This document shows, one piece after another, positions 1 through 64,000 of a stretch of 64,000 nt of DNA. The notes beneath the pieces are model-generated. The model was given only the letters and a program-made list of their open reading frames with translations, did not search any database and was not told the DNA's origin. Both the position numbers and the translations under genes were made by a program. How positions within the stretch are numbered: position 1 is the first letter of the stretch; each line of letters starts with the position of its first letter. Source of the stretch: Sphingopyxis sp. (GTDB taxonomy: Bacteria > Pseudomonadota > Alphaproteobacteria > Sphingomonadales > Sphingomonadaceae); contig JAEULK010000050.1 in NCBI GenBank assembly GCA_016793775.1, positions 89,612 through 153,611 of the forward strand, in the 5' to 3' direction.

Positions 1-533
1 TTCTGCACCGTCAGCGTGTCGGGATGGAGATTGCCGTCGAAGGCGATCGTCGTCGAATATTCGGGTCCGCTGGTCTTGCCGAACGCGTTGCGAAACGAGC
101 GCGGGCTGTCGGTATCGCCGTCGACCGACCGGATCAGCGCCTGATGGCTGTGCGTCGCGAGTTGTTCGATGGTCAGAACCTGGCTTTCGGTGCCGCCCGT
201 CATGCCCAGCGGAATATTGGCCAGCCCCGGACCCCACCCGGCCCCGACGACAAGCCTGCCGCGCACATCGGGTATCGCAAAAGTGGTGACGCCATCGCCG
301 CCATAGGTCTTGTCGATCAGCGAAAAAAGCTGGGTATAGGAGGCTTTTTGCAACAGTCGGCCATCGGCCTCCATCCACCGCGCCGGACAGGGGCCGGCCA
401 TTTCGATCATCTGGCCGATATAATAATCCTCGACCGGATCGGGCGGCGGAAGCTGCGCACCAGCGGGCATCGCCGCCATCATCGCGCCGGTCCCGATCGA
501 CGCGAGTAGGGTCCCCTTTTTATACTCCATCAT
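1..533 (-). CDS. Exported tail-collar-fold protein, class B, set I (partial)
   Basis: The 3' end lies beyond the left edge; 177 residues are visible. The start is the ATG at 533-531, with a GGGGA ribosome site a few bases upstream; a second ATG follows at once. Residues 1-27 form a signal peptide with a likely AGA-Q cleavage site. The collar core follows: a C-P motif, then TYGGDGVTTFAIPDVRGR. The segment with SPRSFRNAF and the late TLTVQ place it with the second genes of the other sets. It lies 26 nt behind the class C gene at 560-1159, so the two are probably cotranscribed. It diverges more from the consensus than the other B copies, having GPCPARW where the family has FCP.GF. A class A gene is expected beyond the edge. 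Confidence 0.85.
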   Translation of the reverse strand, partial: MMEYKKGTLLASIGTGAMMAAMPAGAQLPPPDPVEDYYIGQMIEMAGPCPARWMEADGRLLQKASYTQLFSLIDKTYGGDGVTTFAIPDVRGRLVVGAGWGPGLANIPLGMTGGTESQVLTIEQLATHSHQALIRSVDGDTDSPRSFRNAFGKTSGPEYSTTIAFDGNLHPDTLTVQ

Positions 534-559
534 GAAATTCCCCGTTATGCGCTTGTGCC

Positions 560-1159
560 TCAGGCGGGCGACGCTCCGCTCACCAGAACGCAATATTGGA
601 TGCCCAGACCCGGCGACCGGCGCTCGAACGGTTTGCCGTCGCCGCTGTTGGCGAAAACCACCGTGTCGCGGTTCATCAAATTCGATTGGGGTACGCCGCC
701 GGCGACATATTTATTCGCACCGGTCGTCGCCAGGACCGCGCCCACGGCGCGATAGGCATTGCCCGCGCCGCTCGTCGTCCGGATCAGCCCGGCATGTTCG
801 TGCCGGGGCATCTGGTTTTCGGTGAGCGTCACCATGTCGGTGCCGCCGATCTGTCCGCGCGGTCTTTCGGTCCGGCCATCGGCGACCCCCGCACCCATCG
901 AGGCCCGCCCACGCATGTCGGGCAAGGCGAAGGTCGTCGAGCCGTCGCCGCCATAGGCCGAGCCGACGGTTGCGAAGAGATCGGCATAGTCCGCGATCTT
1001 CAAAAGCTGGCCTTCGGCGGGCAGGCTTCCCGCCGGGCAGGATTTGGTGGCGAATTTGACAAGTTCGCCGCGATACTGGGCCGATGCCGGGGGAATGGTC
1101 GCGGATAAGGCTACCAATATTCCGGCGCCCCACAACAGGCCCTTCTTCTTGTCAATCAT
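560..1159 (-). CDS. Exported tail-collar-fold protein, class C, set I
   Basis: 199 residues. The first in-frame ATG is 21 nt further upstream, but the GGGGGG ribosome site fits the ATG at 1159, which gives a clean signal peptide ending PPASAQ. The collar core runs from about residue 35 (SCPAG) through AYGGDGSTTFALPDMRGR to the His-rich MPRHEHAG. The class C signature follows: ANKYV, then NLMNRDTVV, then GIQYC. Phage-tail-collar (PF07484) and MdpB-like proteins share this core, but usually lack a signal peptide. The C-terminus is SGASPA instead of the FP.RN-type ending of the other full-length copies. It heads set I and has the same promoter as the other set leaders. Molecular function is unknown. 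Confidence 0.88.
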   Translation of the reverse strand: MIDKKKGLLWGAGILVALSATIPPASAQYRGELVKFATKSCPAGSLPAEGQLLKIADYADLFATVGSAYGGDGSTTFALPDMRGRASMGAGVADGRTERPRGQIGGTDMVTLTENQMPRHEHAGLIRTTSGAGNAYRAVGAVLATTGANKYVAGGVPQSNLMNRDTVVFANSGDGKPFERRSPGLGIQYCVLVSGASPA

Positions 1160-1189
1160 CACCCATATCCCCCCGATCACACGAATGGG

Positions 1190-1217
1190 AAGCTAGAGTA
1201 AAATTTCTTGAAGTCAA
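1190..1217 (-). promoter_or_regulatory. Promoter of collar set I
   Basis: On the minus strand TTGACT (1217-1212), 16 nt, then TAGCTT (1195-1190); the -10 ends 30 nt before the start codon at 1159. The same arrangement occurs ahead of the class C gene in sets II, III and IV. Confidence 0.7.
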
Positions 1218-1242
1218 AAACTTAACGACGAAATGATGCGGA

Positions 1243-2151
1243 TCACCCTGCCGCATTCGGCAACGCCCTTGGCGTCACCAGCACCACTGCTCCATCACTG
1301 AAATAGGCGTTGCGCCGCTCGGCAATCGATAGCGTTACCGGCTTCGCCGTGCCGTCGCGCGCGACAAGGTCGGATTCGATCCGCGCCGTCCTGCCGCTGC
1401 GCAGGACCTCCTCTAGCGCTTCGCCGAACGGCGCGCGCCGCGCGATTGCCAGGAGCGCCGAAAATTTGACCCGCCGGATCGCCTCGCCGCCGACGCCTAG
1501 CATCGCCATCAGACCATCATTGGCATATTCGACCGCCTCGCGCAGCGAGATGCAGGCGTGGCCGATGCTGCCGTCGGCGTCGAGTGCGCGCAGCGCCGCG
1601 GTCCGCGCGTCGCTCGCCTCGAGCGCCGCGATCGCCTCGCTGACGTCGCGCAGGATGATCGCGCCGCCGACGGGGAGCGGCACGAGGTCGGCGTGGAGCC
1701 ACTGCCCAGGCCGTAGCAGCGACGGCAGATCGCCCGAGAAACGCTCGCGATGGTCGATCATGCGCAGGATATGGTGGAAGATCAGGCTGGTTTCGATCGC
1801 CGGAAGCGCCGTTGCCAGCGACTGGCCCACCAACGAGGTCGCGGCGGCGTCGAGCAGATCGGCCGCTGCCGGATTGACCGCCGCGATCCGCCGGTCGCGA
1901 TCGATCAGGATCAGGCCGTCGCGGACCGACTCGAGCAGCAATATCTGCGAATCCTGCAATCGCCCCGCGGTCGGCGCGCTGTCGCCCGCGCCGCCCATCC
2001 GCCGGTAGTCGTCGAGCGAGATCAGCACATGGGCGTCCTTGCCATGATGGGTCACCACGACGGGTCGACGCGCCGATTGCAGGCGCCAGCTGGCGAAGCC
2101 GCGGATGAAGTCGGCCGCCGATACGCGGTCATGGCCTTGGGTCGTTTCCAT
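1243..2151 (-). CDS. Phd/YefM-like domain fused to PAS domains
   Basis: 302 residues, starting at the ATG at 2151 behind GGAGGA; longer readings would run into the gene upstream. Residues about 8-52 (VSAADFI, RRPVVVTHHGKDAHVLISLDDYRRM) resemble the DNA-binding half of Phd/YefM antitoxins. Residues about 68-175 look like a PAS domain (ESVRDGLILIDRDRRI, NPAAADLL), and about 185-290 like a second, weaker one. No toxin gene lies beside it and no kinase or output domain follows. The layout suggests a small sensor-regulator in which PAS sensing controls a Phd-type DNA-binding head; that role is inferred. It follows the TadG-like gene with a 70-nt gap and could be cotranscribed with it. Confidence 0.75.
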   Translation of the reverse strand: METTQGHDRVSAADFIRGFASWRLQSARRPVVVTHHGKDAHVLISLDDYRRMGGAGDSAPTAGRLQDSQILLLESVRDGLILIDRDRRIAAVNPAAADLLDAAATSLVGQSLATALPAIETSLIFHHILRMIDHRERFSGDLPSLLRPGQWLHADLVPLPVGGAIILRDVSEAIAALEASDARTAALRALDADGSIGHACISLREAVEYANDGLMAMLGVGGEAIRRVKFSALLAIARRAPFGEALEEVLRSGRTARIESDLVARDGTAKPVTLSIAERRNAYFSDGAVVLVTPRALPNAAG

Positions 2152-2221
2152 AGCATCCTCCGAAACATTGCCGTTCCTTCGATGTAACGGCGCATGTCCG
2201 GCGGGTTCGCTCCGTTTCGGA

Positions 2222-3856
2222 TCAGCCGACCAGCTTGGCCTGGCCGCAGCGCAGCGCGTTGACCCGCGCATCGGCCTGTCCGACATGCAGGCCGAGCACC
2301 CCGGTGACCTGCTGCAGGACGCCGTCGAGCAGCGGCGCGGTGGCGCCGACGGTGGTCGCCACCAGCGACTTCAACGAGTTGAGATTCAGCCCGATTCCAA
2401 GGACATTACCGGTCAGGTCCATGCGATCGGCAAGCGACTTGGTTGCCCCCGCGACCAGTCCCGTGCTCGACACCGTCTTGACCGTCCCGGCGACGATATT
2501 GTCGCGCGAAAAGGCGACCGGTTTTTCCGCCAGATCGGACATAACCAGCTCGGCCTGAGCATCGACGCTGGCGAGCGGCAGCTTCAGCACCCGGGCCTTT
2601 TTGGGAGCGAGCGGACGGTTCATGTCGCGAAAGTCGCTGTCGCTGACGGTACCGATCGCCAGCGACGCAGGCGACGTCGTCACCGCGAGCTTGACCGCTT
2701 CGGGTGCGTTCGTGCCGCAATCGATCGACGCGATGCGCGCCGAGGCTGACCCGAGTTCGGCAAGCACCGGCAATTCGATTGCCGCCACCGGCGTCGAGAT
2801 CTTCGCATCGAGGCGCAGGCGAACCTGCGCGGTGCGCACGACGACCTGATTGTCGTCGGTCACCGCGATCAGCGGCGAATTTGCCGGCGGCTCGCCGACG
2901 ATCAGCGCGAGCTTGAGCTGGCTCCCGCCCGGCAGCGCGCCGACGAGGTCGAGATCAACCTGGCGATCGGCCGAGCCGAGAATCAGCATCGTGCGGAGCA
3001 GGCTGAGCAGGTTGACGCGCACCGGGTTCGCGGCATCGACGCGCACGCTTGACGACCGTGGCCCCAGGTCGATCGCCGATGCCGGCACCAGTTGGGTCGC
3101 GTTGGCGCGTGCGGCCATATGCTCGACCAGCGGCGCGACGGCGGGATCTGCCGAGGCGGCGAGTGCGGACAGCATCTGCGGCATCGTCACCTGGCTGTCG
3201 AGCGTCTGGCCGAAGGTCAGTGCTTCGACCCCGATCTCGCTGCGCAGCGCGTCCGAAAATTTGAGCAGGTCGACGTCGGCACTGGCGAGCGCGTTGTAAT
3301 CCATCACCGACAGGTTGAGCTGGCTGCCGGTCAGCGCCGACAATATGGCATTGGGCACTCCGCCGTTGACCGCCGCGACGCGCGACCCGAGCGAAAAGGC
3401 GGCATAACCGCGCCGCGCCCCGGTCGCCGAAGCGCTGATCGTCTTGCTGTCGGCCTCGGTCAAGATGCGGCCGAAGAATAAAGGGTGCTCTCGCGTGAGC
3501 ACGATCCGCACCGCGTTGGGCGACGCACCGCCGGCGGTGAAGCGCCGCTCGGCGGCGACGCCAGCGTCGGCGATATAGCTGCCCCGGGTCAGCGACGCGA
3601 TGGCGATGCCGCAGTCGCAATTGGCGGCGATGATGCGTTCGGCCGCCGCGCGTTCCTCGCCGGGCTTGGCCGCCGCCGCCATCGCCGCGGCATCGGCGAT
3701 CCCCTGCAATTTGCGGCGGTCGAGGTGGAGCGAGCCGACATCGACCGCGAGCGCCGCGGCGCCGATCAGCATCACCATGCCAAAGGCGGCGGCGATGCTG
3801 ATGCTGGCGCGATTGTCGCCGGACAGCCGCGCGAAAAGGCGAAACAGGCGCGTCAT
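2222..3856 (-). CDS. TadG-like pseudopilin-related membrane protein
   Basis: 544 residues. A short cytoplasmic N-terminus (residues 1-20, basic) leads into one transmembrane segment (about 20-42, rich in Ala, Gly and Val). VDVGSLHLDRRKLQGIADAAAMAAA follows, split here by the membrane boundary; this is the hallmark of TadG/TadE-type proteins of Flp pilus loci. The rest is a large domain expected in the periplasm, with few recognisable motifs and one late cysteine. The ATG overlaps the stop of the TadE-like gene by four bases, so the two are translationally coupled. The other tad genes (flp, cpaA-F, tadBC) are not in the window. TadG-like assignment is by N-terminal pattern and neighbour; no von Willebrand motif was found. 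Confidence 0.72.
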   Translation of the reverse strand: MTRLFRLFARLSGDNRASISIAAAFGMVMLIGAAALAVDVGSLHLDRRKLQGIADAAAMAAAAKPGEERAAAERIIAANCDCGIAIASLTRGSYIADAGVAAERRFTAGGASPNAVRIVLTREHPLFFGRILTEADSKTISASATGARRGYAAFSLGSRVAAVNGGVPNAILSALTGSQLNLSVMDYNALASADVDLLKFSDALRSEIGVEALTFGQTLDSQVTMPQMLSALAASADPAVAPLVEHMAARANATQLVPASAIDLGPRSSSVRVDAANPVRVNLLSLLRTMLILGSADRQVDLDLVGALPGGSQLKLALIVGEPPANSPLIAVTDDNQVVVRTAQVRLRLDAKISTPVAAIELPVLAELGSASARIASIDCGTNAPEAVKLAVTTSPASLAIGTVSDSDFRDMNRPLAPKKARVLKLPLASVDAQAELVMSDLAEKPVAFSRDNIVAGTVKTVSSTGLVAGATKSLADRMDLTGNVLGIGLNLNSLKSLVATTVGATAPLLDGVLQQVTGVLGLHVGQADARVNALRCGQAKLVG

Positions 3857-4269
3857 TCGGCGGGCAGTTCGAAGGTCGCGCGGGCGCTGATGATATCGCC
3901 GGGCATGGGGACGAACGTCGATCGCAACAGGCTCGTTTCGGGAACATGATAGGCAAGCTCGACGGTGACCGCATCGGTCGTTTCGGACACCAGCACGCTG
4001 CGCAGTTCGGTACGATAGCCGCCGACGCCGGTCATGCTGCGGTCGATGGCGCGGATAGCGACGGCGCGGCGGTCGGCGGCGTCGAGTCCGGTGATCGCAG
4101 CGCGCGCGCCATCGTTCGCCGCCTGCTGCACGCTGTGCGCGAGCAGGAAATATTGGCCATAGATCAGGATGCCGAGCAGCAGCATGAGGAACAGCGGCAG
4201 CAAGATCGCGGTTTCGATCATCGCGGTGGCGCGCGTGTTTTCGGCGAAGAGCGTCGGGTGCTTTGTCAT
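3853..4269 (-). CDS. TadE-like pilus assembly protein
   Basis: 138 residues. The basic N-terminus with TRATAMIETAILLPLFLML is the classical TadE pattern: a Glu five residues into a hydrophobic helix, as in type IV pilin-like proteins. QQAANDGARAAI follows in the stretch after the membrane. TadE proteins are minor pseudopilins of the Flp (tight adherence) pilus. It is first in a two-gene unit with the TadG-like gene (4-nt overlap), with the Phd-PAS gene next downstream. Such pairs often occur in alphaproteobacteria away from the main tad locus. Confidence 0.82.
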   Translation of the reverse strand: MTKHPTLFAENTRATAMIETAILLPLFLMLLLGILIYGQYFLLAHSVQQAANDGARAAITGLDAADRRAVAIRAIDRSMTGVGGYRTELRSVLVSETTDAVTVELAYHVPETSLLRSTFVPMPGDIISARATFELPAE

Positions 4270-4568
4270 GCGCCGATCATGCGCGGCGGACGTAACCGGA
4301 CGCGCCAGCGAGGTGCGATAAATGAATTGCCGAATTTACATAATTTCGACGGCGGTCAGGCCGATCGGGCGGACGAGCGGAAATCGAGGAAATCCAATGG
4401 TTTGGGTCGGATTGACTTTGCGCAATCCGATCGGATTACCCGCTGCTGAACGCCCATCGGCGCCGCAATGTCCGATTTTACGGGAAATCGGGGGGCGGGG
4501 CGGGGGATGGAATGAAAAGGGCCGCGCCTTTGCAGGCGCGGCCCGAATTCGATGCGGCTCGCCGCGTG
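4270..4568. other. Intergenic region between tadE-like gene and set II
   Basis: About 300 nt without a credible gene. It is less GC-rich near 4320-4440. It contains the inverted repeat TCGGATTG/CAATCCGA (4407-4414 and 4423-4430, 8-nt loop), with a further GATCGGATT copy just after, and the terminator of set II at 4511-4544. The repeat could be an operator for the tadE-like unit, which starts 140 nt away and reads away from it; this is unproven. Confidence 0.5.
4511..4544 (-). terminator. Intrinsic terminator of collar set II
   Basis: Read on the minus strand: a perfect 10-bp stem GGGCCGCGCC/GGCGCGGCCC (arms 4544-4535 and 4528-4519) with a TGCAAA loop, followed directly by TTTTCATT. It lies 24 nt after the stop of the class A gene. 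Confidence 0.85.
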
Positions 4569-5192
4569 TCAGTTGCGCGAGGGGAAAATTCCCTGAAGCG
4601 CGATACACGCCTGAATCGCCAGATAGGGCTGCAGGTTCGAAACGGGCTGGCTGTTGCCCGCCGGCTGGACCTGAACCATCGGGCGGTCCATGAAATTGCC
4701 CGACGGCGCGGTCGCATTTTCATAGCTGTTGTTGCTCGACACGCCGAAAGCATTGCCATTCGGCGATGTCGAGTTGGCGGCGGCATTGGCGGTCTGGATC
4801 GCACCGCGATGATCATGTTTGAACAGGTTATTGGTGGTCAGCGTTACCGTCTCGCTGCCGACCTGTTCACCGAGCACGACCGGCGTCAGTCCCGGCCCGC
4901 TCCCCTGGTTGATGGCGGAGCGCCCGCGCAGGTCGGGCAGCCCGAAGGTCGTCTGGCCATTGCCGCCATAGGTGGTGCCGAGCAGCGAGAAGAGCGCCGT
5001 GTTGGTCGAGATCGCCAATATCTGACCCGCCGCCGCCGTATAGCCGCGCGGGCAGAAATTGGTCGGCATCAAAATGATCTCACCCAGATAGGGCTGCGTC
5101 GCCTGCGCCATGACCGGCGCCGACCAGGACAGCGATGCCGTGCCGACGGCAAGTCCGATTGTGAAAGTGCGAATGGCCCCGTGTTTTTTCAT
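4569..5192 (-). CDS. Exported tail-collar-fold protein, class A, set II
   Basis: 207 residues from the ATG at 5192, which sits 5 nt behind GGAGG; a longer reading would run into the B gene. The signal peptide ends at about residue 29 (APVMAQ). Class A features: mature start TQPYLGEI, FCPRGY, TTYGGNGQTTFGLPDLRGR, GSGPGL, KHDHRGAIQTANAAAN, SSNNSY, and the end CIALQGIFPSRN, which is the family ending. There are only two cysteines, one in FCP and one in ACIA, well placed for a disulfide after export. It is third and last in its set, 41 nt after the B gene, and is closed by a strong terminator. Partner and ligand are unknown. Confidence 0.9.
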   Translation of the reverse strand: MKKHGAIRTFTIGLAVGTASLSWSAPVMAQATQPYLGEIILMPTNFCPRGYTAAAGQILAISTNTALFSLLGTTYGGNGQTTFGLPDLRGRSAINQGSGPGLTPVVLGEQVGSETVTLTTNNLFKHDHRGAIQTANAAANSTSPNGNAFGVSSNNSYENATAPSGNFMDRPMVQVQPAGNSQPVSNLQPYLAIQACIALQGIFPSRN

Positions 5193-5233
5193 GCCCGCCT
5201 CCAAAATATCAAAAAGCCGCCGACTGCGCGCGA

Positions 5234-5833
5234 TCAGCTGCGCGACGGGAAGATGCCCTGGGTCGCGATGCAATAGCGCGTGACCAGAAACGGCGAAATA
5301 TTGGGGATCGCGTCGCTGCCCCCGGTTTTCTGTACCGTCACCGTCTGCGCATTCATGCTGCCGCTGTAGCTGGCGACGTTGGTCGTATATTGATTGTCCG
5401 GCGTCACCGCGAACGAGTTACGGAAGGATTTGGTGTCGTTGGCGTTGACGTTGACCGTCTGGAACACCGCCTGGTGCACATGCTGCGGCATCTGGTTGAT
5501 GGTCAGCGTTTGCGATTCGACGCCGCCGACCTGGCCCAGAGTATAGGGGGAAAGCCCCGGCCCCATTCCCTGGCTTATCGCCAACCGGCCGCGGAAATCC
5601 GGCAGCGCGAAAGTCGTCTGACCGTTACCGCCGTAGGTGGTGCCCAAAAGCGAGAAGAGCGCGGTATTCTGGGCGATGGACAATATCTGCCCACTGGTGT
5701 CCGCGAAGCCGGCCGGGCAGAAATTGCCGCCAAAATGAATGATCTGGCTGAGGTAATAATCCTGCGCCATCGCAGGCGTCGCGATCCCGGTCGCCAGTGC
5801 CGTCGCCAGCGCGAAAGAAATTTTGTGCCGCAT
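5234..5833 (-). CDS. Exported tail-collar-fold protein, class B, set II
   Basis: 199 residues from the ATG at 5833 behind GAGGGGA. Signal peptide to about residue 24 (TPAMAQ). Class B features: mature start DYYLSQII, FCPAGFADTSGQIL, FALPDFRGR, MPQHVHQAVFQT, DTKSFRNSFAVTPDNQY, VTVQKTG, then ISPFLVTRYCIATQGIFPSRS. The middle region replaces the SSNNSY element of class A with the SFRNSF-DNQY block, so B proteins probably differ from A mainly in the exposed part. Middle gene of its set, 47 nt after C and 41 nt before A. Exactly two cysteines. Confidence 0.9.
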   Translation of the reverse strand: MRHKISFALATALATGIATPAMAQDYYLSQIIHFGGNFCPAGFADTSGQILSIAQNTALFSLLGTTYGGNGQTTFALPDFRGRLAISQGMGPGLSPYTLGQVGGVESQTLTINQMPQHVHQAVFQTVNVNANDTKSFRNSFAVTPDNQYTTNVASYSGSMNAQTVTVQKTGGSDAIPNISPFLVTRYCIATQGIFPSRS

Positions 5834-5880
5834 CGTCTGTCCCCTCAAAATCCGCTGGTCGTCATATCCACCCGACCGAA

Positions 5881-6498
5881 CTAGTTGCGCGGCGGAAAAA
5901 TCCCCGCGCTCACCACGCAATATTGGATGGCCAGCGCCGGCGGGCGATGATCATAGGGCAAGCCCTCTCCCGCGTTGCGGATGATCACCGTGTCGCGGTT
6001 CATCAAATTCGATGCGGGCGTCGTGCCGCTGACATATTTGTTCGCCGGGGTTATGCCAAAAGCGTTGCGGAACGCGCGCGGCGAATCGCCCGCTGCGGTC
6101 GATGCCTGGACGAGCGCGACATGCTCGTGGCGCGGCATCCGGGTTTCGGTCATCGTGTTGGTTTCGGTGCCGCCGACCTGCCCGGTCGTATAGGGCGACA
6201 GGCCGGGTCCCTGTCCGGGATGGATCGGTGCGCGCCCGCGCAGGTCGGGCAACGCGAAGGTCGTTTGCCCGTTGCCGCCATAGAAGGTTCCGTAGAGCGA
6301 GAAGAGCGCGGTATTCTGCGCGATCGATAGCAAGGCGCCATTGGCGTTGAGGGTATTGCGCGGACAGAAATTATAGGGCGTTTCGATGATCATCCCGAGA
6401 TAATAGTCCTGCGCCGCCGCAGGTGCCGTGAATCCGGCGGTTCCCGCCGCCAGCACCGTCGTCGCCATCAAAAGCCGCGATTTGCGTCCGAAAGCCAT
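5881..6498 (-). CDS. Exported tail-collar-fold protein, class C, set II
   Basis: 205 residues from the ATG at 6498, preceded by a GGGGGG ribosome site. Signal peptide to about residue 29 (APAAAQ). Class C features: DYYLGMII, FCPRNTLNANGALLSIAQN, FALPDLRGRAPIHPGQGPGL, GGTETNTMTETRMPRHEHVAL, ANKYVSGTTPASNLMNRDTVI, LAIQYCVVSAGIFPPRN. The SPRAFRNAF stretch is shared with class B, which may reflect recombination between classes. It leads its set and is controlled by the promoter at 6531-6558. Confidence 0.9.
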   Translation of the reverse strand: MAFGRKSRLLMATTVLAAGTAGFTAPAAAQDYYLGMIIETPYNFCPRNTLNANGALLSIAQNTALFSLYGTFYGGNGQTTFALPDLRGRAPIHPGQGPGLSPYTTGQVGGTETNTMTETRMPRHEHVALVQASTAAGDSPRAFRNAFGITPANKYVSGTTPASNLMNRDTVIIRNAGEGLPYDHRPPALAIQYCVVSAGIFPPRN

Positions 6499-6530
6499 GG
6501 CTTCGCCCCCCTGTCCCTATGAAGGTGAGA

Positions 6531-6558
6531 AAGCTAACCGCTTTTTAACCAATGTCAA
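6531..6558 (-). promoter_or_regulatory. Promoter of collar set II
   Basis: On the minus strand TTGACA (6558-6553), 16 nt, TAGCTT (6536-6531); 32 nt then separate the -10 from the start codon at 6498. The -35 matches the sigma-70 consensus fully. Confidence 0.75.
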
Positions 6559-6609
6559 ATGGCGGGGCCAGCTTCGCGGTCTTTGCATCGCCAAACGTCG
6601 AAAAACCTG

Positions 6610-6641
6610 CAAAAACAAAAGCCGCGACCTTGCGGCGCGGC
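6610..6641 (-). terminator. Intrinsic terminator of collar set III
   Basis: On the minus strand a GC hairpin (GCCGCG 6641-6636, CGCGGC 6626-6621, 9-nt loop) is followed directly by TTTTGTTTTT. It lies 53 nt after the stop of the class A gene at 6695 and 50 nt before the -35 of set II. Confidence 0.75.
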
Positions 6642-6694
6642 GTTTGTCGGGTTGTCCCGGCGAAGGGCCTGGCCGAGTCGTCGGCCCGGCGATG

Positions 6695-7318
6695 TCAGTT
6701 GCGCGGCGGGAAAATCCCCTGCGTCGCTATACACCACAACACCGTGTTATAGGGGGGGCGCACCGAAAAGGGGACCGAACTGCCCGCGGTCTGCACCTGA
6801 ACCATCGTCTGGTTCATCAGATTGCCCGTCGGGTCGCCGCCGCCGCTGAGGTAGCTGTTGTTCGACGAGATGCCGAAAGCCGCGCCGCTGGCGGTGGTGC
6901 TATTGGCGACGGCGTTGGCGGTCTGGATCGCCGAGCGATGCGTGTGGCCCGGCATTTCGGCGATCGCCAAGCTATGCGTTTCCGCGCCGCCCTGCTGACC
7001 GAGAACATAGGGCGACAGTCCAGGGCCCGAACCCTCGTTCACCGCCATGCGGCCACGCATGTCGGGAAGCTGGAAAGTCGTGGTGCCGTTGCCGCCATAG
7101 GTGACGCCGATCAGCGAAAACAGCGCGGGGTTCGTTTGAATGGCAAGAAGCTGCCCCTGCGCCGCCGCATAGCCGCGCGGGCAAAAAGTGAAGCCAACCT
7201 GAATCATCTGGCCGACATAAGGATCGACCTGTGCCGATGCCGACGGCGCCAGCGCGAAGGCGCTGCTGCCCGCAAGCGCCGCCATCGTGATTTTCCTGAA
7301 TGTCCCCGTGCGTGTCAT
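6695..7318 (-). CDS. Exported tail-collar-fold protein, class A, set III
   Basis: 207 residues from the ATG at 7318, behind GGGAGG with 5-nt spacing. Signal peptide to about residue 29 (PSASAQ). Class A signature: DPYVGQMI, FCPRGYAAAQGQLL, VTYGGNGTTTFQLPDMRGR, GSGPGLSPYVLG, TANAVANST, SSNNSY, LWCIATQGIFPPRN. It differs from the set II and set IV copies at the N-terminal edge of the mature chain (QVDPYV versus QATQPYL). Last gene of its set, 41 nt after B, followed by a terminator. Confidence 0.9.
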   Translation of the reverse strand: MTRTGTFRKITMAALAGSSAFALAPSASAQVDPYVGQMIQVGFTFCPRGYAAAQGQLLAIQTNPALFSLIGVTYGGNGTTTFQLPDMRGRMAVNEGSGPGLSPYVLGQQGGAETHSLAIAEMPGHTHRSAIQTANAVANSTTASGAAFGISSNNSYLSGGGDPTGNLMNQTMVQVQTAGSSVPFSVRPPYNTVLWCIATQGIFPPRN

Positions 7319-7359
7319 TTACGCCTCCCAAATATCAAAAAGCCGCCAATTGCGCGCAA

Positions 7360-7968
7360 TCAGTTGCGCGACGGGAAAACCCCCGCGGTCGCGATGCAAT
7401 AGCGCGTGACCAGGAAGGGCGACATCATCGGCGCCACGGTCGACGTCACATCGCCCGCCCCCTGCACCGTGATCGTTTCGCTGTTCATGGTGACGTCGAG
7501 ATTGGTCGAGTTCGTATATTGATTGTCGGCCGTGACCGCGAAGGCGTTGCGGAACGACTTGTTGTCGTTCGCATTCGACGTCGAAGTTTCGAAAACGCCC
7601 GTGTGGCTGTGAATGGGAAGATTGGGGAGCGTCAGCGTTACCTGTTCACTGCCCCCAATCTGCCCTTGCGTATAATTCTGGAGGCCCGGCCCCTGCCCCA
7701 GGCTGATCCCCATCCGGCCGCGCAGATCGGGCAGATTAAAGGTGGTGACGCCATTGCCGCCATAGGTGGTGCCGAGCAGCGCGAACAACGCCTGGTTCTG
7801 GGCAATCGGGAGGACCTGGCCGTTGGTTTCCTGAAAGAACTTCGGGCAATAAGTGCCGCCGACTTCGATCAACTGCCCGATATAATAATCCTGCGCCACC
7901 GCCGGCGTTGAAGCCGCGACGGCGAGCGCGCTCGCCGCGCCGAGCGATAAAATCCTTGTATGCCGCAT
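7360..7968 (-). CDS. Exported tail-collar-fold protein, class B, set III
   Basis: 202 residues. Two ATGs are possible (7974 and 7968). The second is chosen because it stands 7 nt from GGGGAG and gives the same MRH start as the other class B proteins. Signal peptide to about residue 26 (TPAVAQ). Features: DYYIGQLI, YCPKFFQETNGQVL, NLPDLRGRMGISLGQGPGL, LPIHSHTGVFET, DNKSFRNAFAVTADNQY, MSPFLVTRYCIATAGVFPSRN. Middle gene of its set; 60 nt after the C gene. Confidence 0.9.
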   Translation of the reverse strand: MRHTRILSLGAASALAVAASTPAVAQDYYIGQLIEVGGTYCPKFFQETNGQVLPIAQNQALFALLGTTYGGNGVTTFNLPDLRGRMGISLGQGPGLQNYTQGQIGGSEQVTLTLPNLPIHSHTGVFETSTSNANDNKSFRNAFAVTADNQYTNSTNLDVTMNSETITVQGAGDVTSTVAPMMSPFLVTRYCIATAGVFPSRN

Positions 7969-8028
7969 CGTCATACTCCCCTGAAATCCCTCAAAGCGCC
8001 GCTTACGCCGCGACGCCGCTCAAACGCG

Positions 8029-8640
8029 TCAGTTCCGCGACGGAAAGATGCCGGTCGTCAGCACGCAATATTGGATCGCCAGATAGGGCGGCCGATGATC
8101 ATAGGACTGGTTGCCGCCCGTCTGTCCCAGGACGATCGTCCCGCGCTCCATCAGCTGCGACGCCGGCGTCGTGCCGGTGATATATTTGTTCGCCGGCGTG
8201 GTGCCGAAGGCGTTGCCGACCGGTGTCGTCGAAGTGCCGGCCGCGCTGCTGGCTTTGAGCAAGGCGATATGCTCGTGCTTCGGCATCGTCGCGAGCGTCA
8301 TCGTATTGGCCTCGGTCCCGCCCGTCTGGCCCAGAGTGCGCGGCGTCAGGCCGAGGCCGTTTCCAGTATGCATCGTATAGCGTCCGCGCACGTCGGGGAC
8401 ACCGAAAGTGGTGACCCCGTCGCCACCATAGGTGGTGCCATACAACGCATAGAGCGCCGACTCATTGGCAATCGACAGCAGCCGGCCATCGGCCGGAACC
8501 GTGCCGACCGGGCAGAAAGTATTGGCGAGCTTCATGACCTCGCCCAAATAGAAATCCTGCGCCGCCGCCGGTGCCCCGAACCCTGCGGTCGCCGCGATCG
8601 CCGTCGTCAGATACCAACGCGATTTACGAACGAAAGCCAT
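8029..8640 (-). CDS. Exported tail-collar-fold protein, class C, set III
   Basis: 203 residues from the ATG at 8640, preceded by GGGGGA; the frame is open further upstream but would cross the promoter. Signal peptide to about residue 28 (APAAAQ). Class C signature: DFYLGEVM, FCPVGTVPADGRLLSIAN, GVPDVRGRYTMHTGNGLGL, GGTEANTMTLATMPKHEHIAL, ANKYITGTTPASQLMERGTIV, LAIQYCVLTTGIFPSRN. Leader of its set. Confidence 0.9.
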   Translation of the reverse strand: MAFVRKSRWYLTTAIAATAGFGAPAAAQDFYLGEVMKLANTFCPVGTVPADGRLLSIANESALYALYGTTYGGDGVTTFGVPDVRGRYTMHTGNGLGLTPRTLGQTGGTEANTMTLATMPKHEHIALLKASSAAGTSTTPVGNAFGTTPANKYITGTTPASQLMERGTIVLGQTGGNQSYDHRPPYLAIQYCVLTTGIFPSRN

Positions 8641-8672
8641 CGCCTCATCCCCCTGCCCAAATAGTGATGCGC

Positions 8673-8700
8673 ACGCTATTCTGTTTTCGGCGAATGTCAA
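8673..8700 (-). promoter_or_regulatory. Promoter of collar set III
   Basis: On the minus strand TTGACA (8700-8695), 16 nt, TAGCGT (8678-8673); 32 nt before the start codon at 8640. Confidence 0.7.
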
Positions 8701-8720
8701 ACCGCGATGCATATATATTT

Positions 8721-8754
8721 GAAAAAATTGGACCATTGCGGCCGAAGGGCCGCA
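8721..8754 (-). terminator. Probable terminator of collar set IV
   Basis: On the minus strand the stem TGCGGCC/GGCCGCA (8754-8748 and 8743-8737, CTTC tetraloop) is followed nine bases later by a run of six T. The T-run is offset, so it is weaker than the terminators of sets II and III. It is 114 nt after the class A stop at 8869; an imperfect GC-rich hairpin around 8772-8802 also lies between. Confidence 0.5.
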
Positions 8755-8868
8755 TCACCGACACGAAAGAACAATGACCCCACCCCTGCGGGCGTGGCCA
8801 TTATTGAGTATCCCCTGTAATCTGTCGGTCACAATATTATAGCGACCATCGGTATCGCCGCTCCGCAA

Positions 8869-9492
8869 TCAATTGCGCGGTGGATAAATACCCTGCAATG
8901 CGACGCACCATTTCAGCGCGATGTAGGGCGGGCGGTTGTTCACCGGCTGCGATCCGCCGGTCGGATTCACCTGGATCGTCGAACTCGCCATCAGATTGCC
9001 CGAGGGCGTGGTTCCCGACTGGAAACTGTTGTTCGACGACACGCCGATCGCATTGCCGTTCGCGGAGGTGCTGTTCGCGTTCGCATTGGCCGTCTGCAAC
9101 GCAGCGCGGTGATCGTGCGGCGGCAGGTTGGCGGGGATCAGCGTCGTCGTTTCGCTGCCAGCCTGCTCGCCGATCGAATAAGGCGAAAGCCCCGGGCCGT
9201 TCCCCGGGGTGTTGGCGGCGCGTCCCGACAGGTTCGGCAAGGCGAAGGTCGTTCGCCCATCGCCGCCATAGTTTGTGCCAAAGAGCGAAAAAAGTGCGGT
9301 ATTTTGCGAGATCGGAAGGATCTGGCCCGCTGCCTGTGCCCAGCCCAGCGGGCAGAAATTGAAGCCGACCTGCATCAGCTCGCCCAAATAGCTTTGCGTC
9401 GCGTCCGCCGAAGCCGGCGTGGCATAGGCCAGCGCCGAGCCGCCGGCCGCCAGAGCCATGGTGAAGTTCCGGATTGCTGATTTGCCTGTCAT
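8869..9492 (-). CDS. Exported tail-collar-fold protein, class A, set IV
   Basis: 207 residues from the ATG at 9492, with GGAGG upstream. Signal peptide to about residue 29 (TPASAD). Class A signature: TQSYLGELM, FCPLGWAQAAGQIL, TNYGGDGRTTFALPNLSGR, GNGPGLSPYSIG, HDHRAALQTANANAN, SSNNSF, LKWCVALQGIYPPRN. The usual LPDLRGR is LPNLSGR here. Third gene of the set, 43 nt after B. Confidence 0.9.
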   Translation of the reverse strand: MTGKSAIRNFTMALAAGGSALAYATPASADATQSYLGELMQVGFNFCPLGWAQAAGQILPISQNTALFSLFGTNYGGDGRTTFALPNLSGRAANTPGNGPGLSPYSIGEQAGSETTTLIPANLPPHDHRAALQTANANANSTSANGNAIGVSSNNSFQSGTTPSGNLMASSTIQVNPTGGSQPVNNRPPYIALKWCVALQGIYPPRN

Positions 9493-9535
9493 ACCCCGCC
9501 TCCAAAATCTCGATATTCGATCGTGTCGTCGCCGG

Positions 9536-10150
9536 TCAGTTACGCGAAGGGTAGAGACCCAGCAGCGCGATGCATGTGCGGGTCACCAGAAAGGGCGACA
9601 TATTGTTGAACGCCACGCCGTCGGTGCCCGTTTTCTGCACGGTCACGGTCTCGGCTTGCAGAGATCCGTCGAAGGCCGGGCCGGTGACCGGTATTTTATA
9701 TTGATTGTCCGGCGTCACCGCGAAGGAGTTGCGAAAGGACTTATTGTCGTTGCCGGCGGTAGCGACCGACTGAAGCGACCCCGGATGGACGTGAGCCGGC
9801 AGCGTGTTGAGGGTCAATGTCACGGTTTGCGTGCCGCCGATCTGTCCCTGATTATAGAAGCTGCCGCCCGGCAATTGCCCGTCGCCGATCACCATGCGTC
9901 CGCGAACATCGGGGAGTGCGAAGGTTGTGGTGCCGTTGCCGCCATAGGTCGTGCCGAGCAGCGAGAAAAGCGCCTGATTCTGGGCGATCGACAGAATCTG
10001 CCCGCTGGCGTCGGCAAATCCGCGCGGGCAATAGGTCCCGGCAACCTCGATCAACGACCCCATAAAAAATTGCTGCGCCGCCGCCGGCGAGGCGGAAAAC
10101 GCCATCAGCCCCGAAGCGGCGGCCACCGCCAATGATTGTCCATGCCGCAT
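9536..10150 (-). CDS. Exported tail-collar-fold protein, class B, set IV
   Basis: 204 residues. The ATG at 10150 is preferred over 10156, since it lies 7 nt from GGGGAG and gives the class B MRH start. Signal peptide to about residue 26 (SPAAAQ). Features: FFMGSLI, YCPRGFADASGQIL, FALPDVRGRMVIGDGQLPGG, LPAHVHPGSLQS, DNKSFRNSFAVTPDNQY, TVTVQKTG, MSPFLVTRTCIALLGLYPSRN. The usual GQGPGL turn is replaced by GQLPGGSFYN. Middle gene of its set; 49 nt after C. Confidence 0.9.
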   Translation of the reverse strand: MRHGQSLAVAAASGLMAFSASPAAAQQFFMGSLIEVAGTYCPRGFADASGQILSIAQNQALFSLLGTTYGGNGTTTFALPDVRGRMVIGDGQLPGGSFYNQGQIGGTQTVTLTLNTLPAHVHPGSLQSVATAGNDNKSFRNSFAVTPDNQYKIPVTGPAFDGSLQAETVTVQKTGTDGVAFNNMSPFLVTRTCIALLGLYPSRN

Positions 10151-10199
10151 TGCCATACTCCCCTAAAGCCCCTCAACCGCCCGGCGGACCGGTCGCGCC

Positions 10200-10808
10200 C
10201 TAATTCGTCGACGGGTAGATTCCCTGCGTGACGACGCAATATTGCAAGGTCAGCGTCGGCGGCAGGTGGCTCCACGGCTGGCTGCTGCCCGTGCTGCCGA
10301 CGATCACGAGATCGCGGTTCATCAGCTGCGATGCCGGAACCGCGGCCGACGCATATTTGTTCGCCGGGGTTGTCGCCAGGACATTGCCGACGGGGCTTGT
10401 CGAATCGGCCGCTTGCGACGTGGTGCGGAACAACGCCGTATGTTCGTGCCGCGGCATGTTGCCGAGCGTCATCGTATTGGTTTCGGTGCCGCCAACCTCG
10501 CCCAGAACCCGATTGGTCAATCCCGGCCCCTGCCCCTCATGCAGCGACACGCGGCCGCGATAATCGGGAACGGCGAAGGTGGTTTGCCCATCGCCGCCAT
10601 AGGTCGTACCGATCAAGTTAAACAGCGTGCTTTCCTGCGCGATGCTCAGCAGGGCGCCATTGGCGGCGACGGTTCCGATGGGGCAGAAGGTATAGCCCGT
10701 CCGGAGAATCTGCCCGATATAATTGTCCTGAGCCGCCGCTGGATTCGCCACCCCCGAAAAAGCGAGTACCACCGCCGTCGCGGATATCCCAACCGATCTG
10801 CGCAACAC
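10200..10808 (-). CDS. Exported tail-collar-fold protein, class C, set IV
   Basis: 202 residues. It starts with GTG at 10808, six bases after GGGGGGA; there is no ATG in a suitable place. Signal peptide to about residue 26 (NPAAAQ). Class C signature: DNYIGQIL, FCPIGTVAANGALLSIAQES, AVPDYRGRVSLHEGQGPGL, GGTETNTMTLGNMPRHEHTAL, ANKYASAAVPASQLMNRDLVI, LTLQYCVVTQGIYPSTN. First gene of the rightmost set, and the start of the whole array. Confidence 0.9.
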   Translation of the reverse strand: MLRRSVGISATAVVLAFSGVANPAAAQDNYIGQILRTGYTFCPIGTVAANGALLSIAQESTLFNLIGTTYGGDGQTTFAVPDYRGRVSLHEGQGPGLTNRVLGEVGGTETNTMTLGNMPRHEHTALFRTTSQAADSTSPVGNVLATTPANKYASAAVPASQLMNRDLVIVGSTGSSQPWSHLPPTLTLQYCVVTQGIYPSTN

Positions 10809-10841
10809 AGCCGTCCCCCCACCGATGCCCTTGATGGAAGA

Positions 10842-10869
10842 AAGCTACCGCAAATTTTGGCAAAGTCAA
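10842..10869 (-). promoter_or_regulatory. Promoter of collar set IV
   Basis: On the minus strand TTGACT (10869-10864), 16 nt, TAGCTT (10847-10842); 33 nt before the GTG at 10808. Confidence 0.7.
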
Positions 10870-10911
10870 AGGCGGTCGTGGCAAATATCCGGCTCTTTGC
10901 CGCGCGCGATC

Positions 10912-11793
10912 TCAATTGCCTTCAGCGGGTTCCAATTTGTCCTGAGTCCGCAAATCGAAGTCCGACGCATCGTGCCGTTCGCGCAGCTGGCTGGCCGGGT
11001 CGCCCATCACCCGGTTGACCATGCGGCCGCGCTTCACCGCGGGCCGCGCGGCGATCTGGTCGGTCCAGCGCTGGACATTCCTATACTCCTGCACCTGCAG
11101 GAATTCGCCGGCGTCGTAGACGAGGCCTTTGACCAGCGCGCCGTACCAAGGCCAGACCGCCATGTCGGCGATGCTGTAGTCGGCGCCGCCCAGATACTCG
11201 CTCTCGGCCAGCCGGCGGTCGAGCACATCGAGCTGGCGCTTCACCTCCATCGCATAGCGATTGATCGGATATTCCTGCTTGGTCGGCGCATAGGCGTAAA
11301 AATGTCCGAAGCCGCCGCCGAGGAAAGGCGCGCTGCCCATCTGCCACATCAACCACGACAGCACCTCGGCGCGCGCGGCGGTTTCGGTCGGCAGGAAGGC
11401 GCCGAATTTCTCGGCGAGATGGATCAGGATCGCGCCCGATTCGAAGATGCGGATCGGCTCGGGTCCGCTGCGATCGACCATCACCGGGATCTTGCTGTTC
11501 GGATTGGCGGCGACATAGCCGCTGGAGAATTGGTCGCCTTCGCCGATGTTGATCAGCCAGGCATCATATTCCGCGCCGCCATGGCCCGCCGCGAGCAGTT
11601 CCTCGAGCAGCACGGTGACCTTCACCCCATTGGGCGTGCCGAGCGAATAGAGCTGGAGCGGATGTTGGCCGACCGGCAGTTCCTTGTCATGGGTCGGCCC
11701 GGCGATCGGCCGGTTGATGTTCGCGAAACGCCCCCCGCTTTCCTTGTCCCAGGTCCAGACCTTCGGCGGAACATAGTCGGTGGCGTCGCTCAT
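10912..11793 (-). CDS. yghU: YghU-type glutathione transferase / disulfide-bond oxidoreductase
   Basis: 293 residues. The ATG at 11793 follows AGGAG by 7 nt. The N-terminal extension (YVPPKVWTWDKESGGRFANINRPIAG) is typical of the YghU/YfcG branch and is split here by motif order, not truncated. The thioredoxin-fold domain begins near residue 45 (LQLYSLGTPNGVKV), with the substrate-side NPNSKIPVMVD and the glutathione-binding FESGAIL. The helical domain starts near residue 135. In E. coli YghU binds two glutathione molecules and reduces disulfides. Cytoplasmic. A single-gene unit, 75 nt downstream of the CoA-transferase on the same strand. Confidence 0.9.
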   Translation of the reverse strand: MSDATDYVPPKVWTWDKESGGRFANINRPIAGPTHDKELPVGQHPLQLYSLGTPNGVKVTVLLEELLAAGHGGAEYDAWLINIGEGDQFSSGYVAANPNSKIPVMVDRSGPEPIRIFESGAILIHLAEKFGAFLPTETAARAEVLSWLMWQMGSAPFLGGGFGHFYAYAPTKQEYPINRYAMEVKRQLDVLDRRLAESEYLGGADYSIADMAVWPWYGALVKGLVYDAGEFLQVQEYRNVQRWTDQIAARPAVKRGRMVNRVMGDPASQLRERHDASDFDLRTQDKLEPAEGN

Positions 11794-11868
11794 GGGGGAA
11801 CTCCTGCGATAGATTGTGTACTGACCGGTATCTAATCATGCCGTACGCTGGCGTCCAGCCGGGCGGCG

Positions 11869-13047
11869 TCAAATAATCCTTTGCTCGCGCAAAGCCGAAA
11901 TCGCGTCGGCGCTGTAACCGATCTCGGAAAGGATCGCATCGCTGTGTTCGCCCAGCCGCGGCGCGGCGGCGGGCGCGGCTTTGGCGCTCGACGACAGGGT
12001 GATCGGCGTGCGCACCACTGGGGCGAGCCCGAAACCGCCCGGATAGTCCATAGCATCGACCAGTCCCGTCGCGGTCACTTGGGGATGCGCCAATGCCTCG
12101 GAGGGTTTGAGCACGGGCCCCGCCGGCACCTTTGCGGCGCCCAGTTCGGCAAGCGCCTGCTCGTTGGTCCGCGCCGCGCACCAGTCGCGCATCACCCCGC
12201 CGATCTCCTCGCCATGATCGCCGCGCGATATGTCATCAGCGAAGCGCGGGTCTTCGACCAGCTCGGGCCTCCCGACGAGGGTCGCCCAGCGTGCGAAGAT
12301 CGGGTTGCCCACGACCTGCGTCATGATCCACCCGTCCTGCGTCGCGAAAATATCGGTCGGCGCCGAGCTGAAGGCGCGGTTGCCCATCATGCCGCGGTCG
12401 ATGCCGTTCAGCGCATGGTCGATCGTCAGCCCGTTGGTGATCGCGAGCGCGGTGCCGAGCAGCGAGCCCGACACGCGCTGGCCGACGCCGGTCACCTCGC
12501 GCTCGCGCAGCGCCAGCATCACGCCGAAGGCGCAGTGAAGTGCGGTGGTGAAATCGACATAATTGACCTGCGCGCGCATGGGTTCGCCATCCTTGCCGCC
12601 GATATGGACCGCGCCCGACATCGCCTGTCCCACTGCGTCGAAGCCGACATGCTGCGCCAGCGGGCCTTCGTTGCCGAAGGCCGAGGCGGTGGCCAAAATG
12701 ATGCGCGGGTTGAGTGCCGCCAGCGTCGGATAGTCGAGCCCCAGCTTGACGAGCGCATCATCGGGCAGATTGGCGATCACGACATCGGCGGTCGCGACCA
12801 GCTTGCGCACGATCTCGCGGCCTTGGTCGCTGCCGGGCTTCAGCGTCAGGCAACGCTTGTTCCGGTTCATCTGCAGGAACATCGCGCCCGAGCCGTCCTC
12901 GGCGACGGGGACCGAAAAGCGATCCTCATTGCCCGCCGGACCCTCGATGCGGATGACGTCGGCGCCATAGTCGGCGAGCAGGGCGCCGCAATAAGGACCG
13001 GCGATATAGCGGCCGAAATCCAGCACCCTGACATCCTTCAGCGGCAC
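11869..13047 (-). CDS. CaiB/BaiF family (class III) CoA-transferase
   Basis: 392 residues. The start is GTG at 13047 with GGGGAGGG 6 nt upstream. The N-terminal half (VRVLDFGRYIAGPYCGALLADYGADVIRIE, separated by family motif breaks) is the Rossmann part of class III CoA-transferases. NYVDFTTAL contains the candidate catalytic aspartate, Asp165, which in this family forms an acyl anhydride. The family moves CoA between organic acids such as carnitine, formyl/oxalyl or bile-acid thioesters. No acyl-CoA dehydrogenase or racemase lies next to it, so the substrate cannot be named. Its GTG leaves 141 nt to the divergent amidohydrolase gene. Confidence 0.88.
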   Translation of the reverse strand: MPLKDVRVLDFGRYIAGPYCGALLADYGADVIRIEGPAGNEDRFSVPVAEDGSGAMFLQMNRNKRCLTLKPGSDQGREIVRKLVATADVVIANLPDDALVKLGLDYPTLAALNPRIILATASAFGNEGPLAQHVGFDAVGQAMSGAVHIGGKDGEPMRAQVNYVDFTTALHCAFGVMLALREREVTGVGQRVSGSLLGTALAITNGLTIDHALNGIDRGMMGNRAFSSAPTDIFATQDGWIMTQVVGNPIFARWATLVGRPELVEDPRFADDISRGDHGEEIGGVMRDWCAARTNEQALAELGAAKVPAGPVLKPSEALAHPQVTATGLVDAMDYPGGFGLAPVVRTPITLSSSAKAAPAAAPRLGEHSDAILSEIGYSADAISALREQRII

Positions 13048-13188
13048 GCCTAACCCTCCCCCATTCTTCTTTGGCTTTGCGCTAGCAGCCGTCCGTCGAG
13101 CCGGCCAGCGCCTTCGTCGAAACCGCGCGCTTGCCTTCGCGCCCCAAAGCCATATGGTCGCAGCATAATTTCAACAGGGGAAACTAAA

Positions 13189-16434
<3,246 letters not shown>

Positions 16435-16521
16435 AAAGTCGAAGCGCGGGTCCGGGATTCGACGCCCGGCCCCGCTCCCGTTATGAAACGACGAAGTGTT
16501 GTGGTGAACGGCGCATCACCC

Positions 16522-16549
16522 TTGCGCCGCGAAGCCCTTTGCCTATAGA
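16522..16549 (+). promoter_or_regulatory. Candidate promoter of the virB operon
   Basis: TTGCGC (16522-16527), 16 nt, TATAGA (16544-16549); a start of transcription near 16556 would leave a 40-nt leader to the TTG of virB2. Each box matches four of six consensus positions. Confidence 0.4.
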
Positions 16550-16596
16550 CATTTAGGCTTGGGGAGTACTGAGGCTCGCAGGCCGGGGGGACGATT

Positions 16597-16920
16597 TTGC
16601 GTAAATTGAGTGCCAGAATATCGGCGATTGCGGCTTCGGTGACGGGCCTGCTCCATGCGACGGCCGCCTACGCCCAAAGCACCCTGCCCGACCCCGAAGG
16701 CTCGGGCGCGATCGTCAATGCCGTTCGCTGGCTGCAGGGCACGCTGCTCGGCACCGTCGCCACCGTCGTCGCGATCATCGCGGTCGCCTCGGTCGGTTTC
16801 CTGATGCTGACCGGGCGGATCAACTGGCGCTATGGCGCCACGGTGATCCTCGGTTGCTTCGTCCTGTTCGGCGCCGCGAGCATCGTCGCCGGCATCCAGT
16901 CGACCTCCGGCGGGCTCTAG
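16597..16920 (+). CDS. virB2: VirB2/TrbC-type pilin subunit
   Basis: 107 residues. It starts with TTG at 16597, 6 nt after GGGGGG. A long signal peptide ends at TAAYAQ (about residue 27). Two hydrophobic helices follow (about 48-70 and 80-100) with a short basic loop, GRINWRYG, between them, the classic VirB2/TrbC layout. The processed product would form the T4SS pilus or be a channel component. First gene of a compact operon; virB3 starts 9 nt after its stop. No virB1 transglycosylase precedes it. Confidence 0.88.
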   Translation: MRKLSARISAIAASVTGLLHATAAYAQSTLPDPEGSGAIVNAVRWLQGTLLGTVATVVAIIAVASVGFLMLTGRINWRYGATVILGCFVLFGAASIVAGIQSTSGGL

Positions 16921-16929
16921 GACCAGGCG

Positions 16930-17214
16930 ATGAGCGACCTCGACCGCGACCCCCTGTTTGTGGCGCTGACGCGCCCGCAGATGTTCGCGGGCGTCACCTA
17001 CAGCTTCTTCGTGATCAACGCGATCGCGGCGACCGAGCTGTTCCTGATTTTCCGTTCGCTCTGGGCGCTGTTCGGCGCGCTGCTGATCCATCTGGTCGGC
17101 GCGCTGCTGTGCCTGCGCGAACCGCGCTTCTTCGACATCTGGCTGACCAAGGTCAGCCGCTGTCCGCGCGTGACCAATTTCAAGACCTGGCAGTGCAACT
17201 CCTATCGGCCCTGA
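16930..17214 (+). CDS. virB3: VirB3-type inner-membrane protein
   Basis: 94 residues. The N-terminal DPLFVALTRPQMFAGVTY is the VirB3 signature. Two close hydrophobic stretches (about 20-38 and 41-60) follow, then EPRFFDIWLTK. VirB3 works with VirB4 and is fused to it in some systems. Here the two overlap: the probable VirB4 start lies 22 nt inside the end of virB3. Confidence 0.92.
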   Translation: MSDLDRDPLFVALTRPQMFAGVTYSFFVINAIAATELFLIFRSLWALFGALLIHLVGALLCLREPRFFDIWLTKVSRCPRVTNFKTWQCNSYRP

Positions 17215-19565
17215 AGCCCCGCCCCGCGGCGAGTGACGGCGAGGTGCCGGCGGGCAAGCATCTGCCCTATGCCCGCCATGTCGATGACCATACGATCGAG
17301 ACGCGCGACGGCCTGTTGATGCAGGTCATCCGCCTGCGCGGCATCCTGTTTGAAACCGCCGACAGCGACGAACTCAACTACCGTAAACTGCTGCGCGACG
17401 CGATGCTGCAGGCGATCGGATCTTCGCGCTACGCGCTCTATCATCATGTCGTGCGGCGCGAGGCGAGCATCGAACTCGACGGCGAATTCGGCGACGATTT
17501 TTCGGCGGGCCTCGACGAACGCTGGCAGGCACGGCTCGCGATCAAGCAGCTCTATCGCAACGACCTCTACCTCACGCTCGTCCGCCGCCCGGCGCCCGGG
17601 CGGATGGGACTGCTCGACCGGCTTTCGGGCTGGCTCGGCTCGACCGGGCAGGATTATCAGGCGACGGTGGCGCAGGAACTACGCCTGCTCGACACCGCGC
17701 GCGAGGCGCTGATGGCGCAGCTCGGCAGCTACCAGCCCGAACTGCTCGGCCTCTATGACAGCGACCAGGGGCTCTGCTCCGAGCCTCTCGAATTTTTCGG
17801 CCAGCTTTTCTCGGGCGAACCGCGCCGTCTGCTCGCGCCGCATCAGGATGCGGGCGACTATCTGCCCGACCGGCGGATCAGTTTCGGTGCCGAGACGATC
17901 GAGCTGGCTCCCGTCGGCAATGCGGCACGCCGCTTCGTCGGCATCGTCGCGATCAAGGATTATCCCGCGTCGACCGCGACCGGCATGTTCGACGAACTGC
18001 TGCGCCTGCCGTTCGAGATGGTGATGGCGCAGAGCTTCGCCTTCGTCGATCGCCAGCCCGCGCTCGGCAAGATGAACCTCGCGCTGCGCCGGATGCGTTC
18101 GACCGAGGATGAGGCGCTCAGCCTGCGCGACCAGCTGGCGCGCGCCAAGGACGATGTCGCCGCGGGCCGCGCCGCATTCGGCGAGCATCATATGACGATC
18201 GCGGTGCATGGCGCGACCGAGGCCGAGGTCAGCGCCAATATCGCCGACGTCCAGGCGTCGCTCGCCGAACTGGGGATCATCTCGGTGCGCGAGGATATCG
18301 CGCTCGAGCCAACCTTCTGGTCGCAGTTTCCCGGAAATTTCAAATATATCGTCCGTCGCGGCATGGTTTCCTCGGCCAATTTTGCCGGCCTCGCCAGCGG
18401 GCATAATTTCGCTGCGGGGCGCGCCGATGGCAATGTCTGGGGCAAGGCGGTCACGGTGTTCGAGACCACCGCCGCAGGCCCTTATTATTTCAACTTCCAT
18501 CAGGGCGACCTCGGCAACTTCACCGTCATCGGCCCGTCGGGGTCAGGCAAGACCGTCGTCGTCAATTTCCTGCTCGCACAGGCGCGCCGCTTCGATCCGC
18601 GTATCATTTTCTTCGACAAGGACCGCGGCGCCGAGCTGTTCATCCGCGCGATCGGCGGGCGCTACGACCAGCTCCGCCCCGGCATCGCCAGCGGACTCAA
18701 CCCGCTCCAGCTCGACGACACGCCGGTCAACCGCCAGTTCCTGATCGACTGGCTCGCGCAACTCGTGGGCGGCGCGAGCATCGAGGAAATGGCGCAGATC
18801 AAGGACGCGGTCGACGCAAGCTATGCGCAGCCGCCCGCGCACCGCCGCCTGCGCCACGTGGCCGAACTGTTCCGCGGCGGCGCCCGCCCGCGCGCCGACG
18901 ATATGTGGTCGCGGCTGCGCCCCTGGTGGGGCGACGGCGAACGCGCCTGGCTGTTCGACAATGTCGAGGATCTGACCGACATGGACAGCCCGACCATAGG
19001 TTTCGACATGACCGTCATCCTCGACGATGCGGCGATGCGCACCCCGACGATGATGTACCTGTTTCACCGCGTCGAGGAACGGCTGACCGGCGAGGAAACG
19101 ATCATCGTCGTCGACGAAGGCTGGAAAGCGCTCGACGACGATGTCTTCGTGCGCCGGATCAAGGATTGGGAAAAGACGATCCGCAAAAGGAACGGAATCG
19201 TCGGTTTCGCAACGCAAAGCGCGCAGGACGCGCTGGAGAGCAAGATCGCCAGCGCGCTGATCGAGCAGGTCGCGACGCAGATCTTCATGGCGAACCCCAA
19301 GGCGCGCGCGACCGACTATATGGACGGCTTTGGGCTGACCGAGCATGAGTATCAACTGATCCGCACCCTGCCCGACGATGCGCATTGCTTCCTGGTCAAA
19401 CATGGCAATGACAGCGTCGTCGTGCGGCTCAACCTGTCGGGCGAGCGCGACCTGCTGACCATATTGTCGGGCCGCGAGCGGACGGTACGGTTGCTCGATC
19501 AGATCCGCGAGACCGCGGGCGATGATCCGGGCGTGTGGATGTCGCGTCTGCTGGCGGTCGCATGA
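17193..19565 (+). CDS. virB4: VirB4 ATPase of type IV secretion
   Basis: 790 residues if it starts at GTG 17193, inside virB3; the reading frame is open far upstream, so the start is not certain (CTG 17187 or 17211 are alternatives). The N-terminal domain (ARHVDDHTIETRDGLLMQVIRL) is of CagE/TrbE/VirB4 type. Walker A GPSGSGKT is near residues 447-454, and Walker B IIVVDEGWKAL near 638. This is the inner-membrane-bound ATPase that powers pilus assembly and substrate transfer. Its stop overlaps the virB6 start (ATGA). Confidence 0.93.
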   Translation: MQLLSALKPRPAASDGEVPAGKHLPYARHVDDHTIETRDGLLMQVIRLRGILFETADSDELNYRKLLRDAMLQAIGSSRYALYHHVVRREASIELDGEFGDDFSAGLDERWQARLAIKQLYRNDLYLTLVRRPAPGRMGLLDRLSGWLGSTGQDYQATVAQELRLLDTAREALMAQLGSYQPELLGLYDSDQGLCSEPLEFFGQLFSGEPRRLLAPHQDAGDYLPDRRISFGAETIELAPVGNAARRFVGIVAIKDYPASTATGMFDELLRLPFEMVMAQSFAFVDRQPALGKMNLALRRMRSTEDEALSLRDQLARAKDDVAAGRAAFGEHHMTIAVHGATEAEVSANIADVQASLAELGIISVREDIALEPTFWSQFPGNFKYIVRRGMVSSANFAGLASGHNFAAGRADGNVWGKAVTVFETTAAGPYYFNFHQGDLGNFTVIGPSGSGKTVVVNFLLAQARRFDPRIIFFDKDRGAELFIRAIGGRYDQLRPGIASGLNPLQLDDTPVNRQFLIDWLAQLVGGASIEEMAQIKDAVDASYAQPPAHRRLRHVAELFRGGARPRADDMWSRLRPWWGDGERAWLFDNVEDLTDMDSPTIGFDMTVILDDAAMRTPTMMYLFHRVEERLTGEETIIVVDEGWKALDDDVFVRRIKDWEKTIRKRNGIVGFATQSAQDALESKIASALIEQVATQIFMANPKARATDYMDGFGLTEHEYQLIRTLPDDAHCFLVKHGNDSVVVRLNLSGERDLLTILSGRERTVRLLDQIRETAGDDPGVWMSRLLAVA

Positions 19566-20800
19566 GCTTCGCGCACGCCACGACTTGCGCGCCCTCGTCG
19601 GCCGACAGCTTCGTTGCGGGAACGCTCGCGTCGATAGAATGCCATGCGCAGACGATCGGCAATGCCGGTTACCTTGCGCTGTCGGCGCCGGGTTCGGGCA
19701 TCATGGCGTTCCTGACCGCGATGCTGACGATCTTCATCGCGCTGATCGGCTATCGCATGTTCGTCGGACGCGGCCCCGATCTCGGCGGCGGGTTGCTGAT
19801 CTTCGCCAAGATCGGCATCGTGCTGGCGCTCGCGACGAGTTGGCCGGCCTTTCGTACCCTGATCTACGATGTCGCGATCGACACGCCGGCGCAGATCGGC
19901 ACCACCGTCGGCGGCGCGGCGTCGCTGACCGGCGGCGGGGCCGCCCTCAGCGATCGCCTGTCCGAAACCGACCGCGCGCTTCGCACGCTCAACGCCTGGG
20001 GTGTTGGCAGCGAGCGGAACCGCGCCGGGGTCAGCGACAACCAGAATATCGAACCCGACACGACTTATGAAACCAAGGCGCTCGGCGCGGCGCGGATGAG
20101 TTTCCTGACCGGCGCGATCGGCAGCATCGCGCTGACCCGGCTGGCGGCGGGCGTGCTGCTCGCGCTCGGCCCCTTGTTCATCGCCTTTCTGCTGTTCGAT
20201 GCGACGCGCGGGATATTCGGCGGCTGGCTGCGCGGGCTGATCGGGCTGACGCTCGGCACCACCGCGAGTTCGCTCGTCCTCGCGGTCGAGACCGCGATCG
20301 TCCAGCCGCGCGTCGTGACGCTGATCAACCTGCGCGCCTCGGGCTATTCGATCGCGGGGTCGGCGACAGAACTGCTCGTGCTCGGCATCGTCTTTGCCTT
20401 CGTCACCCTCGCGATCTTGCTCATTTCCTTCTACGTCGCCGCAGGTCTCCGCCTGCCGAGTTGGCAATGGACGCAGCAATATCTGCCCGCTTCGCTGGGC
20501 GGCGCGGGGGTTGGCGCGGGGCAGCGCCCGCTGACCCAGCCCGCCGAGCGCGCAGATCCACGCTCGCGCGCCGCGGTGGTCGTCGATGCGGTCGAGGCGA
20601 TGCAGCGCCGCGAAGCCACTGCCGGCGCCAATGCGGGTGGCGGCCATGATCGCGCCCGCGCGGTCGCCGGTGCCGCCTCCGCCGCCACGGCGTCGCGCAA
20701 CACCCAGCGCGCGCCGATCGACACAGGAGGCGACGCGCCCACGCGCCGCCGCACCACCGGTCGCAGCTCGACGAGCGGGACCCGGCGGGACACACGCTGA
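19562..20800 (+). CDS. virB6: VirB6/TrbL-type polytopic membrane protein
   Basis: 412 residues, starting at the ATG that overlaps the virB4 stop. At least five hydrophobic segments lie between residues about 35 and 300, including SIALTRLAAGVLLALGPLFIAFLLFD (interrupted by family gaps) and FVTLAILLISFYVAAGL. The last 100 residues are polar, low in complexity and rich in Ala, Arg and Thr. VirB6 forms the inner-membrane channel. It follows virB4 directly: the minor pilin gene virB5, normally between them, is absent. Confidence 0.88.
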   Translation: MSFAHATTCAPSSADSFVAGTLASIECHAQTIGNAGYLALSAPGSGIMAFLTAMLTIFIALIGYRMFVGRGPDLGGGLLIFAKIGIVLALATSWPAFRTLIYDVAIDTPAQIGTTVGGAASLTGGGAALSDRLSETDRALRTLNAWGVGSERNRAGVSDNQNIEPDTTYETKALGAARMSFLTGAIGSIALTRLAAGVLLALGPLFIAFLLFDATRGIFGGWLRGLIGLTLGTTASSLVLAVETAIVQPRVVTLINLRASGYSIAGSATELLVLGIVFAFVTLAILLISFYVAAGLRLPSWQWTQQYLPASLGGAGVGAGQRPLTQPAERADPRSRAAVVVDAVEAMQRREATAGANAGGGHDRARAVAGAASAATASRNTQRAPIDTGGDAPTRRRTTGRSSTSGTRRDTR

Positions 20801-21639
20801 TGAAGCAGGATATGAAACAGAACCGCGAAGACTATCTGCAGGCCGCCGAAAGCTGGGGCGCCGACCGGCACGACGAGCTGACCAAATCGCGCCGTACGGC
20901 GTGGATCGTCGCCAGCGTCGCGGCGGCGATCGCGCTGTTCGAGGCATTGGCGCTCGTCTTCCTGATGCCGCTCAAGACGGTCGAACCCTATACATTGCTC
21001 GTCGATCGCCACACCGGCTATGTTCAGGCGCTCAATCCACTTGAGCCCGCGCGCGTCAATGGCGACACCGCGCTGACGCAAAGCTTCCTCGTCCAATATG
21101 TCATCGGGCGCGAGAATTACGACGTCGATTCGGTCCAGAACGATTATCGCAAGGTCGCGCTGTGGTCGGCCGACAGGGCGCGCAGCGACTATCTGGCGCT
21201 GATGCAGGCGAGCAATCCCGCCAGCCCGTTCGCCCGCTATCCGCGTAACACCGTCATCGAAGCACAGGTGAAGAGCGTGTCGCCGATCAGCGCCAATGTC
21301 GCACTGATCCGCTTCGACACCCGCCGCCGCGACGCCGCGGGCGACTGGCAGCCGGCGCAGAGCTGGGTCTCGACGGTCAAATATCGTTTCACGGGCGAGC
21401 CGATGAAGCAGGAGGACCGGGTGTTCAACCCGCTCGGTTTCCAGGTCGTCAGCTATCGCCGCGACGCTGAGATGCTTCCCGCCGCACTGCCCGCCGACAC
21501 CCGTCCGGCAGTAGCGAACGGCGGAGCGGCCGCCCCGATCGCGGTCGGGAACGAAGTGCTGCCGCAACCGCCGGCGGGTCCGCCGCGCAAAGGCGACGTC
21601 GTCAAGGTCCTTCCCAACGGCACACAGGTCACGCTGTGA
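20800..21639 (+). CDS. virB8: VirB8-type core inner-membrane protein
   Basis: 279 residues. The start overlaps the virB6 stop by one base (TGATG). A 35-residue cytoplasmic N-terminus contains YLQAAESWGADR. One membrane helix follows (about 37-60), then a periplasmic NTF2-like VirB8 domain (TVEPYTLLVDRHTGYVQ, NPASPFARYP, VKYRFTGEP). The Pro/Ala-rich tail after residue 235 is longer than in the Agrobacterium protein. VirB8 nucleates the inner-membrane complex. Confidence 0.92.
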   Translation: MKQDMKQNREDYLQAAESWGADRHDELTKSRRTAWIVASVAAAIALFEALALVFLMPLKTVEPYTLLVDRHTGYVQALNPLEPARVNGDTALTQSFLVQYVIGRENYDVDSVQNDYRKVALWSADRARSDYLALMQASNPASPFARYPRNTVIEAQVKSVSPISANVALIRFDTRRRDAAGDWQPAQSWVSTVKYRFTGEPMKQEDRVFNPLGFQVVSYRRDAEMLPAALPADTRPAVANGGAAAPIAVGNEVLPQPPAGPPRKGDVVKVLPNGTQVTL

Positions 21640-22334
21640 ACCGATTGACGCCCTTGCTGCTGGCGGCGCTGTTCGCGGTGCCGGCGACGGCGCAGATCGA
21701 GCCCGAGCCGGTCGGCATCGACGCGTCGATCCAGTCGGTGACTTATGCGGAGGGCAAGGTCGTCCGGCTGACCGCGGCGCTTGGCTATCAGCTGACCGTC
21801 GAAATCTCGGCCGACGAGACGATCGAGAATATCGCGGTCGGCGACAGCAGCGCCTGGCAGGTATCGCCGAGCCGCCGCGGCGACCGCATCTTCGTCAAGC
21901 CGCTCCAATATGGCATCACCACGAACATGACGGTGGTGACGGGCACGCGCACCTATTTGTTCGAACTCTCTTCCTCGGGCTATGGCGGCCCGGGCGCGGC
22001 GCAGATCGTCCGTTTCGCCTATCCCGAAGCGAAGCCGGTGATGACCCCGCCCGACGACCAGCGCGTCGATCAGGGCCTCTACAAGCTCACCGGCACGCGC
22101 GAATTGTTCCCCGCCGCGATCAGCGAGGACGGTCAGCGCACCTATATGCAATGGAATGACGATGGCTTGCTGCCCGCCATTTATGTGGTCGACAAATTGG
22201 GGCAGGAAGTGCTGGTCGATGCGATGATGCGCGACGGCATATTGACCATCGACGAAGTGGTGCCCAGCCTCGTCTTCCGGCTCGACGGCAAGCTCGCGCG
22301 CGCCGTCCGCCGCAGCCCGGCGCGCTCGAAATGA
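21636..22334 (+). CDS. virB9: VirB9/CagX-type outer-membrane core protein
   Basis: 232 residues. GTG start overlapping the virB8 stop (GTGA). Signal peptide to about residue 19 (PATAQ). The body shows the VirB9 pattern: KVVRLTAALGYQLTVEIS, ENIAVGDSSAWQV, LFVKP-type strand IFVKPL, NMTVVTGTRTYLFEL, then a C-terminal domain (YMQWNDDGLLPAIYVVD). In other systems VirB9 joins VirB7 and VirB10 in the outer-membrane ring. No virB7 lipoprotein was found here, and the mature protein has no cysteine to bond with one. Confidence 0.92.
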   Translation: MNRLTPLLLAALFAVPATAQIEPEPVGIDASIQSVTYAEGKVVRLTAALGYQLTVEISADETIENIAVGDSSAWQVSPSRRGDRIFVKPLQYGITTNMTVVTGTRTYLFELSSSGYGGPGAAQIVRFAYPEAKPVMTPPDDQRVDQGLYKLTGTRELFPAAISEDGQRTYMQWNDDGLLPAIYVVDKLGQEVLVDAMMRDGILTIDEVVPSLVFRLDGKLARAVRRSPARSK

Positions 22335-23389
22335 CCGAAACCACAACCGCCGCCTCCCCCGAACCCGCCAGCGCGCCCGTCGTCCGCCGTCCGCGTCAGG
22401 GGCTGCCGACGCCGCTGCTGGTCGGCGCGGCCTTGCTCGCCGCCGTCATCCTTTTCGTGGCGCTGGAGGCGCGGCGCCAGAATGCCGAGGCCCCCGCGGT
22501 TGCGGGTGCCGGAACCGCGACGATCGCCGCGCCGCCACCGCTCGCGCTTCCCGATTATCCCCAGCCGCCGCAATATCTCGCGGTGCCACTGGCGCCCGAG
22601 CCCGAAGCGCCGACGCGGGGTGCGCCGCCTCCGCCGCCGCAGATCGTCTATATGCCGCAACCGAACCAGGGACCGCCGCCGGGTTACGACCCGCCGCAGC
22701 CGCCGCCGCGCGCGGTGGGTGCCGGCCCCGTGCTCGTCTATGATGGCGGCGCGCCCGGTGCTGCCGCAGGCGGGGCGCAGGACGACGGCAATGGCGCGCC
22801 GCGCGCCGGGGCGCTTCCCGAGGCGGGCCGCGTGCGCGCCGGGGTGCTCGCCAATCGTTCGATGACGGTCGTGCAAGGGTCGCTGATCCCCGCCGTGCTC
22901 GAGACCCCGCTCGACAGCTCGCGCCCGGGCTTCTCGCGCGCGGTCGTGTCGCGCGATGTGCGCAGCTTCGACGGCAGCCGGGTGCTCATCCCGCGCGGCA
23001 GCCGCCTGATCGGCGAATATCGCTCCGAAGCGACGCAGGGCCAGAAACGCGCCTTCATTACCTGGACGCGGCTGATCCGCCCCGACGGCGCGACGATCGC
23101 GCTGAACTCGCCCTCGGGCGATCCGCTCGGCCGCGGCGGGCTGAAGGCCAAGGTCAACAGCCATTTCTTCTCGCGCTTCGGCGAGGCGATCCTGCAATCG
23201 GTGCTCGACATCGGCGTCAATGCGGCCGCGAGCGCGACCAATTCGCCGGTCGTGATCCTGCCCGGCGGCACCGGCGCCCAGCGCCCGCAGCCCACGACGA
23301 TCGCCCCGACGCTGAAGGTTGCGCAGGGCACCAGCATCTCGGTGTTCGTCGCGCGCGACCTCGATTTTTCGGGCGTGGAGCGCCGCTGA
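22331..23389 (+). CDS. virB10: VirB10/TrbI-type core protein
   Basis: 352 residues. The ATG overlaps the virB9 stop. Residues 1-30 are cytoplasmic, followed by one helix (about 33-52) and then a Pro-rich periplasmic stretch (about 60-150, with PPPPPQIVYMPQPNQGPPPGYDP split by loops). The TrbI/VirB10 barrel domain (about 165-350) includes GSLIPAVLETPLDS, VLIPRGSRLIGEY and RLIRPDGATIALNSP. VirB10 spans both membranes and senses ATP use by the system. It is followed one base later by virB11. Confidence 0.93.
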   Translation: MTETTTAASPEPASAPVVRRPRQGLPTPLLVGAALLAAVILFVALEARRQNAEAPAVAGAGTATIAAPPPLALPDYPQPPQYLAVPLAPEPEAPTRGAPPPPPQIVYMPQPNQGPPPGYDPPQPPPRAVGAGPVLVYDGGAPGAAAGGAQDDGNGAPRAGALPEAGRVRAGVLANRSMTVVQGSLIPAVLETPLDSSRPGFSRAVVSRDVRSFDGSRVLIPRGSRLIGEYRSEATQGQKRAFITWTRLIRPDGATIALNSPSGDPLGRGGLKAKVNSHFFSRFGEAILQSVLDIGVNAAASATNSPVVILPGGTGAQRPQPTTIAPTLKVAQGTSISVFVARDLDFSGVERR

Positions 23390-23390
23390 G

Positions 23391-24392
23391 ATGGGCCATG
23401 TCGCGGCCCTGCCCGACGACCGCGTCTATTTCCGCAGTTATCTCGCGCCGCTTGCGCCTTTGCTCGCGCGCGACGACGTCACCGACATCTATGTCAATCG
23501 CCCAGGCGAGGCCTGGGCCGAATCGCTGAGCGGCAAGATCGAGACGCACGAGATCCCGGCGCTGACCGAACAGATGCTCGAACGGCTGGCGCGGCAGATT
23601 GCGGCGCTGTCGCACCAGGGGATCAACCGCGAGCATCCGTTGCTGTCGGCGACGATGCCCGACGGCGCGCGCGTGCAGATCGTCGCGCCGCCCGCGACGC
23701 GGGCCACGATGGTGCTGGCGATCCGCAAGCATGTGTCGCCCGACCTGCGCCTCGAGGATTATGCGGGCAGCGGTGCCTTTGCCGCGACCCGGTCGGGACG
23801 CATCGGCGACGCGAGCGATCTCGACCGCAAATTGCACGACCTGCTCGATGCCGGCGATATCCCCGCGCTGCTCCGCACCGCGGTGCAGAGCCGCAAGAAT
23901 GTGCTGATCTCGGGCGGCACCTCGTCGGGCAAGACGACCTTCCTCAACGCGCTGCTGCGCGAGGTGCCCGAGCGTGAGCGCCTGATATTGATCGAGGATA
24001 CGCCCGAAATCACCATTCATCATCCGAACGCCGTCGGGCTGCTCGCGGCGCGCAGCGCGCTCGGCGAAACGCATACGACGGCGGAGGATCTGCTCAGCGC
24101 CTCGCTGCGCCTGCGCCCCGACCGCATCATCCTCGGCGAGCTGCGCGGGCCCGAGGCCTTCTCCTTCCTGCGCGCGGTCAACAGCGGCCATCCGGGGTCG
24201 ATGACGACGATCCACGCCGACAGCCCCGAGCGCGCGATCGAACAGCTCACCTTGCTCGTGCTGCAATCGGGCAGCCGCCTCGACCGCGCCGATGTCCATC
24301 ATTATGTGCGCTCGACGGTGGACGTCTTCGTCCAGCTCGACCGCAGCGGCGGCAAGCGGCATATCAGCGAAGTGAAATTGCGCGAGGGCTGA
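23391..24392 (+). CDS. virB11: VirB11 secretion ATPase
   Basis: 333 residues from the ATG one base after the virB10 stop. N-terminal domain: ARDDVTDIYVNRPGEAW. Walker A GGTSSGKTT lies near residue 175; then an Asp box (LILIEDTPEI), Walker B (RIILGELRGPEA) and the His box SGHPGSMTTIHAD. It forms a hexamer at the inner membrane, which switches the apparatus between pilus building and secretion. Last gene of the operon. The next gene is convergent, 34 nt away, and no terminator was found between them. No virD4 coupling protein follows. Confidence 0.94.
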   Translation: MGHVAALPDDRVYFRSYLAPLAPLLARDDVTDIYVNRPGEAWAESLSGKIETHEIPALTEQMLERLARQIAALSHQGINREHPLLSATMPDGARVQIVAPPATRATMVLAIRKHVSPDLRLEDYAGSGAFAATRSGRIGDASDLDRKLHDLLDAGDIPALLRTAVQSRKNVLISGGTSSGKTTFLNALLREVPERERLILIEDTPEITIHHPNAVGLLAARSALGETHTTAEDLLSASLRLRPDRIILGELRGPEAFSFLRAVNSGHPGSMTTIHADSPERAIEQLTLLVLQSGSRLDRADVHHYVRSTVDVFVQLDRSGGKRHISEVKLREG

Positions 24393-24426
24393 CGGTTACC
24401 GCGTCCTCATCAAGGCACGCAGATGG

Positions 24427-25401
24427 CTATTTCTTGACAACGCCGCCGGTAAAGCTGCCATTCGATTGATTGCCGGCGAATATATTGTCGCGGGCGCTGG
24501 CGACCGACGCTCCATCCTGGGTGGCAATCCCCAGCACATTGTTGGTGATGCTGCTGCCCTTCACCGCGACCTGCGCGCCGCTGCCGCGCGCGCCGATGGC
24601 TGCCACGATATGGTTGGCGAGAACGACGTCATCGACCTCCAGATCGATCCGACCGGCGCGCGCATCCACAGATATTCCATGCTGGGCAAAATCGAAGCGA
24701 GTCGGCGAGGAAGTTCGGACGATCCCGCTCTTCGCCACCACTCCGGTCATCGCCGCTGCCGGCGAGCTGGTGCCGATGGCCACTCCGAAACGGATTGCGC
24801 TATCGATTGTCAAATTGCTCAACGCGAAGCGAAAATTTCCGGCAGTTGTCGCGCCCAGGCCGACGCCGCAAAAATTATTAACCGACGTGATATTGTCGAC
24901 GGTGACCAATGCCACGTTGCGCGCGCCCACGGCGCAGTCGCCGAGCGCATAGAATGTCGAATTGCGGACATGGAGTGCCCCGCCCGAGGTCATCAATATA
25001 CCGCCCTGCCCGGCCCGGTAATTTCCCTGAATCGTCAGGCCGCTGATGAGGACGGTATCGGTGGGGCCGGCATCGATGATGATGGTCGGAACATATCCCT
25101 CATCGGTCTCTACCGCCTCGATGCCGCCGTGCGCGTCATCGCAGATCACCGAGATCGACTTGGTGATGGTGAACATCCCGAACATGCCCGAATCGAGGCA
25201 ATTGATCTCGCCCCCGGCGGCCGTCTTGCCATGCGCCCCCGCAAAGGTCCGGCACGGCGCCGTCCTGCTACATGGATTGAGGTCGTCGCCGACGCCTGAA
25301 ACCCAGGTGCGTGTGGCCTGCGCCGATGCTGGCGCGGCAAAGCCAACTGCCAGGGCGAACAAAAGTGCCGCGCCAAGCAGAGCGCCAATGCGAAGGGTCA
25401 T
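24427..25401 (-). CDS. Exported right-handed beta-helix protein 1
   Basis: 324 residues, signal peptide to about residue 27 (PASAQ). The conserved head TRTWVSGVGDDLNPCSRTAPCRTFAG is read in two parts: the sugar-lyase-like ATRTWVSGVGDD and the Cys pair CSRTAPC. KTAAGGEINCLDSG follows, then irregular parallel beta-helix rungs (LHVRNSTFYALGDCAVG, VTVDNITSVNN). The family resembles pectate-lyase-like helices, but no catalytic residues can be identified. Probably a surface or periplasmic protein. A paralogue lies 72 nt upstream on the same strand; both end facing the T4SS operon. Confidence 0.85.
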   Translation of the reverse strand: MTLRIGALLGAALLFALAVGFAAPASAQATRTWVSGVGDDLNPCSRTAPCRTFAGAHGKTAAGGEINCLDSGMFGMFTITKSISVICDDAHGGIEAVETDEGYVPTIIIDAGPTDTVLISGLTIQGNYRAGQGGILMTSGGALHVRNSTFYALGDCAVGARNVALVTVDNITSVNNFCGVGLGATTAGNFRFALSNLTIDSAIRFGVAIGTSSPAAAMTGVVAKSGIVRTSSPTRFDFAQHGISVDARAGRIDLEVDDVVLANHIVAAIGARGSGAQVAVKGSSITNNVLGIATQDGASVASARDNIFAGNQSNGSFTGGVVKK

Positions 25402-25473
25402 ATCATCCCCGATGTCGAAACGGAAAGGTGTGCATAGGGTCGGCGCCTTCCGACGCCGACCCTGATGCCCGGC

Positions 25474-26445
25474 TTACTGCTTGGTAGCAGTCGCCGTGAA
25501 GCTGCCGTTGTTGTTGTTGCCGACCACCACATTGTCGCCGAAGGTGACGAGATTGCCGCCGGTCAGCGAACGGACGCCGTTGCCATTCTGGGTGATCGTG
25601 TTGCCGCTGGCGTTGACGGTCGCCAGCGCGTCTTCGGACATCACACCGGTGCTGCCGTTACCGCTCACGACCGAGTCGGTCAGCGTGACGTTGACCGTGC
25701 CACCGCCGGGCGCCGAGCGGGCATAGACCCCGATCTGGCTGTCGACGATTTCACTGCCCGAGATCGCACCCTTGACGCTCGAACCCGCGGCGCTCGCGTC
25801 GATGCGGATGCCGCCGCGGTTGTTGTCGGCGATTTTGGTGTTGGCGATCAGGAGGTTCACCGCCACGCCGGCGCCCGGCTGCACCTGCACGCCGCCGGTA
25901 ACGCCCGACGCAGCGCCGTTGTCGATGATCGTGACGTTTTCGAGCGTCAGCGACGAACCGCTTGTCGTCGTCGACTGGAAATTGATCCCAAAGCCGCCGC
26001 CGCGGAAACCGCGGATGACCGAATTACGGATGTGCAGGCCGGCCCCGGTGTTGAAGCGCACGCCGTTGACCCCGGCACCGAACCCCTGAAGGTCGAAACC
26101 GCTGAGCAGCACGACGTCGTTCACGCCTGCGGAGATGTTGATGCCGTTGCCGCCCGACGCCAGGATGCCGTTAAGTTCGCCTTCGCAGATCAGCGAGATC
26201 GCCTTGGTGATCGTCACCGCACCGAAACCGCCCGGATCGAGGCAGTTGATCTCTCCGCCCGCGGCGGTCTTCGAAATCGCACCGGCGAAGGTCTTGCACG
26301 GCGCGGTGCGGCTGCACGGATTGGCGTCGTCGCCGACGCCCGAAATCCAGGTGCGCGTCGCCTGCGCCGAAGCGGGCGTTGCGAGCGGAATGGCGAGCAT
26401 CGCCACAAAGGCGGCGAGCAGGCCGCGCAACATATATCTGGTCAT
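25474..26445 (-). CDS. Exported right-handed beta-helix protein 2
   Basis: 323 residues from the ATG at 26445 behind GGGGGA; the longer open frame upstream is not used. Signal peptide to about residue 27 (PASAQ). It shares the head ATRTWISGVGDDANPCSRTAPC (read as ATRTWISGVGDD plus CSRTAPC) and KTAAGGEINCLDPGG with its neighbour. The rungs are richer in Gly and Asn (NNRGGIRIDASAAG, DNVVVGNNNNGSFT), so the second half has diverged. The pair looks like a tandem duplication. Function unknown. Confidence 0.85.
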   Translation of the reverse strand: MTRYMLRGLLAAFVAMLAIPLATPASAQATRTWISGVGDDANPCSRTAPCKTFAGAISKTAAGGEINCLDPGGFGAVTITKAISLICEGELNGILASGGNGINISAGVNDVVLLSGFDLQGFGAGVNGVRFNTGAGLHIRNSVIRGFRGGGFGINFQSTTTSGSSLTLENVTIIDNGAASGVTGGVQVQPGAGVAVNLLIANTKIADNNRGGIRIDASAAGSSVKGAISGSEIVDSQIGVYARSAPGGGTVNVTLTDSVVSGNGSTGVMSEDALATVNASGNTITQNGNGVRSLTGGNLVTFGDNVVVGNNNNGSFTATATKQ

Positions 26446-26790
26446 CGAATATCCCCCAATGATCGCCCCGATCGGCCATCGGCGCATGCCGTTCGGTCGA
26501 GGCAGTTTTCCCACTGTGCCGCGAGGAAGCTGAAATCTGCGGCGCCACCCTATATGGCGGCGCTTTCCTGCCGGGCACGGAGAATCGCGAGCCCCCACGA
26601 GGCCGCGCTCTCCTGTCGGGAGCATGGCAGCATATCGGGTGCCTAGCAAGCGCTTAACCATGAGGGCGCGCGCCCTTAAACGCAAGACAACTGCTTGTCT
26701 TTACTCGATTTCTCTCGGTTATGGCGGTTTCGGGCACGCGCAGGGGTTGCCAGATCGCAGGAGCGCCGCTAGGGGCGTCTGCCTCAGCGA
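26446..26790. other. Intergenic region before tRNA-Ser
   Basis: 345 nt without a credible gene. It holds a 14-nt palindrome AGGGCGCGCGCCCT (26663-26676) and the inverted repeat AAGACAA/TTGTCTT (26684-26701, CTGC loop). TTGTCT (26695-26700) with TTATGG 18 nt later could be the tRNA promoter, though the match is weak. The stretch next to the beta-helix gene should hold its promoter, but no good boxes were found. Confidence 0.45.
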
Positions 26791-26880
26791 GGAGAGTTGG
26801 CTGAGTGGTCGAAAGCGTCGCACTCGAAATGCGAAGTGCCGGCAACGGTACCGAGGGTTCGAATCCCTCACTCTCCTCCA
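26791..26880 (+). tRNA. tRNA-Ser (anticodon CGA)
   Basis: A 90-nt cloverleaf with encoded CCA. Acceptor GGAGAGT (26791-26797) pairs with ACTCTCC (26870-26876). The anticodon stem TCGCA/TGCGA encloses the loop CTCGAAA, giving anticodon CGA for UCG codons. The long variable arm (AGTGCCGGCAACGGTACC) is diagnostic of class II tRNAs. The T arm is GAGGG-TTCGAAT-CCCTC. The discriminator base 73 is T, where bacterial tRNA-Ser usually has G. Confidence 0.95.
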
Positions 26881-26914
26881 TTTTTCCCATCATCGACCAA
26901 AGATGGGTGGCGCA

Positions 26915-26938
26915 CCGCCCCGGACGGTTCCGGGGCGG
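26915..26938. terminator. GC hairpin between tRNA-Ser and the Yip1-like gene
   Basis: Perfect 9-bp stem CCGCCCCGG/CCGGGGCGG with an ACGGTT loop, between the convergent tRNA and membrane-protein gene. Neither strand has a T-run after the stem, so its role as terminator is uncertain. A run of five T follows the tRNA CCA at once (26881-26885). Confidence 0.4.
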
Positions 26939-26950
26939 CCGCACCGATCG

Positions 26951-27586
26951 CTAGGCGCCCGGAATGACGATCGCCGGCGCGGCGAGCGCGGCGACGATCA
27001 GCCCGATGACGAAGAACAATGCGATCGCGACGAGGACGACGACGGCGGTATAGCCGATCGCCTTGTCCTGCGGCGCCTTCATCAGGATCGGGAGCCCCAA
27101 GTAGAGCAGATACAGGCTGTAGAGGCCGACGACCCCCAGGACGGCGAGCGCCGGGATCAGGCCGAAAATGCCGGCGAGCCAGGCAGCGGTCCACGAATAG
27201 GCCGAAACCTTCAGCGCCTGGATCTGGTTCTTCTGACCGCCGAAGGTCGGCGCCAGCCCGTCGATGACCAGCGCGACAATATATATGCTGACCAGCGTCA
27301 AGCCATAGGACAAGATCGACTGGAGCACCGCGCCGACGAGCGGCGGGCGATAGGTGACGCCGAACAGGCTATAGCCGAAGACCTGTCCGCCGAGCAACTG
27401 CGCGATCGGGCCGATCGCCGCGAGAACCAGCACATAGGGCCTGTAGATCGACTGGGTGGTCGCGGGCTCGGCGTCGATCGCCGCCCAGGTCTCTTTCGGC
27501 TTGAGGATGATATCCTTGGCGCGCGCGATAACCCCCGGCGCCGGGGTACCGGGCTGGATGGGGTCGCCAAAAGGTGTGTCGTTCAT
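26951..27586 (-). CDS. Yip1-family integral membrane protein
   Basis: 211 residues from the ATG at 27586, behind GGGAAGGG. The cytoplasmic N-terminus has ARAKDIILKPKETWAAIDAEP, read as the Yip1 motif (RAK-I-L-P--TW--I). Five hydrophobic segments follow between residues 50 and 208. Yip1 proteins are known from eukaryotic vesicle traffic; the role of bacterial members is not established. Transcribed away from hspQ, with 177 nt between. Confidence 0.8.
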   Translation of the reverse strand: MNDTPFGDPIQPGTPAPGVIARAKDIILKPKETWAAIDAEPATTQSIYRPYVLVLAAIGPIAQLLGGQVFGYSLFGVTYRPPLVGAVLQSILSYGLTLVSIYIVALVIDGLAPTFGGQKNQIQALKVSAYSWTAAWLAGIFGLIPALAVLGVVGLYSLYLLYLGLPILMKAPQDKAIGYTAVVVLVAIALFFVIGLIVAALAAPAIVIPGA

Positions 27587-27684
27587 GCAATGCCCTTCCC
27601 TTGTTGCCAATCAGGACGGCCCGGAATCCGACGTCGAACAGGCGGAGGCCGCGCGAACAACCTAACCCAAACGACGAAGCCGTC

Positions 27685-27757
27685 TATAATCTTCGTCACA
27701 GCGAATTCGGCGAGCCGAGTGTAACGGGCTTGAAACATGCGTGAATAGCCATAGATT
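27685..27757 (+). promoter_or_regulatory. Promoter candidates for hspQ
   Basis: Two alternatives. A full TATAAT at 27685-27690 has no clear -35. A heat-shock-like pair CTTGAA (27729-27734), 14 nt, CCATAGATT (27749-27757) lies so close to the ATG at 27764 that its transcript would be nearly leaderless. Confidence 0.35.
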
Positions 27758-27763
27758 GGACCG

Positions 27764-28147
27764 ATGATGCCCGAATCCCCGACCGAATTTTCCGGCTCCG
27801 CGCAAAAGCCCGCCGCCCCGCTGATCGACCGTGCGCGCTTCGCGCCCGGCGACATCGTGCGGCACCGCATGTTCGATTTCCGCGGCGTCGTGTTCGACAT
27901 CGACCCGGTCTTCGCGAACAGCGACGAATGGTATGAGGCGATCCCCGAGGGCATGCGCCCGGCGAAAGAGCAGCCCTTCTACCACCTGCTCGCCGAAAAC
28001 GAGGACAGCTCGTACATCGCCTATGTCAGCCAGCAGAATCTGGTGGCCGACGGCGAACGCGGCCCGGTCGACCATCCGCAGATCGACGCGATGTTCGAAG
28101 GCCTCGAACAGGGGCGGTACAGGCTGCGCGCGATCCACCGCCACTGA
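27764..28147 (+). CDS. hspQ: Heat-shock protein HspQ
   Basis: 127 residues; ATG at 27764 or 27767, with no good ribosome site upstream. After a 25-residue Pro/Ala-rich lead come FAPGDIVRHRMFDFRGVVFDIDPVF (YccV/HspQ signature), EWYEAIP, QPFYHLLAENEDSSYIAYVSQQNL and DHPQI. In enterobacteria HspQ binds hemimethylated DNA and acts as a specificity factor for Lon protease. It ends 9 nt from the convergent ABC permease gene. Confidence 0.93.
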   Translation: MMPESPTEFSGSAQKPAAPLIDRARFAPGDIVRHRMFDFRGVVFDIDPVFANSDEWYEAIPEGMRPAKEQPFYHLLAENEDSSYIAYVSQQNLVADGERGPVDHPQIDAMFEGLEQGRYRLRAIHRH

Positions 28148-28156
28148 TTCGGATAG

Positions 28157-29041
28157 CTACGCCTTGAGCTTCCAGCCCGAGGCGAGCAGGCGATAGGTGA
28201 GTACGCCCAGCACGACATTGACGCCGACAAGCGCGAGGATCGCGGTCAGGATAGGGTTCGCAATCGTCGAATCGACCGTGCCGATGAAGCCGTAGCGAAA
28301 GCCCATGATCGCATAATAAACGGGGTTGGCGTGGGCGACGCCCTGGAACGCCGGCGCCAGCCGGTCGATCGCATAAAAGGTGCCCGACAGCAGCGCGAGC
28401 GGGGTCACGACGAAGTTGGTCACCGCGGCGGCATGGTCGAACTTCTCGGCCCATACCGAAGTGATCAGCCCCAGAAAGCCGAGCATCGACGCGCCGAGCA
28501 CGCCGAAGGCGACGACCGCCCACAAATGGTCGGGCAGGATATGCACGCCGGGCCAGAGCAGCATCGCCAGCCACAGCGCAAAACCGACGAGGATCGCGCG
28601 CGTCACTGCGGCGCCGATCAGCGCGATGATGAGTTCGCCGACCGCGAGCGGCGGCATCAGATAATCGACGATCGTCCCCTGAATCTTGCCGACGAGCAGC
28701 GAGAAGGAACTATTTGCGAAGCTGTTTTGCAGCATCGCCATCATGATCAGTCCCGGTGCCACGAAATCGGCGAAGGGCACCCCGATGACGGTCCGCCCTG
28801 CCCCGCCGAGCGCGACGGTGAAAATGACCAGGAAAAGAAGCGTCGTGATCGCCGGTGCCCAGATAGTTTGCAGCTGCACCTTGAAAAAGCGCCGCACCTC
28901 TTTGACATATAGGGCCTGCATGCCGGGCACGTTGAGCGTCCGGATATGCGGAACGCCCGGCTCCGCAAAAGGCGGGGTCGCGGCGAAATCACCCGATACT
29001 GGGCCCGAGTCGGGGCGCGAAATTTGGGGCTGGTCGTTCAT
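28157..29041 (-). CDS. ABC-2 type transporter permease
   Basis: 294 residues from the ATG at 29041; the frame is open well upstream, but similarity starts here. After a 45-residue polar lead, residues about 48-290 carry six hydrophobic segments with the ABC-2 layout: YVKEVRRFFKVQLQTIWAP, ADFVAPGLIMMAMLQNSF and NPVYYAIMGFRYGF. The pattern fits permeases that export drugs or polysaccharides, of the YadH/NodJ kind. No ATPase gene is visible beside it, so the partner must be encoded elsewhere. Reads away from gcrA. Confidence 0.88.
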   Translation of the reverse strand: MNDQPQISRPDSGPVSGDFAATPPFAEPGVPHIRTLNVPGMQALYVKEVRRFFKVQLQTIWAPAITTLLFLVIFTVALGGAGRTVIGVPFADFVAPGLIMMAMLQNSFANSSFSLLVGKIQGTIVDYLMPPLAVGELIIALIGAAVTRAILVGFALWLAMLLWPGVHILPDHLWAVVAFGVLGASMLGFLGLITSVWAEKFDHAAAVTNFVVTPLALLSGTFYAIDRLAPAFQGVAHANPVYYAIMGFRYGFIGTVDSTIANPILTAILALVGVNVVLGVLTYRLLASGWKLKA

Positions 29042-29152
29042 GGCGTTCTCGCCTATCGCCTCCCCGACTTTCCCGCAAGCCGGGCAACGACGGCCGCGTT
29101 CCTCAGGGAGCCGCCGGACCGCCCGCATGGCGGTTTGATGAGGATTTGAAGA

Positions 29153-29848
29153 ATGTCTTGGACCGACGAGCGCATCGAGCAGCTGCGCAATATGTGGGAA
29201 AAGGGGCTGACCGCCAGCCAGATCGCCGACGAACTCGGCGGTGTCAGCCGCAATGCGGTGATCGGCAAGGCGCATCGCCTGGGCCTGAAATCGCGTCCGT
29301 CGCCCGTGAAGGCGACCGAGAAGGCCAAGCCCGCGAAGGTCGCGGCGCCTGCCGCGCCCAAGCCCGCAGCCCCGCCGCCCGCGCCGCGCGCTGCCGCACC
29401 CGCACCGGCACGCCCGGTCGCGGCTGTTCGCCCCGAACCCAAGCCCGCGCCGGAAGCCGACAGCGATGAAGAGGATGGCGTCGAAGCCGAAGCGCCGCGC
29501 AAGCCCGACGCCCCGCGCATCGTCTCGATCGGCCCCGGCGGCTTTATCCGCCAGGGTCCCGGCGACCAGCAGGCTCCGATTCCGCCGGCGCCGCCGCGCC
29601 GCCTGGTGCCCGCCAAGCCGAGCCCCGAGATCGCCGACAAGACGACCCTGCTCGACCTCAACGACCGCATCTGCCGCTGGCCGATGGGGCATCCGGGCGA
29701 GCCCGACTTCCACTTCTGCGGCGTCGCGGTGAACCCGGGCTTCCCCTATTGCGTCGAGCATTGCGGCCGCGCCTATCAGGCCCAGCTGCCGCGCGGCACG
29801 CGCCGCCCGCCCCCGCCGCCGCCGTTCGGAGGCCCGCGGGTCCGTTGA
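29153..29848 (+). CDS. gcrA: GcrA cell-cycle regulator
   Basis: 231 residues. The N-terminal helix-turn-helix, MSWTDERIEQLRNMWEKG followed by LTASQIADELGGVSRNAVIGKAHRLGL (given in two parts), is the GcrA signature. A long Ala/Pro/Lys linker (about 48-165) follows, then a C-terminal domain with CRWPMGHPGEPDFHFCG and CVEHCGRAYQ. In Caulobacter GcrA binds sigma-70 RNA polymerase at CcrM-methylated GANTC promoters and controls S-phase genes. The linker makes this copy longer than the Caulobacter protein. GAGGA precedes the ATG. The hotdog gene starts 10 nt after the stop. Confidence 0.95.
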   Translation: MSWTDERIEQLRNMWEKGLTASQIADELGGVSRNAVIGKAHRLGLKSRPSPVKATEKAKPAKVAAPAAPKPAAPPPAPRAAAPAPARPVAAVRPEPKPAPEADSDEEDGVEAEAPRKPDAPRIVSIGPGGFIRQGPGDQQAPIPPAPPRRLVPAKPSPEIADKTTLLDLNDRICRWPMGHPGEPDFHFCGVAVNPGFPYCVEHCGRAYQAQLPRGTRRPPPPPPFGGPRVR

Positions 29849-29858
29849 GCTGCGTCCC

Positions 29859-30254
29859 TTGAGGTCGTTTACGCAGGATTTCGCTTTCGCCCGCGCGCTC
29901 GGCCTCCGCATGGTCGAGCGCGGCGAGGGCCGCTGCACGATGGCGATCGAGATCAACGCCGCGCAGCATTTCAGCCCGCAAGGCGCCGCGCATGGCGGCG
30001 TCGCCTATGGCCTGGCCGATTCCGCCATGGGTGGCGCGGTCACCAGCCTGCTACCCGACGACCGATGGTGCGCGACGCTGGAAATCAAGTTCAACTATCA
30101 TGTCCGCGTCGTCGAAGGGTTGCTGACCTGCGAAGCCTCCGTTCTCCACAGCGGAAAGCGCATCGCCAATGTCGAGGCGCGGCTCTATCAGGGGGGCCGG
30201 CTGGTCAGCAGCGCCAATGGCAATTTCGCGATTTTTGCCGCACCGACCGCCTGA
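29859..30254 (+). CDS. PaaI-type hotdog thioesterase
   Basis: 131 residues from a TTG at 29859; no ATG fits without cutting the fold. The hotdog fold shows FSPQGAAHGGVAYGLADSAMGGA (the HGG-type helix motif), WCATLEIKFNYHVRV and ASVLHSGKRIANVEARLY. Members of the PaaI branch hydrolyse aromatic or hydroxylated acyl-CoA thioesters; the substrate here is unknown. It lies 10 nt behind gcrA and is probably cotranscribed with it. Confidence 0.85.
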   Translation: MRSFTQDFAFARALGLRMVERGEGRCTMAIEINAAQHFSPQGAAHGGVAYGLADSAMGGAVTSLLPDDRWCATLEIKFNYHVRVVEGLLTCEASVLHSGKRIANVEARLYQGGRLVSSANGNFAIFAAPTA

Positions 30255-30259
30255 TAGGG

Positions 30260-30293
30260 AAAAGGCGCCGAACCGCTTGCCGGTCCGGCGCCT
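30260..30293 (-). terminator. Terminator of the outer-membrane barrel gene
   Basis: On the minus strand a 13-bp stem with one mismatch (30293-30281 with 30275-30263) is followed by TTTTCCC. It lies between two convergent genes and may work both ways, though the plus-strand tail is poor in T. Confidence 0.7.
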
Positions 30294-30323
30294 CCCTTAA
30301 ATCTTCCGCAGTTTGCCAACCAT

Positions 30324-31160
30324 CTAGAAGCGGAAGTTCAAACTCGCGCGCACGCTGTGGGTACGAAATTTATCGTCGCCCCGCTTCATGTCGGTGCCGC
30401 CGCCATTGAGCAAGAAGGGGTTGGTCGGCGGTGCGGTACCCGGCCCGACATTCACGACGAAATCATCGTCCTGGATGTCGGTGTAAAGATATTCGAGACC
30501 GAGCGAGATATTCCTGGTGAGCATCGCCTCGGCGCCGCCGCCCGCGACATAGCCCCAGCCGTTGGTCCGGCCATTGTCGGCGAAGCTGTTGACGCTGTTG
30601 GTGGTCGAGAATCTATTGTCGAGCTTCGCATAGGCGCCGCCACCCGTCGCATAGAAGAGCACCCCGCCGCCCGGCGTATAGCCCGCCCGCAGCCGCGCAT
30701 TGGCCTGATAATCGGCCGAGCGGTTGAAGCGATAGGTGGCGGGGGTCGACGAAAAGCCCGTCACGCTGTCGCTGGCTTCGCTGCGGCCGCCTTCGAGCAC
30801 CGCGCCGACGACGAAATTGCCCATGCGCTTGTCGTAACCGAGCTTGCCGAAATATTCGAAGCCGTCCTTGTCGTTGCGACAGTTCAGATTGGCGGTGCCG
30901 GTCGGCGAACCCCCGCAGAAGCCGGGCAAAAAGGCATCCACGCCGCCCGACGTGTTGACCGTATCGCCGAACGTTCCGTCGCGGTTGGTGTCGAATACCA
31001 AGGTTTCGCGGCCGTCGTTCGGCTGGACCGTGTAGCCGCCGGTGACGCCGACATAGGGGCCGTCAAAGTCCTGCGACGCGTCGCGTTCGGTCTGGGCGAA
31101 GGCCGGGGTGGCGAGCGTGATCGCCGCCGCCGAAGCAGCGAGGAGAGAGAGGATTTTCAT
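30324..31160 (-). CDS. Outer-membrane beta-barrel protein (opacity type)
   Basis: 278 residues, signal peptide to about residue 22 (TPAFAQ). The mature protein has alternating strands: FDGPYVGVTGGYTV, FEYFGKLGYDKRMGNFVVGAVLE, AGYTPGGGVLFYATGGGAYAKL, GYVAGGGAEAML, ISLGLEYLYTDI. It ends SVRASLNFRF; the final Phe and alternating pattern form the beta-signal for BAM insertion. GGAG precedes the ATG. This is the porin-like OmpW/Omp25 style of small barrel common in alphaproteobacteria. No more precise role is visible. Confidence 0.88.
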   Translation of the reverse strand: MKILSLLAASAAAITLATPAFAQTERDASQDFDGPYVGVTGGYTVQPNDGRETLVFDTNRDGTFGDTVNTSGGVDAFLPGFCGGSPTGTANLNCRNDKDGFEYFGKLGYDKRMGNFVVGAVLEGGRSEASDSVTGFSSTPATYRFNRSADYQANARLRAGYTPGGGVLFYATGGGAYAKLDNRFSTTNSVNSFADNGRTNGWGYVAGGGAEAMLTRNISLGLEYLYTDIQDDDFVVNVGPGTAPPTNPFLLNGGGTDMKRGDDKFRTHSVRASLNFRF

Positions 31161-31300
31161 GATTTAACTCCACTTTTTGAATGACTTTGCGTCAGCGGAA
31201 GAACCCGGCCCGCACAGCGGAAGTTCCGCCCCGTTCGGAAAACGGGATGAAGCGAGCCGGCGTGGTGCGTCGCAACGGGTCTCGAAATCGGCGCTCGACG

Positions 31301-32785
31301 CTACGCCTTCGGCGCCGATCTTTTGATCGCGGCGGGCGCGAAGGCGATCGATCCGGTCGCCGATACGGTGAAGCGATAGGCCTCGTTCATCCCCTTCTTG
31401 CCGCTGTGGGTGAAAGCCAGAACCCGCTCGCCGTCGGTGCGGATATGGACGATGCCGAAATTGGTCCGTTCGAACCCTTCGAACCGCCGTTCCGGGTTGC
31501 CATCACGCGCGGGCTGCATCACGGTGCCGCGATAGGCGAAAAAGGCGGCAAGTTCGGTATTGAAGATCACCGCCGGCGTGCCCCGCGATGCCTGGCCCAG
31601 CGCCGCCATCAGCGTCGCGCGCGGGTGGATATATTCCTTGGCCTCGCTCTCGTCGCCCGACGAGATCAGCGACACCACCGAGCTCGCCTCGCGCAGATAG
31701 GCCATTTCGAAATCGGCGGCGCCATGGTGCGGCACCTTCAATATCTCGGCGGTCAAGGACGCCTGCGGCATCGCCTGCCGCAGCATCGCCATCGATTCAT
31801 GATTGAGGTCGCCGGTCAACAGGAAGCGGACATTGCCATAGCGCATTCGGAAACTGATCGAATGGCCGTTGATCGTATGCGACGCCGACACCGATCCGCC
31901 GGTCGGCGGCACCGTCCCGGTCATCAGGCTGGCGTCATCGGGCGGGTCGCGGAAAAAGCGTAGCGCCGGACTACCATCCACGGTCTCCGAAATCGGCCCG
32001 TGCAATTCGACGAACACGCCCTCCTGGGCCAGAAAATCGAAGGCGTCGCCCTGCAAATGGTCGATCCGCCGCACCGCGATCGGGGCCCCGGTCGCCGCCT
32101 GCGTCCGCGCATCCCAATGGTCGAGCGTCGCGCACCAGGTGGCGAACGGGCCGTTGCGGTCGATTTCGGCGACCGTGCGCGGATCGTCGGCGAGTTCGGT
32201 CGCGAAGCTGATCCCGCCGACCTTCTTGCTCGCGCCGAACATCTCGGCATCGGGACGTCGCGCGCCGCCGGGCTTGGTCGTCGGTCGCTTGACCAGGCCG
32301 TTGTGGAACACCCGCTTCGGCGCCAGGAACAGCGCCTTGCCGGGCCGCGTGTCGGTTTCGGATTTGCGGATATCGGTGAGCCCGTCGAAATGATCGGCGT
32401 CGCCATGGGTGACGATGATCGCATCGACGATCTTCGGCGCCGCCGCGCTGCTGTTCGGAAAGCGCGTCGCGGCGTGCCGCGCGAACAATTTATTATCGCC
32501 GCCGTCGATGAAGATCGTCTGGCCGCCGGCGGTTTCGATGATCATGCCGTCGCCCTGCTGGACGTCGATCATCGACAGGCGCAGGATCGGGGTAGATCGC
32601 AGCGCCGTCCGCGCGTCGACGAAGCCGCTCCATGCCTGGCCGAACTGCCCGACCATCGACACGCGCATCTTGCCCGCGACATCGCCCGCCGGATCGCGCT
32701 CGACGGCATCGCCCCAATAATGTTCCCAGGTCGAGCCGTCGTCGCGGCGCAGCAGCACGATATCGTCGTCGAGATAGTCGGTCAT
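31301..32785 (-). CDS. Metallo-beta-lactamase-fold hydrolase (ComEC-like domain)
   Basis: 494 residues. The metal-binding motif THGDADHFDG (His127, Asp129, Asp131, His132) resembles the detached hydrolase domain of ComEC, not class B beta-lactamases. DVQQGDGMIIET and IFIDGGDNKLF lie before it, and FLLTGDLNHESM and ILKVPHHGAADF after it, all in the order of ComEC-type domains. No membrane segments or signal peptide, so it is cytoplasmic. It is longer than usual for the family, with an extra C-terminal part of about 120 residues. It diverges from parE with about 110 nt between. Substrate unknown: a nuclease or phosphodiesterase is possible. Confidence 0.8.
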   Translation of the reverse strand: MTDYLDDDIVLLRRDDGSTWEHYWGDAVERDPAGDVAGKMRVSMVGQFGQAWSGFVDARTALRSTPILRLSMIDVQQGDGMIIETAGGQTIFIDGGDNKLFARHAATRFPNSSAAAPKIVDAIIVTHGDADHFDGLTDIRKSETDTRPGKALFLAPKRVFHNGLVKRPTTKPGGARRPDAEMFGASKKVGGISFATELADDPRTVAEIDRNGPFATWCATLDHWDARTQAATGAPIAVRRIDHLQGDAFDFLAQEGVFVELHGPISETVDGSPALRFFRDPPDDASLMTGTVPPTGGSVSASHTINGHSISFRMRYGNVRFLLTGDLNHESMAMLRQAMPQASLTAEILKVPHHGAADFEMAYLREASSVVSLISSGDESEAKEYIHPRATLMAALGQASRGTPAVIFNTELAAFFAYRGTVMQPARDGNPERRFEGFERTNFGIVHIRTDGERVLAFTHSGKKGMNEAYRFTVSATGSIAFAPAAIKRSAPKA

Positions 32786-32862
32786 GGCACCCCTCCTCCG
32801 CCGTCAATCCAGTCTAGCACCCCGCCGATGACAAGTATGGGACGAAAGCGCCACGGATGCCC

Positions 32863-32892
32863 TTGCCACCGCGACTCCCCGCCCCCTATAGC
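32863..32892 (+). promoter_or_regulatory. Candidate promoter of parE
   Basis: TTGCCA (32863-32868), 18 nt, TATAGC (32887-32892). The predicted transcription start falls at about 32899, which is itself an ATG in frame with parE, so a leaderless message is possible. Confidence 0.45.
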
Positions 32893-32898
32893 ATGGCC

Positions 32899-34878
32899 AT
32901 GAGTCACGATTTGTTCGACGGCAACACGCCCGCCACCGACAGCTACAACGCCTCGCAGATCGAGGTTCTCGAAGGCCTGGAACCGGTGCGCCGCCGCCCC
33001 GGCATGTATATCGGCGGCACCGACGAGCGCGCGCTCCACCACCTTGCCGCCGAAGTGATCGACAACAGCATGGACGAGGCGGTCGCGGGGCACGCGAGCC
33101 GCATCGAAATCACCCTCGACGCCGGGAACCGCCTGACCGTCGTCGACAACGGCCGCGGCATGCCGGTCGACCCGCATCCCAAATTCCCCGGCAAGTCGGC
33201 GCTGGAAGTCATCATGACCATGCTCCACTCGGGCGGCAAGTTCGAGGGGAAAGCCTATGCGACATCGGGTGGCCTCCACGGCGTCGGAGTCAGCGTCGTC
33301 AACGCGCTGTCGGTCGACACGGTGATCGAGGTTGCGCGCAACAAATTGCTGTACCGCCAGCGTTTCTCGCGCGGCGCCCCGCAGGGCGGGCTCGAGGAGC
33401 TCGGGCCGACGCCGAACCGGCGCGGCACCAGCGTGTCCTTCGTTCCCGACACCGAGATATTCGGCGACCATGGCCGCTTCAAACCCCAGCGCCTCTATCG
33501 CATGGCGCGGTCGAAGGCCTATCTGTTCGCGGGTGTCGAGATCCGCTGGAAATGCGCGCCCGAACTGATCGGCGACGATACGCCCGCCGAAGCGACCTTC
33601 CAGTTCCCCGGCGGCCTCGCCGATCATTTGAAGGAACAGATCGGTACGCGCGAATGCGCGACCGCCGAGCCCTTCATCGGGCGCCAGGATTTTCCGAACG
33701 ATCAGGGCCGCGCCGAATGGGCGATCGCCTGGCCGCTCTGGTCCGACGGATCGTACAGCTGGTATTGCAACACCATCCCGACGCCCGCGGGCGGCACGCA
33801 TGAGGCGGGGCTTCGCTCGGCGCTGACCAAGGGGCTGCGCGCCTTCGGCGAGCTGATCGGGCAGAAAAAGGCGGCGCAGATCACCGCAGAGGACGTGTTC
33901 AACGGCGGCGAGATGATGCTGTCGGTCTTCATCCGCGACCCGCAGTTCCAGAGCCAGACCAAGGACCGCCTCTCCAGTCCCGAGGCCGCGCGCCTCACCG
34001 AAAATGCGGTGCGCGACCATTTCGATCATTTCCTGTCGGACAATATGGACCGCGGCCGCGCGCTGCTCGGCCTGATCCTCGAACGCATGGACGAACGCCT
34101 CAAGCGCAAGGCCGAGCGCGAGGTCAAGCGTAAGACCGCCACCAGCGGGCGCAAGCTGCGCCTGCCCGGAAAACTTACCGACTGCGCCAATGACGGGCCC
34201 GAGGGCACCGAATTGTTCATCGTCGAAGGCGACAGCGCCGGCGGCAGCGCCAAGCAGGCGCGCGACCGCAAGACGCAGGCGATCCTGCCGATCCGCGGCA
34301 AGATTTTGAACGTCGCCAGCGCCAGCGCCGACAAGATCCGCGCCAACACCGAGATCGCCGACCTCGCGCTCGCGCTCGGCTGCGGGATGCGCAAGGACTG
34401 CGATTCCGACCGGCTGCGCTACGAAAAGATCGTCATCATGACCGACGCCGACGTCGACGGCGCGCATATCGCGACCTTGCTGATGACCTTCTTTTTTCAG
34501 GAAATGCCCGACATCGTCCGCAATGGGCATGTCTATCTCGCGCAGCCGCCGCTCTATCGCCTGACCGCTGGCAGCACCTCGGCCTATGCCCGCGACGACG
34601 CGCATCGCGCCGAGATCGAAGCGACGCTGTTCAAGGGCAAGAAGGTCGAGGTCGGCCGCTTCAAAGGCTTGGGAGAAATGAACCCCAACCAGTTGAAAGA
34701 AACGACAATGGACCCAGCGACGCGCTCGATGCTGCGCGTCACGCTGCCGCAGGAATATGAGGAGCGGCATCTGGTGAAGGACCTCGTCGACCGGCTGATG
34801 GGCAAGCATCCCGAGCATCGTTTCCAGTTCATCCAAGCCAATGCCGCGAGCCTCGACGAGGCAGCGATCGATGCCTGA
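32899..34878 (+). CDS. parE: DNA topoisomerase IV subunit B
   Basis: 659 residues from the ATG at 32899; ATG 32893 and a longer in-frame start at 32857 are alternatives, and no Shine-Dalgarno sequence lies before any of them. GHKL ATPase domain: VLEGLEPVRRRPGMYIGGTD, EVIDNSMDEAVAG, DNGRGMPVD. TOPRIM domain: IVEGDSAGGSAKQARD and DADVDGAHI. The C-terminal KGLGEMNPNQLKETTMDP is conserved in the family. With ParC it separates linked daughter chromosomes. The ending overlaps the next gene by 8 nt. Confidence 0.95.
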   Translation: MSHDLFDGNTPATDSYNASQIEVLEGLEPVRRRPGMYIGGTDERALHHLAAEVIDNSMDEAVAGHASRIEITLDAGNRLTVVDNGRGMPVDPHPKFPGKSALEVIMTMLHSGGKFEGKAYATSGGLHGVGVSVVNALSVDTVIEVARNKLLYRQRFSRGAPQGGLEELGPTPNRRGTSVSFVPDTEIFGDHGRFKPQRLYRMARSKAYLFAGVEIRWKCAPELIGDDTPAEATFQFPGGLADHLKEQIGTRECATAEPFIGRQDFPNDQGRAEWAIAWPLWSDGSYSWYCNTIPTPAGGTHEAGLRSALTKGLRAFGELIGQKKAAQITAEDVFNGGEMMLSVFIRDPQFQSQTKDRLSSPEAARLTENAVRDHFDHFLSDNMDRGRALLGLILERMDERLKRKAEREVKRKTATSGRKLRLPGKLTDCANDGPEGTELFIVEGDSAGGSAKQARDRKTQAILPIRGKILNVASASADKIRANTEIADLALALGCGMRKDCDSDRLRYEKIVIMTDADVDGAHIATLLMTFFFQEMPDIVRNGHVYLAQPPLYRLTAGSTSAYARDDAHRAEIEATLFKGKKVEVGRFKGLGEMNPNQLKETTMDPATRSMLRVTLPQEYEERHLVKDLVDRLMGKHPEHRFQFIQANAASLDEAAIDA

Positions 34879-35245
34879 CGATCGCTCACGCCCTGCTTCG
34901 ACGACACTCTATCGCACGGGATCCCTCGCAGTTTTGATGCTGGCGGCTACATTCGGAGCGTCTCCGTCAAAGGCGAATGATGGCGCCGAACTCGATCTGG
35001 CTCGACTTCACCTTTTTCCGTCTGAAGCGATTCGGGTCGGCGAGACGAAGAAACGCAAATCGTTCGACAGCAATCGCAGGATCAGCAGCAAATCATATCC
35101 GGTCGCACTTTCCTACGGCGACGCATCCGTTACGGTTTTGGGATATGATTCCAACTCTGAAACGATGACGTATCGGGTCGACAAAAATCTGATCGAGCGG
35201 CCCGCCGGCGTGCAGTGGGTCACATCGTCGGGGTATCTTGGATAA
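34871..35245 (+). CDS. Small exported protein of unknown function
   Basis: 124 residues from the ATG that overlaps the parE stop by 8 nt. A hydrophobic stretch (TGSLAVLMLAATFGASPSKAND, about residues 16-37) looks like a signal peptide. The mature part is about 88 residues, polar and basic, with no family motif I recognise. Base composition is less GC-rich than parE, which may mean a recent gene or relaxed codon use. Translation is probably coupled to parE. Confidence 0.6.
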   Translation: MPDDRSRPASTTLYRTGSLAVLMLAATFGASPSKANDGAELDLARLHLFPSEAIRVGETKKRKSFDSNRRISSKSYPVALSYGDASVTVLGYDSNSETMTYRVDKNLIERPAGVQWVTSSGYLG

Positions 35246-35352
35246 ACGATGCTCATCTACGAATGATCGCCTCTGCCGACTTGTGCGACCCGCCGCGCCG
35301 CCGCCCTGCTCCGCGCCCAGATCGACCGCGCGGCCACGACAGGAGATACCGA

Positions 35353-36663
35353 ATGAAGCCCCTTCATGCTACGCTACTCGCCGCCGCGATGCTCTTCCCC
35401 GGCGCCGCCGCTACGGCGCAGCAGACACCCGAAACCGCCGCCGCGGCGGCCACGGCCTTCGACCGCCGTGCCGCCCAGCTGGTCGATCTCCTGACCGGCA
35501 AGATCGCGTTCGGCGACTATTTCGACGCCAGCTTTCAGGCGGTGCTGCCCGAGGCGCAGTTCAGGGCGGTGAATACCAGCCTGGTCGCGCAATATGGCCA
35601 GCCGGTGGCCGTCGAAAAGGCGACCTCGACCGACGGGCGCTCGGGCATCGTGCTCCTGCGCTTCGAGCGCGGCGTCGCGACGATATTGCTCGACGTGACC
35701 GCCGCGGCCGACCAAAAAGTGTTCGGCCTGCGCGTCACGGGCTTTGCGGTCAGCGGCGACAGTTTCGACAAGGTCGCCACCGAGATCGGCGCGCTGCCGG
35801 GTAGCACCGGATTCCTCGTCGCGGAGGTCGAGGGCAACGGCTTCAAACCGCTTGCCGCTGCCCGCCCCGACCGCCAATTCGCGATCGGCTCGACCTTCAA
35901 ACTCTATATTCTCGACGAATTGGCGGCACAGGTGGCGGCCGGGCAACGGAAATGGTCCGACGTCGTGCCGCTGTCGCACGCCAGCTTCTCGTCGGCGGGA
36001 ACCGCCAACTGGCCCAAGGACATGCCGGTCACGCTGCAAACGCTCGCCAACTGGATGATTTCGGTCAGCGACAATGGCGCGACCGACACGCTGATCCACC
36101 TGCTCGGCCGCGAGAGGATCGAGGCGCGGATGACGGCCGCGGGGCACAGCGATCCGTCGCGCAACATCCCGTTCCTGACGACCGTTGAAGCCTTTGCGCT
36201 GAAAGGCAATAATTTCACCGCCGAACGCGCCGCCTTCATCGCTGCGAACGACAAGGCGCAGCGCAAGCTGCTCGATGCCGACAAGGACCGCCTGATCCTG
36301 GCCAATGTCGATGGCGTCAGCTTCGGCGGCGCGCCGCGCTTCATCGACAGTCTGGAATGGTTCGCCAGCCCCGACGACATCGCGCGCGCCTTCATCGACC
36401 TGCGGGCGCGCAAGTCGGACACGGCGATGTCGGTGATGGCGATCAACAACGGCGTCGGCCCCGCCGCGGGCACCGACTGGTCCTATCTCGGCTACAAAGG
36501 CGGCTCCGAACTCGGCGTGCTGTCGATGAGCCTGCTCGGCCAGCGCAAGAGCGACGCCAAATGGTTTGTGGTCACGATGAGCTGGAACAATGCCGATGCC
36601 GCGGTCGAAACCGACAAGATGGTCGGCCTGGTCACGCGGTTGCTGGCGCTGGCGGCCAAATAG
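35353..36663 (+). CDS. Exported serine hydrolase with class A beta-lactamase motifs
   Basis: 436 residues from the ATG at 35353, behind AGGAGA. Signal peptide to about residue 23 (TATAQ). Residues 25-150 resemble an NTF2-like module (ALPEAQF, GQPVAVEKA). The hydrolase domain has STFK (Ser180, Lys183), SDN (239-241) and YKGGS (Lys382) in the order of class A beta-lactamases (SxxK, SDN, K-[TS]-G). Spacing between motifs is wider than in true beta-lactamases and the third motif is KGG. It may act on cell-wall peptides or other amides; resistance activity is not implied. Confidence 0.88.
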   Translation: MKPLHATLLAAAMLFPGAAATAQQTPETAAAAATAFDRRAAQLVDLLTGKIAFGDYFDASFQAVLPEAQFRAVNTSLVAQYGQPVAVEKATSTDGRSGIVLLRFERGVATILLDVTAAADQKVFGLRVTGFAVSGDSFDKVATEIGALPGSTGFLVAEVEGNGFKPLAAARPDRQFAIGSTFKLYILDELAAQVAAGQRKWSDVVPLSHASFSSAGTANWPKDMPVTLQTLANWMISVSDNGATDTLIHLLGRERIEARMTAAGHSDPSRNIPFLTTVEAFALKGNNFTAERAAFIAANDKAQRKLLDADKDRLILANVDGVSFGGAPRFIDSLEWFASPDDIARAFIDLRARKSDTAMSVMAINNGVGPAAGTDWSYLGYKGGSELGVLSMSLLGQRKSDAKWFVVTMSWNNADAAVETDKMVGLVTRLLALAAK

Positions 36664-36666
36664 GCC

Positions 36667-37461
36667 TCAGGCCGCCGTCAACGCCGCGACCAGCGCCTTG
36701 ACCTTCGCCTGCCGCCACTGCGGGGTCGGCGCGACAAGCCAGTAGCCGCGCTTCACGGCGAAGGCTTCGCGAACCAGCCGCACGCGGCCCGACGCGATAT
36801 CGGCCTCGGCGAGCATCGCGGGAACATTGGCCTGCCCCAGCCCGTTGGCGGCGGCGTCGATCGCGAGGCCCGCGTCGCCTAGCCGCAGGGCGGGTTCGCC
36901 ATCCTCGACCGGGCAACCGGGCCAGGCGATCCGCGTGTCGCTTTCGCTTCCGGGTCCCGCGACAGTGACCATCATCGCTTCGGCCAATGCGATCCCCTCA
37001 TGGTCGCCCGCGCCGTCGGTCCAGAAGATCGCGAGGTCGAGGTTCGCTTCGGTAAAATCAATCCCGCCATCGGCCGACACCAGGGTGAAGCGCACATCGG
37101 GGGCCTGCTGGCTGTAGCGCGCAAGCCGCGGCGCCAGCCATTTGGCGGTCAGGTCGCGCGGCGCGGCGATGGTCAGCGATTGCGACGATTGCCCCGCCTG
37201 CATCGCGCGCACCGATTCCTCGAACTGCAGGAAACCGTGGCGCAGCGCATCCAACCCTGCCTCGGCCTCGCCCGTCAGTTCCAGCCCCTTGGGCGTGCGG
37301 CGGAACAGGACGACCCCCAGCATATCCTCGAGCGCGCGGATCTGTTGCCCTACCGCGGCGGGGGTCACCGCCAGTTCGTCGGCGGCGCGCGTGAAGCTCA
37401 GGTGGCGGGCCGCTGCATCGAACACGCGCAGCGCGTTGAGCGGTAAATGGGTGCGTTTCAT
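36667..37461 (-). CDS. LysR-family transcriptional regulator (GcvA-like)
   Basis: 264 residues. N-terminal winged helix: LNALRVFDAAARHLSFTRAADEL and TPAAVGQQIRALEDMLGVVLFRR. The effector domain follows from about residue 93 (LTIAAPRDLTAKWLAPRL), with FWTDGAGDHEGI. The opening P-L-ALRVF-AAARH-SFT-AA is characteristic of the GcvA/AmpR branch. Its ATG overlaps the apaG stop by two bases. It is the last gene of the run that starts at uvrC. Target genes unknown. Confidence 0.9.
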   Translation of the reverse strand: MKRTHLPLNALRVFDAAARHLSFTRAADELAVTPAAVGQQIRALEDMLGVVLFRRTPKGLELTGEAEAGLDALRHGFLQFEESVRAMQAGQSSQSLTIAAPRDLTAKWLAPRLARYSQQAPDVRFTLVSADGGIDFTEANLDLAIFWTDGAGDHEGIALAEAMMVTVAGPGSESDTRIAWPGCPVEDGEPALRLGDAGLAIDAAANGLGQANVPAMLAEADIASGRVRLVREAFAVKRGYWLVAPTPQWRQAKVKALVAALTAA

Positions 37462-37859
37462 GGCGCGGTCGCGGGCATCGTCAGCGGGAAGTGCGGGATC
37501 GCGACGAGCAAATGCGCGCCGTCCTCGACCTCCAGGTCATAGCTGCCGATCATCGACCCTTCCGGCGTCGGCAATGGGCACCCCGATACATAGTCGAACG
37601 CAGCGCCGGGCGCGATGATCGGCTGTTCGCCGACCACGCCTTCGCCCTCGACCTCGCTGACCTGGCCATGGCCGTCGACGATGCGCCAGTGGCGGCTGAT
37701 CAGCTGCACCATCTGTTCGCCATGATTTTCGATCCGCACATGATAGGCCCAGAACCAGCGGCTGAGCGAGGGGTGCGATTGTTCGGGCAAATAGCTCACG
37801 GCAACGCGCACGGTGATCGAACCCGTCGTCTCGGCATGGGGAAAGAAGGAGTCGATCAT
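37458..37859 (-). CDS. apaG: ApaG protein
   Basis: 133 residues from the ATG at 37859. Family motifs: VRVAVSYLPEQSHP, FWAYHVRIENHG, VQLISRHWRIVDGHGQ, GEGVVGEQPIIAPG, FDYVSGCPLPTPEGSMIGSY. The fold is an immunoglobulin-like (FnIII) domain. In E. coli apaG neighbours apaH, but there is no apaH here. It lies 17 nt after metZ and overlaps the lysR start. Its function remains unclear in the literature. Confidence 0.94.
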   Translation of the reverse strand: MIDSFFPHAETTGSITVRVAVSYLPEQSHPSLSRWFWAYHVRIENHGEQMVQLISRHWRIVDGHGQVSEVEGEGVVGEQPIIAPGAAFDYVSGCPLPTPEGSMIGSYDLEVEDGAHLLVAIPHFPLTMPATAP

Positions 37860-37876
37860 CACCGCCGCAAGTTCGC

Positions 37877-39082
37877 CTAAAGCCCGACCTTGGTCAATGC
37901 CTGGTCCAGATCGGCGATCAGGTCGCGCGAATCCTCCAGTCCGATATTGATCCGCAGCATGCCCTCGACCACCCCCATGTCGGCACGCGCCTCGGCGCTG
38001 ACGCTGTAGTGCGTCGTCGAGGCGGGATGGCAGCACAAGCTACGCGAATCGCCGATATTGTTCGAGATATCGACCAGTTCGAGCGCGTTAAGCATCGCCA
38101 TCGCCTGCTCGCGGCCTTCGAGGATGAAGGAAAAGATCGGTCCGCACGCCTCCATCTGGCTCATCGCCAGATTATGCTGCGGGTGGCTGGCGAGGCCCGG
38201 ATGCAGGATCTTTGGCACCCGCTTTTCGACGAACTTGCCGACCGCGAGCGCATTTTCGGACTGGCGCCGCGCGCGCAGGTCGAGCGTTTCGAGCCCCTTC
38301 AGCACGACCCAGGCATTGAAGGGCGACAGGTTCGGCCCGGTGTTGCGCTGAAAGGGCAGCAGCACGTCATTGATGAACTTTTCAGTGCCGCACACCGCGC
38401 CGGCGAGCACCCTGCCCTGCCCGTCCATCAGCTTGGTCGCCGAATAAGCGACGACATCGGCGCCGAAATCGAGCGGGCGTTGCAGCACGCTGGTCGCGAA
38501 CGCATTGTCGACGACGCTGGTGATGCCATGCGCTTTCGCAAGGCCGCACACATGCTTCATATCGACGATATCCATCGTCGGGTTGGCGGGGGTTTCAAAG
38601 AAGAATACCTTGGTGTTCGGCTTGATCGCCTTTTCCCAGGCGTCGTTGTCGCGCCCGTCGATGACCGTCGTTTCGATCCCGAAGCGCGGGCAGAGCTGAT
38701 CGACGAGCCAGCGGCACGACCCGAACGCCGCCTTTGCCGCGACGATATGGTCGCCCGCCGACAATTGGCACAGCAGCGCGGTGGTCATCGCCGCCATGCC
38801 CGTGGCCTGGGCCCGGCACGCCTCGGCGCCTTCCATCAGCGCGATCCGCTCCTCGAGCATAGCCACCGTCGGGTTCTGCAGGCGCGAATAGGTCATGCCC
38901 TGTTCTTCGCCGGCAAATCGCGCCGCGACGGTCTCGGCGTCGTCATAGGTATAGCCCGAGCTGAGGAAGAGCGCCTCCGAGGTCTCGCCATGCTCGCTGC
39001 GCCAGGTGCCGCCGCGCACCGCCTGCGTGGCCGGGTGCCATTGGCGGGTTATTCTGCGGTCGAGGCCGGTATCTTTTTTCAT
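37877..39082 (-). CDS. metZ: O-succinylhomoserine sulfhydrylase
   Basis: 401 residues. A PLP enzyme of the Cys/Met metabolism family. The lysine site is YSATKLMDGQGRVLAG, PLP-binding residues appear in SGYTYDDAE and QATGMAAM, and DNAFATSVLQRP and PASTTHYSVSAEAR are family blocks. It makes homocysteine from O-succinylhomoserine and sulfide in methionine synthesis. It starts 16 nt after the leuB stop, too close for a SAM riboswitch, so control must come from a promoter further upstream. Confidence 0.93.
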   Translation of the reverse strand: MKKDTGLDRRITRQWHPATQAVRGGTWRSEHGETSEALFLSSGYTYDDAETVAARFAGEEQGMTYSRLQNPTVAMLEERIALMEGAEACRAQATGMAAMTTALLCQLSAGDHIVAAKAAFGSCRWLVDQLCPRFGIETTVIDGRDNDAWEKAIKPNTKVFFFETPANPTMDIVDMKHVCGLAKAHGITSVVDNAFATSVLQRPLDFGADVVAYSATKLMDGQGRVLAGAVCGTEKFINDVLLPFQRNTGPNLSPFNAWVVLKGLETLDLRARRQSENALAVGKFVEKRVPKILHPGLASHPQHNLAMSQMEACGPIFSFILEGREQAMAMLNALELVDISNNIGDSRSLCCHPASTTHYSVSAEARADMGVVEGMLRINIGLEDSRDLIADLDQALTKVGL

Positions 39083-39098
39083 CGCATCTATCCGTACT

Positions 39099-40145
<1,047 letters not shown>

Positions 40146-40193
40146 CGCTTCGCCCTTTCGTCTCTCGCGAGCCGCTTAGACAGCGGCGAAGCG

Positions 40194-40931
40194 TCACGCA
40201 ACCGCCCTGCCCAGCCGATCCAGCAATCTTTCCCTAACGCACAGCAAGTCGCGGTTGCGCCCCTCAATCAGGTCGCGGTCCAGGAAATGGCCGGTGATCG
40301 CCAGCCCGTCGAGCACGTCCTCCATCGACTCGACCGCTCCCGCGCCGAGCAGAAAGGCCGGCAGGCGGAGCAGGCGCTCCTCGTAACCGACCGCCGCCTC
40401 GACACTTACGGCCCCGCCCGACTTCGGGCTGACGAAAGCCAGATGGTTTCGCGACCCCGTGACCACACACTCGTCTAGATCGAGCCCGAACCCGAGTTCG
40501 GCCAAAAGCAACAGCTCGTAACGCGCAAGTGCCGCGGCCCATTGGCGTGCCGATGGCGCCACGCCGATCGCATCGAGCAGGCCCGACAGCGCCGCATAGA
40601 GTGCCGGATAGGGCTGGCTGTCGGGGAGGATGGCGGCCGTTGCGCTCGTCACCCAGTCGATCGCCGCCGCGGGCAAGGGTTCCGCCAGCAGCGGGGCCCG
40701 GCTCGCGAGTAATTCCGCCGTCGCCCCCGCCAACTGCTCCTCGGTCCGTGCTCGCAGTTCGAGCGCGACCAGATTGCCCGGCATCAGGATCGGCCTCAGC
40801 CGCCGTGAGCGCCCGCCGCGCACATAACCCGCGACCAGCCCGGCCTCTTGGGTCAAGGCGCGCAGGATCGCGCCATGCTCGCCATGCGCGCGCACCCCAC
40901 AGACGATCGCCTCGGCGCTCAGGCTGGCCAA
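40194..40931 (-). CDS. recO: DNA repair protein RecO
   Basis: 245 residues with a TTG start at 40931; the frame has no ATG in the right place. CTG at 40922, which overlaps the stop of the thioesterase gene as CTGA, is the alternative. N-terminal OB-fold: [43 protein letters not shown]. The helical C-terminal domain ([23 protein letters not shown]) lacks the four-cysteine zinc site present in many RecO proteins, a state known in alphaproteobacterial members. It helps RecR load RecA at gaps. Confidence 0.88.
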
Positions 40932-41311
40932 AGCACCATCTGCGTCTGCGTCACCAGAGCGACATCGGCGCCCTCCTCGGTGCGAATGCGCGTCTGCCAC
41001 ACCGACACCCGCTTGCCGATCTTCACCGGCGTCGCTTCACCGACCAGCACCGACCCGACCGGCCCGCCGCCTAGAAAATTGGTCTTGCTCTCGATCGTCG
41101 TCGTCCCGCTGGCGCCTTCGGGCAGAGTCAGGAACGCGCCGACCGCGCCGAGACAGTCGGCAAAAGCCATGATCGCCCCGCCGTGGACGATATTCCCCGC
41201 AGTGCAGATTTCAGCCCGCACCGGCAGCTTGCCCGCGACACGCTCGCTCGTCCCCTCGTGGATCGTAACCCCCAAAGTGCCCGCCAGCGGCATCATCGCG
41301 CCAAAATCCAT
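40919..41311 (-). CDS. PaaI-type hotdog thioesterase 2
   Basis: 130 residues from the ATG at 41311, which has GGAGAGAGG upstream; a longer reading would run into uvrC. The fold shows [22 protein letters not shown] (HGG helix) and [23 protein letters not shown] 1,4-dihydroxy-2-naphthoyl- or phenylacetyl-CoA thioesterase relative; substrate unknown. It lies 13 nt after uvrC, and its stop lies inside the recO start region. Confidence 0.88.
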
Positions 41312-41324
41312 CGCACCTCTCTCC

Positions 41325-43259
41325 TCACCGTCCTGCATGGTAGAAGTCATAAACCGCCTGCGCCACCGCCGCGCTGACCCCCGGCGCCTTCCGCAGGTCC
41401 TCCAGGCTGGCGCCGCGCACCGCGCGGCCTGTGCCGAAATGCATCAGCAGCGCCTTCTTGCGCGCCGGGCCGATGCCCGGCACCTCGTCGAGCGGCGACG
41501 ACCCCATCGCCTTGGCGCGCTTTGCCCGATGCGCCCCGATCGCGAAGCGGTGTGCCTCGTCGCGCAGCCGCTGGATATAGAAGAGCACCGCATTGTTCGG
41601 CGGCAGGGTGAATTCGCGCCCATCGGGATGATAGAAGGTCTCGCGTCCGGCATTGCGGTCGGGTCCTTTCGCCACACCGATATACGTCAGATCGTCGATC
41701 CCCAGTTCGGCGAGCACCGCGCCCGCCGCCGACACCTGTCCCTTGCCCCCGTCGATCAGCACCAGATCGGGCCATTCGCCCTTGGTCCGCTCGGGATCCT
41801 CCTCGATCGCGCGGGCGAAGCGGCGCTGAAACACCTCCGCCATCATTGCGAAATCGTCGCCCGGCTGCGTTTCGGCGCGCTTGATGTTGAACTTGCGATA
41901 GGCGCCCTTGATCCAGCCCTCGGGTCCCGCGACGACCATCGCGCCAAGCGCATTGGTGCCCTGGATATGGCTGTTGTCATAGATCTCGATCCGCTGCGGC
42001 GGGTTGTCGAGGTCGAACAGGTCGGCCAGCTCGCGCCCTAGCTTTGCCTGGCTGCTGCTCTCGGCGAGCCGCCGGTCGAGTTCCTCGCCCGCGTTGCGCA
42101 CCGCCTGCTCCAGCAAGCGCCGCCGGTTGCCGCGCTGCGGCACGCTGATCTCGACCTTGCGTTCGCCCAGCGCGCCGAGCGCCTCGGTGAGCAAGGCACA
42201 TTCCTCGGGCTCGCGATCGACGAGGATCAGCTTCGGCGGCGGCACGCCTTCGTAGAATTGCATCAGGAAGCTCGCCATCACCTCTGCCTCCGGCACGCCC
42301 GATATATGCGCCGGAAAGAAGCTGCGATGCCCCCAATTCTGCCCGCCGCGGATGAAGAAGCCCGCGATGCACAGCTGCCCGCCCTTCGCCGCCAGCGCGA
42401 ACACGTCGGCATCGCCCAACCCGTCGGCATGGACCGACTGGCTGCCCTGGATGAAGGTCAGCGCCTTCAGCCGGTCGCGCACGATCGCCGCGGTCTCGAA
42501 ATCCATGGCCTCGGCGGCCTGCGTCATCGCGTCGCCCAGCCTTTTCTGGACCGCGATCGAGCGCCCTTCGAGGAAATCCTGCGCATCCCCGACGAGCCGG
42601 GCATAATCCTCTGTCGAGATGCGGTCGACGCACGGCGCGCTGCACCGCTTGATCTGGTACAGCAGGCAGGGTCGCGAGCGGTTGGCGAAAAAACTGTCGG
42701 TGCAACTGCGCAGCAGGAAGGTCTTTTGCAGCGCATTGAGCGTCTGGTTCACCGATCCCGCGCTGGCGAACGGCCCATAATAGCGCCCCTTGGCGCGCCG
42801 CGCGCCGCGATGCTTCTGCACCCGCGGGAATTTATGATCCATGCGCAGCAGGATGAAGGGAAAGCTTTTGTCGTCGCGCAGCAGCACATTGTACGGCGGG
42901 CGGTACCGCTTGATCAGCTGGGCCTCGAGCAACAGCGCCTCGGCCTCGCTCGTCGTGGTGACGATCTCCATCGCCCGCGTCTGCGACACCATGCGTTGGA
43001 GCCGCTGCGGCAGGCGCGCGACCTGGGTGTAGTTGGTCACCCGGTTCTTGAGCGCGCGCGCCTTTCCGACATAGAGCACGTCGCCGCGCGCATCGAGCAT
43101 GCGGTACACGCCGGGGCGCGTCGGCAGCTTCTTCACGACATTGCGGATCGCCTCGGCCCCGCGTTCGAGGTCGGGCTGATCGCCCTCCCCGTCGCCGCCG
43201 CGGATCACATAGGTGGCTTTTTCTTCGTTGAATCGGTCGGGAGCGTTCGGGCGGGCCAT
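41325..43259 (-). CDS. uvrC: UvrABC excinuclease subunit C
   Basis: 644 residues. GIY-YIG nuclease domain near residues 50-130 (RPGVYRMLDARGDVLYVGKA). Cysteine cluster CTDSFFANRSRPCLLYQIKRCSAPC. UVR segment DFLEGRSIAVQKRLGDAM. RNase H-like half with IEIYDNSHIQGTNALG and PDLVLIDGGKGQVSAA. C-terminal helix-hairpin-helix (SPLDEVPGIGPARKKALL). It makes both incisions in nucleotide-excision repair. First gene of a seven-gene minus-strand run. Confidence 0.95.
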   Translation of the reverse strand: MARPNAPDRFNEEKATYVIRGGDGEGDQPDLERGAEAIRNVVKKLPTRPGVYRMLDARGDVLYVGKARALKNRVTNYTQVARLPQRLQRMVSQTRAMEIVTTTSEAEALLLEAQLIKRYRPPYNVLLRDDKSFPFILLRMDHKFPRVQKHRGARRAKGRYYGPFASAGSVNQTLNALQKTFLLRSCTDSFFANRSRPCLLYQIKRCSAPCVDRISTEDYARLVGDAQDFLEGRSIAVQKRLGDAMTQAAEAMDFETAAIVRDRLKALTFIQGSQSVHADGLGDADVFALAAKGGQLCIAGFFIRGGQNWGHRSFFPAHISGVPEAEVMASFLMQFYEGVPPPKLILVDREPEECALLTEALGALGERKVEISVPQRGNRRRLLEQAVRNAGEELDRRLAESSSQAKLGRELADLFDLDNPPQRIEIYDNSHIQGTNALGAMVVAGPEGWIKGAYRKFNIKRAETQPGDDFAMMAEVFQRRFARAIEEDPERTKGEWPDLVLIDGGKGQVSAAGAVLAELGIDDLTYIGVAKGPDRNAGRETFYHPDGREFTLPPNNAVLFYIQRLRDEAHRFAIGAHRAKRAKAMGSSPLDEVPGIGPARKKALLMHFGTGRAVRGASLEDLRKAPGVSAAVAQAVYDFYHAGR

Positions 43260-43331
43260 GATTTAGCCTGTAGGCGAGGACGATGCGAGCCGCCATAGTG
43301 CGGCACGTAAAACAGTCATCGGAGGGGTCGG

Positions 43332-44051
43332 ATGGAGATAAGAGGGACGCTCGCGCTGGTCACCGGCGGCAGCGACGGCATCGGGCGCGAGATCGCGCTG
43401 CAATTGCAGGGATCGGGCGCCGAGGTGATCGTCACCGGGCGCTCGGCGGAAAAATTGCAGGCGATGTCGGCGCTGGGCTTCGGCACCATCGCCGGCGACC
43501 TGTCGACCGCGGCGGGGGTCGAGGCGGTGCTGGCGGGACTTGCCGGCAAGCCGCTCGCCATCCTGGTCAACAATGCCGGGGTGGGCAGCGAATATGACCT
43601 CGACAAGGCCGATACGCTCGACAGCGCGGCGCATTGCATCCGCACCAATCTCGACGCGCCGATCGCGCTGTGCACCCGCCTGCTCCCCACGCTGCGGGCG
43701 CAGCCCGAGGCGGCGATCGTCAACGTCACCTCGGGGCTGGCGATCGCGCCGCGCGCCGGCGGGTCGATCTATTGCGCCACCAAGGCGGGGCTGCGCAGCT
43801 ACACTCAGGCGATCCGTCACCTGCTGAAGGACAGCAAGGTCCATGTCATCGAGGCGCTGCCGCCGGTGGTCGAAACCAACATGACCGCTGGGCGCGGCGG
43901 CAAGAAGATGAGCGCGCACGACTGCGCCGCCGAGATTGTCCGCGGCATCCGTACAGGAAAAAGCGAGGTCAACGCGGGGATGGTGAAGATATTGCAGTTC
44001 GTCCACAGCATTTCACCGGCGTTGGCGCGGCGGATCATGATCCGGTTCTGA
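43332..44051 (+). CDS. Short-chain dehydrogenase/reductase
   Basis: 239 residues. Classical SDR: cofactor loop TGGSDGIG near residues 12-19, NNAGVG, Asn in the IRTNLDAPIAL helix, the catalytic serine in NVTSGLA, and the YCATK active site (Tyr and Lys four apart). The DltE-like sequence suggests a membrane-associated or general oxidoreductase; the substrate is unknown. It diverges from uvrC with 72 nt between, and GGAGG lies shortly before the ATG. Confidence 0.9.
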   Translation: MEIRGTLALVTGGSDGIGREIALQLQGSGAEVIVTGRSAEKLQAMSALGFGTIAGDLSTAAGVEAVLAGLAGKPLAILVNNAGVGSEYDLDKADTLDSAAHCIRTNLDAPIALCTRLLPTLRAQPEAAIVNVTSGLAIAPRAGGSIYCATKAGLRSYTQAIRHLLKDSKVHVIEALPPVVETNMTAGRGGKKMSAHDCAAEIVRGIRTGKSEVNAGMVKILQFVHSISPALARRIMIRF

Positions 44052-44079
44052 TCCCGCTGTTTGCTGGAGGATATTCAGC

Positions 44080-44505
44080 TTGAAAAGCCTGATGCTGGCC
44101 GCGATGTTTCTGGCGCCCGATGCGGCGACTCCACCGTCGCTCGACGCTTATGCCTGTGTCATGAAAGGCCGGCCCGGCGGCGAGAAATTCACGCTACTCG
44201 TTGGACCAGGTCTGAGCCGGGCGTGGATTTACGATAGCGATGACATCCATCGCCACACCGTCAAACTCTCGAAGCAAATGATCATTATTGGCGAAGACAT
44301 TACCCCCGCGCCCGATGGCGACGGATTCGAGATCGTTTACGAGCTTGATCGGGAGACATTCGCCATCCGCTTGCTTGTCCTTGTCGGCGGCGAGGTCGAT
44401 GCTTCGCTTCAGGGACGCTGCGAGCAGTTCAAACATGTCGCCCCACCTCCGGGAGTCCGAAGAGGGCCGCCGCCGCGCCCATCCTCGATTGCGCCGGGCA
44501 GCTGA
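44080..44505 (+). CDS. Small exported protein of unknown function
   Basis: 141 residues from TTG at 44080, with GGAGG 9 nt upstream. A weak signal peptide (about residues 1-17, LMLAAMFLAPDAAT) is followed by YACVMKGRPGGEKFTLLVG, and the C-terminus is Pro-rich (PPPGVRRGPPPRP). Two cysteines could pair. I recognise no family. It lies 28 nt after the SDR stop and is probably in the same unit. Confidence 0.6.
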   Translation: MKSLMLAAMFLAPDAATPPSLDAYACVMKGRPGGEKFTLLVGPGLSRAWIYDSDDIHRHTVKLSKQMIIIGEDITPAPDGDGFEIVYELDRETFAIRLLVLVGGEVDASLQGRCEQFKHVAPPPGVRRGPPPRPSSIAPGS

Positions 44506-44511
44506 CACAGC

Positions 44512-44537
44512 AAAACGCCCGCAGAAATCTGCGGGCG
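44512..44537 (-). terminator. Terminator of the ATP synthase Fo operon
   Basis: On the minus strand CGCCCGCAG (44537-44529), ATTT loop, CTGCGGGCG (44524-44516), then TTTTGC: a perfect 9-bp stem, 26 nt after the atpF stop. It may also stop transcripts from the facing small gene. Confidence 0.85.
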
Positions 44538-44563
44538 CCTTGTTATCCAGCCATGCCGAATGC

Positions 44564-45109
44564 TCAGCCCCTGGCAACGCCCGCAATCGCCTGATCGACC
44601 AGCGCCTTGTCGGCCTTGGCATCATGCTTGTCGGCGATCAGCTTCGCCGCGGCGTCGGTCGCCGCCTTGGCGGTCGCCGCGCGGACGTCGGCGAGCGCAC
44701 CGGCTTCGGCCGCAGCGATGCGGTCTTCGGCCATCTGCTTGCGGCGCGCGATCAGCGCGGTGGCGTCGGCCTTGGCCTTGGTCACCAGCGTCTCGGCCTC
44801 GGCGTCGGCGCGGGCGCGCATCTCGTCGGCTTCCTTGGCGGCGGCGGTCAGCTTCGCCTGATATTCGGCCTTCAGCGATTCGGCGTCGAGGCGGAGTTGC
44901 TCGGCTTCCTTCAGCTGCTTCGAAATCTCGGCGATCTTGTTGTCGAGCATGCCCGCAACCAGCGCCGGCACCTTCTTCCACAGCAGGATGGCGATGAAAA
45001 TCGCCATGGCGATCGACACCCACACGGTCGCGTCGATGAAACCGAAGGATGCCGGCTCGACATAGGTCTCGCCCGCGGCTTCGGAAAAGATCATCAGCAT
45101 ATCAGCCAT
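44564..45109 (-). CDS. atpF: F0F1 ATP synthase subunit b
   Basis: 181 residues. One N-terminal membrane helix (about 28-46, VWVSIAMAIFIAILLW), then a long charged helix rich in Ala, Glu and Lys, as expected for the peripheral stalk. The gene overlaps the end of the b' gene by 8 nt. Alphaproteobacteria carry one b and one b' in place of two identical b chains. Last gene of the operon. Confidence 0.93.
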   Translation of the reverse strand: MADMLMIFSEAAGETYVEPASFGFIDATVWVSIAMAIFIAILLWKKVPALVAGMLDNKIAEISKQLKEAEQLRLDAESLKAEYQAKLTAAAKEADEMRARADAEAETLVTKAKADATALIARRKQMAEDRIAAAEAGALADVRAATAKAATDAAAKLIADKHDAKADKALVDQAIAGVARG

Positions 45110-45599
45110 GGAGCACCGCCTTCACCGCCGATTTGGCGTCCGCCGCACCGACCTTCACGCCCGACAGCTTGGCGACGAGGTCGCTTGCCGCTTCGGCCGC
45201 AACCGATTCGATTTCGGCCATCGCCGACTTGCGCGCCGCCGACACATCGGCCTCGGCGGCGGCGAGCTTGTCCGCCAGTTCGGCATCGACCTTGGCAAGA
45301 CGCTTTTCGGCGTCCTTCGCGGCCTTGTCCTTGGCGTCCGATACCGCCTTCTGCGCCGCGGCGCGGCTGGCGTCGCTTTGCTGGCGATAGCTTTCCTCGA
45401 GCGCATCCGCAGCGGCATGCGCCGCCTTGGCCGCGGCGAGATCGTCGGCGACCTTGCGGTCGCGCGCGTCCACCGTCGCCTCGATCTTCGGCAGCATCCC
45501 GCGACCGATGACGAAGAAAACGAAGCCGAAGGTCAGCAGCACCCAGAAAATCTGCGATGCGGCATACCAGTTTTCAGCGAATTGGCTGATCTGAGGCAT
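45102..45599 (-). CDS. atpF': F0F1 ATP synthase subunit b'
   Basis: 165 residues. Start MPQISQFAENWYAASQIFW, then a helix FVFFVIGRGMLPKIEA, then a long coiled region. The N-terminal motif and its place before b identify it as b', the partner stalk subunit. 71 nt after atpE. Confidence 0.92.
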   Translation of the reverse strand: MPQISQFAENWYAASQIFWVLLTFGFVFFVIGRGMLPKIEATVDARDRKVADDLAAAKAAHAAADALEESYRQQSDASRAAAQKAVSDAKDKAAKDAEKRLAKVDAELADKLAAAEADVSAARKSAMAEIESVAAEAASDLVAKLSGVKVGAADAKSAVKAVLHG

Positions 45600-45670
45600 G
45601 GACTATCTCAACGAACAAAGAGGAAAGCGGTCGCGGGGCGGACGCCGAGGCGCCCACCCCGCCGACGAAA

Positions 45671-45901
45671 TCAGGCTGCCTTGAGGTACAGCAGGATCGC
45701 GATCAGGAACGACAGCAGACCCAGAAGTTCGGCGGCCGCGAAGCCGATGAACAGGCGGCCCTGCTGGCCGTCGGCGGCTGCCGGGTTGCGCAGCGCGCTT
45801 TCGAGGAAGCTGCCGAAGACATTGCCCACGCCGATGGCGGCCATACCGGCACCGATGGCGGCCAGACCGGCGCCGATGAGCGAAGCTGCTTGAACGTCCA
45901 T
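45671..45901 (-). CDS. atpE: F0F1 ATP synthase subunit c
   Basis: 76 residues, two helices with a polar loop, [14 protein letters not shown]. The proton-binding carboxylate is Glu58 in [11 protein letters not shown]. The N-terminal helix has the [10 protein letters not shown] glycine pattern needed for tight packing in the c-ring. A 42-nt gap separates it from atpB. Confidence 0.95.
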
Positions 45902-45943
45902 TGTATAAACTCCTTGGAAAAACGTAGGGTAAGCGGTTGAAAA

Positions 45944-46723
45944 TCAGTGCAGGTTGATCGCGTCGTTCAGATAGAGCGACGTGAGCAATGCGAAGACATA
46001 GGCCTGGATGCCCGCGACGAGCAGTTCGAGGCCGCTGATGCCGACCATCAGCGCCATGCTGGGGATGCCGACGCCGAGGCCGATCACCGGGCTGGCGGCG
46101 AGGCCGTCGATGATGAAGGAGGCGAACACCTTCATCAGCACGTGACCGGCGGTCATCGCAACGAACAGACGCAGCGCGAGGCTGAACGGGCGGACCATGA
46201 ACGACACGAGCTCGATCACCGGGATCAGCCACAGCAGCCACCAGGGGGTGCCGTGCGGGACGAAGAGCGAGAAGAAGTGGAGGCCGTGGCGCCAGAAACC
46301 GACGATCAGCACGATCGCGAAGCTGAGGATCGCGAGGAAACCGGTGATGGTGAAGTGGCTCGTCACGGTGAAGGGGTGGATGCCGAAGAGGCCGAGCGGC
46401 GCGAGGCCGATGACGTTGAGCATCAGGATGAACATGAAGAGCGAGAAGACGTACGGCGTATATTTGCGCCCTTCTGGGCCGATATTCGCGTTCATCATGC
46501 TCGAGATGAAGCCGGTGAAGCCCTCCACCGCGACCTGCCAGCGACCGGGGACGAGCTGGCGCTTCATGCCGCCGATCATGAATACCCACAACAGCAGGCC
46601 GGCGACGATCATCCACATCGCACTCGTCGTGAAAGCAACCTCATGACCCCCGACATGGAACATGTCGAACATCTTCTGCACCTCGAACTGGTGCATCGGG
46701 TCCACTTTGCCTTGATCCGCCAC
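45944..46723 (-). CDS. atpB: F0F1 ATP synthase subunit a
   Basis: 259 residues with five to six membrane helices. Family blocks: VGFWRHGLHFFSLFVPHGTPWWL, the proton-channel arginine in FSLALRLFVAMTAGHVLMK, and the C-terminal AGIQAYVFALLTSLYLNDAI. The half-channels of this subunit feed the c-ring. It follows atpI after 23 nt. Confidence 0.95.
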   Translation of the reverse strand: MADQGKVDPMHQFEVQKMFDMFHVGGHEVAFTTSAMWMIVAGLLLWVFMIGGMKRQLVPGRWQVAVEGFTGFISSMMNANIGPEGRKYTPYVFSLFMFILMLNVIGLAPLGLFGIHPFTVTSHFTITGFLAILSFAIVLIVGFWRHGLHFFSLFVPHGTPWWLLWLIPVIELVSFMVRPFSLALRLFVAMTAGHVLMKVFASFIIDGLAASPVIGLGVGIPSMALMVGISGLELLVAGIQAYVFALLTSLYLNDAINLH

Positions 46724-46746
46724 GCGATACCTCGCCTAAATTTCCA

Positions 46747-47091
46747 TCAATCCGGCCCAGCTTCGTCAGACTTAGCAGGCCGGATATTCGCAATCCGAAA
46801 TATATTCCTGAAGGCGACCGCCACTCCGAGGAACAGCACCACCAACAGGCCCCAGGGTGCGGTGCCGGCGAAATGGTCGATCGTCCAACCGACCAGTGCG
46901 CCGCCACCGATGCCGCCCAGCAATTCGGCCAGGACGCGGTTCCCGAGCTTGTAATTGGCATCGGTCTCCGGCCCGGCGTTCACCGCGGTCCGTTTTGCTT
47001 CTGCGGCTTCGGCCCGGTCCAATCGCTCTTCGAGCGAGACCAGGCGCGAATCCTCCGAAGCTGGTTCCGGATCGCTGCCGTTCCCCGTCAT
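46747..47091 (-). CDS. atpI: AtpI, ATP synthase assembly protein
   Basis: 114 residues from the ATG at 47091. An ATG at 47100 lies directly against AGGAGG, with no spacing, so the second, 9 nt further, is preferred. After a polar lead with a short coiled segment come two helices (LLGGIGGGALVGWTIDHF and PWGLLVVLFLGVAVAFRNIF), the AtpI/AtpR pattern. It helps assemble the c-ring. First gene of the Fo operon. Confidence 0.88.
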   Translation of the reverse strand: MTGNGSDPEPASEDSRLVSLEERLDRAEAAEAKRTAVNAGPETDANYKLGNRVLAELLGGIGGGALVGWTIDHFAGTAPWGLLVVLFLGVAVAFRNIFRIANIRPAKSDEAGPD

Positions 47092-47439
47092 TTCCGCCAT
47101 CCTCCTGAAACAGACGGGGAAATCCCCGATTCTGCCTGCGAAAAAAGGCCCGAAAAATCGGGGGACCCCTAAGGCGCGGTCCGTTTAGGAATGACGCAAC
47201 ATTAAGTCAATGCTTGTGCGCGGGTGCACAAAATGGCGGAGCGGAGTCGGGTTGTGTCGCTTTGTTCGGCTGCTTTATGACTTTGTGCCTTCTTGCGGAC
47301 TTTTGCTTCCATGGGGCGTTCTCCCGTCGCCGATGGGCCAGCGGCTCGGGCGGCTTTGATTCCATGTCACACAAAGGCGCCAAGGCGCGAAGATGTCGGC
47401 GTGGGTGCCGAATGGCGGTTTTGGGGTGGCTTTAAGCCA

Positions 47440-47464
47440 TTCCCCTCCCAAAAAGGGAGGGGAA
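47440..47464. repeat. Palindromic CCTCCC/GGGAGG repeat
   Basis: Perfect inverted repeat TTCCCCTCCC/GGGAGGGGAA with an AAAAA spacer. The same core recurs at 54349-54495, 59487-59630 and 60976-61006, always between genes. Confidence 0.65.
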
Positions 47465-47507
47465 AAGCTTGTTCCCACATCCAAAAAGGCCGGGTCACCG
47501 CCCCCAA

Positions 47508-47543
47508 ACAAAAATGCCGCCGCGTTTAGGGGCGCGGCGGCAT
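47508..47543 (-). terminator. Terminator of the ydbH-ynbE-ydbL unit
   Basis: On the minus strand a perfect 11-bp stem ATGCCGCCGCG/CGCGGCGGCAT with an 8-nt loop, directly followed by TTTTGTTT. It lies 35 nt past the ydbL stop. Confidence 0.88.
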
Positions 47544-47578
47544 GTGGTGCCCGCGGGCACCCTTGTCGTTCGGTTCGG

Positions 47579-47977
47579 TTACGGGCAGCGGCTGTCGCGC
47601 ACAGGTGCACCGGCGTCGCGGGTCTTCCAGCTGCGGTCGGGCGCCATATATTTCTCGCCCGGCCTGGTCTTGTTGATCAGGTTGCAGCCGGTGACGAAGG
47701 CGAATTGTTCGACCGTGCTGCCGCCCGGCGCGCCGCTGGTATAGGCGGCCTTGCGCTTGATGTTGATGTCGTCGACGATCGCGCGCACCGCCGGGGTCGG
47801 CGTCGAGGCATAGCCGAGATAGCCGTCGGGCTGTTCGCCGACCTGCCCCGCGGCGCGGGCGGCCTCATAAGCGGGGTCGCGCTGCGCCATCGCCGCAGGC
47901 ACCATCAGCGCCACGGCGGCGGTCGCAGCGATAGCGGCCATCGCAAGTCCGGTCGGTTTCCACATCGTCATGCTCAT
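47579..47977 (-). CDS. ydbL: YdbL-family periplasmic protein
   Basis: 132 residues, signal peptide to about residue 32 (AAMAQ). The DUF1318 core follows: ARAAGQVGEQPDGYLGY, VDDINIKRKAAY. It ends with an extra 40 residues holding two cysteines. YdbL is the chaperone-like partner of YdbH and YnbE in the envelope. Third gene of its unit, 15 nt after ynbE. Confidence 0.88.
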   Translation of the reverse strand: MSMTMWKPTGLAMAAIAATAAVALMVPAAMAQRDPAYEAARAAGQVGEQPDGYLGYASTPTPAVRAIVDDINIKRKAAYTSGAPGGSTVEQFAFVTGCNLINKTRPGEKYMAPDRSWKTRDAGAPVRDSRCP

Positions 47978-47992
47978 AATCTCAATTCCCTG

Positions 47993-48208
47993 TCAGAATA
48001 TCTCGCTATTCTGTTCGATCAGCTTCTTGGCGTCCCCATCAAGCCTGTACACGATTTCCTGCTTGATGTTGATGTTCAGGTTGATTTCGATCGGCTTGTC
48101 CGGCGTTTCGATCTGGACGCAGCCCGAAAGGCCCGCGACCGCGATCATCAATCCCGCCAAGCGACCGCCGATGGTCCGCCTCCTCGCTTCATCTCTTGTC
48201 GTCTTCAT
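47993..48208 (-). CDS. ynbE: YnbE-family lipoprotein
   Basis: 71 residues. A lipoprotein signal with the lipobox GLSGC (Cys about residue 30). The short mature part has IEINLNINIKQEIVYRLDG, the YnbE motif. In E. coli YnbE multimers form the outer-membrane end of a bridge with YdbH. The ATG overlaps the ydbH stop (ATGA). Confidence 0.9.
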   Translation of the reverse strand: MKTTRDEARRRTIGGRLAGLMIAVAGLSGCVQIETPDKPIEINLNINIKQEIVYRLDGDAKKLIEQNSEIF

Positions 48209-51200
48209 TGCACGGGCTCGCTTGCTGGAGGCTGAACGGAGGAATTTTTCGCGGCGGCGGCTGCTTCGGCATCCTGCTGCGCCTGCATCAGCGCGGGCAG
48301 ATTCTGTTCGATATAGACCGTCGGATCATAAAGCCCCTTCGCCGAGGTTATCAACTGGCGGAACGGGGCCTGGATCTTGATGTTGAAGACGAAGGGCAGC
48401 TTGGCGACCTGGCGGGTGATGAAATTCTGCGTCGCGCCCTCGCCCTGCCCGATGCCGCCGAAACGGATGTCGGTGACCATCTCGCCATCGAGGTCGCCGT
48501 TGAGGACGATGGTGAGGTCGTCATATTTGAGGCTGCGCAGCGCGCCGAAGGCGAAATTCGCCATCGCGCCGAGGTCGCGGTTGGTGAGCTCGCCGACATA
48601 GGCGAGCGTGCCGCCGCCATCGCGCGCGTCGATGCGGCCATTCACGATCCGCCCGCCCAACCCATCGAATTCGACCGGCAAGGTGCCATCGAACTTGCCG
48701 GTGGCATTGATATTCTCGAAGCCGAAATTCTGGAGGAAGATCGCCGCATCGACCCCGACGAGGTCGAAGGTCAGGCGGCGCGGCTGGTCGGCGTTGAAGT
48801 TGAGCGTCGTCGGGTGCAGTTCGAGCTTGCCGCCCGCGAAGGGCCAGCTGCCGCCCTGGATTCGCACCCGATTGTCGCCGAGCAACTGATATTCGATCTC
48901 GCCATCGACCACCGGAATGCCGGGGTTCAGTTCGGCGAGCTTGATCGTCTGATTCGGTGCCGAATGCAGGCCGATCAGGTCGTCGAAGGTCAGGGTCGTG
49001 GTCGCGCCGGTGACGGGGCCGAAGGCGGCGGCGAGGTTCATATTGGCGGTGGCGAAGGTGCCGCGGCTGGTCACGCCGGCGGGGGTCCAGTCGATCCGCC
49101 CGTCGCCGACGACCGATCCATCGACATTGGCGATGACGCCGAGCGCGAGCCGGGTGAGTTGTTCGGGCTGGAAATTCTCGGTGAAGCGCAATTCGGGGAC
49201 CTTGAGGTCCGCCGAGCCGGTGCCGCCGGCCAGATCATGGCGAATCACGGTGTCGAGCACATGCGCGCCGCTGCGCCGCTCGGCAAAGCCCGCGGTGGCG
49301 TCGATCCGCCCGTCGGCGAAGCGCAGATGCGCGTCGTTGCTGATCAGCGGGAAGAAGCGCGCTTCGGCTTCGGGCAAGGCGTCGGTCAGCACGAGCGCGC
49401 CGTCGAGGTCGAGCGCGCCGTTTACGAAGGTCCAGCGGCCGTCGATCTCGCTCATGTCGAGCGGCACGGCCCCGATCCGGCCGGCGGCGCCGCTGAGCTG
49501 GCCCGCGAGGCCGGTGCGCGTGGATGCGCCGGTGATGCGCTGGGCGCGGAAGCGGGTGACGCTGTCGCCCTGCCCCAGCCGGACGTCGGGAGCGGCCAGC
49601 GACCAGCGCAGCGTCGCGAGGTCGATGTCGCCCGCGCCGGAATCGAAGGCGAAGGGCGACGAGCCGCTGGTGCCGCGCAGCGCGACGCGCGGGATGCGGA
49701 TCTGGCCGCGGAGGCCGTCGGGTCCTGCGGCGAGCAGGGGCTGGCCGGGGCGGCTGCACAGGTCGAGCGCGGGGGCGGCGAGGCGGAAGCCGCTGACCTC
49801 GATACGGTCGGCGGCGACGCGGCTGCACCCGCCGTTCAGCGCCAGCGCGCCGGTGGGGGCAAGCACGCCGTTGATCGGCACGCGCAGCCGCTCGACGCGC
49901 CCGCCCGCGAGCGGGCCGGTCAGCTCGACGACGGTCGCGAAGCGCGACAGCGCGCCGGGGGCGCTCGAGAAGCGGACCGGCTGGAGCGCAAGACGCGACC
50001 CCTCGGCGCCATAGGGTTCGACGCGCGCGAGGCCGCTGATGCTGCCGTCGGCGCGGCGATCGAGGTCGAGTGTGCCTTCGGGCAGGCCGCCGCCGCCGAA
50101 TTCCCACTGGCCCTGGACGAGAAAGGCAGGGCGCGCGGCGGCGAACAGATAGGCGATGCGGCTGTCGTCGCGGGCCGAGAGGCGCGCGCCGCTTTCGCCG
50201 ACCAGGTCGGGCGCGATGAGTTCGAGGCGCGCGGTGCCGCCCTCTCCGGCGAGCGCGAAGCGGGTCTTGCCCGACAGGTCGGCGAGCATTGCCGCCGCCG
50301 CCGCAGTCGCCTTTTTGGCCAGCGGGCCGATGGGCGTGCCGTCGAGGCCCTGAGCGCTGGCGGCGATGCGCTGGCGGAGTCCCGCGCTGGCGGCGGCGCG
50401 CGCGAAGCTGAGATTGCCGGTGAGCTGCGGCGCGGCCCTGCCGACTTCCCCGCTGGCATCGATATCGACGCGGTTCGCTGCGAAATCGGGACCGGTGAGG
50501 CGCAGTGCTTCGCCATCGAAGGTCAGCGCGGTCTTTTCGGCATTGCCCTTGAAACCCGCGAGCAAAGCGACGCGCCCGGCGCGGACGGGACCTGCGGCGA
50601 GCGATGCGAGCGCGGCGTCGCCCTTGCCGTCCCAACTCGTCAAATCCTTGCCCAGCGTCACGTCGAGCGCGATTTGCGGCGAGCCCGCGGTGACCCTGCC
50701 GTCGGCGCAGCTTAGATCGCGCCCGCGCAGCGCGCCTTCGAGACGCGGCTGCAGGTCGCGCACGGTCAGCGGGCCATAGAAGCTGAGCGCCTGCCCCGTG
50801 CATCCCGCCGCCGTCACCTGTGGCGCGACGAGGGCCAGTGTGCCGACGAAATTGCGCTGCAGATGGCCGCGCCCATTCAGCGCCGCGCCGACATTGCCCC
50901 ACGGCGTCTCGACACGGGCGCGGGCGTCGGTGAGGACGGCGGACAGGTCGGGCAAGGCGAAGGGATCGGTGCTGGTCGGATCGCGGAACTTGTCGAGCGC
51001 GCCGAGCGACAGGCGCCCGTCCTGAAAGCGTCCGTAGAGGCGGACGCCATCGGCCGTGATCGTCGAGACGTAAGGGCCGCTCCAGCCATAGCCGAGCGCG
51101 ATTTCGACGGTACGAGCAGTGAGGTCGGGGCGTTTCGGATCGCCGATGACAACGTTCGAGATGCGCTCGGTGCGAAAGCCGATCTTGTCGATCGTATAGG

Positions 51201-51372
51201 TTGCGGGGACGCCATAGGATTCGAGCTGTTCGCGCACGAATTTGTCGGCAATCGGCTCGCGCGCCAGCCACAGCCCGCCAACCAGCACCGCGAGCGCGCC
51301 GCCGGTCAGCCAGCGCTTCTTGACGCGGCGGCGGCGGCGGACCTGTCTGGCGGTTTCGACATTATCGGTCAT
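48205..51372 (-). CDS. ydbH: YdbH-family intermembrane lipid-transport protein
   Basis: 1055 residues. A basic lead (about 1-20) and one N-terminal membrane helix (WLTGGALAVLVGGLWLA), then a very long periplasmic region of beta strands, as in AsmA-like bridge proteins. The C-terminal YdbH domain (about 790-1000) has LAELNPGIPVVDGEIEYQLL, LTFDLVGVDAAIFLQNFGFENI and GGIGQGEGATQNFITRQVAKLPF. With TamB and YhdP, YdbH moves phospholipids to the outer membrane in E. coli. First gene of a unit of three. Confidence 0.9.
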   Translation of the reverse strand: MTDNVETARQVRRRRRVKKRWLTGGALAVLVGGLWLAREPIADKFVREQLESYGVPATYTIDKIGFRTERISNVVIGDPKRPDLTARTVEIALGYGWSGPYVSTITADGVRLYGRFQDGRLSLGALDKFRDPTSTDPFALPDLSAVLTDARARVETPWGNVGAALNGRGHLQRNFVGTLALVAPQVTAAGCTGQALSFYGPLTVRDLQPRLEGALRGRDLSCADGRVTAGSPQIALDVTLGKDLTSWDGKGDAALASLAAGPVRAGRVALLAGFKGNAEKTALTFDGEALRLTGPDFAANRVDIDASGEVGRAAPQLTGNLSFARAAASAGLRQRIAASAQGLDGTPIGPLAKKATAAAAAMLADLSGKTRFALAGEGGTARLELIAPDLVGESGARLSARDDSRIAYLFAAARPAFLVQGQWEFGGGGLPEGTLDLDRRADGSISGLARVEPYGAEGSRLALQPVRFSSAPGALSRFATVVELTGPLAGGRVERLRVPINGVLAPTGALALNGGCSRVAADRIEVSGFRLAAPALDLCSRPGQPLLAAGPDGLRGQIRIPRVALRGTSGSSPFAFDSGAGDIDLATLRWSLAAPDVRLGQGDSVTRFRAQRITGASTRTGLAGQLSGAAGRIGAVPLDMSEIDGRWTFVNGALDLDGALVLTDALPEAEARFFPLISNDAHLRFADGRIDATAGFAERRSGAHVLDTVIRHDLAGGTGSADLKVPELRFTENFQPEQLTRLALGVIANVDGSVVGDGRIDWTPAGVTSRGTFATANMNLAAAFGPVTGATTTLTFDDLIGLHSAPNQTIKLAELNPGIPVVDGEIEYQLLGDNRVRIQGGSWPFAGGKLELHPTTLNFNADQPRRLTFDLVGVDAAIFLQNFGFENINATGKFDGTLPVEFDGLGGRIVNGRIDARDGGGTLAYVGELTNRDLGAMANFAFGALRSLKYDDLTIVLNGDLDGEMVTDIRFGGIGQGEGATQNFITRQVAKLPFVFNIKIQAPFRQLITSAKGLYDPTVYIEQNLPALMQAQQDAEAAAAAKNSSVQPPASEPVQ

Positions 51373-51522
51373 GGCGCTGTCGTTCGGTCCTTATGCGCCC
51401 CGGCGGGTCCGCCCTGTGCCGCAAGATAACGCCGAAATGGCGCAATTGGCTCCAAAAGACAGGACGTTGCCATAGGCGAGGAACCTTATGGACGTTGAGT
51501 ACGGGTCACAAGCTGCTATTCG

Positions 51523-52209
51523 GTGCCTATGGGGGTCGCACCGGATCATGCAGGGCATCGCGCGCGACTGCGCGCACGGCTGCTCGACAGCGGCGGCGAG
51601 GCGCTCGCCGATTATGAACTGGTCGAATATCTGCTCGCGCTCGCCATCCCGCGCCGCGATACCAAGCCGCTGGCCAAGGCGCTGCTGAAGGAGTTCGGCA
51701 GCCTGGCGAAGCTGATCGCAGCCGAGCCCGAAGCGCTGCGCCGCGTCGACGGCCTGGGCGACGGCGCGATCGCGGCGCTCAAGATCGTCCAGGCGGCCAA
51801 TTTGCGGATGCTGAGGGGTGAAATCGCCGGCCAGTCGCTGCTGTCGAGTTGGGACGCCTTGCTCGACTATCTGCGCGCCGACATGGGGCCGCAGGATATC
51901 GAGCGCGTGCGCGTCCTCTATCTCAACACGCGCAACATGCTGATCCGCGACGAACTGGCGAGCGAGGGATCGATCGACCAGTCGGCGATCTATGTCCGCG
52001 AGGTCGTCAAGCGCGCGCTCGAACTGGGCGCGGCGGCGATCATCCTCGTCCACAATCACCCGAGCGGGGTGCCCGAGCCGAGCCGGCAGGATATCGCGAT
52101 CACCCGCGATATCGCCGCGGCGGCGGGCAAGCTGGGGATCCAGCTCCACGACCATATCATCATCGGCGGCGGGGATTATCGCAGCATGCGGGGGATGGGG
52201 TTGATTTAA
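51523..52209 (+). CDS. radC: RadC-family protein (JAB1/MPN domain)
   Basis: 228 residues from GTG at 51523, or ATG at 51529. The N-terminal part has a helix-hairpin-helix (SLAKLIAAEPEALRRVDGLGDG). The metal motif is VHNHPSGVPEPSRQD (H-x-H-P-S-G, eight residues, D), and RDELASEGSID precedes it. RadC was named for repair, but its exact role is debated. Alone on this strand, diverging from ydbH. Confidence 0.93.
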   Translation: MPMGVAPDHAGHRARLRARLLDSGGEALADYELVEYLLALAIPRRDTKPLAKALLKEFGSLAKLIAAEPEALRRVDGLGDGAIAALKIVQAANLRMLRGEIAGQSLLSSWDALLDYLRADMGPQDIERVRVLYLNTRNMLIRDELASEGSIDQSAIYVREVVKRALELGAAAIILVHNHPSGVPEPSRQDIAITRDIAAAAGKLGIQLHDHIIIGGGDYRSMRGMGLI

Positions 52210-52232
52210 TATGGTCCTCCCCCAAACGCGAT

Positions 52233-52260
52233 GAAGCCGCCGGATTTCTCCGACGGCTTC
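52233..52260. terminator. Hairpin between radC and the EF-hand gene
   Basis: A 12-bp stem GAAGCCGCCGGA/TCCGACGGCTTC with one G-T pair and a TTTC loop. It lies between convergent genes, with no T-run on either side; a bidirectional terminator is likely but unproven. Confidence 0.5.
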
Positions 52261-52279
52261 ACCACCCAGTCAGGGGCGC

Positions 52280-52831
52280 TTACGCGCCTTTCGACAGGAA
52301 GCTCGTGAGCTCGGTCTTGCTGACGGTGCCGTTCTTGTCGGCATCGGCGGCGCCATAGGCCTGACCGATCCAGGTCTTCACCTCGGCCGATTCGACATCG
52401 ACGGTCGGCTCGCTGGCGGTGCGCAGCTTCTTCATCCAGGTCCCGAATTCGACTTCGCTGAGCTCGGCGCTCGAATCGGCGTCATAGGTCGGGAATTCCT
52501 TATCGACGATCTGCGCGACCTGGGTCGCCGTGGCGGCGGTGCCAGCCGGTGCGGGCTGCGCCGCTGCCGATTCGCTCGGCGCGGGGGCCGGAGCGGGCTC
52601 GGTCGAGGCGGGCGGGGTCGCCGAAGCATCGGGTGCCGGGGTCGGCGATGCGGCCTCGGGGGCCGGCGCGGGCTGCGCCGATTCCGGACCCGGGGTCACC
52701 GGTTCGGTCACGGGCGCGGCCGGTTCGGTCGATGCCGGGGGGGTGGCCGACCCATCGGTCGGGGCCGTGTTCTGCGCCAGCGCCGGGAAACTGATGGCGG
52801 CGGCGCCGATCAAAAGCATGGTCTTCAACAT
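52280..52831 (-). CDS. Exported EF-hand protein with Pro/Ala-rich region
   Basis: 183 residues from the ATG at 52831, behind AGGAGA; longer readings overlap purB. Signal peptide to about residue 19 (PALAQ). Residues 25-105 are a low-complexity stretch of Pro, Ala, Glu and Thr. Two EF-hands follow: DADSSAELSEVEF (last position intact but the loop lacks the usual Gly) and DADKNGTVSKTEL (canonical). A periplasmic or secreted calcium-binding protein is likely. Confidence 0.85.
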   Translation of the reverse strand: MLKTMLLIGAAAISFPALAQNTAPTDGSATPPASTEPAAPVTEPVTPGPESAQPAPAPEAASPTPAPDASATPPASTEPAPAPAPSESAAAQPAPAGTAATATQVAQIVDKEFPTYDADSSAELSEVEFGTWMKKLRTASEPTVDVESAEVKTWIGQAYGAADADKNGTVSKTELTSFLSKGA

Positions 52832-53027
52832 GGTAGTTCTCCTGTTTATAGCGACGCTTCGCCTTGCGCGTCGCTGGTTCCTGAAGGGGCATGGGATCAA
52901 CCGTGGCCGAAATATGAAAGTTGCATCGGTGTGACGATTGGCGATGCGGCTCGTCCCTGCTAGGGCGCGGCCCGTCGCGTTATCGCGCCGATTCCACGAC
53001 AGATTGATCCTGAAGGAGGGAAAGACC

Positions 53028-54341
53028 ATGGTTCCGCGTTACGCCCGGCCCGAGATGACCGCGATCTGGGCGGCCGAGAACCGTTTCCGCATCTGGTTCG
53101 AGATCGAGGCGCATGCCACCGACGCGCTCGCCGATCTGGGCGTGGTGCCCAGGGACGCGGCGAAGGCGCTATGGGACTGGTGGGCGACGAACCCGGCGAT
53201 CGACGTCGAAGCGATCGACGCGATCGAGGCGGTGACCAAGCACGACGTCATCGCCTTTCTGACCTGGGTCGCCGAAAATGTCGGCGAGCAGGCGCGCTTC
53301 ATGCACCAGGGAATGACATCGAGCGACGTGCTCGACACCTGCCTGGCGGTGCAGCTGACGCAGGCCGCGGACATCTTGCTCGCCGACCTCGAGGCGCTGC
53401 TGGCGGCGATCAGGAAGCGCGCGTACGAGCACAAGCTGACCCCGACGATCGGGCGCAGCCATGGCATCCACGCCGAGCCGGTGACCTTCGGGCTCAAGAT
53501 GGCGGAAGCTTACGCCGAATTCGACCGCTGCAAGGCGCGGCTGGTCGCGGCGCGTGCCGATATCGCGACCTGCGCGATTTCGGGGGCGGTCGGGACCTTC
53601 GCCAATATCGACCCGCGCGTCGAGGAGCATGTCGCGGCGAAGCTGGGCCTTTCGGTCGAGCCGGTATCGACGCAGGTGATCCCGCGCGACCGGCATGCGA
53701 TGTTCTTTGCAACGCTGGGCGTGATCGCGTCGTCGATCGAGCGGCTGGCGGTGGAAGTGCGCCATCTGCAGCGCACCGAGGTGCTGGAGGCCGAGGAATA
53801 TTTCTCGCCGGGGCAGAAGGGTTCGTCGGCGATGCCGCACAAGCGCAACCCGGTGCTGACCGAGAACCTCACCGGCCTCGCGCGCATGGTGCGCAGCGCC
53901 GCGATCCCCGCGATGGAGAATGTCGCGCTGTGGCACGAGCGCGACATCAGCCATTCGTCGGTCGAGCGCTTCATCGGCCCCGACGCGACGATCACGCTGG
54001 ATTTCGCCTTGGCGCGGCTGACCGGCGTGGTCGACAAATTGCTCGTCTACCCTGCGCGGATGCAGAAAAATCTCGACCGCATGGGCGGGCTGGTGCACTC
54101 GCAGCGCGTGCTGCTGGCGCTGACGCAGGCGGGGGCGAGCCGCGAGGAAAGCTATGTGCTGGTCCAGCGCAACGCGATGAGGGTGTGGGAAAGCGACGGC
54201 GCGCTGTCGCTGCTCGAACTGCTGAAGGGCGACGCCGAAGTGACGGCGCGGCTATCGGCCGAGCAGCTCACGGCGCTGTTCGACCTCGATTATCATCTGA
54301 AGCATGTCGACACGATTTTTGCGCGGGTGTTCGGGGAGTAA
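53028..54341 (+). CDS. purB: Adenylosuccinate lyase
   Basis: 437 residues from the ATG at 53028, behind AAGGAGGG. Fumarase/aspartase superfamily: RSHGIHAEPVTFG, the catalytic His in that block, HQGMTSSDVLDT, and the signature GSSAMPHKRNPV. It cleaves SAICAR and adenylosuccinate in purine synthesis. Diverges from the EF-hand gene; followed by a palindromic repeat element. Confidence 0.95.
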   Translation: MVPRYARPEMTAIWAAENRFRIWFEIEAHATDALADLGVVPRDAAKALWDWWATNPAIDVEAIDAIEAVTKHDVIAFLTWVAENVGEQARFMHQGMTSSDVLDTCLAVQLTQAADILLADLEALLAAIRKRAYEHKLTPTIGRSHGIHAEPVTFGLKMAEAYAEFDRCKARLVAARADIATCAISGAVGTFANIDPRVEEHVAAKLGLSVEPVSTQVIPRDRHAMFFATLGVIASSIERLAVEVRHLQRTEVLEAEEYFSPGQKGSSAMPHKRNPVLTENLTGLARMVRSAAIPAMENVALWHERDISHSSVERFIGPDATITLDFALARLTGVVDKLLVYPARMQKNLDRMGGLVHSQRVLLALTQAGASREESYVLVQRNAMRVWESDGALSLLELLKGDAEVTARLSAEQLTALFDLDYHLKHVDTIFARVFGE

Positions 54342-54348
54342 AGGAAAG

Positions 54349-54495
54349 ATCCTCCCCTTGGCGCAGCCATGGGGAGGTGGCAGCGCGAAGCGCTGACGGA
54401 GGGGTTGGCGACGTCGAAGGCCAGCGCTGTGCCGCGCCCCCTCCACCACCGCTTCGCGGCGGTCCCCCTCCCCATCGCTTCGCGTGGGGAGGATC
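54349..54495. repeat. Composite palindromic repeat after purB
   Basis: The outer arms GATCCTCCCC (54349-54358) and GGGGAGGATC (54486-54495) are exact inverses. Inner hairpins include CAGCGC/GCGCTG (54381-54395) and CCGC/GCGG, with CCCCA/TGGGG near the right end. The core CCTCCCC matches the other repeats of the window. Confidence 0.7.
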
Positions 54496-54574
54496 AAAAG
54501 CCCCGCCCCCTCTGGAATCGCGCGCCGAACTCGCCTAGGCTCCGGCCAAGTCGCCAACAACAGGAGCAAGCCGC

Positions 54575-54928
54575 GTGGGAATTGTTCGGACGGTCATCTG
54601 GGTGCTGCTTACCGCGGTGCTGGTCATCTTTGCGATGGCGAACTGGATCCCGATCACCGTCACCATCTGGCCGGGATCGGTGCTCGACACCAAGCTGCCC
54701 GTGCTGATCCTCGCCGCCTTCCTGATCGGCAGCGTGCCCTTGTGGATCGCGTTGCGCGCCGCGCGCTGGTCGCTGAAGCGCCGGCTCGACCATAGCGAGC
54801 GCCAGCTTGCGGACCTGCGCGCGATGGCGAACCGCCCCGCCGAGCCGGTCGCGGTGCCCGCCGCCGCCGTGGTCGATCCCGCCCCCTCGCCCACCCCGAC
54901 CGACCTTTTCCCGACGGACAAGCCATGA
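54575..54928 (+). CDS. lapA: LapA-domain (DUF1049) membrane protein
   Basis: 117 residues, GTG start at 54575 behind AGGAGC. Two membrane helices (about 5-23 and 42-62), the first with the motif FAMANWIPITVTIWPG typical of the LapA domain. A Pro/Ala-rich tail follows. In E. coli LapA neighbours LapB, which controls LPS synthesis. Here it leads the pyrF-trp unit and overlaps pyrF (ATGA). Confidence 0.85.
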   Translation: MGIVRTVIWVLLTAVLVIFAMANWIPITVTIWPGSVLDTKLPVLILAAFLIGSVPLWIALRAARWSLKRRLDHSERQLADLRAMANRPAEPVAVPAAAVVDPAPSPTPTDLFPTDKP

Positions 54929-55599
54929 CCTCGCCGCTCTATCTCGCGATCGACACCCTGCATCTCGACGCCGCGCTGACGCTGGCGCAGAAGGTGCGGC
55001 GGCATGTCGGCGGGCTGAAGCTGGGGCTCGAATTCTTCTGCGCCAACGGGCATCACGGGGTGCACGAGATGGCCAAGCTGGGCCTGCCGATCTTCCTCGA
55101 TCTGAAGCTGCACGACATTCCGAACACGGTGGCAAAGGCGATCCAGGCGCTGCGGCCGCTCGAACCCGCGATCCTGACCGTCCACGCTGCGGGCGGCCGC
55201 GCAATGCTCGAGGAAGCCAAGGCGGCGGCGGGAACGCACACCAAAGTGATCGCGGTGACGGTGCTGACCAGCCTCGACGCGCCGGACTTGGGCGATATCG
55301 GCGTCGGCGGCACCCCGCACGACCAGGTCGTGCGCCTCGCCGCGCTGGCGCGCGAATCGGGCTGCGACGGGATCGTGTGCTCGGGACAGGAGGTGAAGGC
55401 CGCGCACAAGGCGTGGCCCGGCGGCTTCTTCGTCGTTCCCGGCGTGCGCCCCGCGAACGGCAAGGCCGGCGACCAGAAGCGCGTCGTCACCCCGGCGCAG
55501 GCGATGAGCGACGGCGCATCGATCCTGGTGGTCGGACGCCCGATCAGCCAGTCGGCGGACCCCGACCTCGCAGCGCGCGAGATCGAGGCGACGCTTTAG
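54925..55599 (+). CDS. pyrF: Orotidine 5'-phosphate decarboxylase
   Basis: 224 residues. Substrate loop LDLKLHDIPNTVAKAI with the catalytic Lys-Asp-Lys network, AILTVHAAGG, and VVPGVRPANGKAGDQKRVVTPAQA near the end. Last step of UMP synthesis. Coupled to lapA by a 4-nt overlap; a palindromic repeat separates it from trpF. Confidence 0.95.
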   Translation: MTSPLYLAIDTLHLDAALTLAQKVRRHVGGLKLGLEFFCANGHHGVHEMAKLGLPIFLDLKLHDIPNTVAKAIQALRPLEPAILTVHAAGGRAMLEEAKAAAGTHTKVIAVTVLTSLDAPDLGDIGVGGTPHDQVVRLAALARESGCDGIVCSGQEVKAAHKAWPGGFFVVPGVRPANGKAGDQKRVVTPAQAMSDGASILVVGRPISQSADPDLAAREIEATL

Positions 55600-55618
55600 G
55601 CTTCCACCCCTCTTCCCC

Positions 55619-55690
55619 TTCGTGTCGAGCGTCTTCAAGACACGTGAAGCAAGGCGGTCCCCAGCGTGTCTCGACTTCGCTCGACACGAA
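55619..55690. repeat. Palindromic TTCGTGTCGAGCG repeat
   Basis: Exact 13-bp inverse arms TTCGTGTCGAGCG (55619-55631) and CGCTCGACACGAA (55678-55690). An inner CTTCA/TGAAG pair is nested in the loop. Unlike the CCTCCC family. Lies between pyrF and trpF. Confidence 0.7.
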
Positions 55691-55707
55691 CGGATGTTGG
55701 ATTGAAT

Positions 55708-56340
55708 ATGCCCCCTCTCGTCAAAATCTGCGGCCTCAAGACCAGGGCCGAAATCGACGCCGCGATCGCGCATGGCGCGACGCATATCGGGCTCAACCAT
55801 TATGCGCCGAGCCCGCGCTACATCGACCTGAACACCGCCGCCCAGCTTCGCAAATATGCCGAGGGCCGCGTCAAGGTCGCGCTGCTGCTGGTCGATGCGG
55901 GGCCGCAGGTCACCGGCGCGGCGTGGAGCGCGGTGAAGCCCGACATCATCCAGTTTCATGGCAATGAAACGCCCGAATGGATCAACGCGGTCAGGACCAA
56001 CACGAAGACCGAGGCTTGGAAGGCGGTCGGCCTGAAGGATGCCGGAACGCTGACGCGCTCGCTGCAATATGAAGGCGTCGCCGACCGGCTGCTCTATGAT
56101 GCGCCGGCACAGGCGATGCCGGGGGGCACGGGCACGCGCTTCGACTGGTCGCTGCTGGTCGGGCACCGGCACCGCATCGACTGGGGTATCGCGGGCGGGC
56201 TGAACGCGGCGAACGTCTGCGACGCGCTAAGCGCGACCGGCGCGCCGCTGGTCGACGTCTCCTCGGGGGTTGAAAGCGCGCCGGGCGTCACGGATGTGGA
56301 CAAGATCGCCGCTTTCCTTAAAGCGGTCGCCGCATGTTGA
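55708..56340 (+). CDS. trpF: Phosphoribosylanthranilate isomerase
   Basis: 210 residues from the ATG at 55708; longer reading would enter the repeat. Barrel signature VKICGLKTRAEIDAAI, IGLNHYAPSPRYI, IQFHGNETPEW, and the phosphate site AGGLNAANV. Third step in the conversion of anthranilate to tryptophan. An about 100-nt gap lies before trpB, with no leader peptide containing Trp codons. Confidence 0.94.
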   Translation: MPPLVKICGLKTRAEIDAAIAHGATHIGLNHYAPSPRYIDLNTAAQLRKYAEGRVKVALLLVDAGPQVTGAAWSAVKPDIIQFHGNETPEWINAVRTNTKTEAWKAVGLKDAGTLTRSLQYEGVADRLLYDAPAQAMPGGTGTRFDWSLLVGHRHRIDWGIAGGLNAANVCDALSATGAPLVDVSSGVESAPGVTDVDKIAAFLKAVAAC

Positions 56341-56441
56341 CCCTGTCGTCCTCTGTCTTGCGCATCGGGAAACGATGGCGCTGATCGCCTGAGACCCCGT
56401 CTCTTCGCGAGCGCCTAATCCTTTTGCCGATGGAAACGACC

Positions 56442-57662
56442 ATGACTGCTTCCCAGACCTTGCCCAACAGCCTGCGCACCGGCCCCGACGACCGCGGCCA
56501 TTTCGGCCAGTTCGGCGGCCGCTATGTCGCCGAGACGCTGATGCCGCTGATTCTCGACCTCGAGCGCGAATATCGCCGCGCGCAGGCCGATCCGGCGTTC
56601 AAGGCCGAATTCGACGATTTGCTCAAAAATTATGTGGGTCGCCCCAGTCCGCTGTGGCTCGCCCGGCGGCTGACCGACCATCTCGGCGGCGGGAAAATCT
56701 ATCTGAAACGCGAGGATCTGAACCACACCGGCGCGCACAAGATCAACAATTGCATCGGCCAGATCCTGCTCGCGAAGCGGATGGGCAAGCAAAAGATCAT
56801 CGCCGAGACCGGCGCGGGGCAGCACGGCGTCGCGACCGCGACCGTCGCCGCGCTGTTCGGCCTGCCCTGCACCATCTTCATGGGCGCGGTCGATGTCGCG
56901 CGGCAACAGCCCAACGTGTTCCGCATGAAATTGCTGGGCGCCGAAGTGGTCGCGGTCGAGAGCGGCGCCAAGACGCTGAAGGACGCGATGAATGAGGCGC
57001 TGCGTCATTGGGTCGCGAACGTCCACGACACTTTCTACATCATCGGCACCGTCGCGGGGCCGCATCCCTACCCTGAGCTGGTGCGCGATTTCCAGTCGGT
57101 GATCGGCGACGAAGCGAAGGCGCAGATTTTGGAGGCCGAGGGCCGCCTGCCCGACATGCTGATCGCGCCGGTCGGCGGCGGGTCGAACGCGATCGGGCTG
57201 TTCCATCCCTTCCTCGACGACGCGGGCGTCGAGATCGTCGGGGTCGAGGCGGCTGGCGAAGGGCTGGACGGCAAGCATGCCGCCAGCCTCGCGGGCGGGC
57301 GGCCGGGCATATTGCATGGCAACAAGACGTACCTGCTGCAGGACGAGGACGGCCAGATCACCGAAGCGCACAGCATCTCGGCGGGGCTCGACTATCCGGG
57401 GATCGGGCCCGAGCATAGCTGGCTGCACGACATCGGCCGCGTCCGCTACGAACCCGTGACCGATGCCGAGGCGCTGGCGAGCTTCCAGAAGCTGACCCAG
57501 CTGGAGGGGATCATCCCAGCGCTGGAGAGCGCGCACGCGATCGCCGCCGCCGAGCGCATCGCGCCGACGCTGGGCAAGGACAAGATCATCATCGTCAATT
57601 GCTCGGGGCGCGGGGACAAGGATATCTTCACCGTGGCCGAGGCGCTGGGGGTGGAGCTGTGA
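56442..57662 (+). CDS. trpB: Tryptophan synthase beta chain
   Basis: 406 residues from the ATG at 56442, which has GGAAA upstream; ATG 56430 and TTG 56424 are alternatives. The PLP lysine is in [26 protein letters not shown] is the indole-site block, and GGGSNAIG binds phosphate. It makes tryptophan from serine and indole. Its TGA overlaps the GTG of a small membrane protein gene by four bases. Confidence 0.95.
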
Positions 57663-57847
57663 GCGTTTTCAATCGGCGGCAATTTTTGGTCAGCCTGATC
57701 TGTGTTTACGCGGCCTTTGCGACTGTCGCCCTCATGTTCATCTGGTTTGGAAATGCATCGGTTCGTAGCGCCATCGTCTGGGCGGCGATTTGCTCGCCTT
57801 TTTTGATAGGTACCGCGATGAGGTCCGCACGAAAGTTCGTCAAATGA
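57659..57847 (+). CDS. Small two-helix membrane protein within trpBA
   Basis: 62 residues. GTG start inside the trpB stop (GTGA); its TGA lies inside the trpA start (ATGA). Short basic lead (FNRRQF), helix about 8-30 ([18 protein letters not shown]), a turn, helix about 36-52 ([16 protein letters not shown]), and a basic tail (RSARKFVK). The positive-inside rule places both ends in the cytoplasm. Its composition is less GC-rich than trpB and trpA. I recognise no family. The double overlap speaks for real translation. Confidence 0.7.
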
Positions 57848-58635
57848 CCCGATTCGCCGCCACCTTCGCCAAGCCGCGCACCGCGCTGATCGCCTTCATA
57901 ACCGCGGGCGACGGCGATACCGCCGCGAACCTCGATGCGCTGGTCGCTGGGGGTGCCGATGTGATCGAACTGGGCATGCCGTTCACCGATCCGATGGCCG
58001 ATGGGCCCGCGATCCAGGCAGCAAATCTGCGCAGCCTCGCCAAGGGGACGACGACAGCCGACATCTTCGCGATGGCGGCGGCCTTCCGCGCGCGGCATGC
58101 CGAGGTTCCGCTGGTGCTGATGGGTTATGCCAACCCGATGACGGTGCGCGGGGCCGACTGGTTCGCTGCCGAATGCGCGAAGGCGGGGGTCGACGGGATC
58201 ATCTGCGTCGATATTCCTTCCGAAGAGGATGCCGAACTGGGACCGAGCTTGCGCACGGCGGGGGTCGATTTGATCCGCCTCGCGACGCCAACGACCGATC
58301 CGGCGCGGTTGCCCGCGGCGCTCGAAGGCGCGGGTGGGTTCCTCTATTATGTCAGCGTCGCGGGGATCACCGGGCTGCAGCAGGCGGCGCAGGCTAGCAT
58401 CGAGGAGGCCGTCGCGCGGCTCAAGGCTGCGACCGACCTGCCCGTTGCGGTGGGTTTCGGGGTGCGCACCCCCAAACAGGCCGCCCAGATCGCCAGGGTC
58501 GCCGACGGCGTCGTCGTCGGTTCGGCCTTCATCGACATCATCGCCGAGCATGGCGATGCGGCCGCGCCGCACGTCGAGGCCTTCACCCGTTCGCTCGCCG
58601 ATGCTATCCATGGCGCAAAGGAGATCGCCGCATGA
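57844..58635 (+). CDS. trpA: Tryptophan synthase alpha chain
   Basis: 263 residues. The catalytic Glu is in [19 protein letters not shown], and the catalytic Asp in [15 protein letters not shown]. The phosphate site [10 protein letters not shown] and [11 protein letters not shown] follow. It releases indole from indole-3-glycerol phosphate and passes it to TrpB. Four-base overlaps at both ends, with the small membrane gene and with accD. Confidence 0.95.
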
Positions 58636-59483
58636 GCTGGCTCGAACGCGTCCGCAACGCTCTGCCCTTCGCGGCCAAGCGCGATACCGCCGACAACCTC
58701 TGGCACAAGTGCCGCGAATGCCAGCAGATGGTGTTCGTCAAGGAATGGCAGGACAATCTGAACGTCTGCCCGCGCTGCGACCATCATGACCGTATCGGCG
58801 CGAGCGAGCGGTTCTTGCAGCTGTTCGACGGCGGGCTGCACGAGATTCTGGCCGCCCCTGCGGCGCCCGAGGACCCGCTGAAGTTCAAGGACACCAAGAA
58901 ATATACCGACCGCATCAAGGCCGCGCGCGCGCAAACCGGCGACCGCGACGCCTATCAGAACGCCTTCGGGCGGATCGGCGGGCATCCGGCAGTGATCGGC
59001 GTGCAGGATTTCGCCTTCATGGGCGGGTCGATGGGGGTCGCGGTCGGCGAAGCCTTCGTCGCCGGGGTCGAGGAAGCGATCAAGCGCGGCGCGCCTTATG
59101 TGGCGATCACCGCAGCGGGCGGCGCGCGCATGCAGGAAGGCACGCTGTCGCTGATGCAGATGCCGCGCGCGACGGTGGCGCTGGCGCGGCTGCGCCGCGC
59201 GGGGCTTCCTTACATTGTGCTGCTCACCGATCCCACGACGGGCGGGGTGACCGCGAGCTATGCGATGCTGGGCGACGTGCAGATCAGCGAACCCAAGGCA
59301 CTGATCGGCTTTGCGGGGCAGCGCGTGATCGAGAATACGATCCGCGAGAAATTGCCCGAAGGCTTCCAGCGCGCCGAATATCTGCTCGATCACGGGATGA
59401 TCGACATGGTGGTGCACCGGAAGGAATTGCCCGCGACGCTGGGGCGGCTGATCAGCTATCTGGCGCCGGAGAAGGCGGCTTAG
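58632..59483 (+). CDS. accD: Acetyl-CoA carboxylase carboxyltransferase subunit beta
   Basis: 283 residues. Zinc ribbon CRECQQM-17-CPRC near residues 30-52. Carboxyltransferase core: [35 protein letters not shown] and [17 protein letters not shown]. It works with AccA in the first step of fatty acid synthesis. Start overlaps the trpA stop (ATGA). Confidence 0.95.
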
Positions 59484-59486
59484 ATA

Positions 59487-59630
59487 TTCCCCTCCCTGCA
59501 AGGGAGGGGTTAGGGGTGGGTCTCGGCGGTCGGGGCTCGATGCCCCGATCGACGATTTCGACCTCGACGTAGCCGCGTGGCTTTGCCGCGCCCCCACCCC
59601 CAGCCCCTCCCTTCCAGGGAGGGGAGGAAA
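59487..59630. repeat. Composite palindromic repeat between accD and folC
   Basis: The left hairpin CCCCTCCCT/AGGGAGGGG (59489-59509) and right hairpin CCCCTCCCT/AGGGAGGGG (59604-59624) are nearly the same. AGGGGTGGG near 59512 and CCCACCCC near 59592 are inverse, so the whole element folds back on itself. Its right end supplies GGGGAGG, the likely ribosome site of folC. Confidence 0.75.
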
Positions 59631-59632
59631 AG

Positions 59633-60973
59633 ATGCCCGACCACGCTTTCAGTTCCGACCCCGCCGTGCAGGCGCAGCTCGACCGGCTCGCGGCGCTGTC
59701 GCCGGGGCGCGACGTGCTGGGGCTCGAGCGGATCGCCGAGCTTTGCGCTCGGCTGGGTAATCCGCAGAACAGCCTTCCGCGGACCTTCCATGTCGCGGGG
59801 ACCAACGGCAAGGGATCGACCTGCGCCTATCTGCGCGCGATCCTTGAGGCGCAGGGGCGGCGCGTGCATTGCTATACCAGCCCGCATCTGGTGCGCTTCA
59901 ACGAGCGAATCCGGATTGCGGGGACGCTGATCGAGGATGCGGCGCTCGCGGCGCTGCTCGCGGAAGTGCTCGATGTGGCGCAGGATTTGCAGGCGAGCTT
60001 TTTCGAAATCACCACCGCCGCCGCCTTCCTCGCCTTTGCGCGCCATCCCGCGGACGATTGTATCGTCGAGGTCGGGCTAGGCGGACGGCTCGATGCGACC
60101 AATGTCATTCCGGCGCCCGCGGTGTGCGGGATCGCTTCGCTCGGGATCGACCATGAGGGCTTCCTGCTCGCGCCCGAGGCGGGGACGCCCGATGAGCCGG
60201 CGGTGCGAATCGCATGGGAAAAGGCCGGTATCTTCAAGTGCGGGGCGGCACTGGCGACGCTCGCCTATCCGGCACCGCTGATGGACATCATCAAGCAGCG
60301 CGCGGCCGAGGTCGGCGGCACGCTCTTTTCCGAAGACGAAGACTGGAAAATCGTCCCCGCGACCGGCGGCTTTCGCTGGCAATCGACCCTCGGCTCGATC
60401 GACCGTCCGCTGCGAACGCGCATGGCCGGCGCCCACCAGCAGCGCAACGCGGGGCTGGCGATCGCGATGCTCAACATCGCGCCGCACCCGCGCCCGAGCG
60501 AGGCGGAGGTCGCGGAGGGGGTGGCGGCGGCTTTCTGGCCGGGACGGATGCAGCGGCTCGGCGACGGACCGCTGACGCGGCTTGTCCCCGCCGGTAGCAC
60601 GGTCTGGCTCGACGGGGGGCATAATCCCGACGCGGGGGCGGCGCTGGGGCGTGCGCTGGCTGGCAAGGCGCCGCTGCACATCGTTTGCGGGCTGCTCAGC
60701 AACAAGGATGCGATGGGGTTCCTGCGGCCCTTTGCCGACCGGATCGCGTCGTTCCAGGCGGTGCCGATCCCGGGGCATGAGCATCATGATCCCAGGGATT
60801 TGTGCCATTGGGTAGAGCGCGATTTGGGCATCGTCGATGTGCAGCCGTGCGACGATGTTGCGGCTGCGCTGCGCCATATCGCGGCCCAGCGGGCGCCGGG
60901 CGAGGTGCTGATCTGCGGGTCGCTGTATCTGGCGGGGGTGGTGCTGGCAGCCAATGGCGAGATGCCGGTTTAG
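59633..60973 (+). CDS. folC: Folylpolyglutamate synthase / dihydrofolate synthase
   Basis: 446 residues. P-loop in VAGTNGKGSTCAYL near residues 45-58; SPHLVRFNERI, FFEITTAAAFLAF, DDCIVEVGLGGRLDATNVI, and the Mur-ligase-like C-terminal domain with WLDGGHNPDAG. It adds glutamate to folates. Its ribosome site GGGGAGG comes from the repeat element ending 2 nt upstream. Confidence 0.94.
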   Translation: MPDHAFSSDPAVQAQLDRLAALSPGRDVLGLERIAELCARLGNPQNSLPRTFHVAGTNGKGSTCAYLRAILEAQGRRVHCYTSPHLVRFNERIRIAGTLIEDAALAALLAEVLDVAQDLQASFFEITTAAAFLAFARHPADDCIVEVGLGGRLDATNVIPAPAVCGIASLGIDHEGFLLAPEAGTPDEPAVRIAWEKAGIFKCGAALATLAYPAPLMDIIKQRAAEVGGTLFSEDEDWKIVPATGGFRWQSTLGSIDRPLRTRMAGAHQQRNAGLAIAMLNIAPHPRPSEAEVAEGVAAAFWPGRMQRLGDGPLTRLVPAGSTVWLDGGHNPDAGAALGRALAGKAPLHIVCGLLSNKDAMGFLRPFADRIASFQAVPIPGHEHHDPRDLCHWVERDLGIVDVQPCDDVAAALRHIAAQRAPGEVLICGSLYLAGVVLAANGEMPV

Positions 60974-60975
60974 AT

Positions 60976-61006
60976 AGCGATCCTCCCCGGAACGGGGAGG
61001 ATCGCT
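60976..61006. terminator. Palindrome between folC and the TPR gene
   Basis: Perfect 14-bp stem AGCGATCCTCCCCG/CGGGGAGGATCGCT with GAA between. Placed between convergent genes, 2 nt past the folC stop. No T-run, but the strong stem could stop both transcripts. It carries the CCTCCCC core of the repeat family. Confidence 0.6.
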
Positions 61007-61013
61007 CGCCGCC

Positions 61014-61757
61014 CTACCCCAGTTCGGCGAGCATCCGTTTCGCCCAGTCGTACATATCGGCGTTGGCCTTCAGCATCGCGGGCGGGGTGCGCCTTTTGCG
61101 GATTTCGACCTCTTTCAGCACCGTCCGCGCGCCCGCCCTGTCGCCGGCGGCGATCAGCAGCGCGGCGATGCGGCAGCGGACCTCGTCGCCCGGCACGCGA
61201 TCGACGATGCCGCGATAGAGCGCCAGCGCATCGGCGCTGCGCCCGTCGATCTCGGCCACCTTGGCGCGCAGCAGGTCGCGGCGGTCGCGCTCCGACGCCG
61301 AATTGGTCTCGGGCAGCCCGTCGAGCGCCGCGAGCGCGTCGTCCGACAGCCCGGCTTCATAGGCCGCCTCGGCTATGCGCATGCCGATCGCCCGGTCGTT
61401 GTGCGGCGACACCCGCTGGGCCTCGCGAAACTGGTAGAGCGCCTGCTCGTAACGCTCGCGCGCCATCAGCGCGTCGCCGAAGGCCAGCCGATTGCCGACC
61501 GTGTCGCTGAATTCGAGCGCGTCGCGGGCGTCGCGCACATGGCGGTCGGGGTCCATGCTGTCGGCGATGTTCGCCTTGACCTGCTTGACCCGCCGGTCGC
61601 GCGACAGGTTCGGCATGATCTCGACGATGAAATAGGCGAGCATGCCGATCATCGGCAGGAAGGCGATCGCCATGATCCAGGCGGTGTTGCGCCCGGTGCG
61701 GAAGACATGGACGATGCAGGCGATCTGCAGCGCGATGGTGGCGAATATCCAGAGCAT
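61014..61757 (-). CDS. PLDc_N-type membrane domain with TPR repeats
   Basis: 247 residues. Two N-terminal helices (about 3-18 and 25-48, with the motif RTGRNTAWIMAIAFLPMIGMLAYFIVE, in the layout of the phospholipase D N-terminal membrane module). Then TPR-like helix pairs to the end (GDALMARERYEQALYQFREAQRVSPHN, AYEAGLSDDALAALDGL). No catalytic PLD motif. It may be a membrane-bound scaffold. Its ATG overlaps the stop of the transporter gene by one base (TGATG), so the two are coupled. Confidence 0.85.
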   Translation of the reverse strand: MLWIFATIALQIACIVHVFRTGRNTAWIMAIAFLPMIGMLAYFIVEIMPNLSRDRRVKQVKANIADSMDPDRHVRDARDALEFSDTVGNRLAFGDALMARERYEQALYQFREAQRVSPHNDRAIGMRIAEAAYEAGLSDDALAALDGLPETNSASERDRRDLLRAKVAEIDGRSADALALYRGIVDRVPGDEVRCRIAALLIAAGDRAGARTVLKEVEIRKRRTPPAMLKANADMYDWAKRMLAELG

Positions 61758-63313
61758 CAGGCGGGTACGCGGTCCTTGCCCTTCCAGGCCAGGCCGACGC
61801 CGACGGCGAAGACGGCAATGGACATAGCGAGGATGAGGTTATCGAGTTCGAGTGGCTGCCACAGCAGCACGCCGACAAGGCCCGCGACGATCAGCGCGAA
61901 ACCGACGATGCGCCGCGCGCCGACGGGCTGGCGCAATTGCCGCTCGTCGACCGCCTCGGTCTGGCGGACGCCATCGACGACATAGCCCTTGCTCCACAGC
62001 ATCCACAGCAGCAGCATGCCGGGGATCGCGGCGACGACGGTGAAGCTCCAGAAACCAACCCAGCCGAGCTTTTCGGCGACGATACCGGCGGGACCCGCCA
62101 TGAAAGTCCGCCCCACGCCCGCGAAGGACGACAGCAGCGCGAATTGCGTCGCGGTATAGGCGATGTTCGAGAGACCCGAGAGATAGGTGGCGAAGACGGT
62201 GAGGCCAATGCCGCTGGTCATATTCTCGGTCACGATCGCCGCGACCATCATCCAGTAATGGCTGCCGGTCGCGGCAAGGATCATGAACATGATGTTCGAG
62301 AACATCATCATCAGCCCCGAGATCAGCAGCGCGCGGCCCATGCCGAGCCACAGCAGGAAGGGCGCGCCGAGCGCCGATCCGACGATCAGCGCGCCGAAAC
62401 CCCACAGCTTGTTCGCGGATATATAATCGAGGTCGGCAAAGCCCAGATCGACGATCATCGGCCCGAGCATCACCTGCCCCATCGCGTCGCCGACCTTGTA
62501 CACGAGCACGAAGCCAAGGATCAGGAAAGCGCCGTGGCGGGTCAGGAATTCGCGGAACGGGTTGACCACCGCCTCGGTCAGCCATTGGCCGGGCTTCATG
62601 CCCGCGGCGTTTTCAAAGCGGTCGACGAACTTGCCGGGGCCGACCCACAAGGCGCCGATGATGGCGGGGACGATGCAGAAGGCGGTGAGGCCATAGGCGG
62701 TGGCCCAGCCGAGCCCCAACCCCTCGGCCGAAGCGAAATAGATGGTGCCGGCGCCCGCGATGAGATTGCCGGTGCGATAGCCAAACTGATTGCTCGCAGT
62801 GCCGTGCGCGAACTCGTCCTCCTCGAGGATCTCGATGCGATAGGCGTCGATGACGATATCCTGCGTCGCCGATAGAAAAGCCGTGATCAGCGCCCACAAA
62901 GCGAAGGGCCAGAGGTCGCCGGGTTTCGGATCGCTGGCGCCCAATTGCCAGACCGACACGAACAGCAAAGCCTGAATGAAGAAGAGCCAGCTGCGGCGCT
63001 GGCCGAAGGTCCTGGTCAGGAACGGTAGCGGCAGCTTGTCGACCAGCGGCGCCCAGAGGAATTTGAGCGTGTAAGGGATGCCGAGCGCGACCGCGAAGCC
63101 TATCGTCGCGGTGTCGATCTTCACCTTGGCCAGCCAGAAGGTCATCGTCGCGACCAGCAGGGTCAGCGGGAAGCCGCTCGAAATGCCGAGCAGGAAGGCG
63201 ACCATCGGGTTCTTGCGCAGATAGGGGCGGAAGGCCGGGATCGACAGCGCGACGACGACCAGCCCGACGAGAATCCCCGCGAAGATGATAAAACGAATAT
63301 AATCGACCGACAT
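61757..63313 (-). CDS. AmpG-like MFS transporter
   Basis: 518 residues, 12 to 14 membrane helices. PYTLKFLWAPLVDKLPLPFL and FLSATQDIVIDAYRIEIL match the AmpG branch, which imports muropeptides for cell-wall recycling. YVVDGVRQTEAVDERQLRQPVGARR is a polar link before the two extra C-terminal helices. Substrate is inferred from the family. No ampC or ampD lies nearby. First gene of a unit of two with the TPR protein. Confidence 0.85.
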   Translation of the reverse strand: MSVDYIRFIIFAGILVGLVVVALSIPAFRPYLRKNPMVAFLLGISSGFPLTLLVATMTFWLAKVKIDTATIGFAVALGIPYTLKFLWAPLVDKLPLPFLTRTFGQRRSWLFFIQALLFVSVWQLGASDPKPGDLWPFALWALITAFLSATQDIVIDAYRIEILEEDEFAHGTASNQFGYRTGNLIAGAGTIYFASAEGLGLGWATAYGLTAFCIVPAIIGALWVGPGKFVDRFENAAGMKPGQWLTEAVVNPFREFLTRHGAFLILGFVLVYKVGDAMGQVMLGPMIVDLGFADLDYISANKLWGFGALIVGSALGAPFLLWLGMGRALLISGLMMMFSNIMFMILAATGSHYWMMVAAIVTENMTSGIGLTVFATYLSGLSNIAYTATQFALLSSFAGVGRTFMAGPAGIVAEKLGWVGFWSFTVVAAIPGMLLLWMLWSKGYVVDGVRQTEAVDERQLRQPVGARRIVGFALIVAGLVGVLLWQPLELDNLILAMSIAVFAVGVGLAWKGKDRVPA

Positions 63314-63427
63314 GCGACGCTCCCCGGGGCCGCGCGGCGGCGGCTCTTGTTCCCTGAAACAAGGGCCTAAAGCCCCGGCGTCAAATTGGAAGCGACTATT
63401 TGGCGGCGCTGCGCCGAACCGTGCGGC

Positions 63428-63865
63428 TTACGCTGCCTCGGGCCGCCAATAGGTCTGGAGGCCGGTCACCTTGCGCGGCGCCTCGTTCTTGCAGCTCATC
63501 GCCTCGAGCGCCTTCAGCGCGGCGACAAGCGCCGAGGCGCTGTGCGGCTTGTGGAGACAAGCGAGCGCGATTTCGCTGGCATCCTCGGGGCATTGGCCGG
63601 TGACCAGCAGCACCGCGATGCCGCGGTCGCGCGCGAGCCGGGCGACCTCGCGCCCGGTCATGTCGCCCGCAAGGCCGAGATCGAGGACCAACGCATCGAT
63701 CGTCTCGGTCGCCATCAGTGCGACCGCCGCCTCGCCCGAATCGACCGAAGCGACGACGGTGTAGCCGCTGTGTTTCAGCGTCCGCTCATTGTCGAACGCG
63801 ACCAGCGGGTCATCCTCGATGACCAGCAGCCGCTTGATGCACGACGGGCGGGACGCGAACAGCAT
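63428..63865 (-). CDS. Stand-alone receiver-domain response regulator
   Basis: 145 residues from the ATG at 63865, which has GGGAG 5 nt upstream; ATG 63889 (153 residues) is also possible. Receiver fold: RLLVIEDDPLVAF with the acidic pair (Asp18, Asp19), phosphoacceptor Asp62 in LVLDLGLAGDMTG, Thr89 in LLVTGQ, and Lys106 in LHKPHSA. There is no output domain, so it probably acts by protein contact. No histidine kinase in the window. The last 130 nt of the window hold only its upstream region. Confidence 0.9.
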   Translation of the reverse strand: MLFASRPSCIKRLLVIEDDPLVAFDNERTLKHSGYTVVASVDSGEAAVALMATETIDALVLDLGLAGDMTGREVARLARDRGIAVLLVTGQCPEDASEIALACLHKPHSASALVAALKALEAMSCKNEAPRKVTGLQTYWRPEAA

Positions 63866-64000
63866 GACAACTCCCTTCATCGGCGACATGACTCTCACCT
63901 CTCCCTCGTGCAAGCGGCCTTTTGCTTGGCATCGACGAAGTGATGCATTTCCGTCTATGAGCGTGATCACAGAGCAACACTCTTGCCCCGAATAACGACA

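Follow-up and report, generated by a model that had tools for sequence, protein, structure and literature searches.

Two of the closest known systems are viral. In phage T4, the short tail fibre gp12 and the long-fibre tip gp37 are homotrimeric collar proteins of the virion (PMC3004832, PMC6957217), the HxH motif of gp12 holds zinc on the threefold axis (PMC3004832), and gp37 carries an insertion between the collar core and the C-terminal segment (PMC6957217). In the virophage DSLV2, three consecutive tail proteins are reported to co-purify as a 1:1:1 heterotrimer, which binds lipopolysaccharide on the cyanobacterial cell surface (PMC12724248). Tandem trios of collar genes in bacteria are annotated in databases as 'tail fiber protein'; no description of the bacterial collar trio was found in the open-licence PubMed Central literature.

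Here, we analysed a 64,000-nt stretch of the genome of Sphingopyxis sp. (the window), in which collar genes are arranged in C-B-A sets; their probably exported products resemble the tips with which viral tail fibres bind receptors. As in DSLV2, three distinct genes of the collar/needle type are consecutive, and here they are kept as three classes; in contrast to the single viral set of DSLV2 (PMC12724248), the sets here are bacterial, have signal-like starts and are four in number. The collar fold and the HxH motif (in T4 on the trimer axis) are shared with gp12 and gp37, and the position of the insertion is shared with gp37 (PMC3004832, PMC6957217).

Organization of the collar locus

All eleven collar proteins that the initial annotation had listed are present at the claimed positions on the minus strand, and its gene order is correct, both for the three C-B-A runs (10808-8869, 8640-6695, 6498-4569) and for the C-B pair with which the window begins (Table 1). 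Each of the eleven matches the Collar family PF07484 above the curated score (E values 1e-17 to 2e-24), as do all 12 collar places of the draft genome, every one of which is at this locus. A twelfth gene (class A of set 4) is cut off by the window, and the locus therefore comprises four complete C-B-A sets. Genes for TadE-like, TadG-like and PAS-domain proteins sit between sets 1–3 and set 4. A search of NCBIfam with three window collars gave no match.

Table 1. Collar genes, intergenic gaps and other features of the locus
Feature	Position	Strand	Remarks
Set 1 class C collar protein	10200..10808	-	PF07484 E 7e-20; GTG start; C clade
Set 1 class B collar protein	9536..10156	-	PF07484 E 7e-23; B clade
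Set 1 class A collar protein	8869..9492	-	PF07484 E 4e-22; A clade
228-nt gap, sets 1/2	8641..8868	-	Compare 41-54 nt inside sets 1-3
Set 2 class C collar protein	8029..8640	-	PF07484 E 1e-17 (longer frame, to 8736)
Set 2 class B collar protein	7360..7974	-	PF07484 E 5e-21
Set 2 class A collar protein	6695..7318	-	PF07484 E 1.5e-22; AlphaFold2 model made
196-nt gap, sets 2/3	6499..6694	-	
Set 3 class C collar protein	5881..6498	-	PF07484 E 1.6e-21
Set 3 class B collar protein	5234..5833	-	PF07484 E 4e-24 (longer frame)
Set 3 class A collar protein	4569..5192	-	PF07484 E 2e-24 (longer frame)
TadE-like gene	3853..4269	-	PF07811
TadG-like gene	2222..3856	-	PF13400, PF09977
PAS-domain protein	1243..2286	-	PF08448; homologues in genomes G026 and G031
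Set 4 class C collar protein	560..1159	-	PF07484 E 6e-20 (frame to 1180)
Set 4 class B collar protein, truncated by window start	1..533	-	PF07484 E 3.5e-18
Set 4 class B, full gene	L013:17519-18145		Extends beyond window
Set 4 class A collar protein	L013:16874-17476	-	Just beyond window start
VirB-type type IV secretion cluster (VirB2, B3, B4, B6, B8, B9, B10, B11)	16597..24392	+	Pfam; VirB3 by eye and homology; possible partner of the collars

In four genomes of the same genus, all 12 sets are complete for C, B and A, with set numbers of 2, 2, 4 and 4 per genome and gaps of 26–61 nt within a set and 107–228 nt between contiguous sets. In 13 of 20 same-genus genomes that are free of sets, TadG lies ≤1 kb from the GST gene, and TadE and TadG were therefore rejected as parts of the collar system. 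We judge the TadE, TadG and PAS genes to be older tenants outside this system; the site survey covered TadG.

Collar fold, HxH motif and signal-like starts

Of the twelve proteins, 2A was modelled with AlphaFold2 (mean pLDDT 77.8; 93–96 in the collar part), and Foldseek matched the model to 8kec (8e-5) and to T4 gp12 (1ocy, 1.4e-3; also 5iv5). The fold, labelled tail-collar/MdpB in the initial annotation, is not specific to MdpB: Foldseek and an HMMER alignment with gp12 identify it as the collar fold known from the tail fibres of phages. An HxH motif follows the collar in 12/12 window proteins and in 222/222 proteins from 74 trios; this count does not include L123, which has two trios, or L171, which has one frame with a split match. 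The HMMER alignment pairs the window HxH with that of gp12, and by analogy it is a putative metal site on a trimer axis.

All 12 proteins have a hydrophobic, signal-like N-terminus by hydropathy and by eye, ending in A-x-A in 11 and in V-x-A in 3A; such starts probably direct Sec export. The proposed class signatures are present with some exceptions: SFRN occurs in all four B proteins and ANKY in all four C proteins, whereas DNQY is present in three of the four B proteins, and SSNNSY is found in two A proteins, altered to SSNNSF in another and absent from 4A. Protein 3C additionally bears 'AFRNAF', which resembles the class B motif.

Class clades and duplication of whole sets

The pattern is not a product of chance: each of the classes C, B and A is recovered as a clade of its own (UFBoot 100, 100 and 99, respectively), and a tree grouping the genes by set was rejected (delta logL 2297, p-AU 4.6e-7) in a topology test on 50 of the 128 proteins of a wider collar tree, with 78 left out. 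Left out of the wider tree itself were five frames whose domains were partial or more than one, together with all 13 of the frames from L049, L050, L058–L062, L064, L089 and L090. The suggested duplication of whole sets with retention of three classes is thus borne out within the genus. Between the classes of one set, identity is 49% in the collar and 26% in the tip, whereas tips of the same class are 49% identical across sets; the classes differ chiefly in the tip insert and in the C-terminal segment, and the collar core is conserved. The three classes predate the sets and persist in all of them. The dN/dS values of 12 gene pairs (0.15–0.38) indicate purifying selection. Selection on set number, which had also been suggested, does not follow from these data, which give only purifying selection and a varying number of sets.

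Collar genes in other genera and phyla

In related genera, the exported collar family comprises one, two, three or four genes, including single genes in G145 and G311 and pairs in G108, G170, G211, G271 and G257; heterotrimers are therefore not obligatory for the family. Exported trios outside the genus mostly cluster by genome (Tateyamaria, G047 and G164, as well as pairs; G194 less clearly). The claim that relatives keep the classes as an ordered trio holds within the genus (12/12 sets); other genera, with their one to four genes and mostly genome-wise grouping, partly contradict it.

Tandem trios of separate collar genes are not confined to this genome and were found across many bacterial phyla. 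They account for 73 of 80 among the matches listed for a three-collar query, a share biased towards trios by the nature of that query. For a fairer count, a single-domain model was run against a class-wide sample, from which the window's own rows were removed: 15 of 17 clusters of at least two collars contain three (two of them with a short extra fragment), and 31 other collar places are single. The neighbour clusters are impure (single linkage, with other frames merged), and their sizes are upper bounds. The classes of the window do not map clearly onto trio positions 1-2-3: same-position best matches number 16 of 36 (chance, 12), i.e. 9/12 for class A, 7/12 for class C and 0/12 for class B; the class A query matches the first trio gene in Ruegeria. 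The 'tail fiber protein' trios of, for example, Comamonas, Aminobacter, Deinococcus and Spirosoma resemble the window sets in having three collar genes in a row with HxH. They differ in being mostly ~175 aa in length, on which ground they were judged leaderless, in the GNAT gene annotated in six of the eight regions opened, and in occurring once per locus read, except for L123 with two.

Single chains with three collars

Eleven natural proteins from eleven genomes carry three collars in one chain. In all eleven, a C-terminal segment precedes the first collar and none follows the third, although the leading segment is weak (2–5 bits) in L098, L100 and L061. This is the pattern expected for circular permutants, i.e. 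for a closed three-part ring cut elsewhere. Most of the permuted fusions came from the three-collar query, and L060, a second record of the L097 gene, was dropped. The units follow no clean sequence, and a simple 1-2-3 order is unsupported. HxH is missing in 6 of the 11 fusions, namely those with RTX-like or Hint ends, and G113 contains fused frames, three-collar as well as two-collar, that are not permuted. The fusions, whose PEP-CTERM-like, RTX-like or Hint ends mark them as exported or secreted, resemble the window sets in having three collars as one unit, but differ in being one permuted chain with a short or absent tip insert. The AlphaFold2 model of the natural fusion L096 is poor (mean pLDDT 50.4, pTM 0.51), so that the closed ring is not visible in a model, and Foldseek gave no match to it at 1e-3 or better.

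Discussion

We lean towards the reading that each C-B-A set encodes one Sec-exported heterotrimeric fibre and that the four sets are tip-variant adhesins. C, B and A would leave the cytoplasm via Sec and assemble 1:1:1 round a metal ion held by six histidines (three HxH motifs), the C-terminal segment of each chain would pack onto the next and close a pseudo-threefold ring, and the variable tip region would bind a surface ligand. Four sets would then yield four fibres differing in their tips, and the locus would hold a small adhesin repertoire, either at the surface or secreted; we infer the adhesion function itself. The hetero-oligomer or fibre put forward in the initial annotation is supported by the complete sets, the class clades and the permuted fusions, and is weakened by the one- and two-gene versions elsewhere. 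The conserved HxH, the divergence of the tips between classes, the predominance of threes among collar clusters in the class-wide sample and the DSLV2 precedent also speak for it. The genome-wise grouping in other genera, the unclear mapping onto trio positions, the lack of a clean unit order in the fusions, the poor L096 model, the six fusions without HxH and the unpermuted frames of G113 speak against it.

These smaller versions, together with the mostly genome-wise clustering of trios in other genera and the precedent of the homotrimeric phage collar fibres gp12 and gp37 (PMC3004832, PMC6957217), would fit three separate homotrimeric exported fibres, merely co-transcribed, each folding alone like phage collar proteins. 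We regard such fibres as unlikely, albeit a serious alternative, because class identity resides in the tip and the C-terminal segment, which are the interlocking parts of this fold, no class is missing from 12 sets, and the three-collar fusions are permuted.

The collars could also be surface parts of the adjoining VirB-type system, replacing a pilus-tip adhesin such as VirB5. The window contains VirB2–B11 genes and no VirB5 among the frames scanned; in all four genomes of the genus that bear sets, VirB4 lies ~7 kb from the collars, and in none of the 20 set-free ones with a placed GST gene does it lie near that gene; and in G194, of another genus, a trio sits between virB2 and virB3-virB4 of such an operon. 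However, one shared island explains the data from the genus, and VirB genes adjoin exported-type collars in 5 of 16 genomes chosen for such collars (four of one genus and G194). The other 11 (leaders unchecked in G177) lack VirB4 nearby on the same contig, and four of them lack any VirB4. In the order sample, the two lie within 10 kb in 3 of 30 genomes having both (0.26 expected), but two of these close cases were the reason for the test, and in the third, G078, the collar lacks a signal peptide. We therefore consider a role as VirB parts improbable.

A pilus-like heteropolymer, in which the C-terminal segment of one collar subunit completes the next along a filament, appears slightly less probable still. 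Segment exchange between neighbours fits the permuted fusions, and the subunits are exported and present in many copies, but the eleven permuted fusions consist of three units with the ring-closing segment first, whereas an open polymer predicts no closure, and no usher, chaperone or sortase family was detected in the nearest neighbours scanned.

That a decayed prophage or tailocin left tail fibre genes that then multiplied is very improbable despite the fold and the matching PHROG tail families, given the signal-like starts, the purifying selection, the wide occurrence of free-standing trios, the absence of phage structural families from the eight neighbouring proteins, in agreement with the earlier statement that no phage context exists, and a search of 50,697 phage records with 2A, in which none of the 277 that match reaches 80% coverage of the query. 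Anti-phage defence was likewise rejected, PADLOC having matched neither the three collars searched nor the PAS protein.

Returning to the heterotrimeric fibre, a broader proposal, which we offer tentatively and as possible rather than probable, is that non-viral heterotrimeric collar fibres are widespread, with their three-part nature revealed by circularly permuted single chains, and that in this genus they became Sec-exported and expanded to a four-set tip repertoire, possibly as a VirB recognition fibre. The tandem 'tail fiber protein' trios of many phyla resemble phage debris; should a set form a single heterotrimer, an entire class of wrongly annotated proteins in bacteria would be open to testing. 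The permuted three-in-one fusions are ready single-chain versions for structure work, and the four-set locus would, if the heterotrimer is true, be a natural series in which the tip varies and the collar is shared.

Four complete collar sets and their duplication

A PF07484 search across the whole 3.9-Mb draft genome, in which the window spans positions 89612-153611 of contig 10, identified 12 collar genes in a single stretch: 11 inside the window and the twelfth, the class A gene of set 4, just beyond its edge. With this adjoining gene, four complete sets are present, each in the order C-B-A on the minus strand. The initial annotation had described three such sets and a C-B pair; the gene order stands, but the fourth set is not a pair, since its class A gene lies outside the window. 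Genes within a set are 26-54 nt apart in the window, and the spacings between sets 1/2 and 2/3 are 228 and 196 nt, respectively. Set 4 is split from sets 1-3 by 3.4 kb containing genes for TadE, TadG, and a PAS protein. The 12 proteins are 199-208 aa long and share a basic and hydrophobic N-terminus ending in A-x-A (11 proteins) or V-x-A (one). Each contains two cysteines, except for the class A protein of set 4 (three), and 10 of the 12 have an IFPSRN-like C-terminus.

Trees were constructed from 128 collars and, using IQ-TREE, from 50 of these. The C, B, and A proteins of the genus formed three clades (UFBoot 100, 100, and 99, respectively), as the initial annotation had anticipated and as was also seen in the 128-collar tree, and a tree constrained to group genes by set was rejected (IQ-TREE, 50 collars; delta logL 2297, p-AU 4.6e-7). 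Five of the 35 other same-genus genomes contain collars, i.e. 12 in G031, six each in G026 and G001, and one each in G013 and G027; the nine-plus-three layout of the window genome is repeated in G031, and all 12 sets in the set-bearing genomes of the genus are complete. Inside each class clade, window sets 2 and 3 pair with sets 1 and 2 of G026, respectively, window set 4 pairs with set 4 of G031, and window set 1 clusters with the first sets of G031 and G001. This cross-species pairing in every class clade indicates that whole sets were duplicated before these species split. The dN/dS values of matched genes are 0.15-0.38 in all 12 pairs.

Mean identities between classes of one set are 49% (collar core), 26% (tip insert), and 36% (C-terminal segment); those for the same class across sets are 54, 49, and 49%, respectively. 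These values indicate that the collar is common to the classes and that class identity resides in the tip insert and C-terminal segment. The counterpart parts of gp37 are a needle inserted into the collar and an end returning to the collar (PMC6957217).

Predicted structure and the HxH motif

The model of the class A protein of set 2 has a mean pLDDT of 77.8 (collar, 93-96; tip, 53-65). Its Foldseek matches include the tail fibre of cyanophage A-1(L) (8kec, 8.1e-5) and T4 gp12 (5iv5, 4.2e-4; 1ocy, 1.4e-3). A profile of 72 relatives matched 1ocy at 1.8e-6, with the HxH motifs of both aligned. In T4 gp12, this motif consists of His445 and His447, which hold zinc on the threefold axis (PMC3004832). 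HxH is kept in all 222 trio proteins and all 12 collars of the window genome.

Collar trios in other bacteria

A class A query against plasmid records identified 149 places in 69 records, with three places in each of the best 20, so that the remaining 49 average fewer. All eight opened regions contain three collars in a row (the third only partly annotated in Deinococcus gobiensis), and a GNAT-type acetyltransferase is annotated in six. In a class sample searched with a single-domain model, 33 of 240 genomes, the window's included, contain collars; apart from the window's genome, these comprise 13 clusters of three (one belonging to the window's family), two of three plus a short fragment, two of two, and 31 single places. 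With a three-collar query, which biased the search, 73 of the 80 loci retained were separate-gene trios; they come from a wide range of bacterial phyla and, in one case, from an archaeal MAG. Position was kept in 178 of 222 best hits between trio loci.

The leaderless common trio recurs beside a GNAT acetyltransferase, giant cadherin- or Ig-repeat proteins, and a small DUF6916 protein (L014, L017, L093-L095, L176, and the trio loci of the three-collar search); as upper bounds, the neighbour clusters containing GNAT and the giant repeat protein touch 65 and 38 of 87 loci, respectively. Two genomes of one genus, G352 and G480, carry four and three dispersed trios, respectively, and thus tandem duplication is not the only route to multiple sets in a genome.

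In other genera, the putatively exported family is represented by one gene (G145 and G311), two (G108, G170, G211, G271, and G257), three (G194, G164, G047, and Tateyamaria), or four plus a fragment (G279). These collars mostly cluster by genome in the 128-collar tree, G194 less clearly, which may mean either that the three-part assembly arose repeatedly or that gene conversion has blurred the class signal there. Sulfotransferase genes adjoin the collar pairs of G257 and G108. G257 also encodes an ABC exporter there, as well as a Transglut_core3 protein; we take these to suggest a lasso-peptide-type cluster. In one group of relatives (L083, L085, L082, and L092), one to four collars have a PAS hybrid histidine kinase gene on one side and, on the other, two genes whose products (about 500-550 aa) match nothing in Pfam above the cut-off; the L083 stretch also contains smpB and recA.

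Three-collar fusions

Three collars are found in one chain in eleven genomes (L058, L059, L061, L062, L096, L097, L098, L100, L101, L120, and L134). Five of these fusions are about 500 aa long, begin with a signal-like stretch, and carry a sorting sequence at the C-terminus, identified as PEPxxWA-CTERM in L096 (E 1.2e-13) and judged by eye in the other four; HxH is present in all three units of these five and in none of the other six. RTX-like repeats occur in five of the eleven (two by domain search and three by eye) and a Hint domain in one, the permuted L134 protein of an Asaia MAG (Hint_2). Structure prediction of the L096 fusion gave a poor model. All 11 have a C-terminal segment ahead of the first collar (a segment that scores just 2-5 bits in L098, L100, and L061), whereas the search detected no such segment behind the third. 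This permuted arrangement is the one expected from a closed three-part ring cut at a new point. Direct fusion also happens, as G113 contains non-permuted head-to-tail frames, one of three full collars (552 aa) and one of two. This genome of the order has 18 collar domains in several clusters (L065-L067).

Neighbouring genes and the VirB-type cluster

Beyond set 4 are two acyl-CoA dehydrogenase genes, followed by genes for a TonB-dependent receptor, FecR, and a sigma factor; GST and CaiB genes lie beyond set 1. In 20 set-free genomes of the genus (G002-G021), the GST gene could be located, and neither collars (0/20) nor VirB4 (0/20) were found near it. In 13 of the 20, TadG is no more than 1 kb from the GST gene; this gene order indicates that the Tad genes were at the locus earlier than the collar sets, which flank them.

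A VirB-type cluster begins 6 kb past set 1 (table below); the scan of frames, extending to 37.5 kb of the window, showed neither VirB5 nor VirD4. Of 296 genomes of the order, 129 (counting the window's) have a close VirB4. In all four set-bearing same-genus genomes, VirB4 and the collars are separated by about 7 kb. In G194, a putatively exported collar trio sits inside a VirB operon. Ahead of it are virB2 and a gene for a 214-aa protein whose start resembles a signal peptide and which matched no Pfam family; the G257 collar pair has a relative of this protein beside it. Collars and VirB4 are within 10 kb of each other in three of the 30 order-sample genomes containing both, versus 0.26 expected, two of the three having prompted the test. 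We regard a collar link to a VirB-type secretion system as a lead.

Locations of the VirB-type cluster and of features at compared loci
Feature	Location	Strand
Type IV secretion cluster, chromosomal (VirB2, B3, B4, B6, B8, B9, B10, B11)	window 16597-24392	+
Collar trio inside VirB operon, G194	L071:3853-11783	
Relative of the G194 214-aa protein, G257	L087:6187-6828	
Region of the collar pair with adjoining sulfotransferase genes, G257	L087:6876-10985	
Region of the collar pair with adjoining sulfotransferase genes, G108	L086:6362-8186	
Three-collar protein joined to Hint_2	L134:2462-4636	

Proposed assembly

The leader would take the collar proteins past the inner membrane, export being suggested by the leader itself, and the fibre of one set would combine a shared collar with a metal core and a tip that is interlocked and class-specific. 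The trio of virophage DSLV2 is a reported precedent for heterotrimer assembly (PMC12724248). The best reading is that one set forms one heterotrimeric fibre, and the four sets would then provide four tips.
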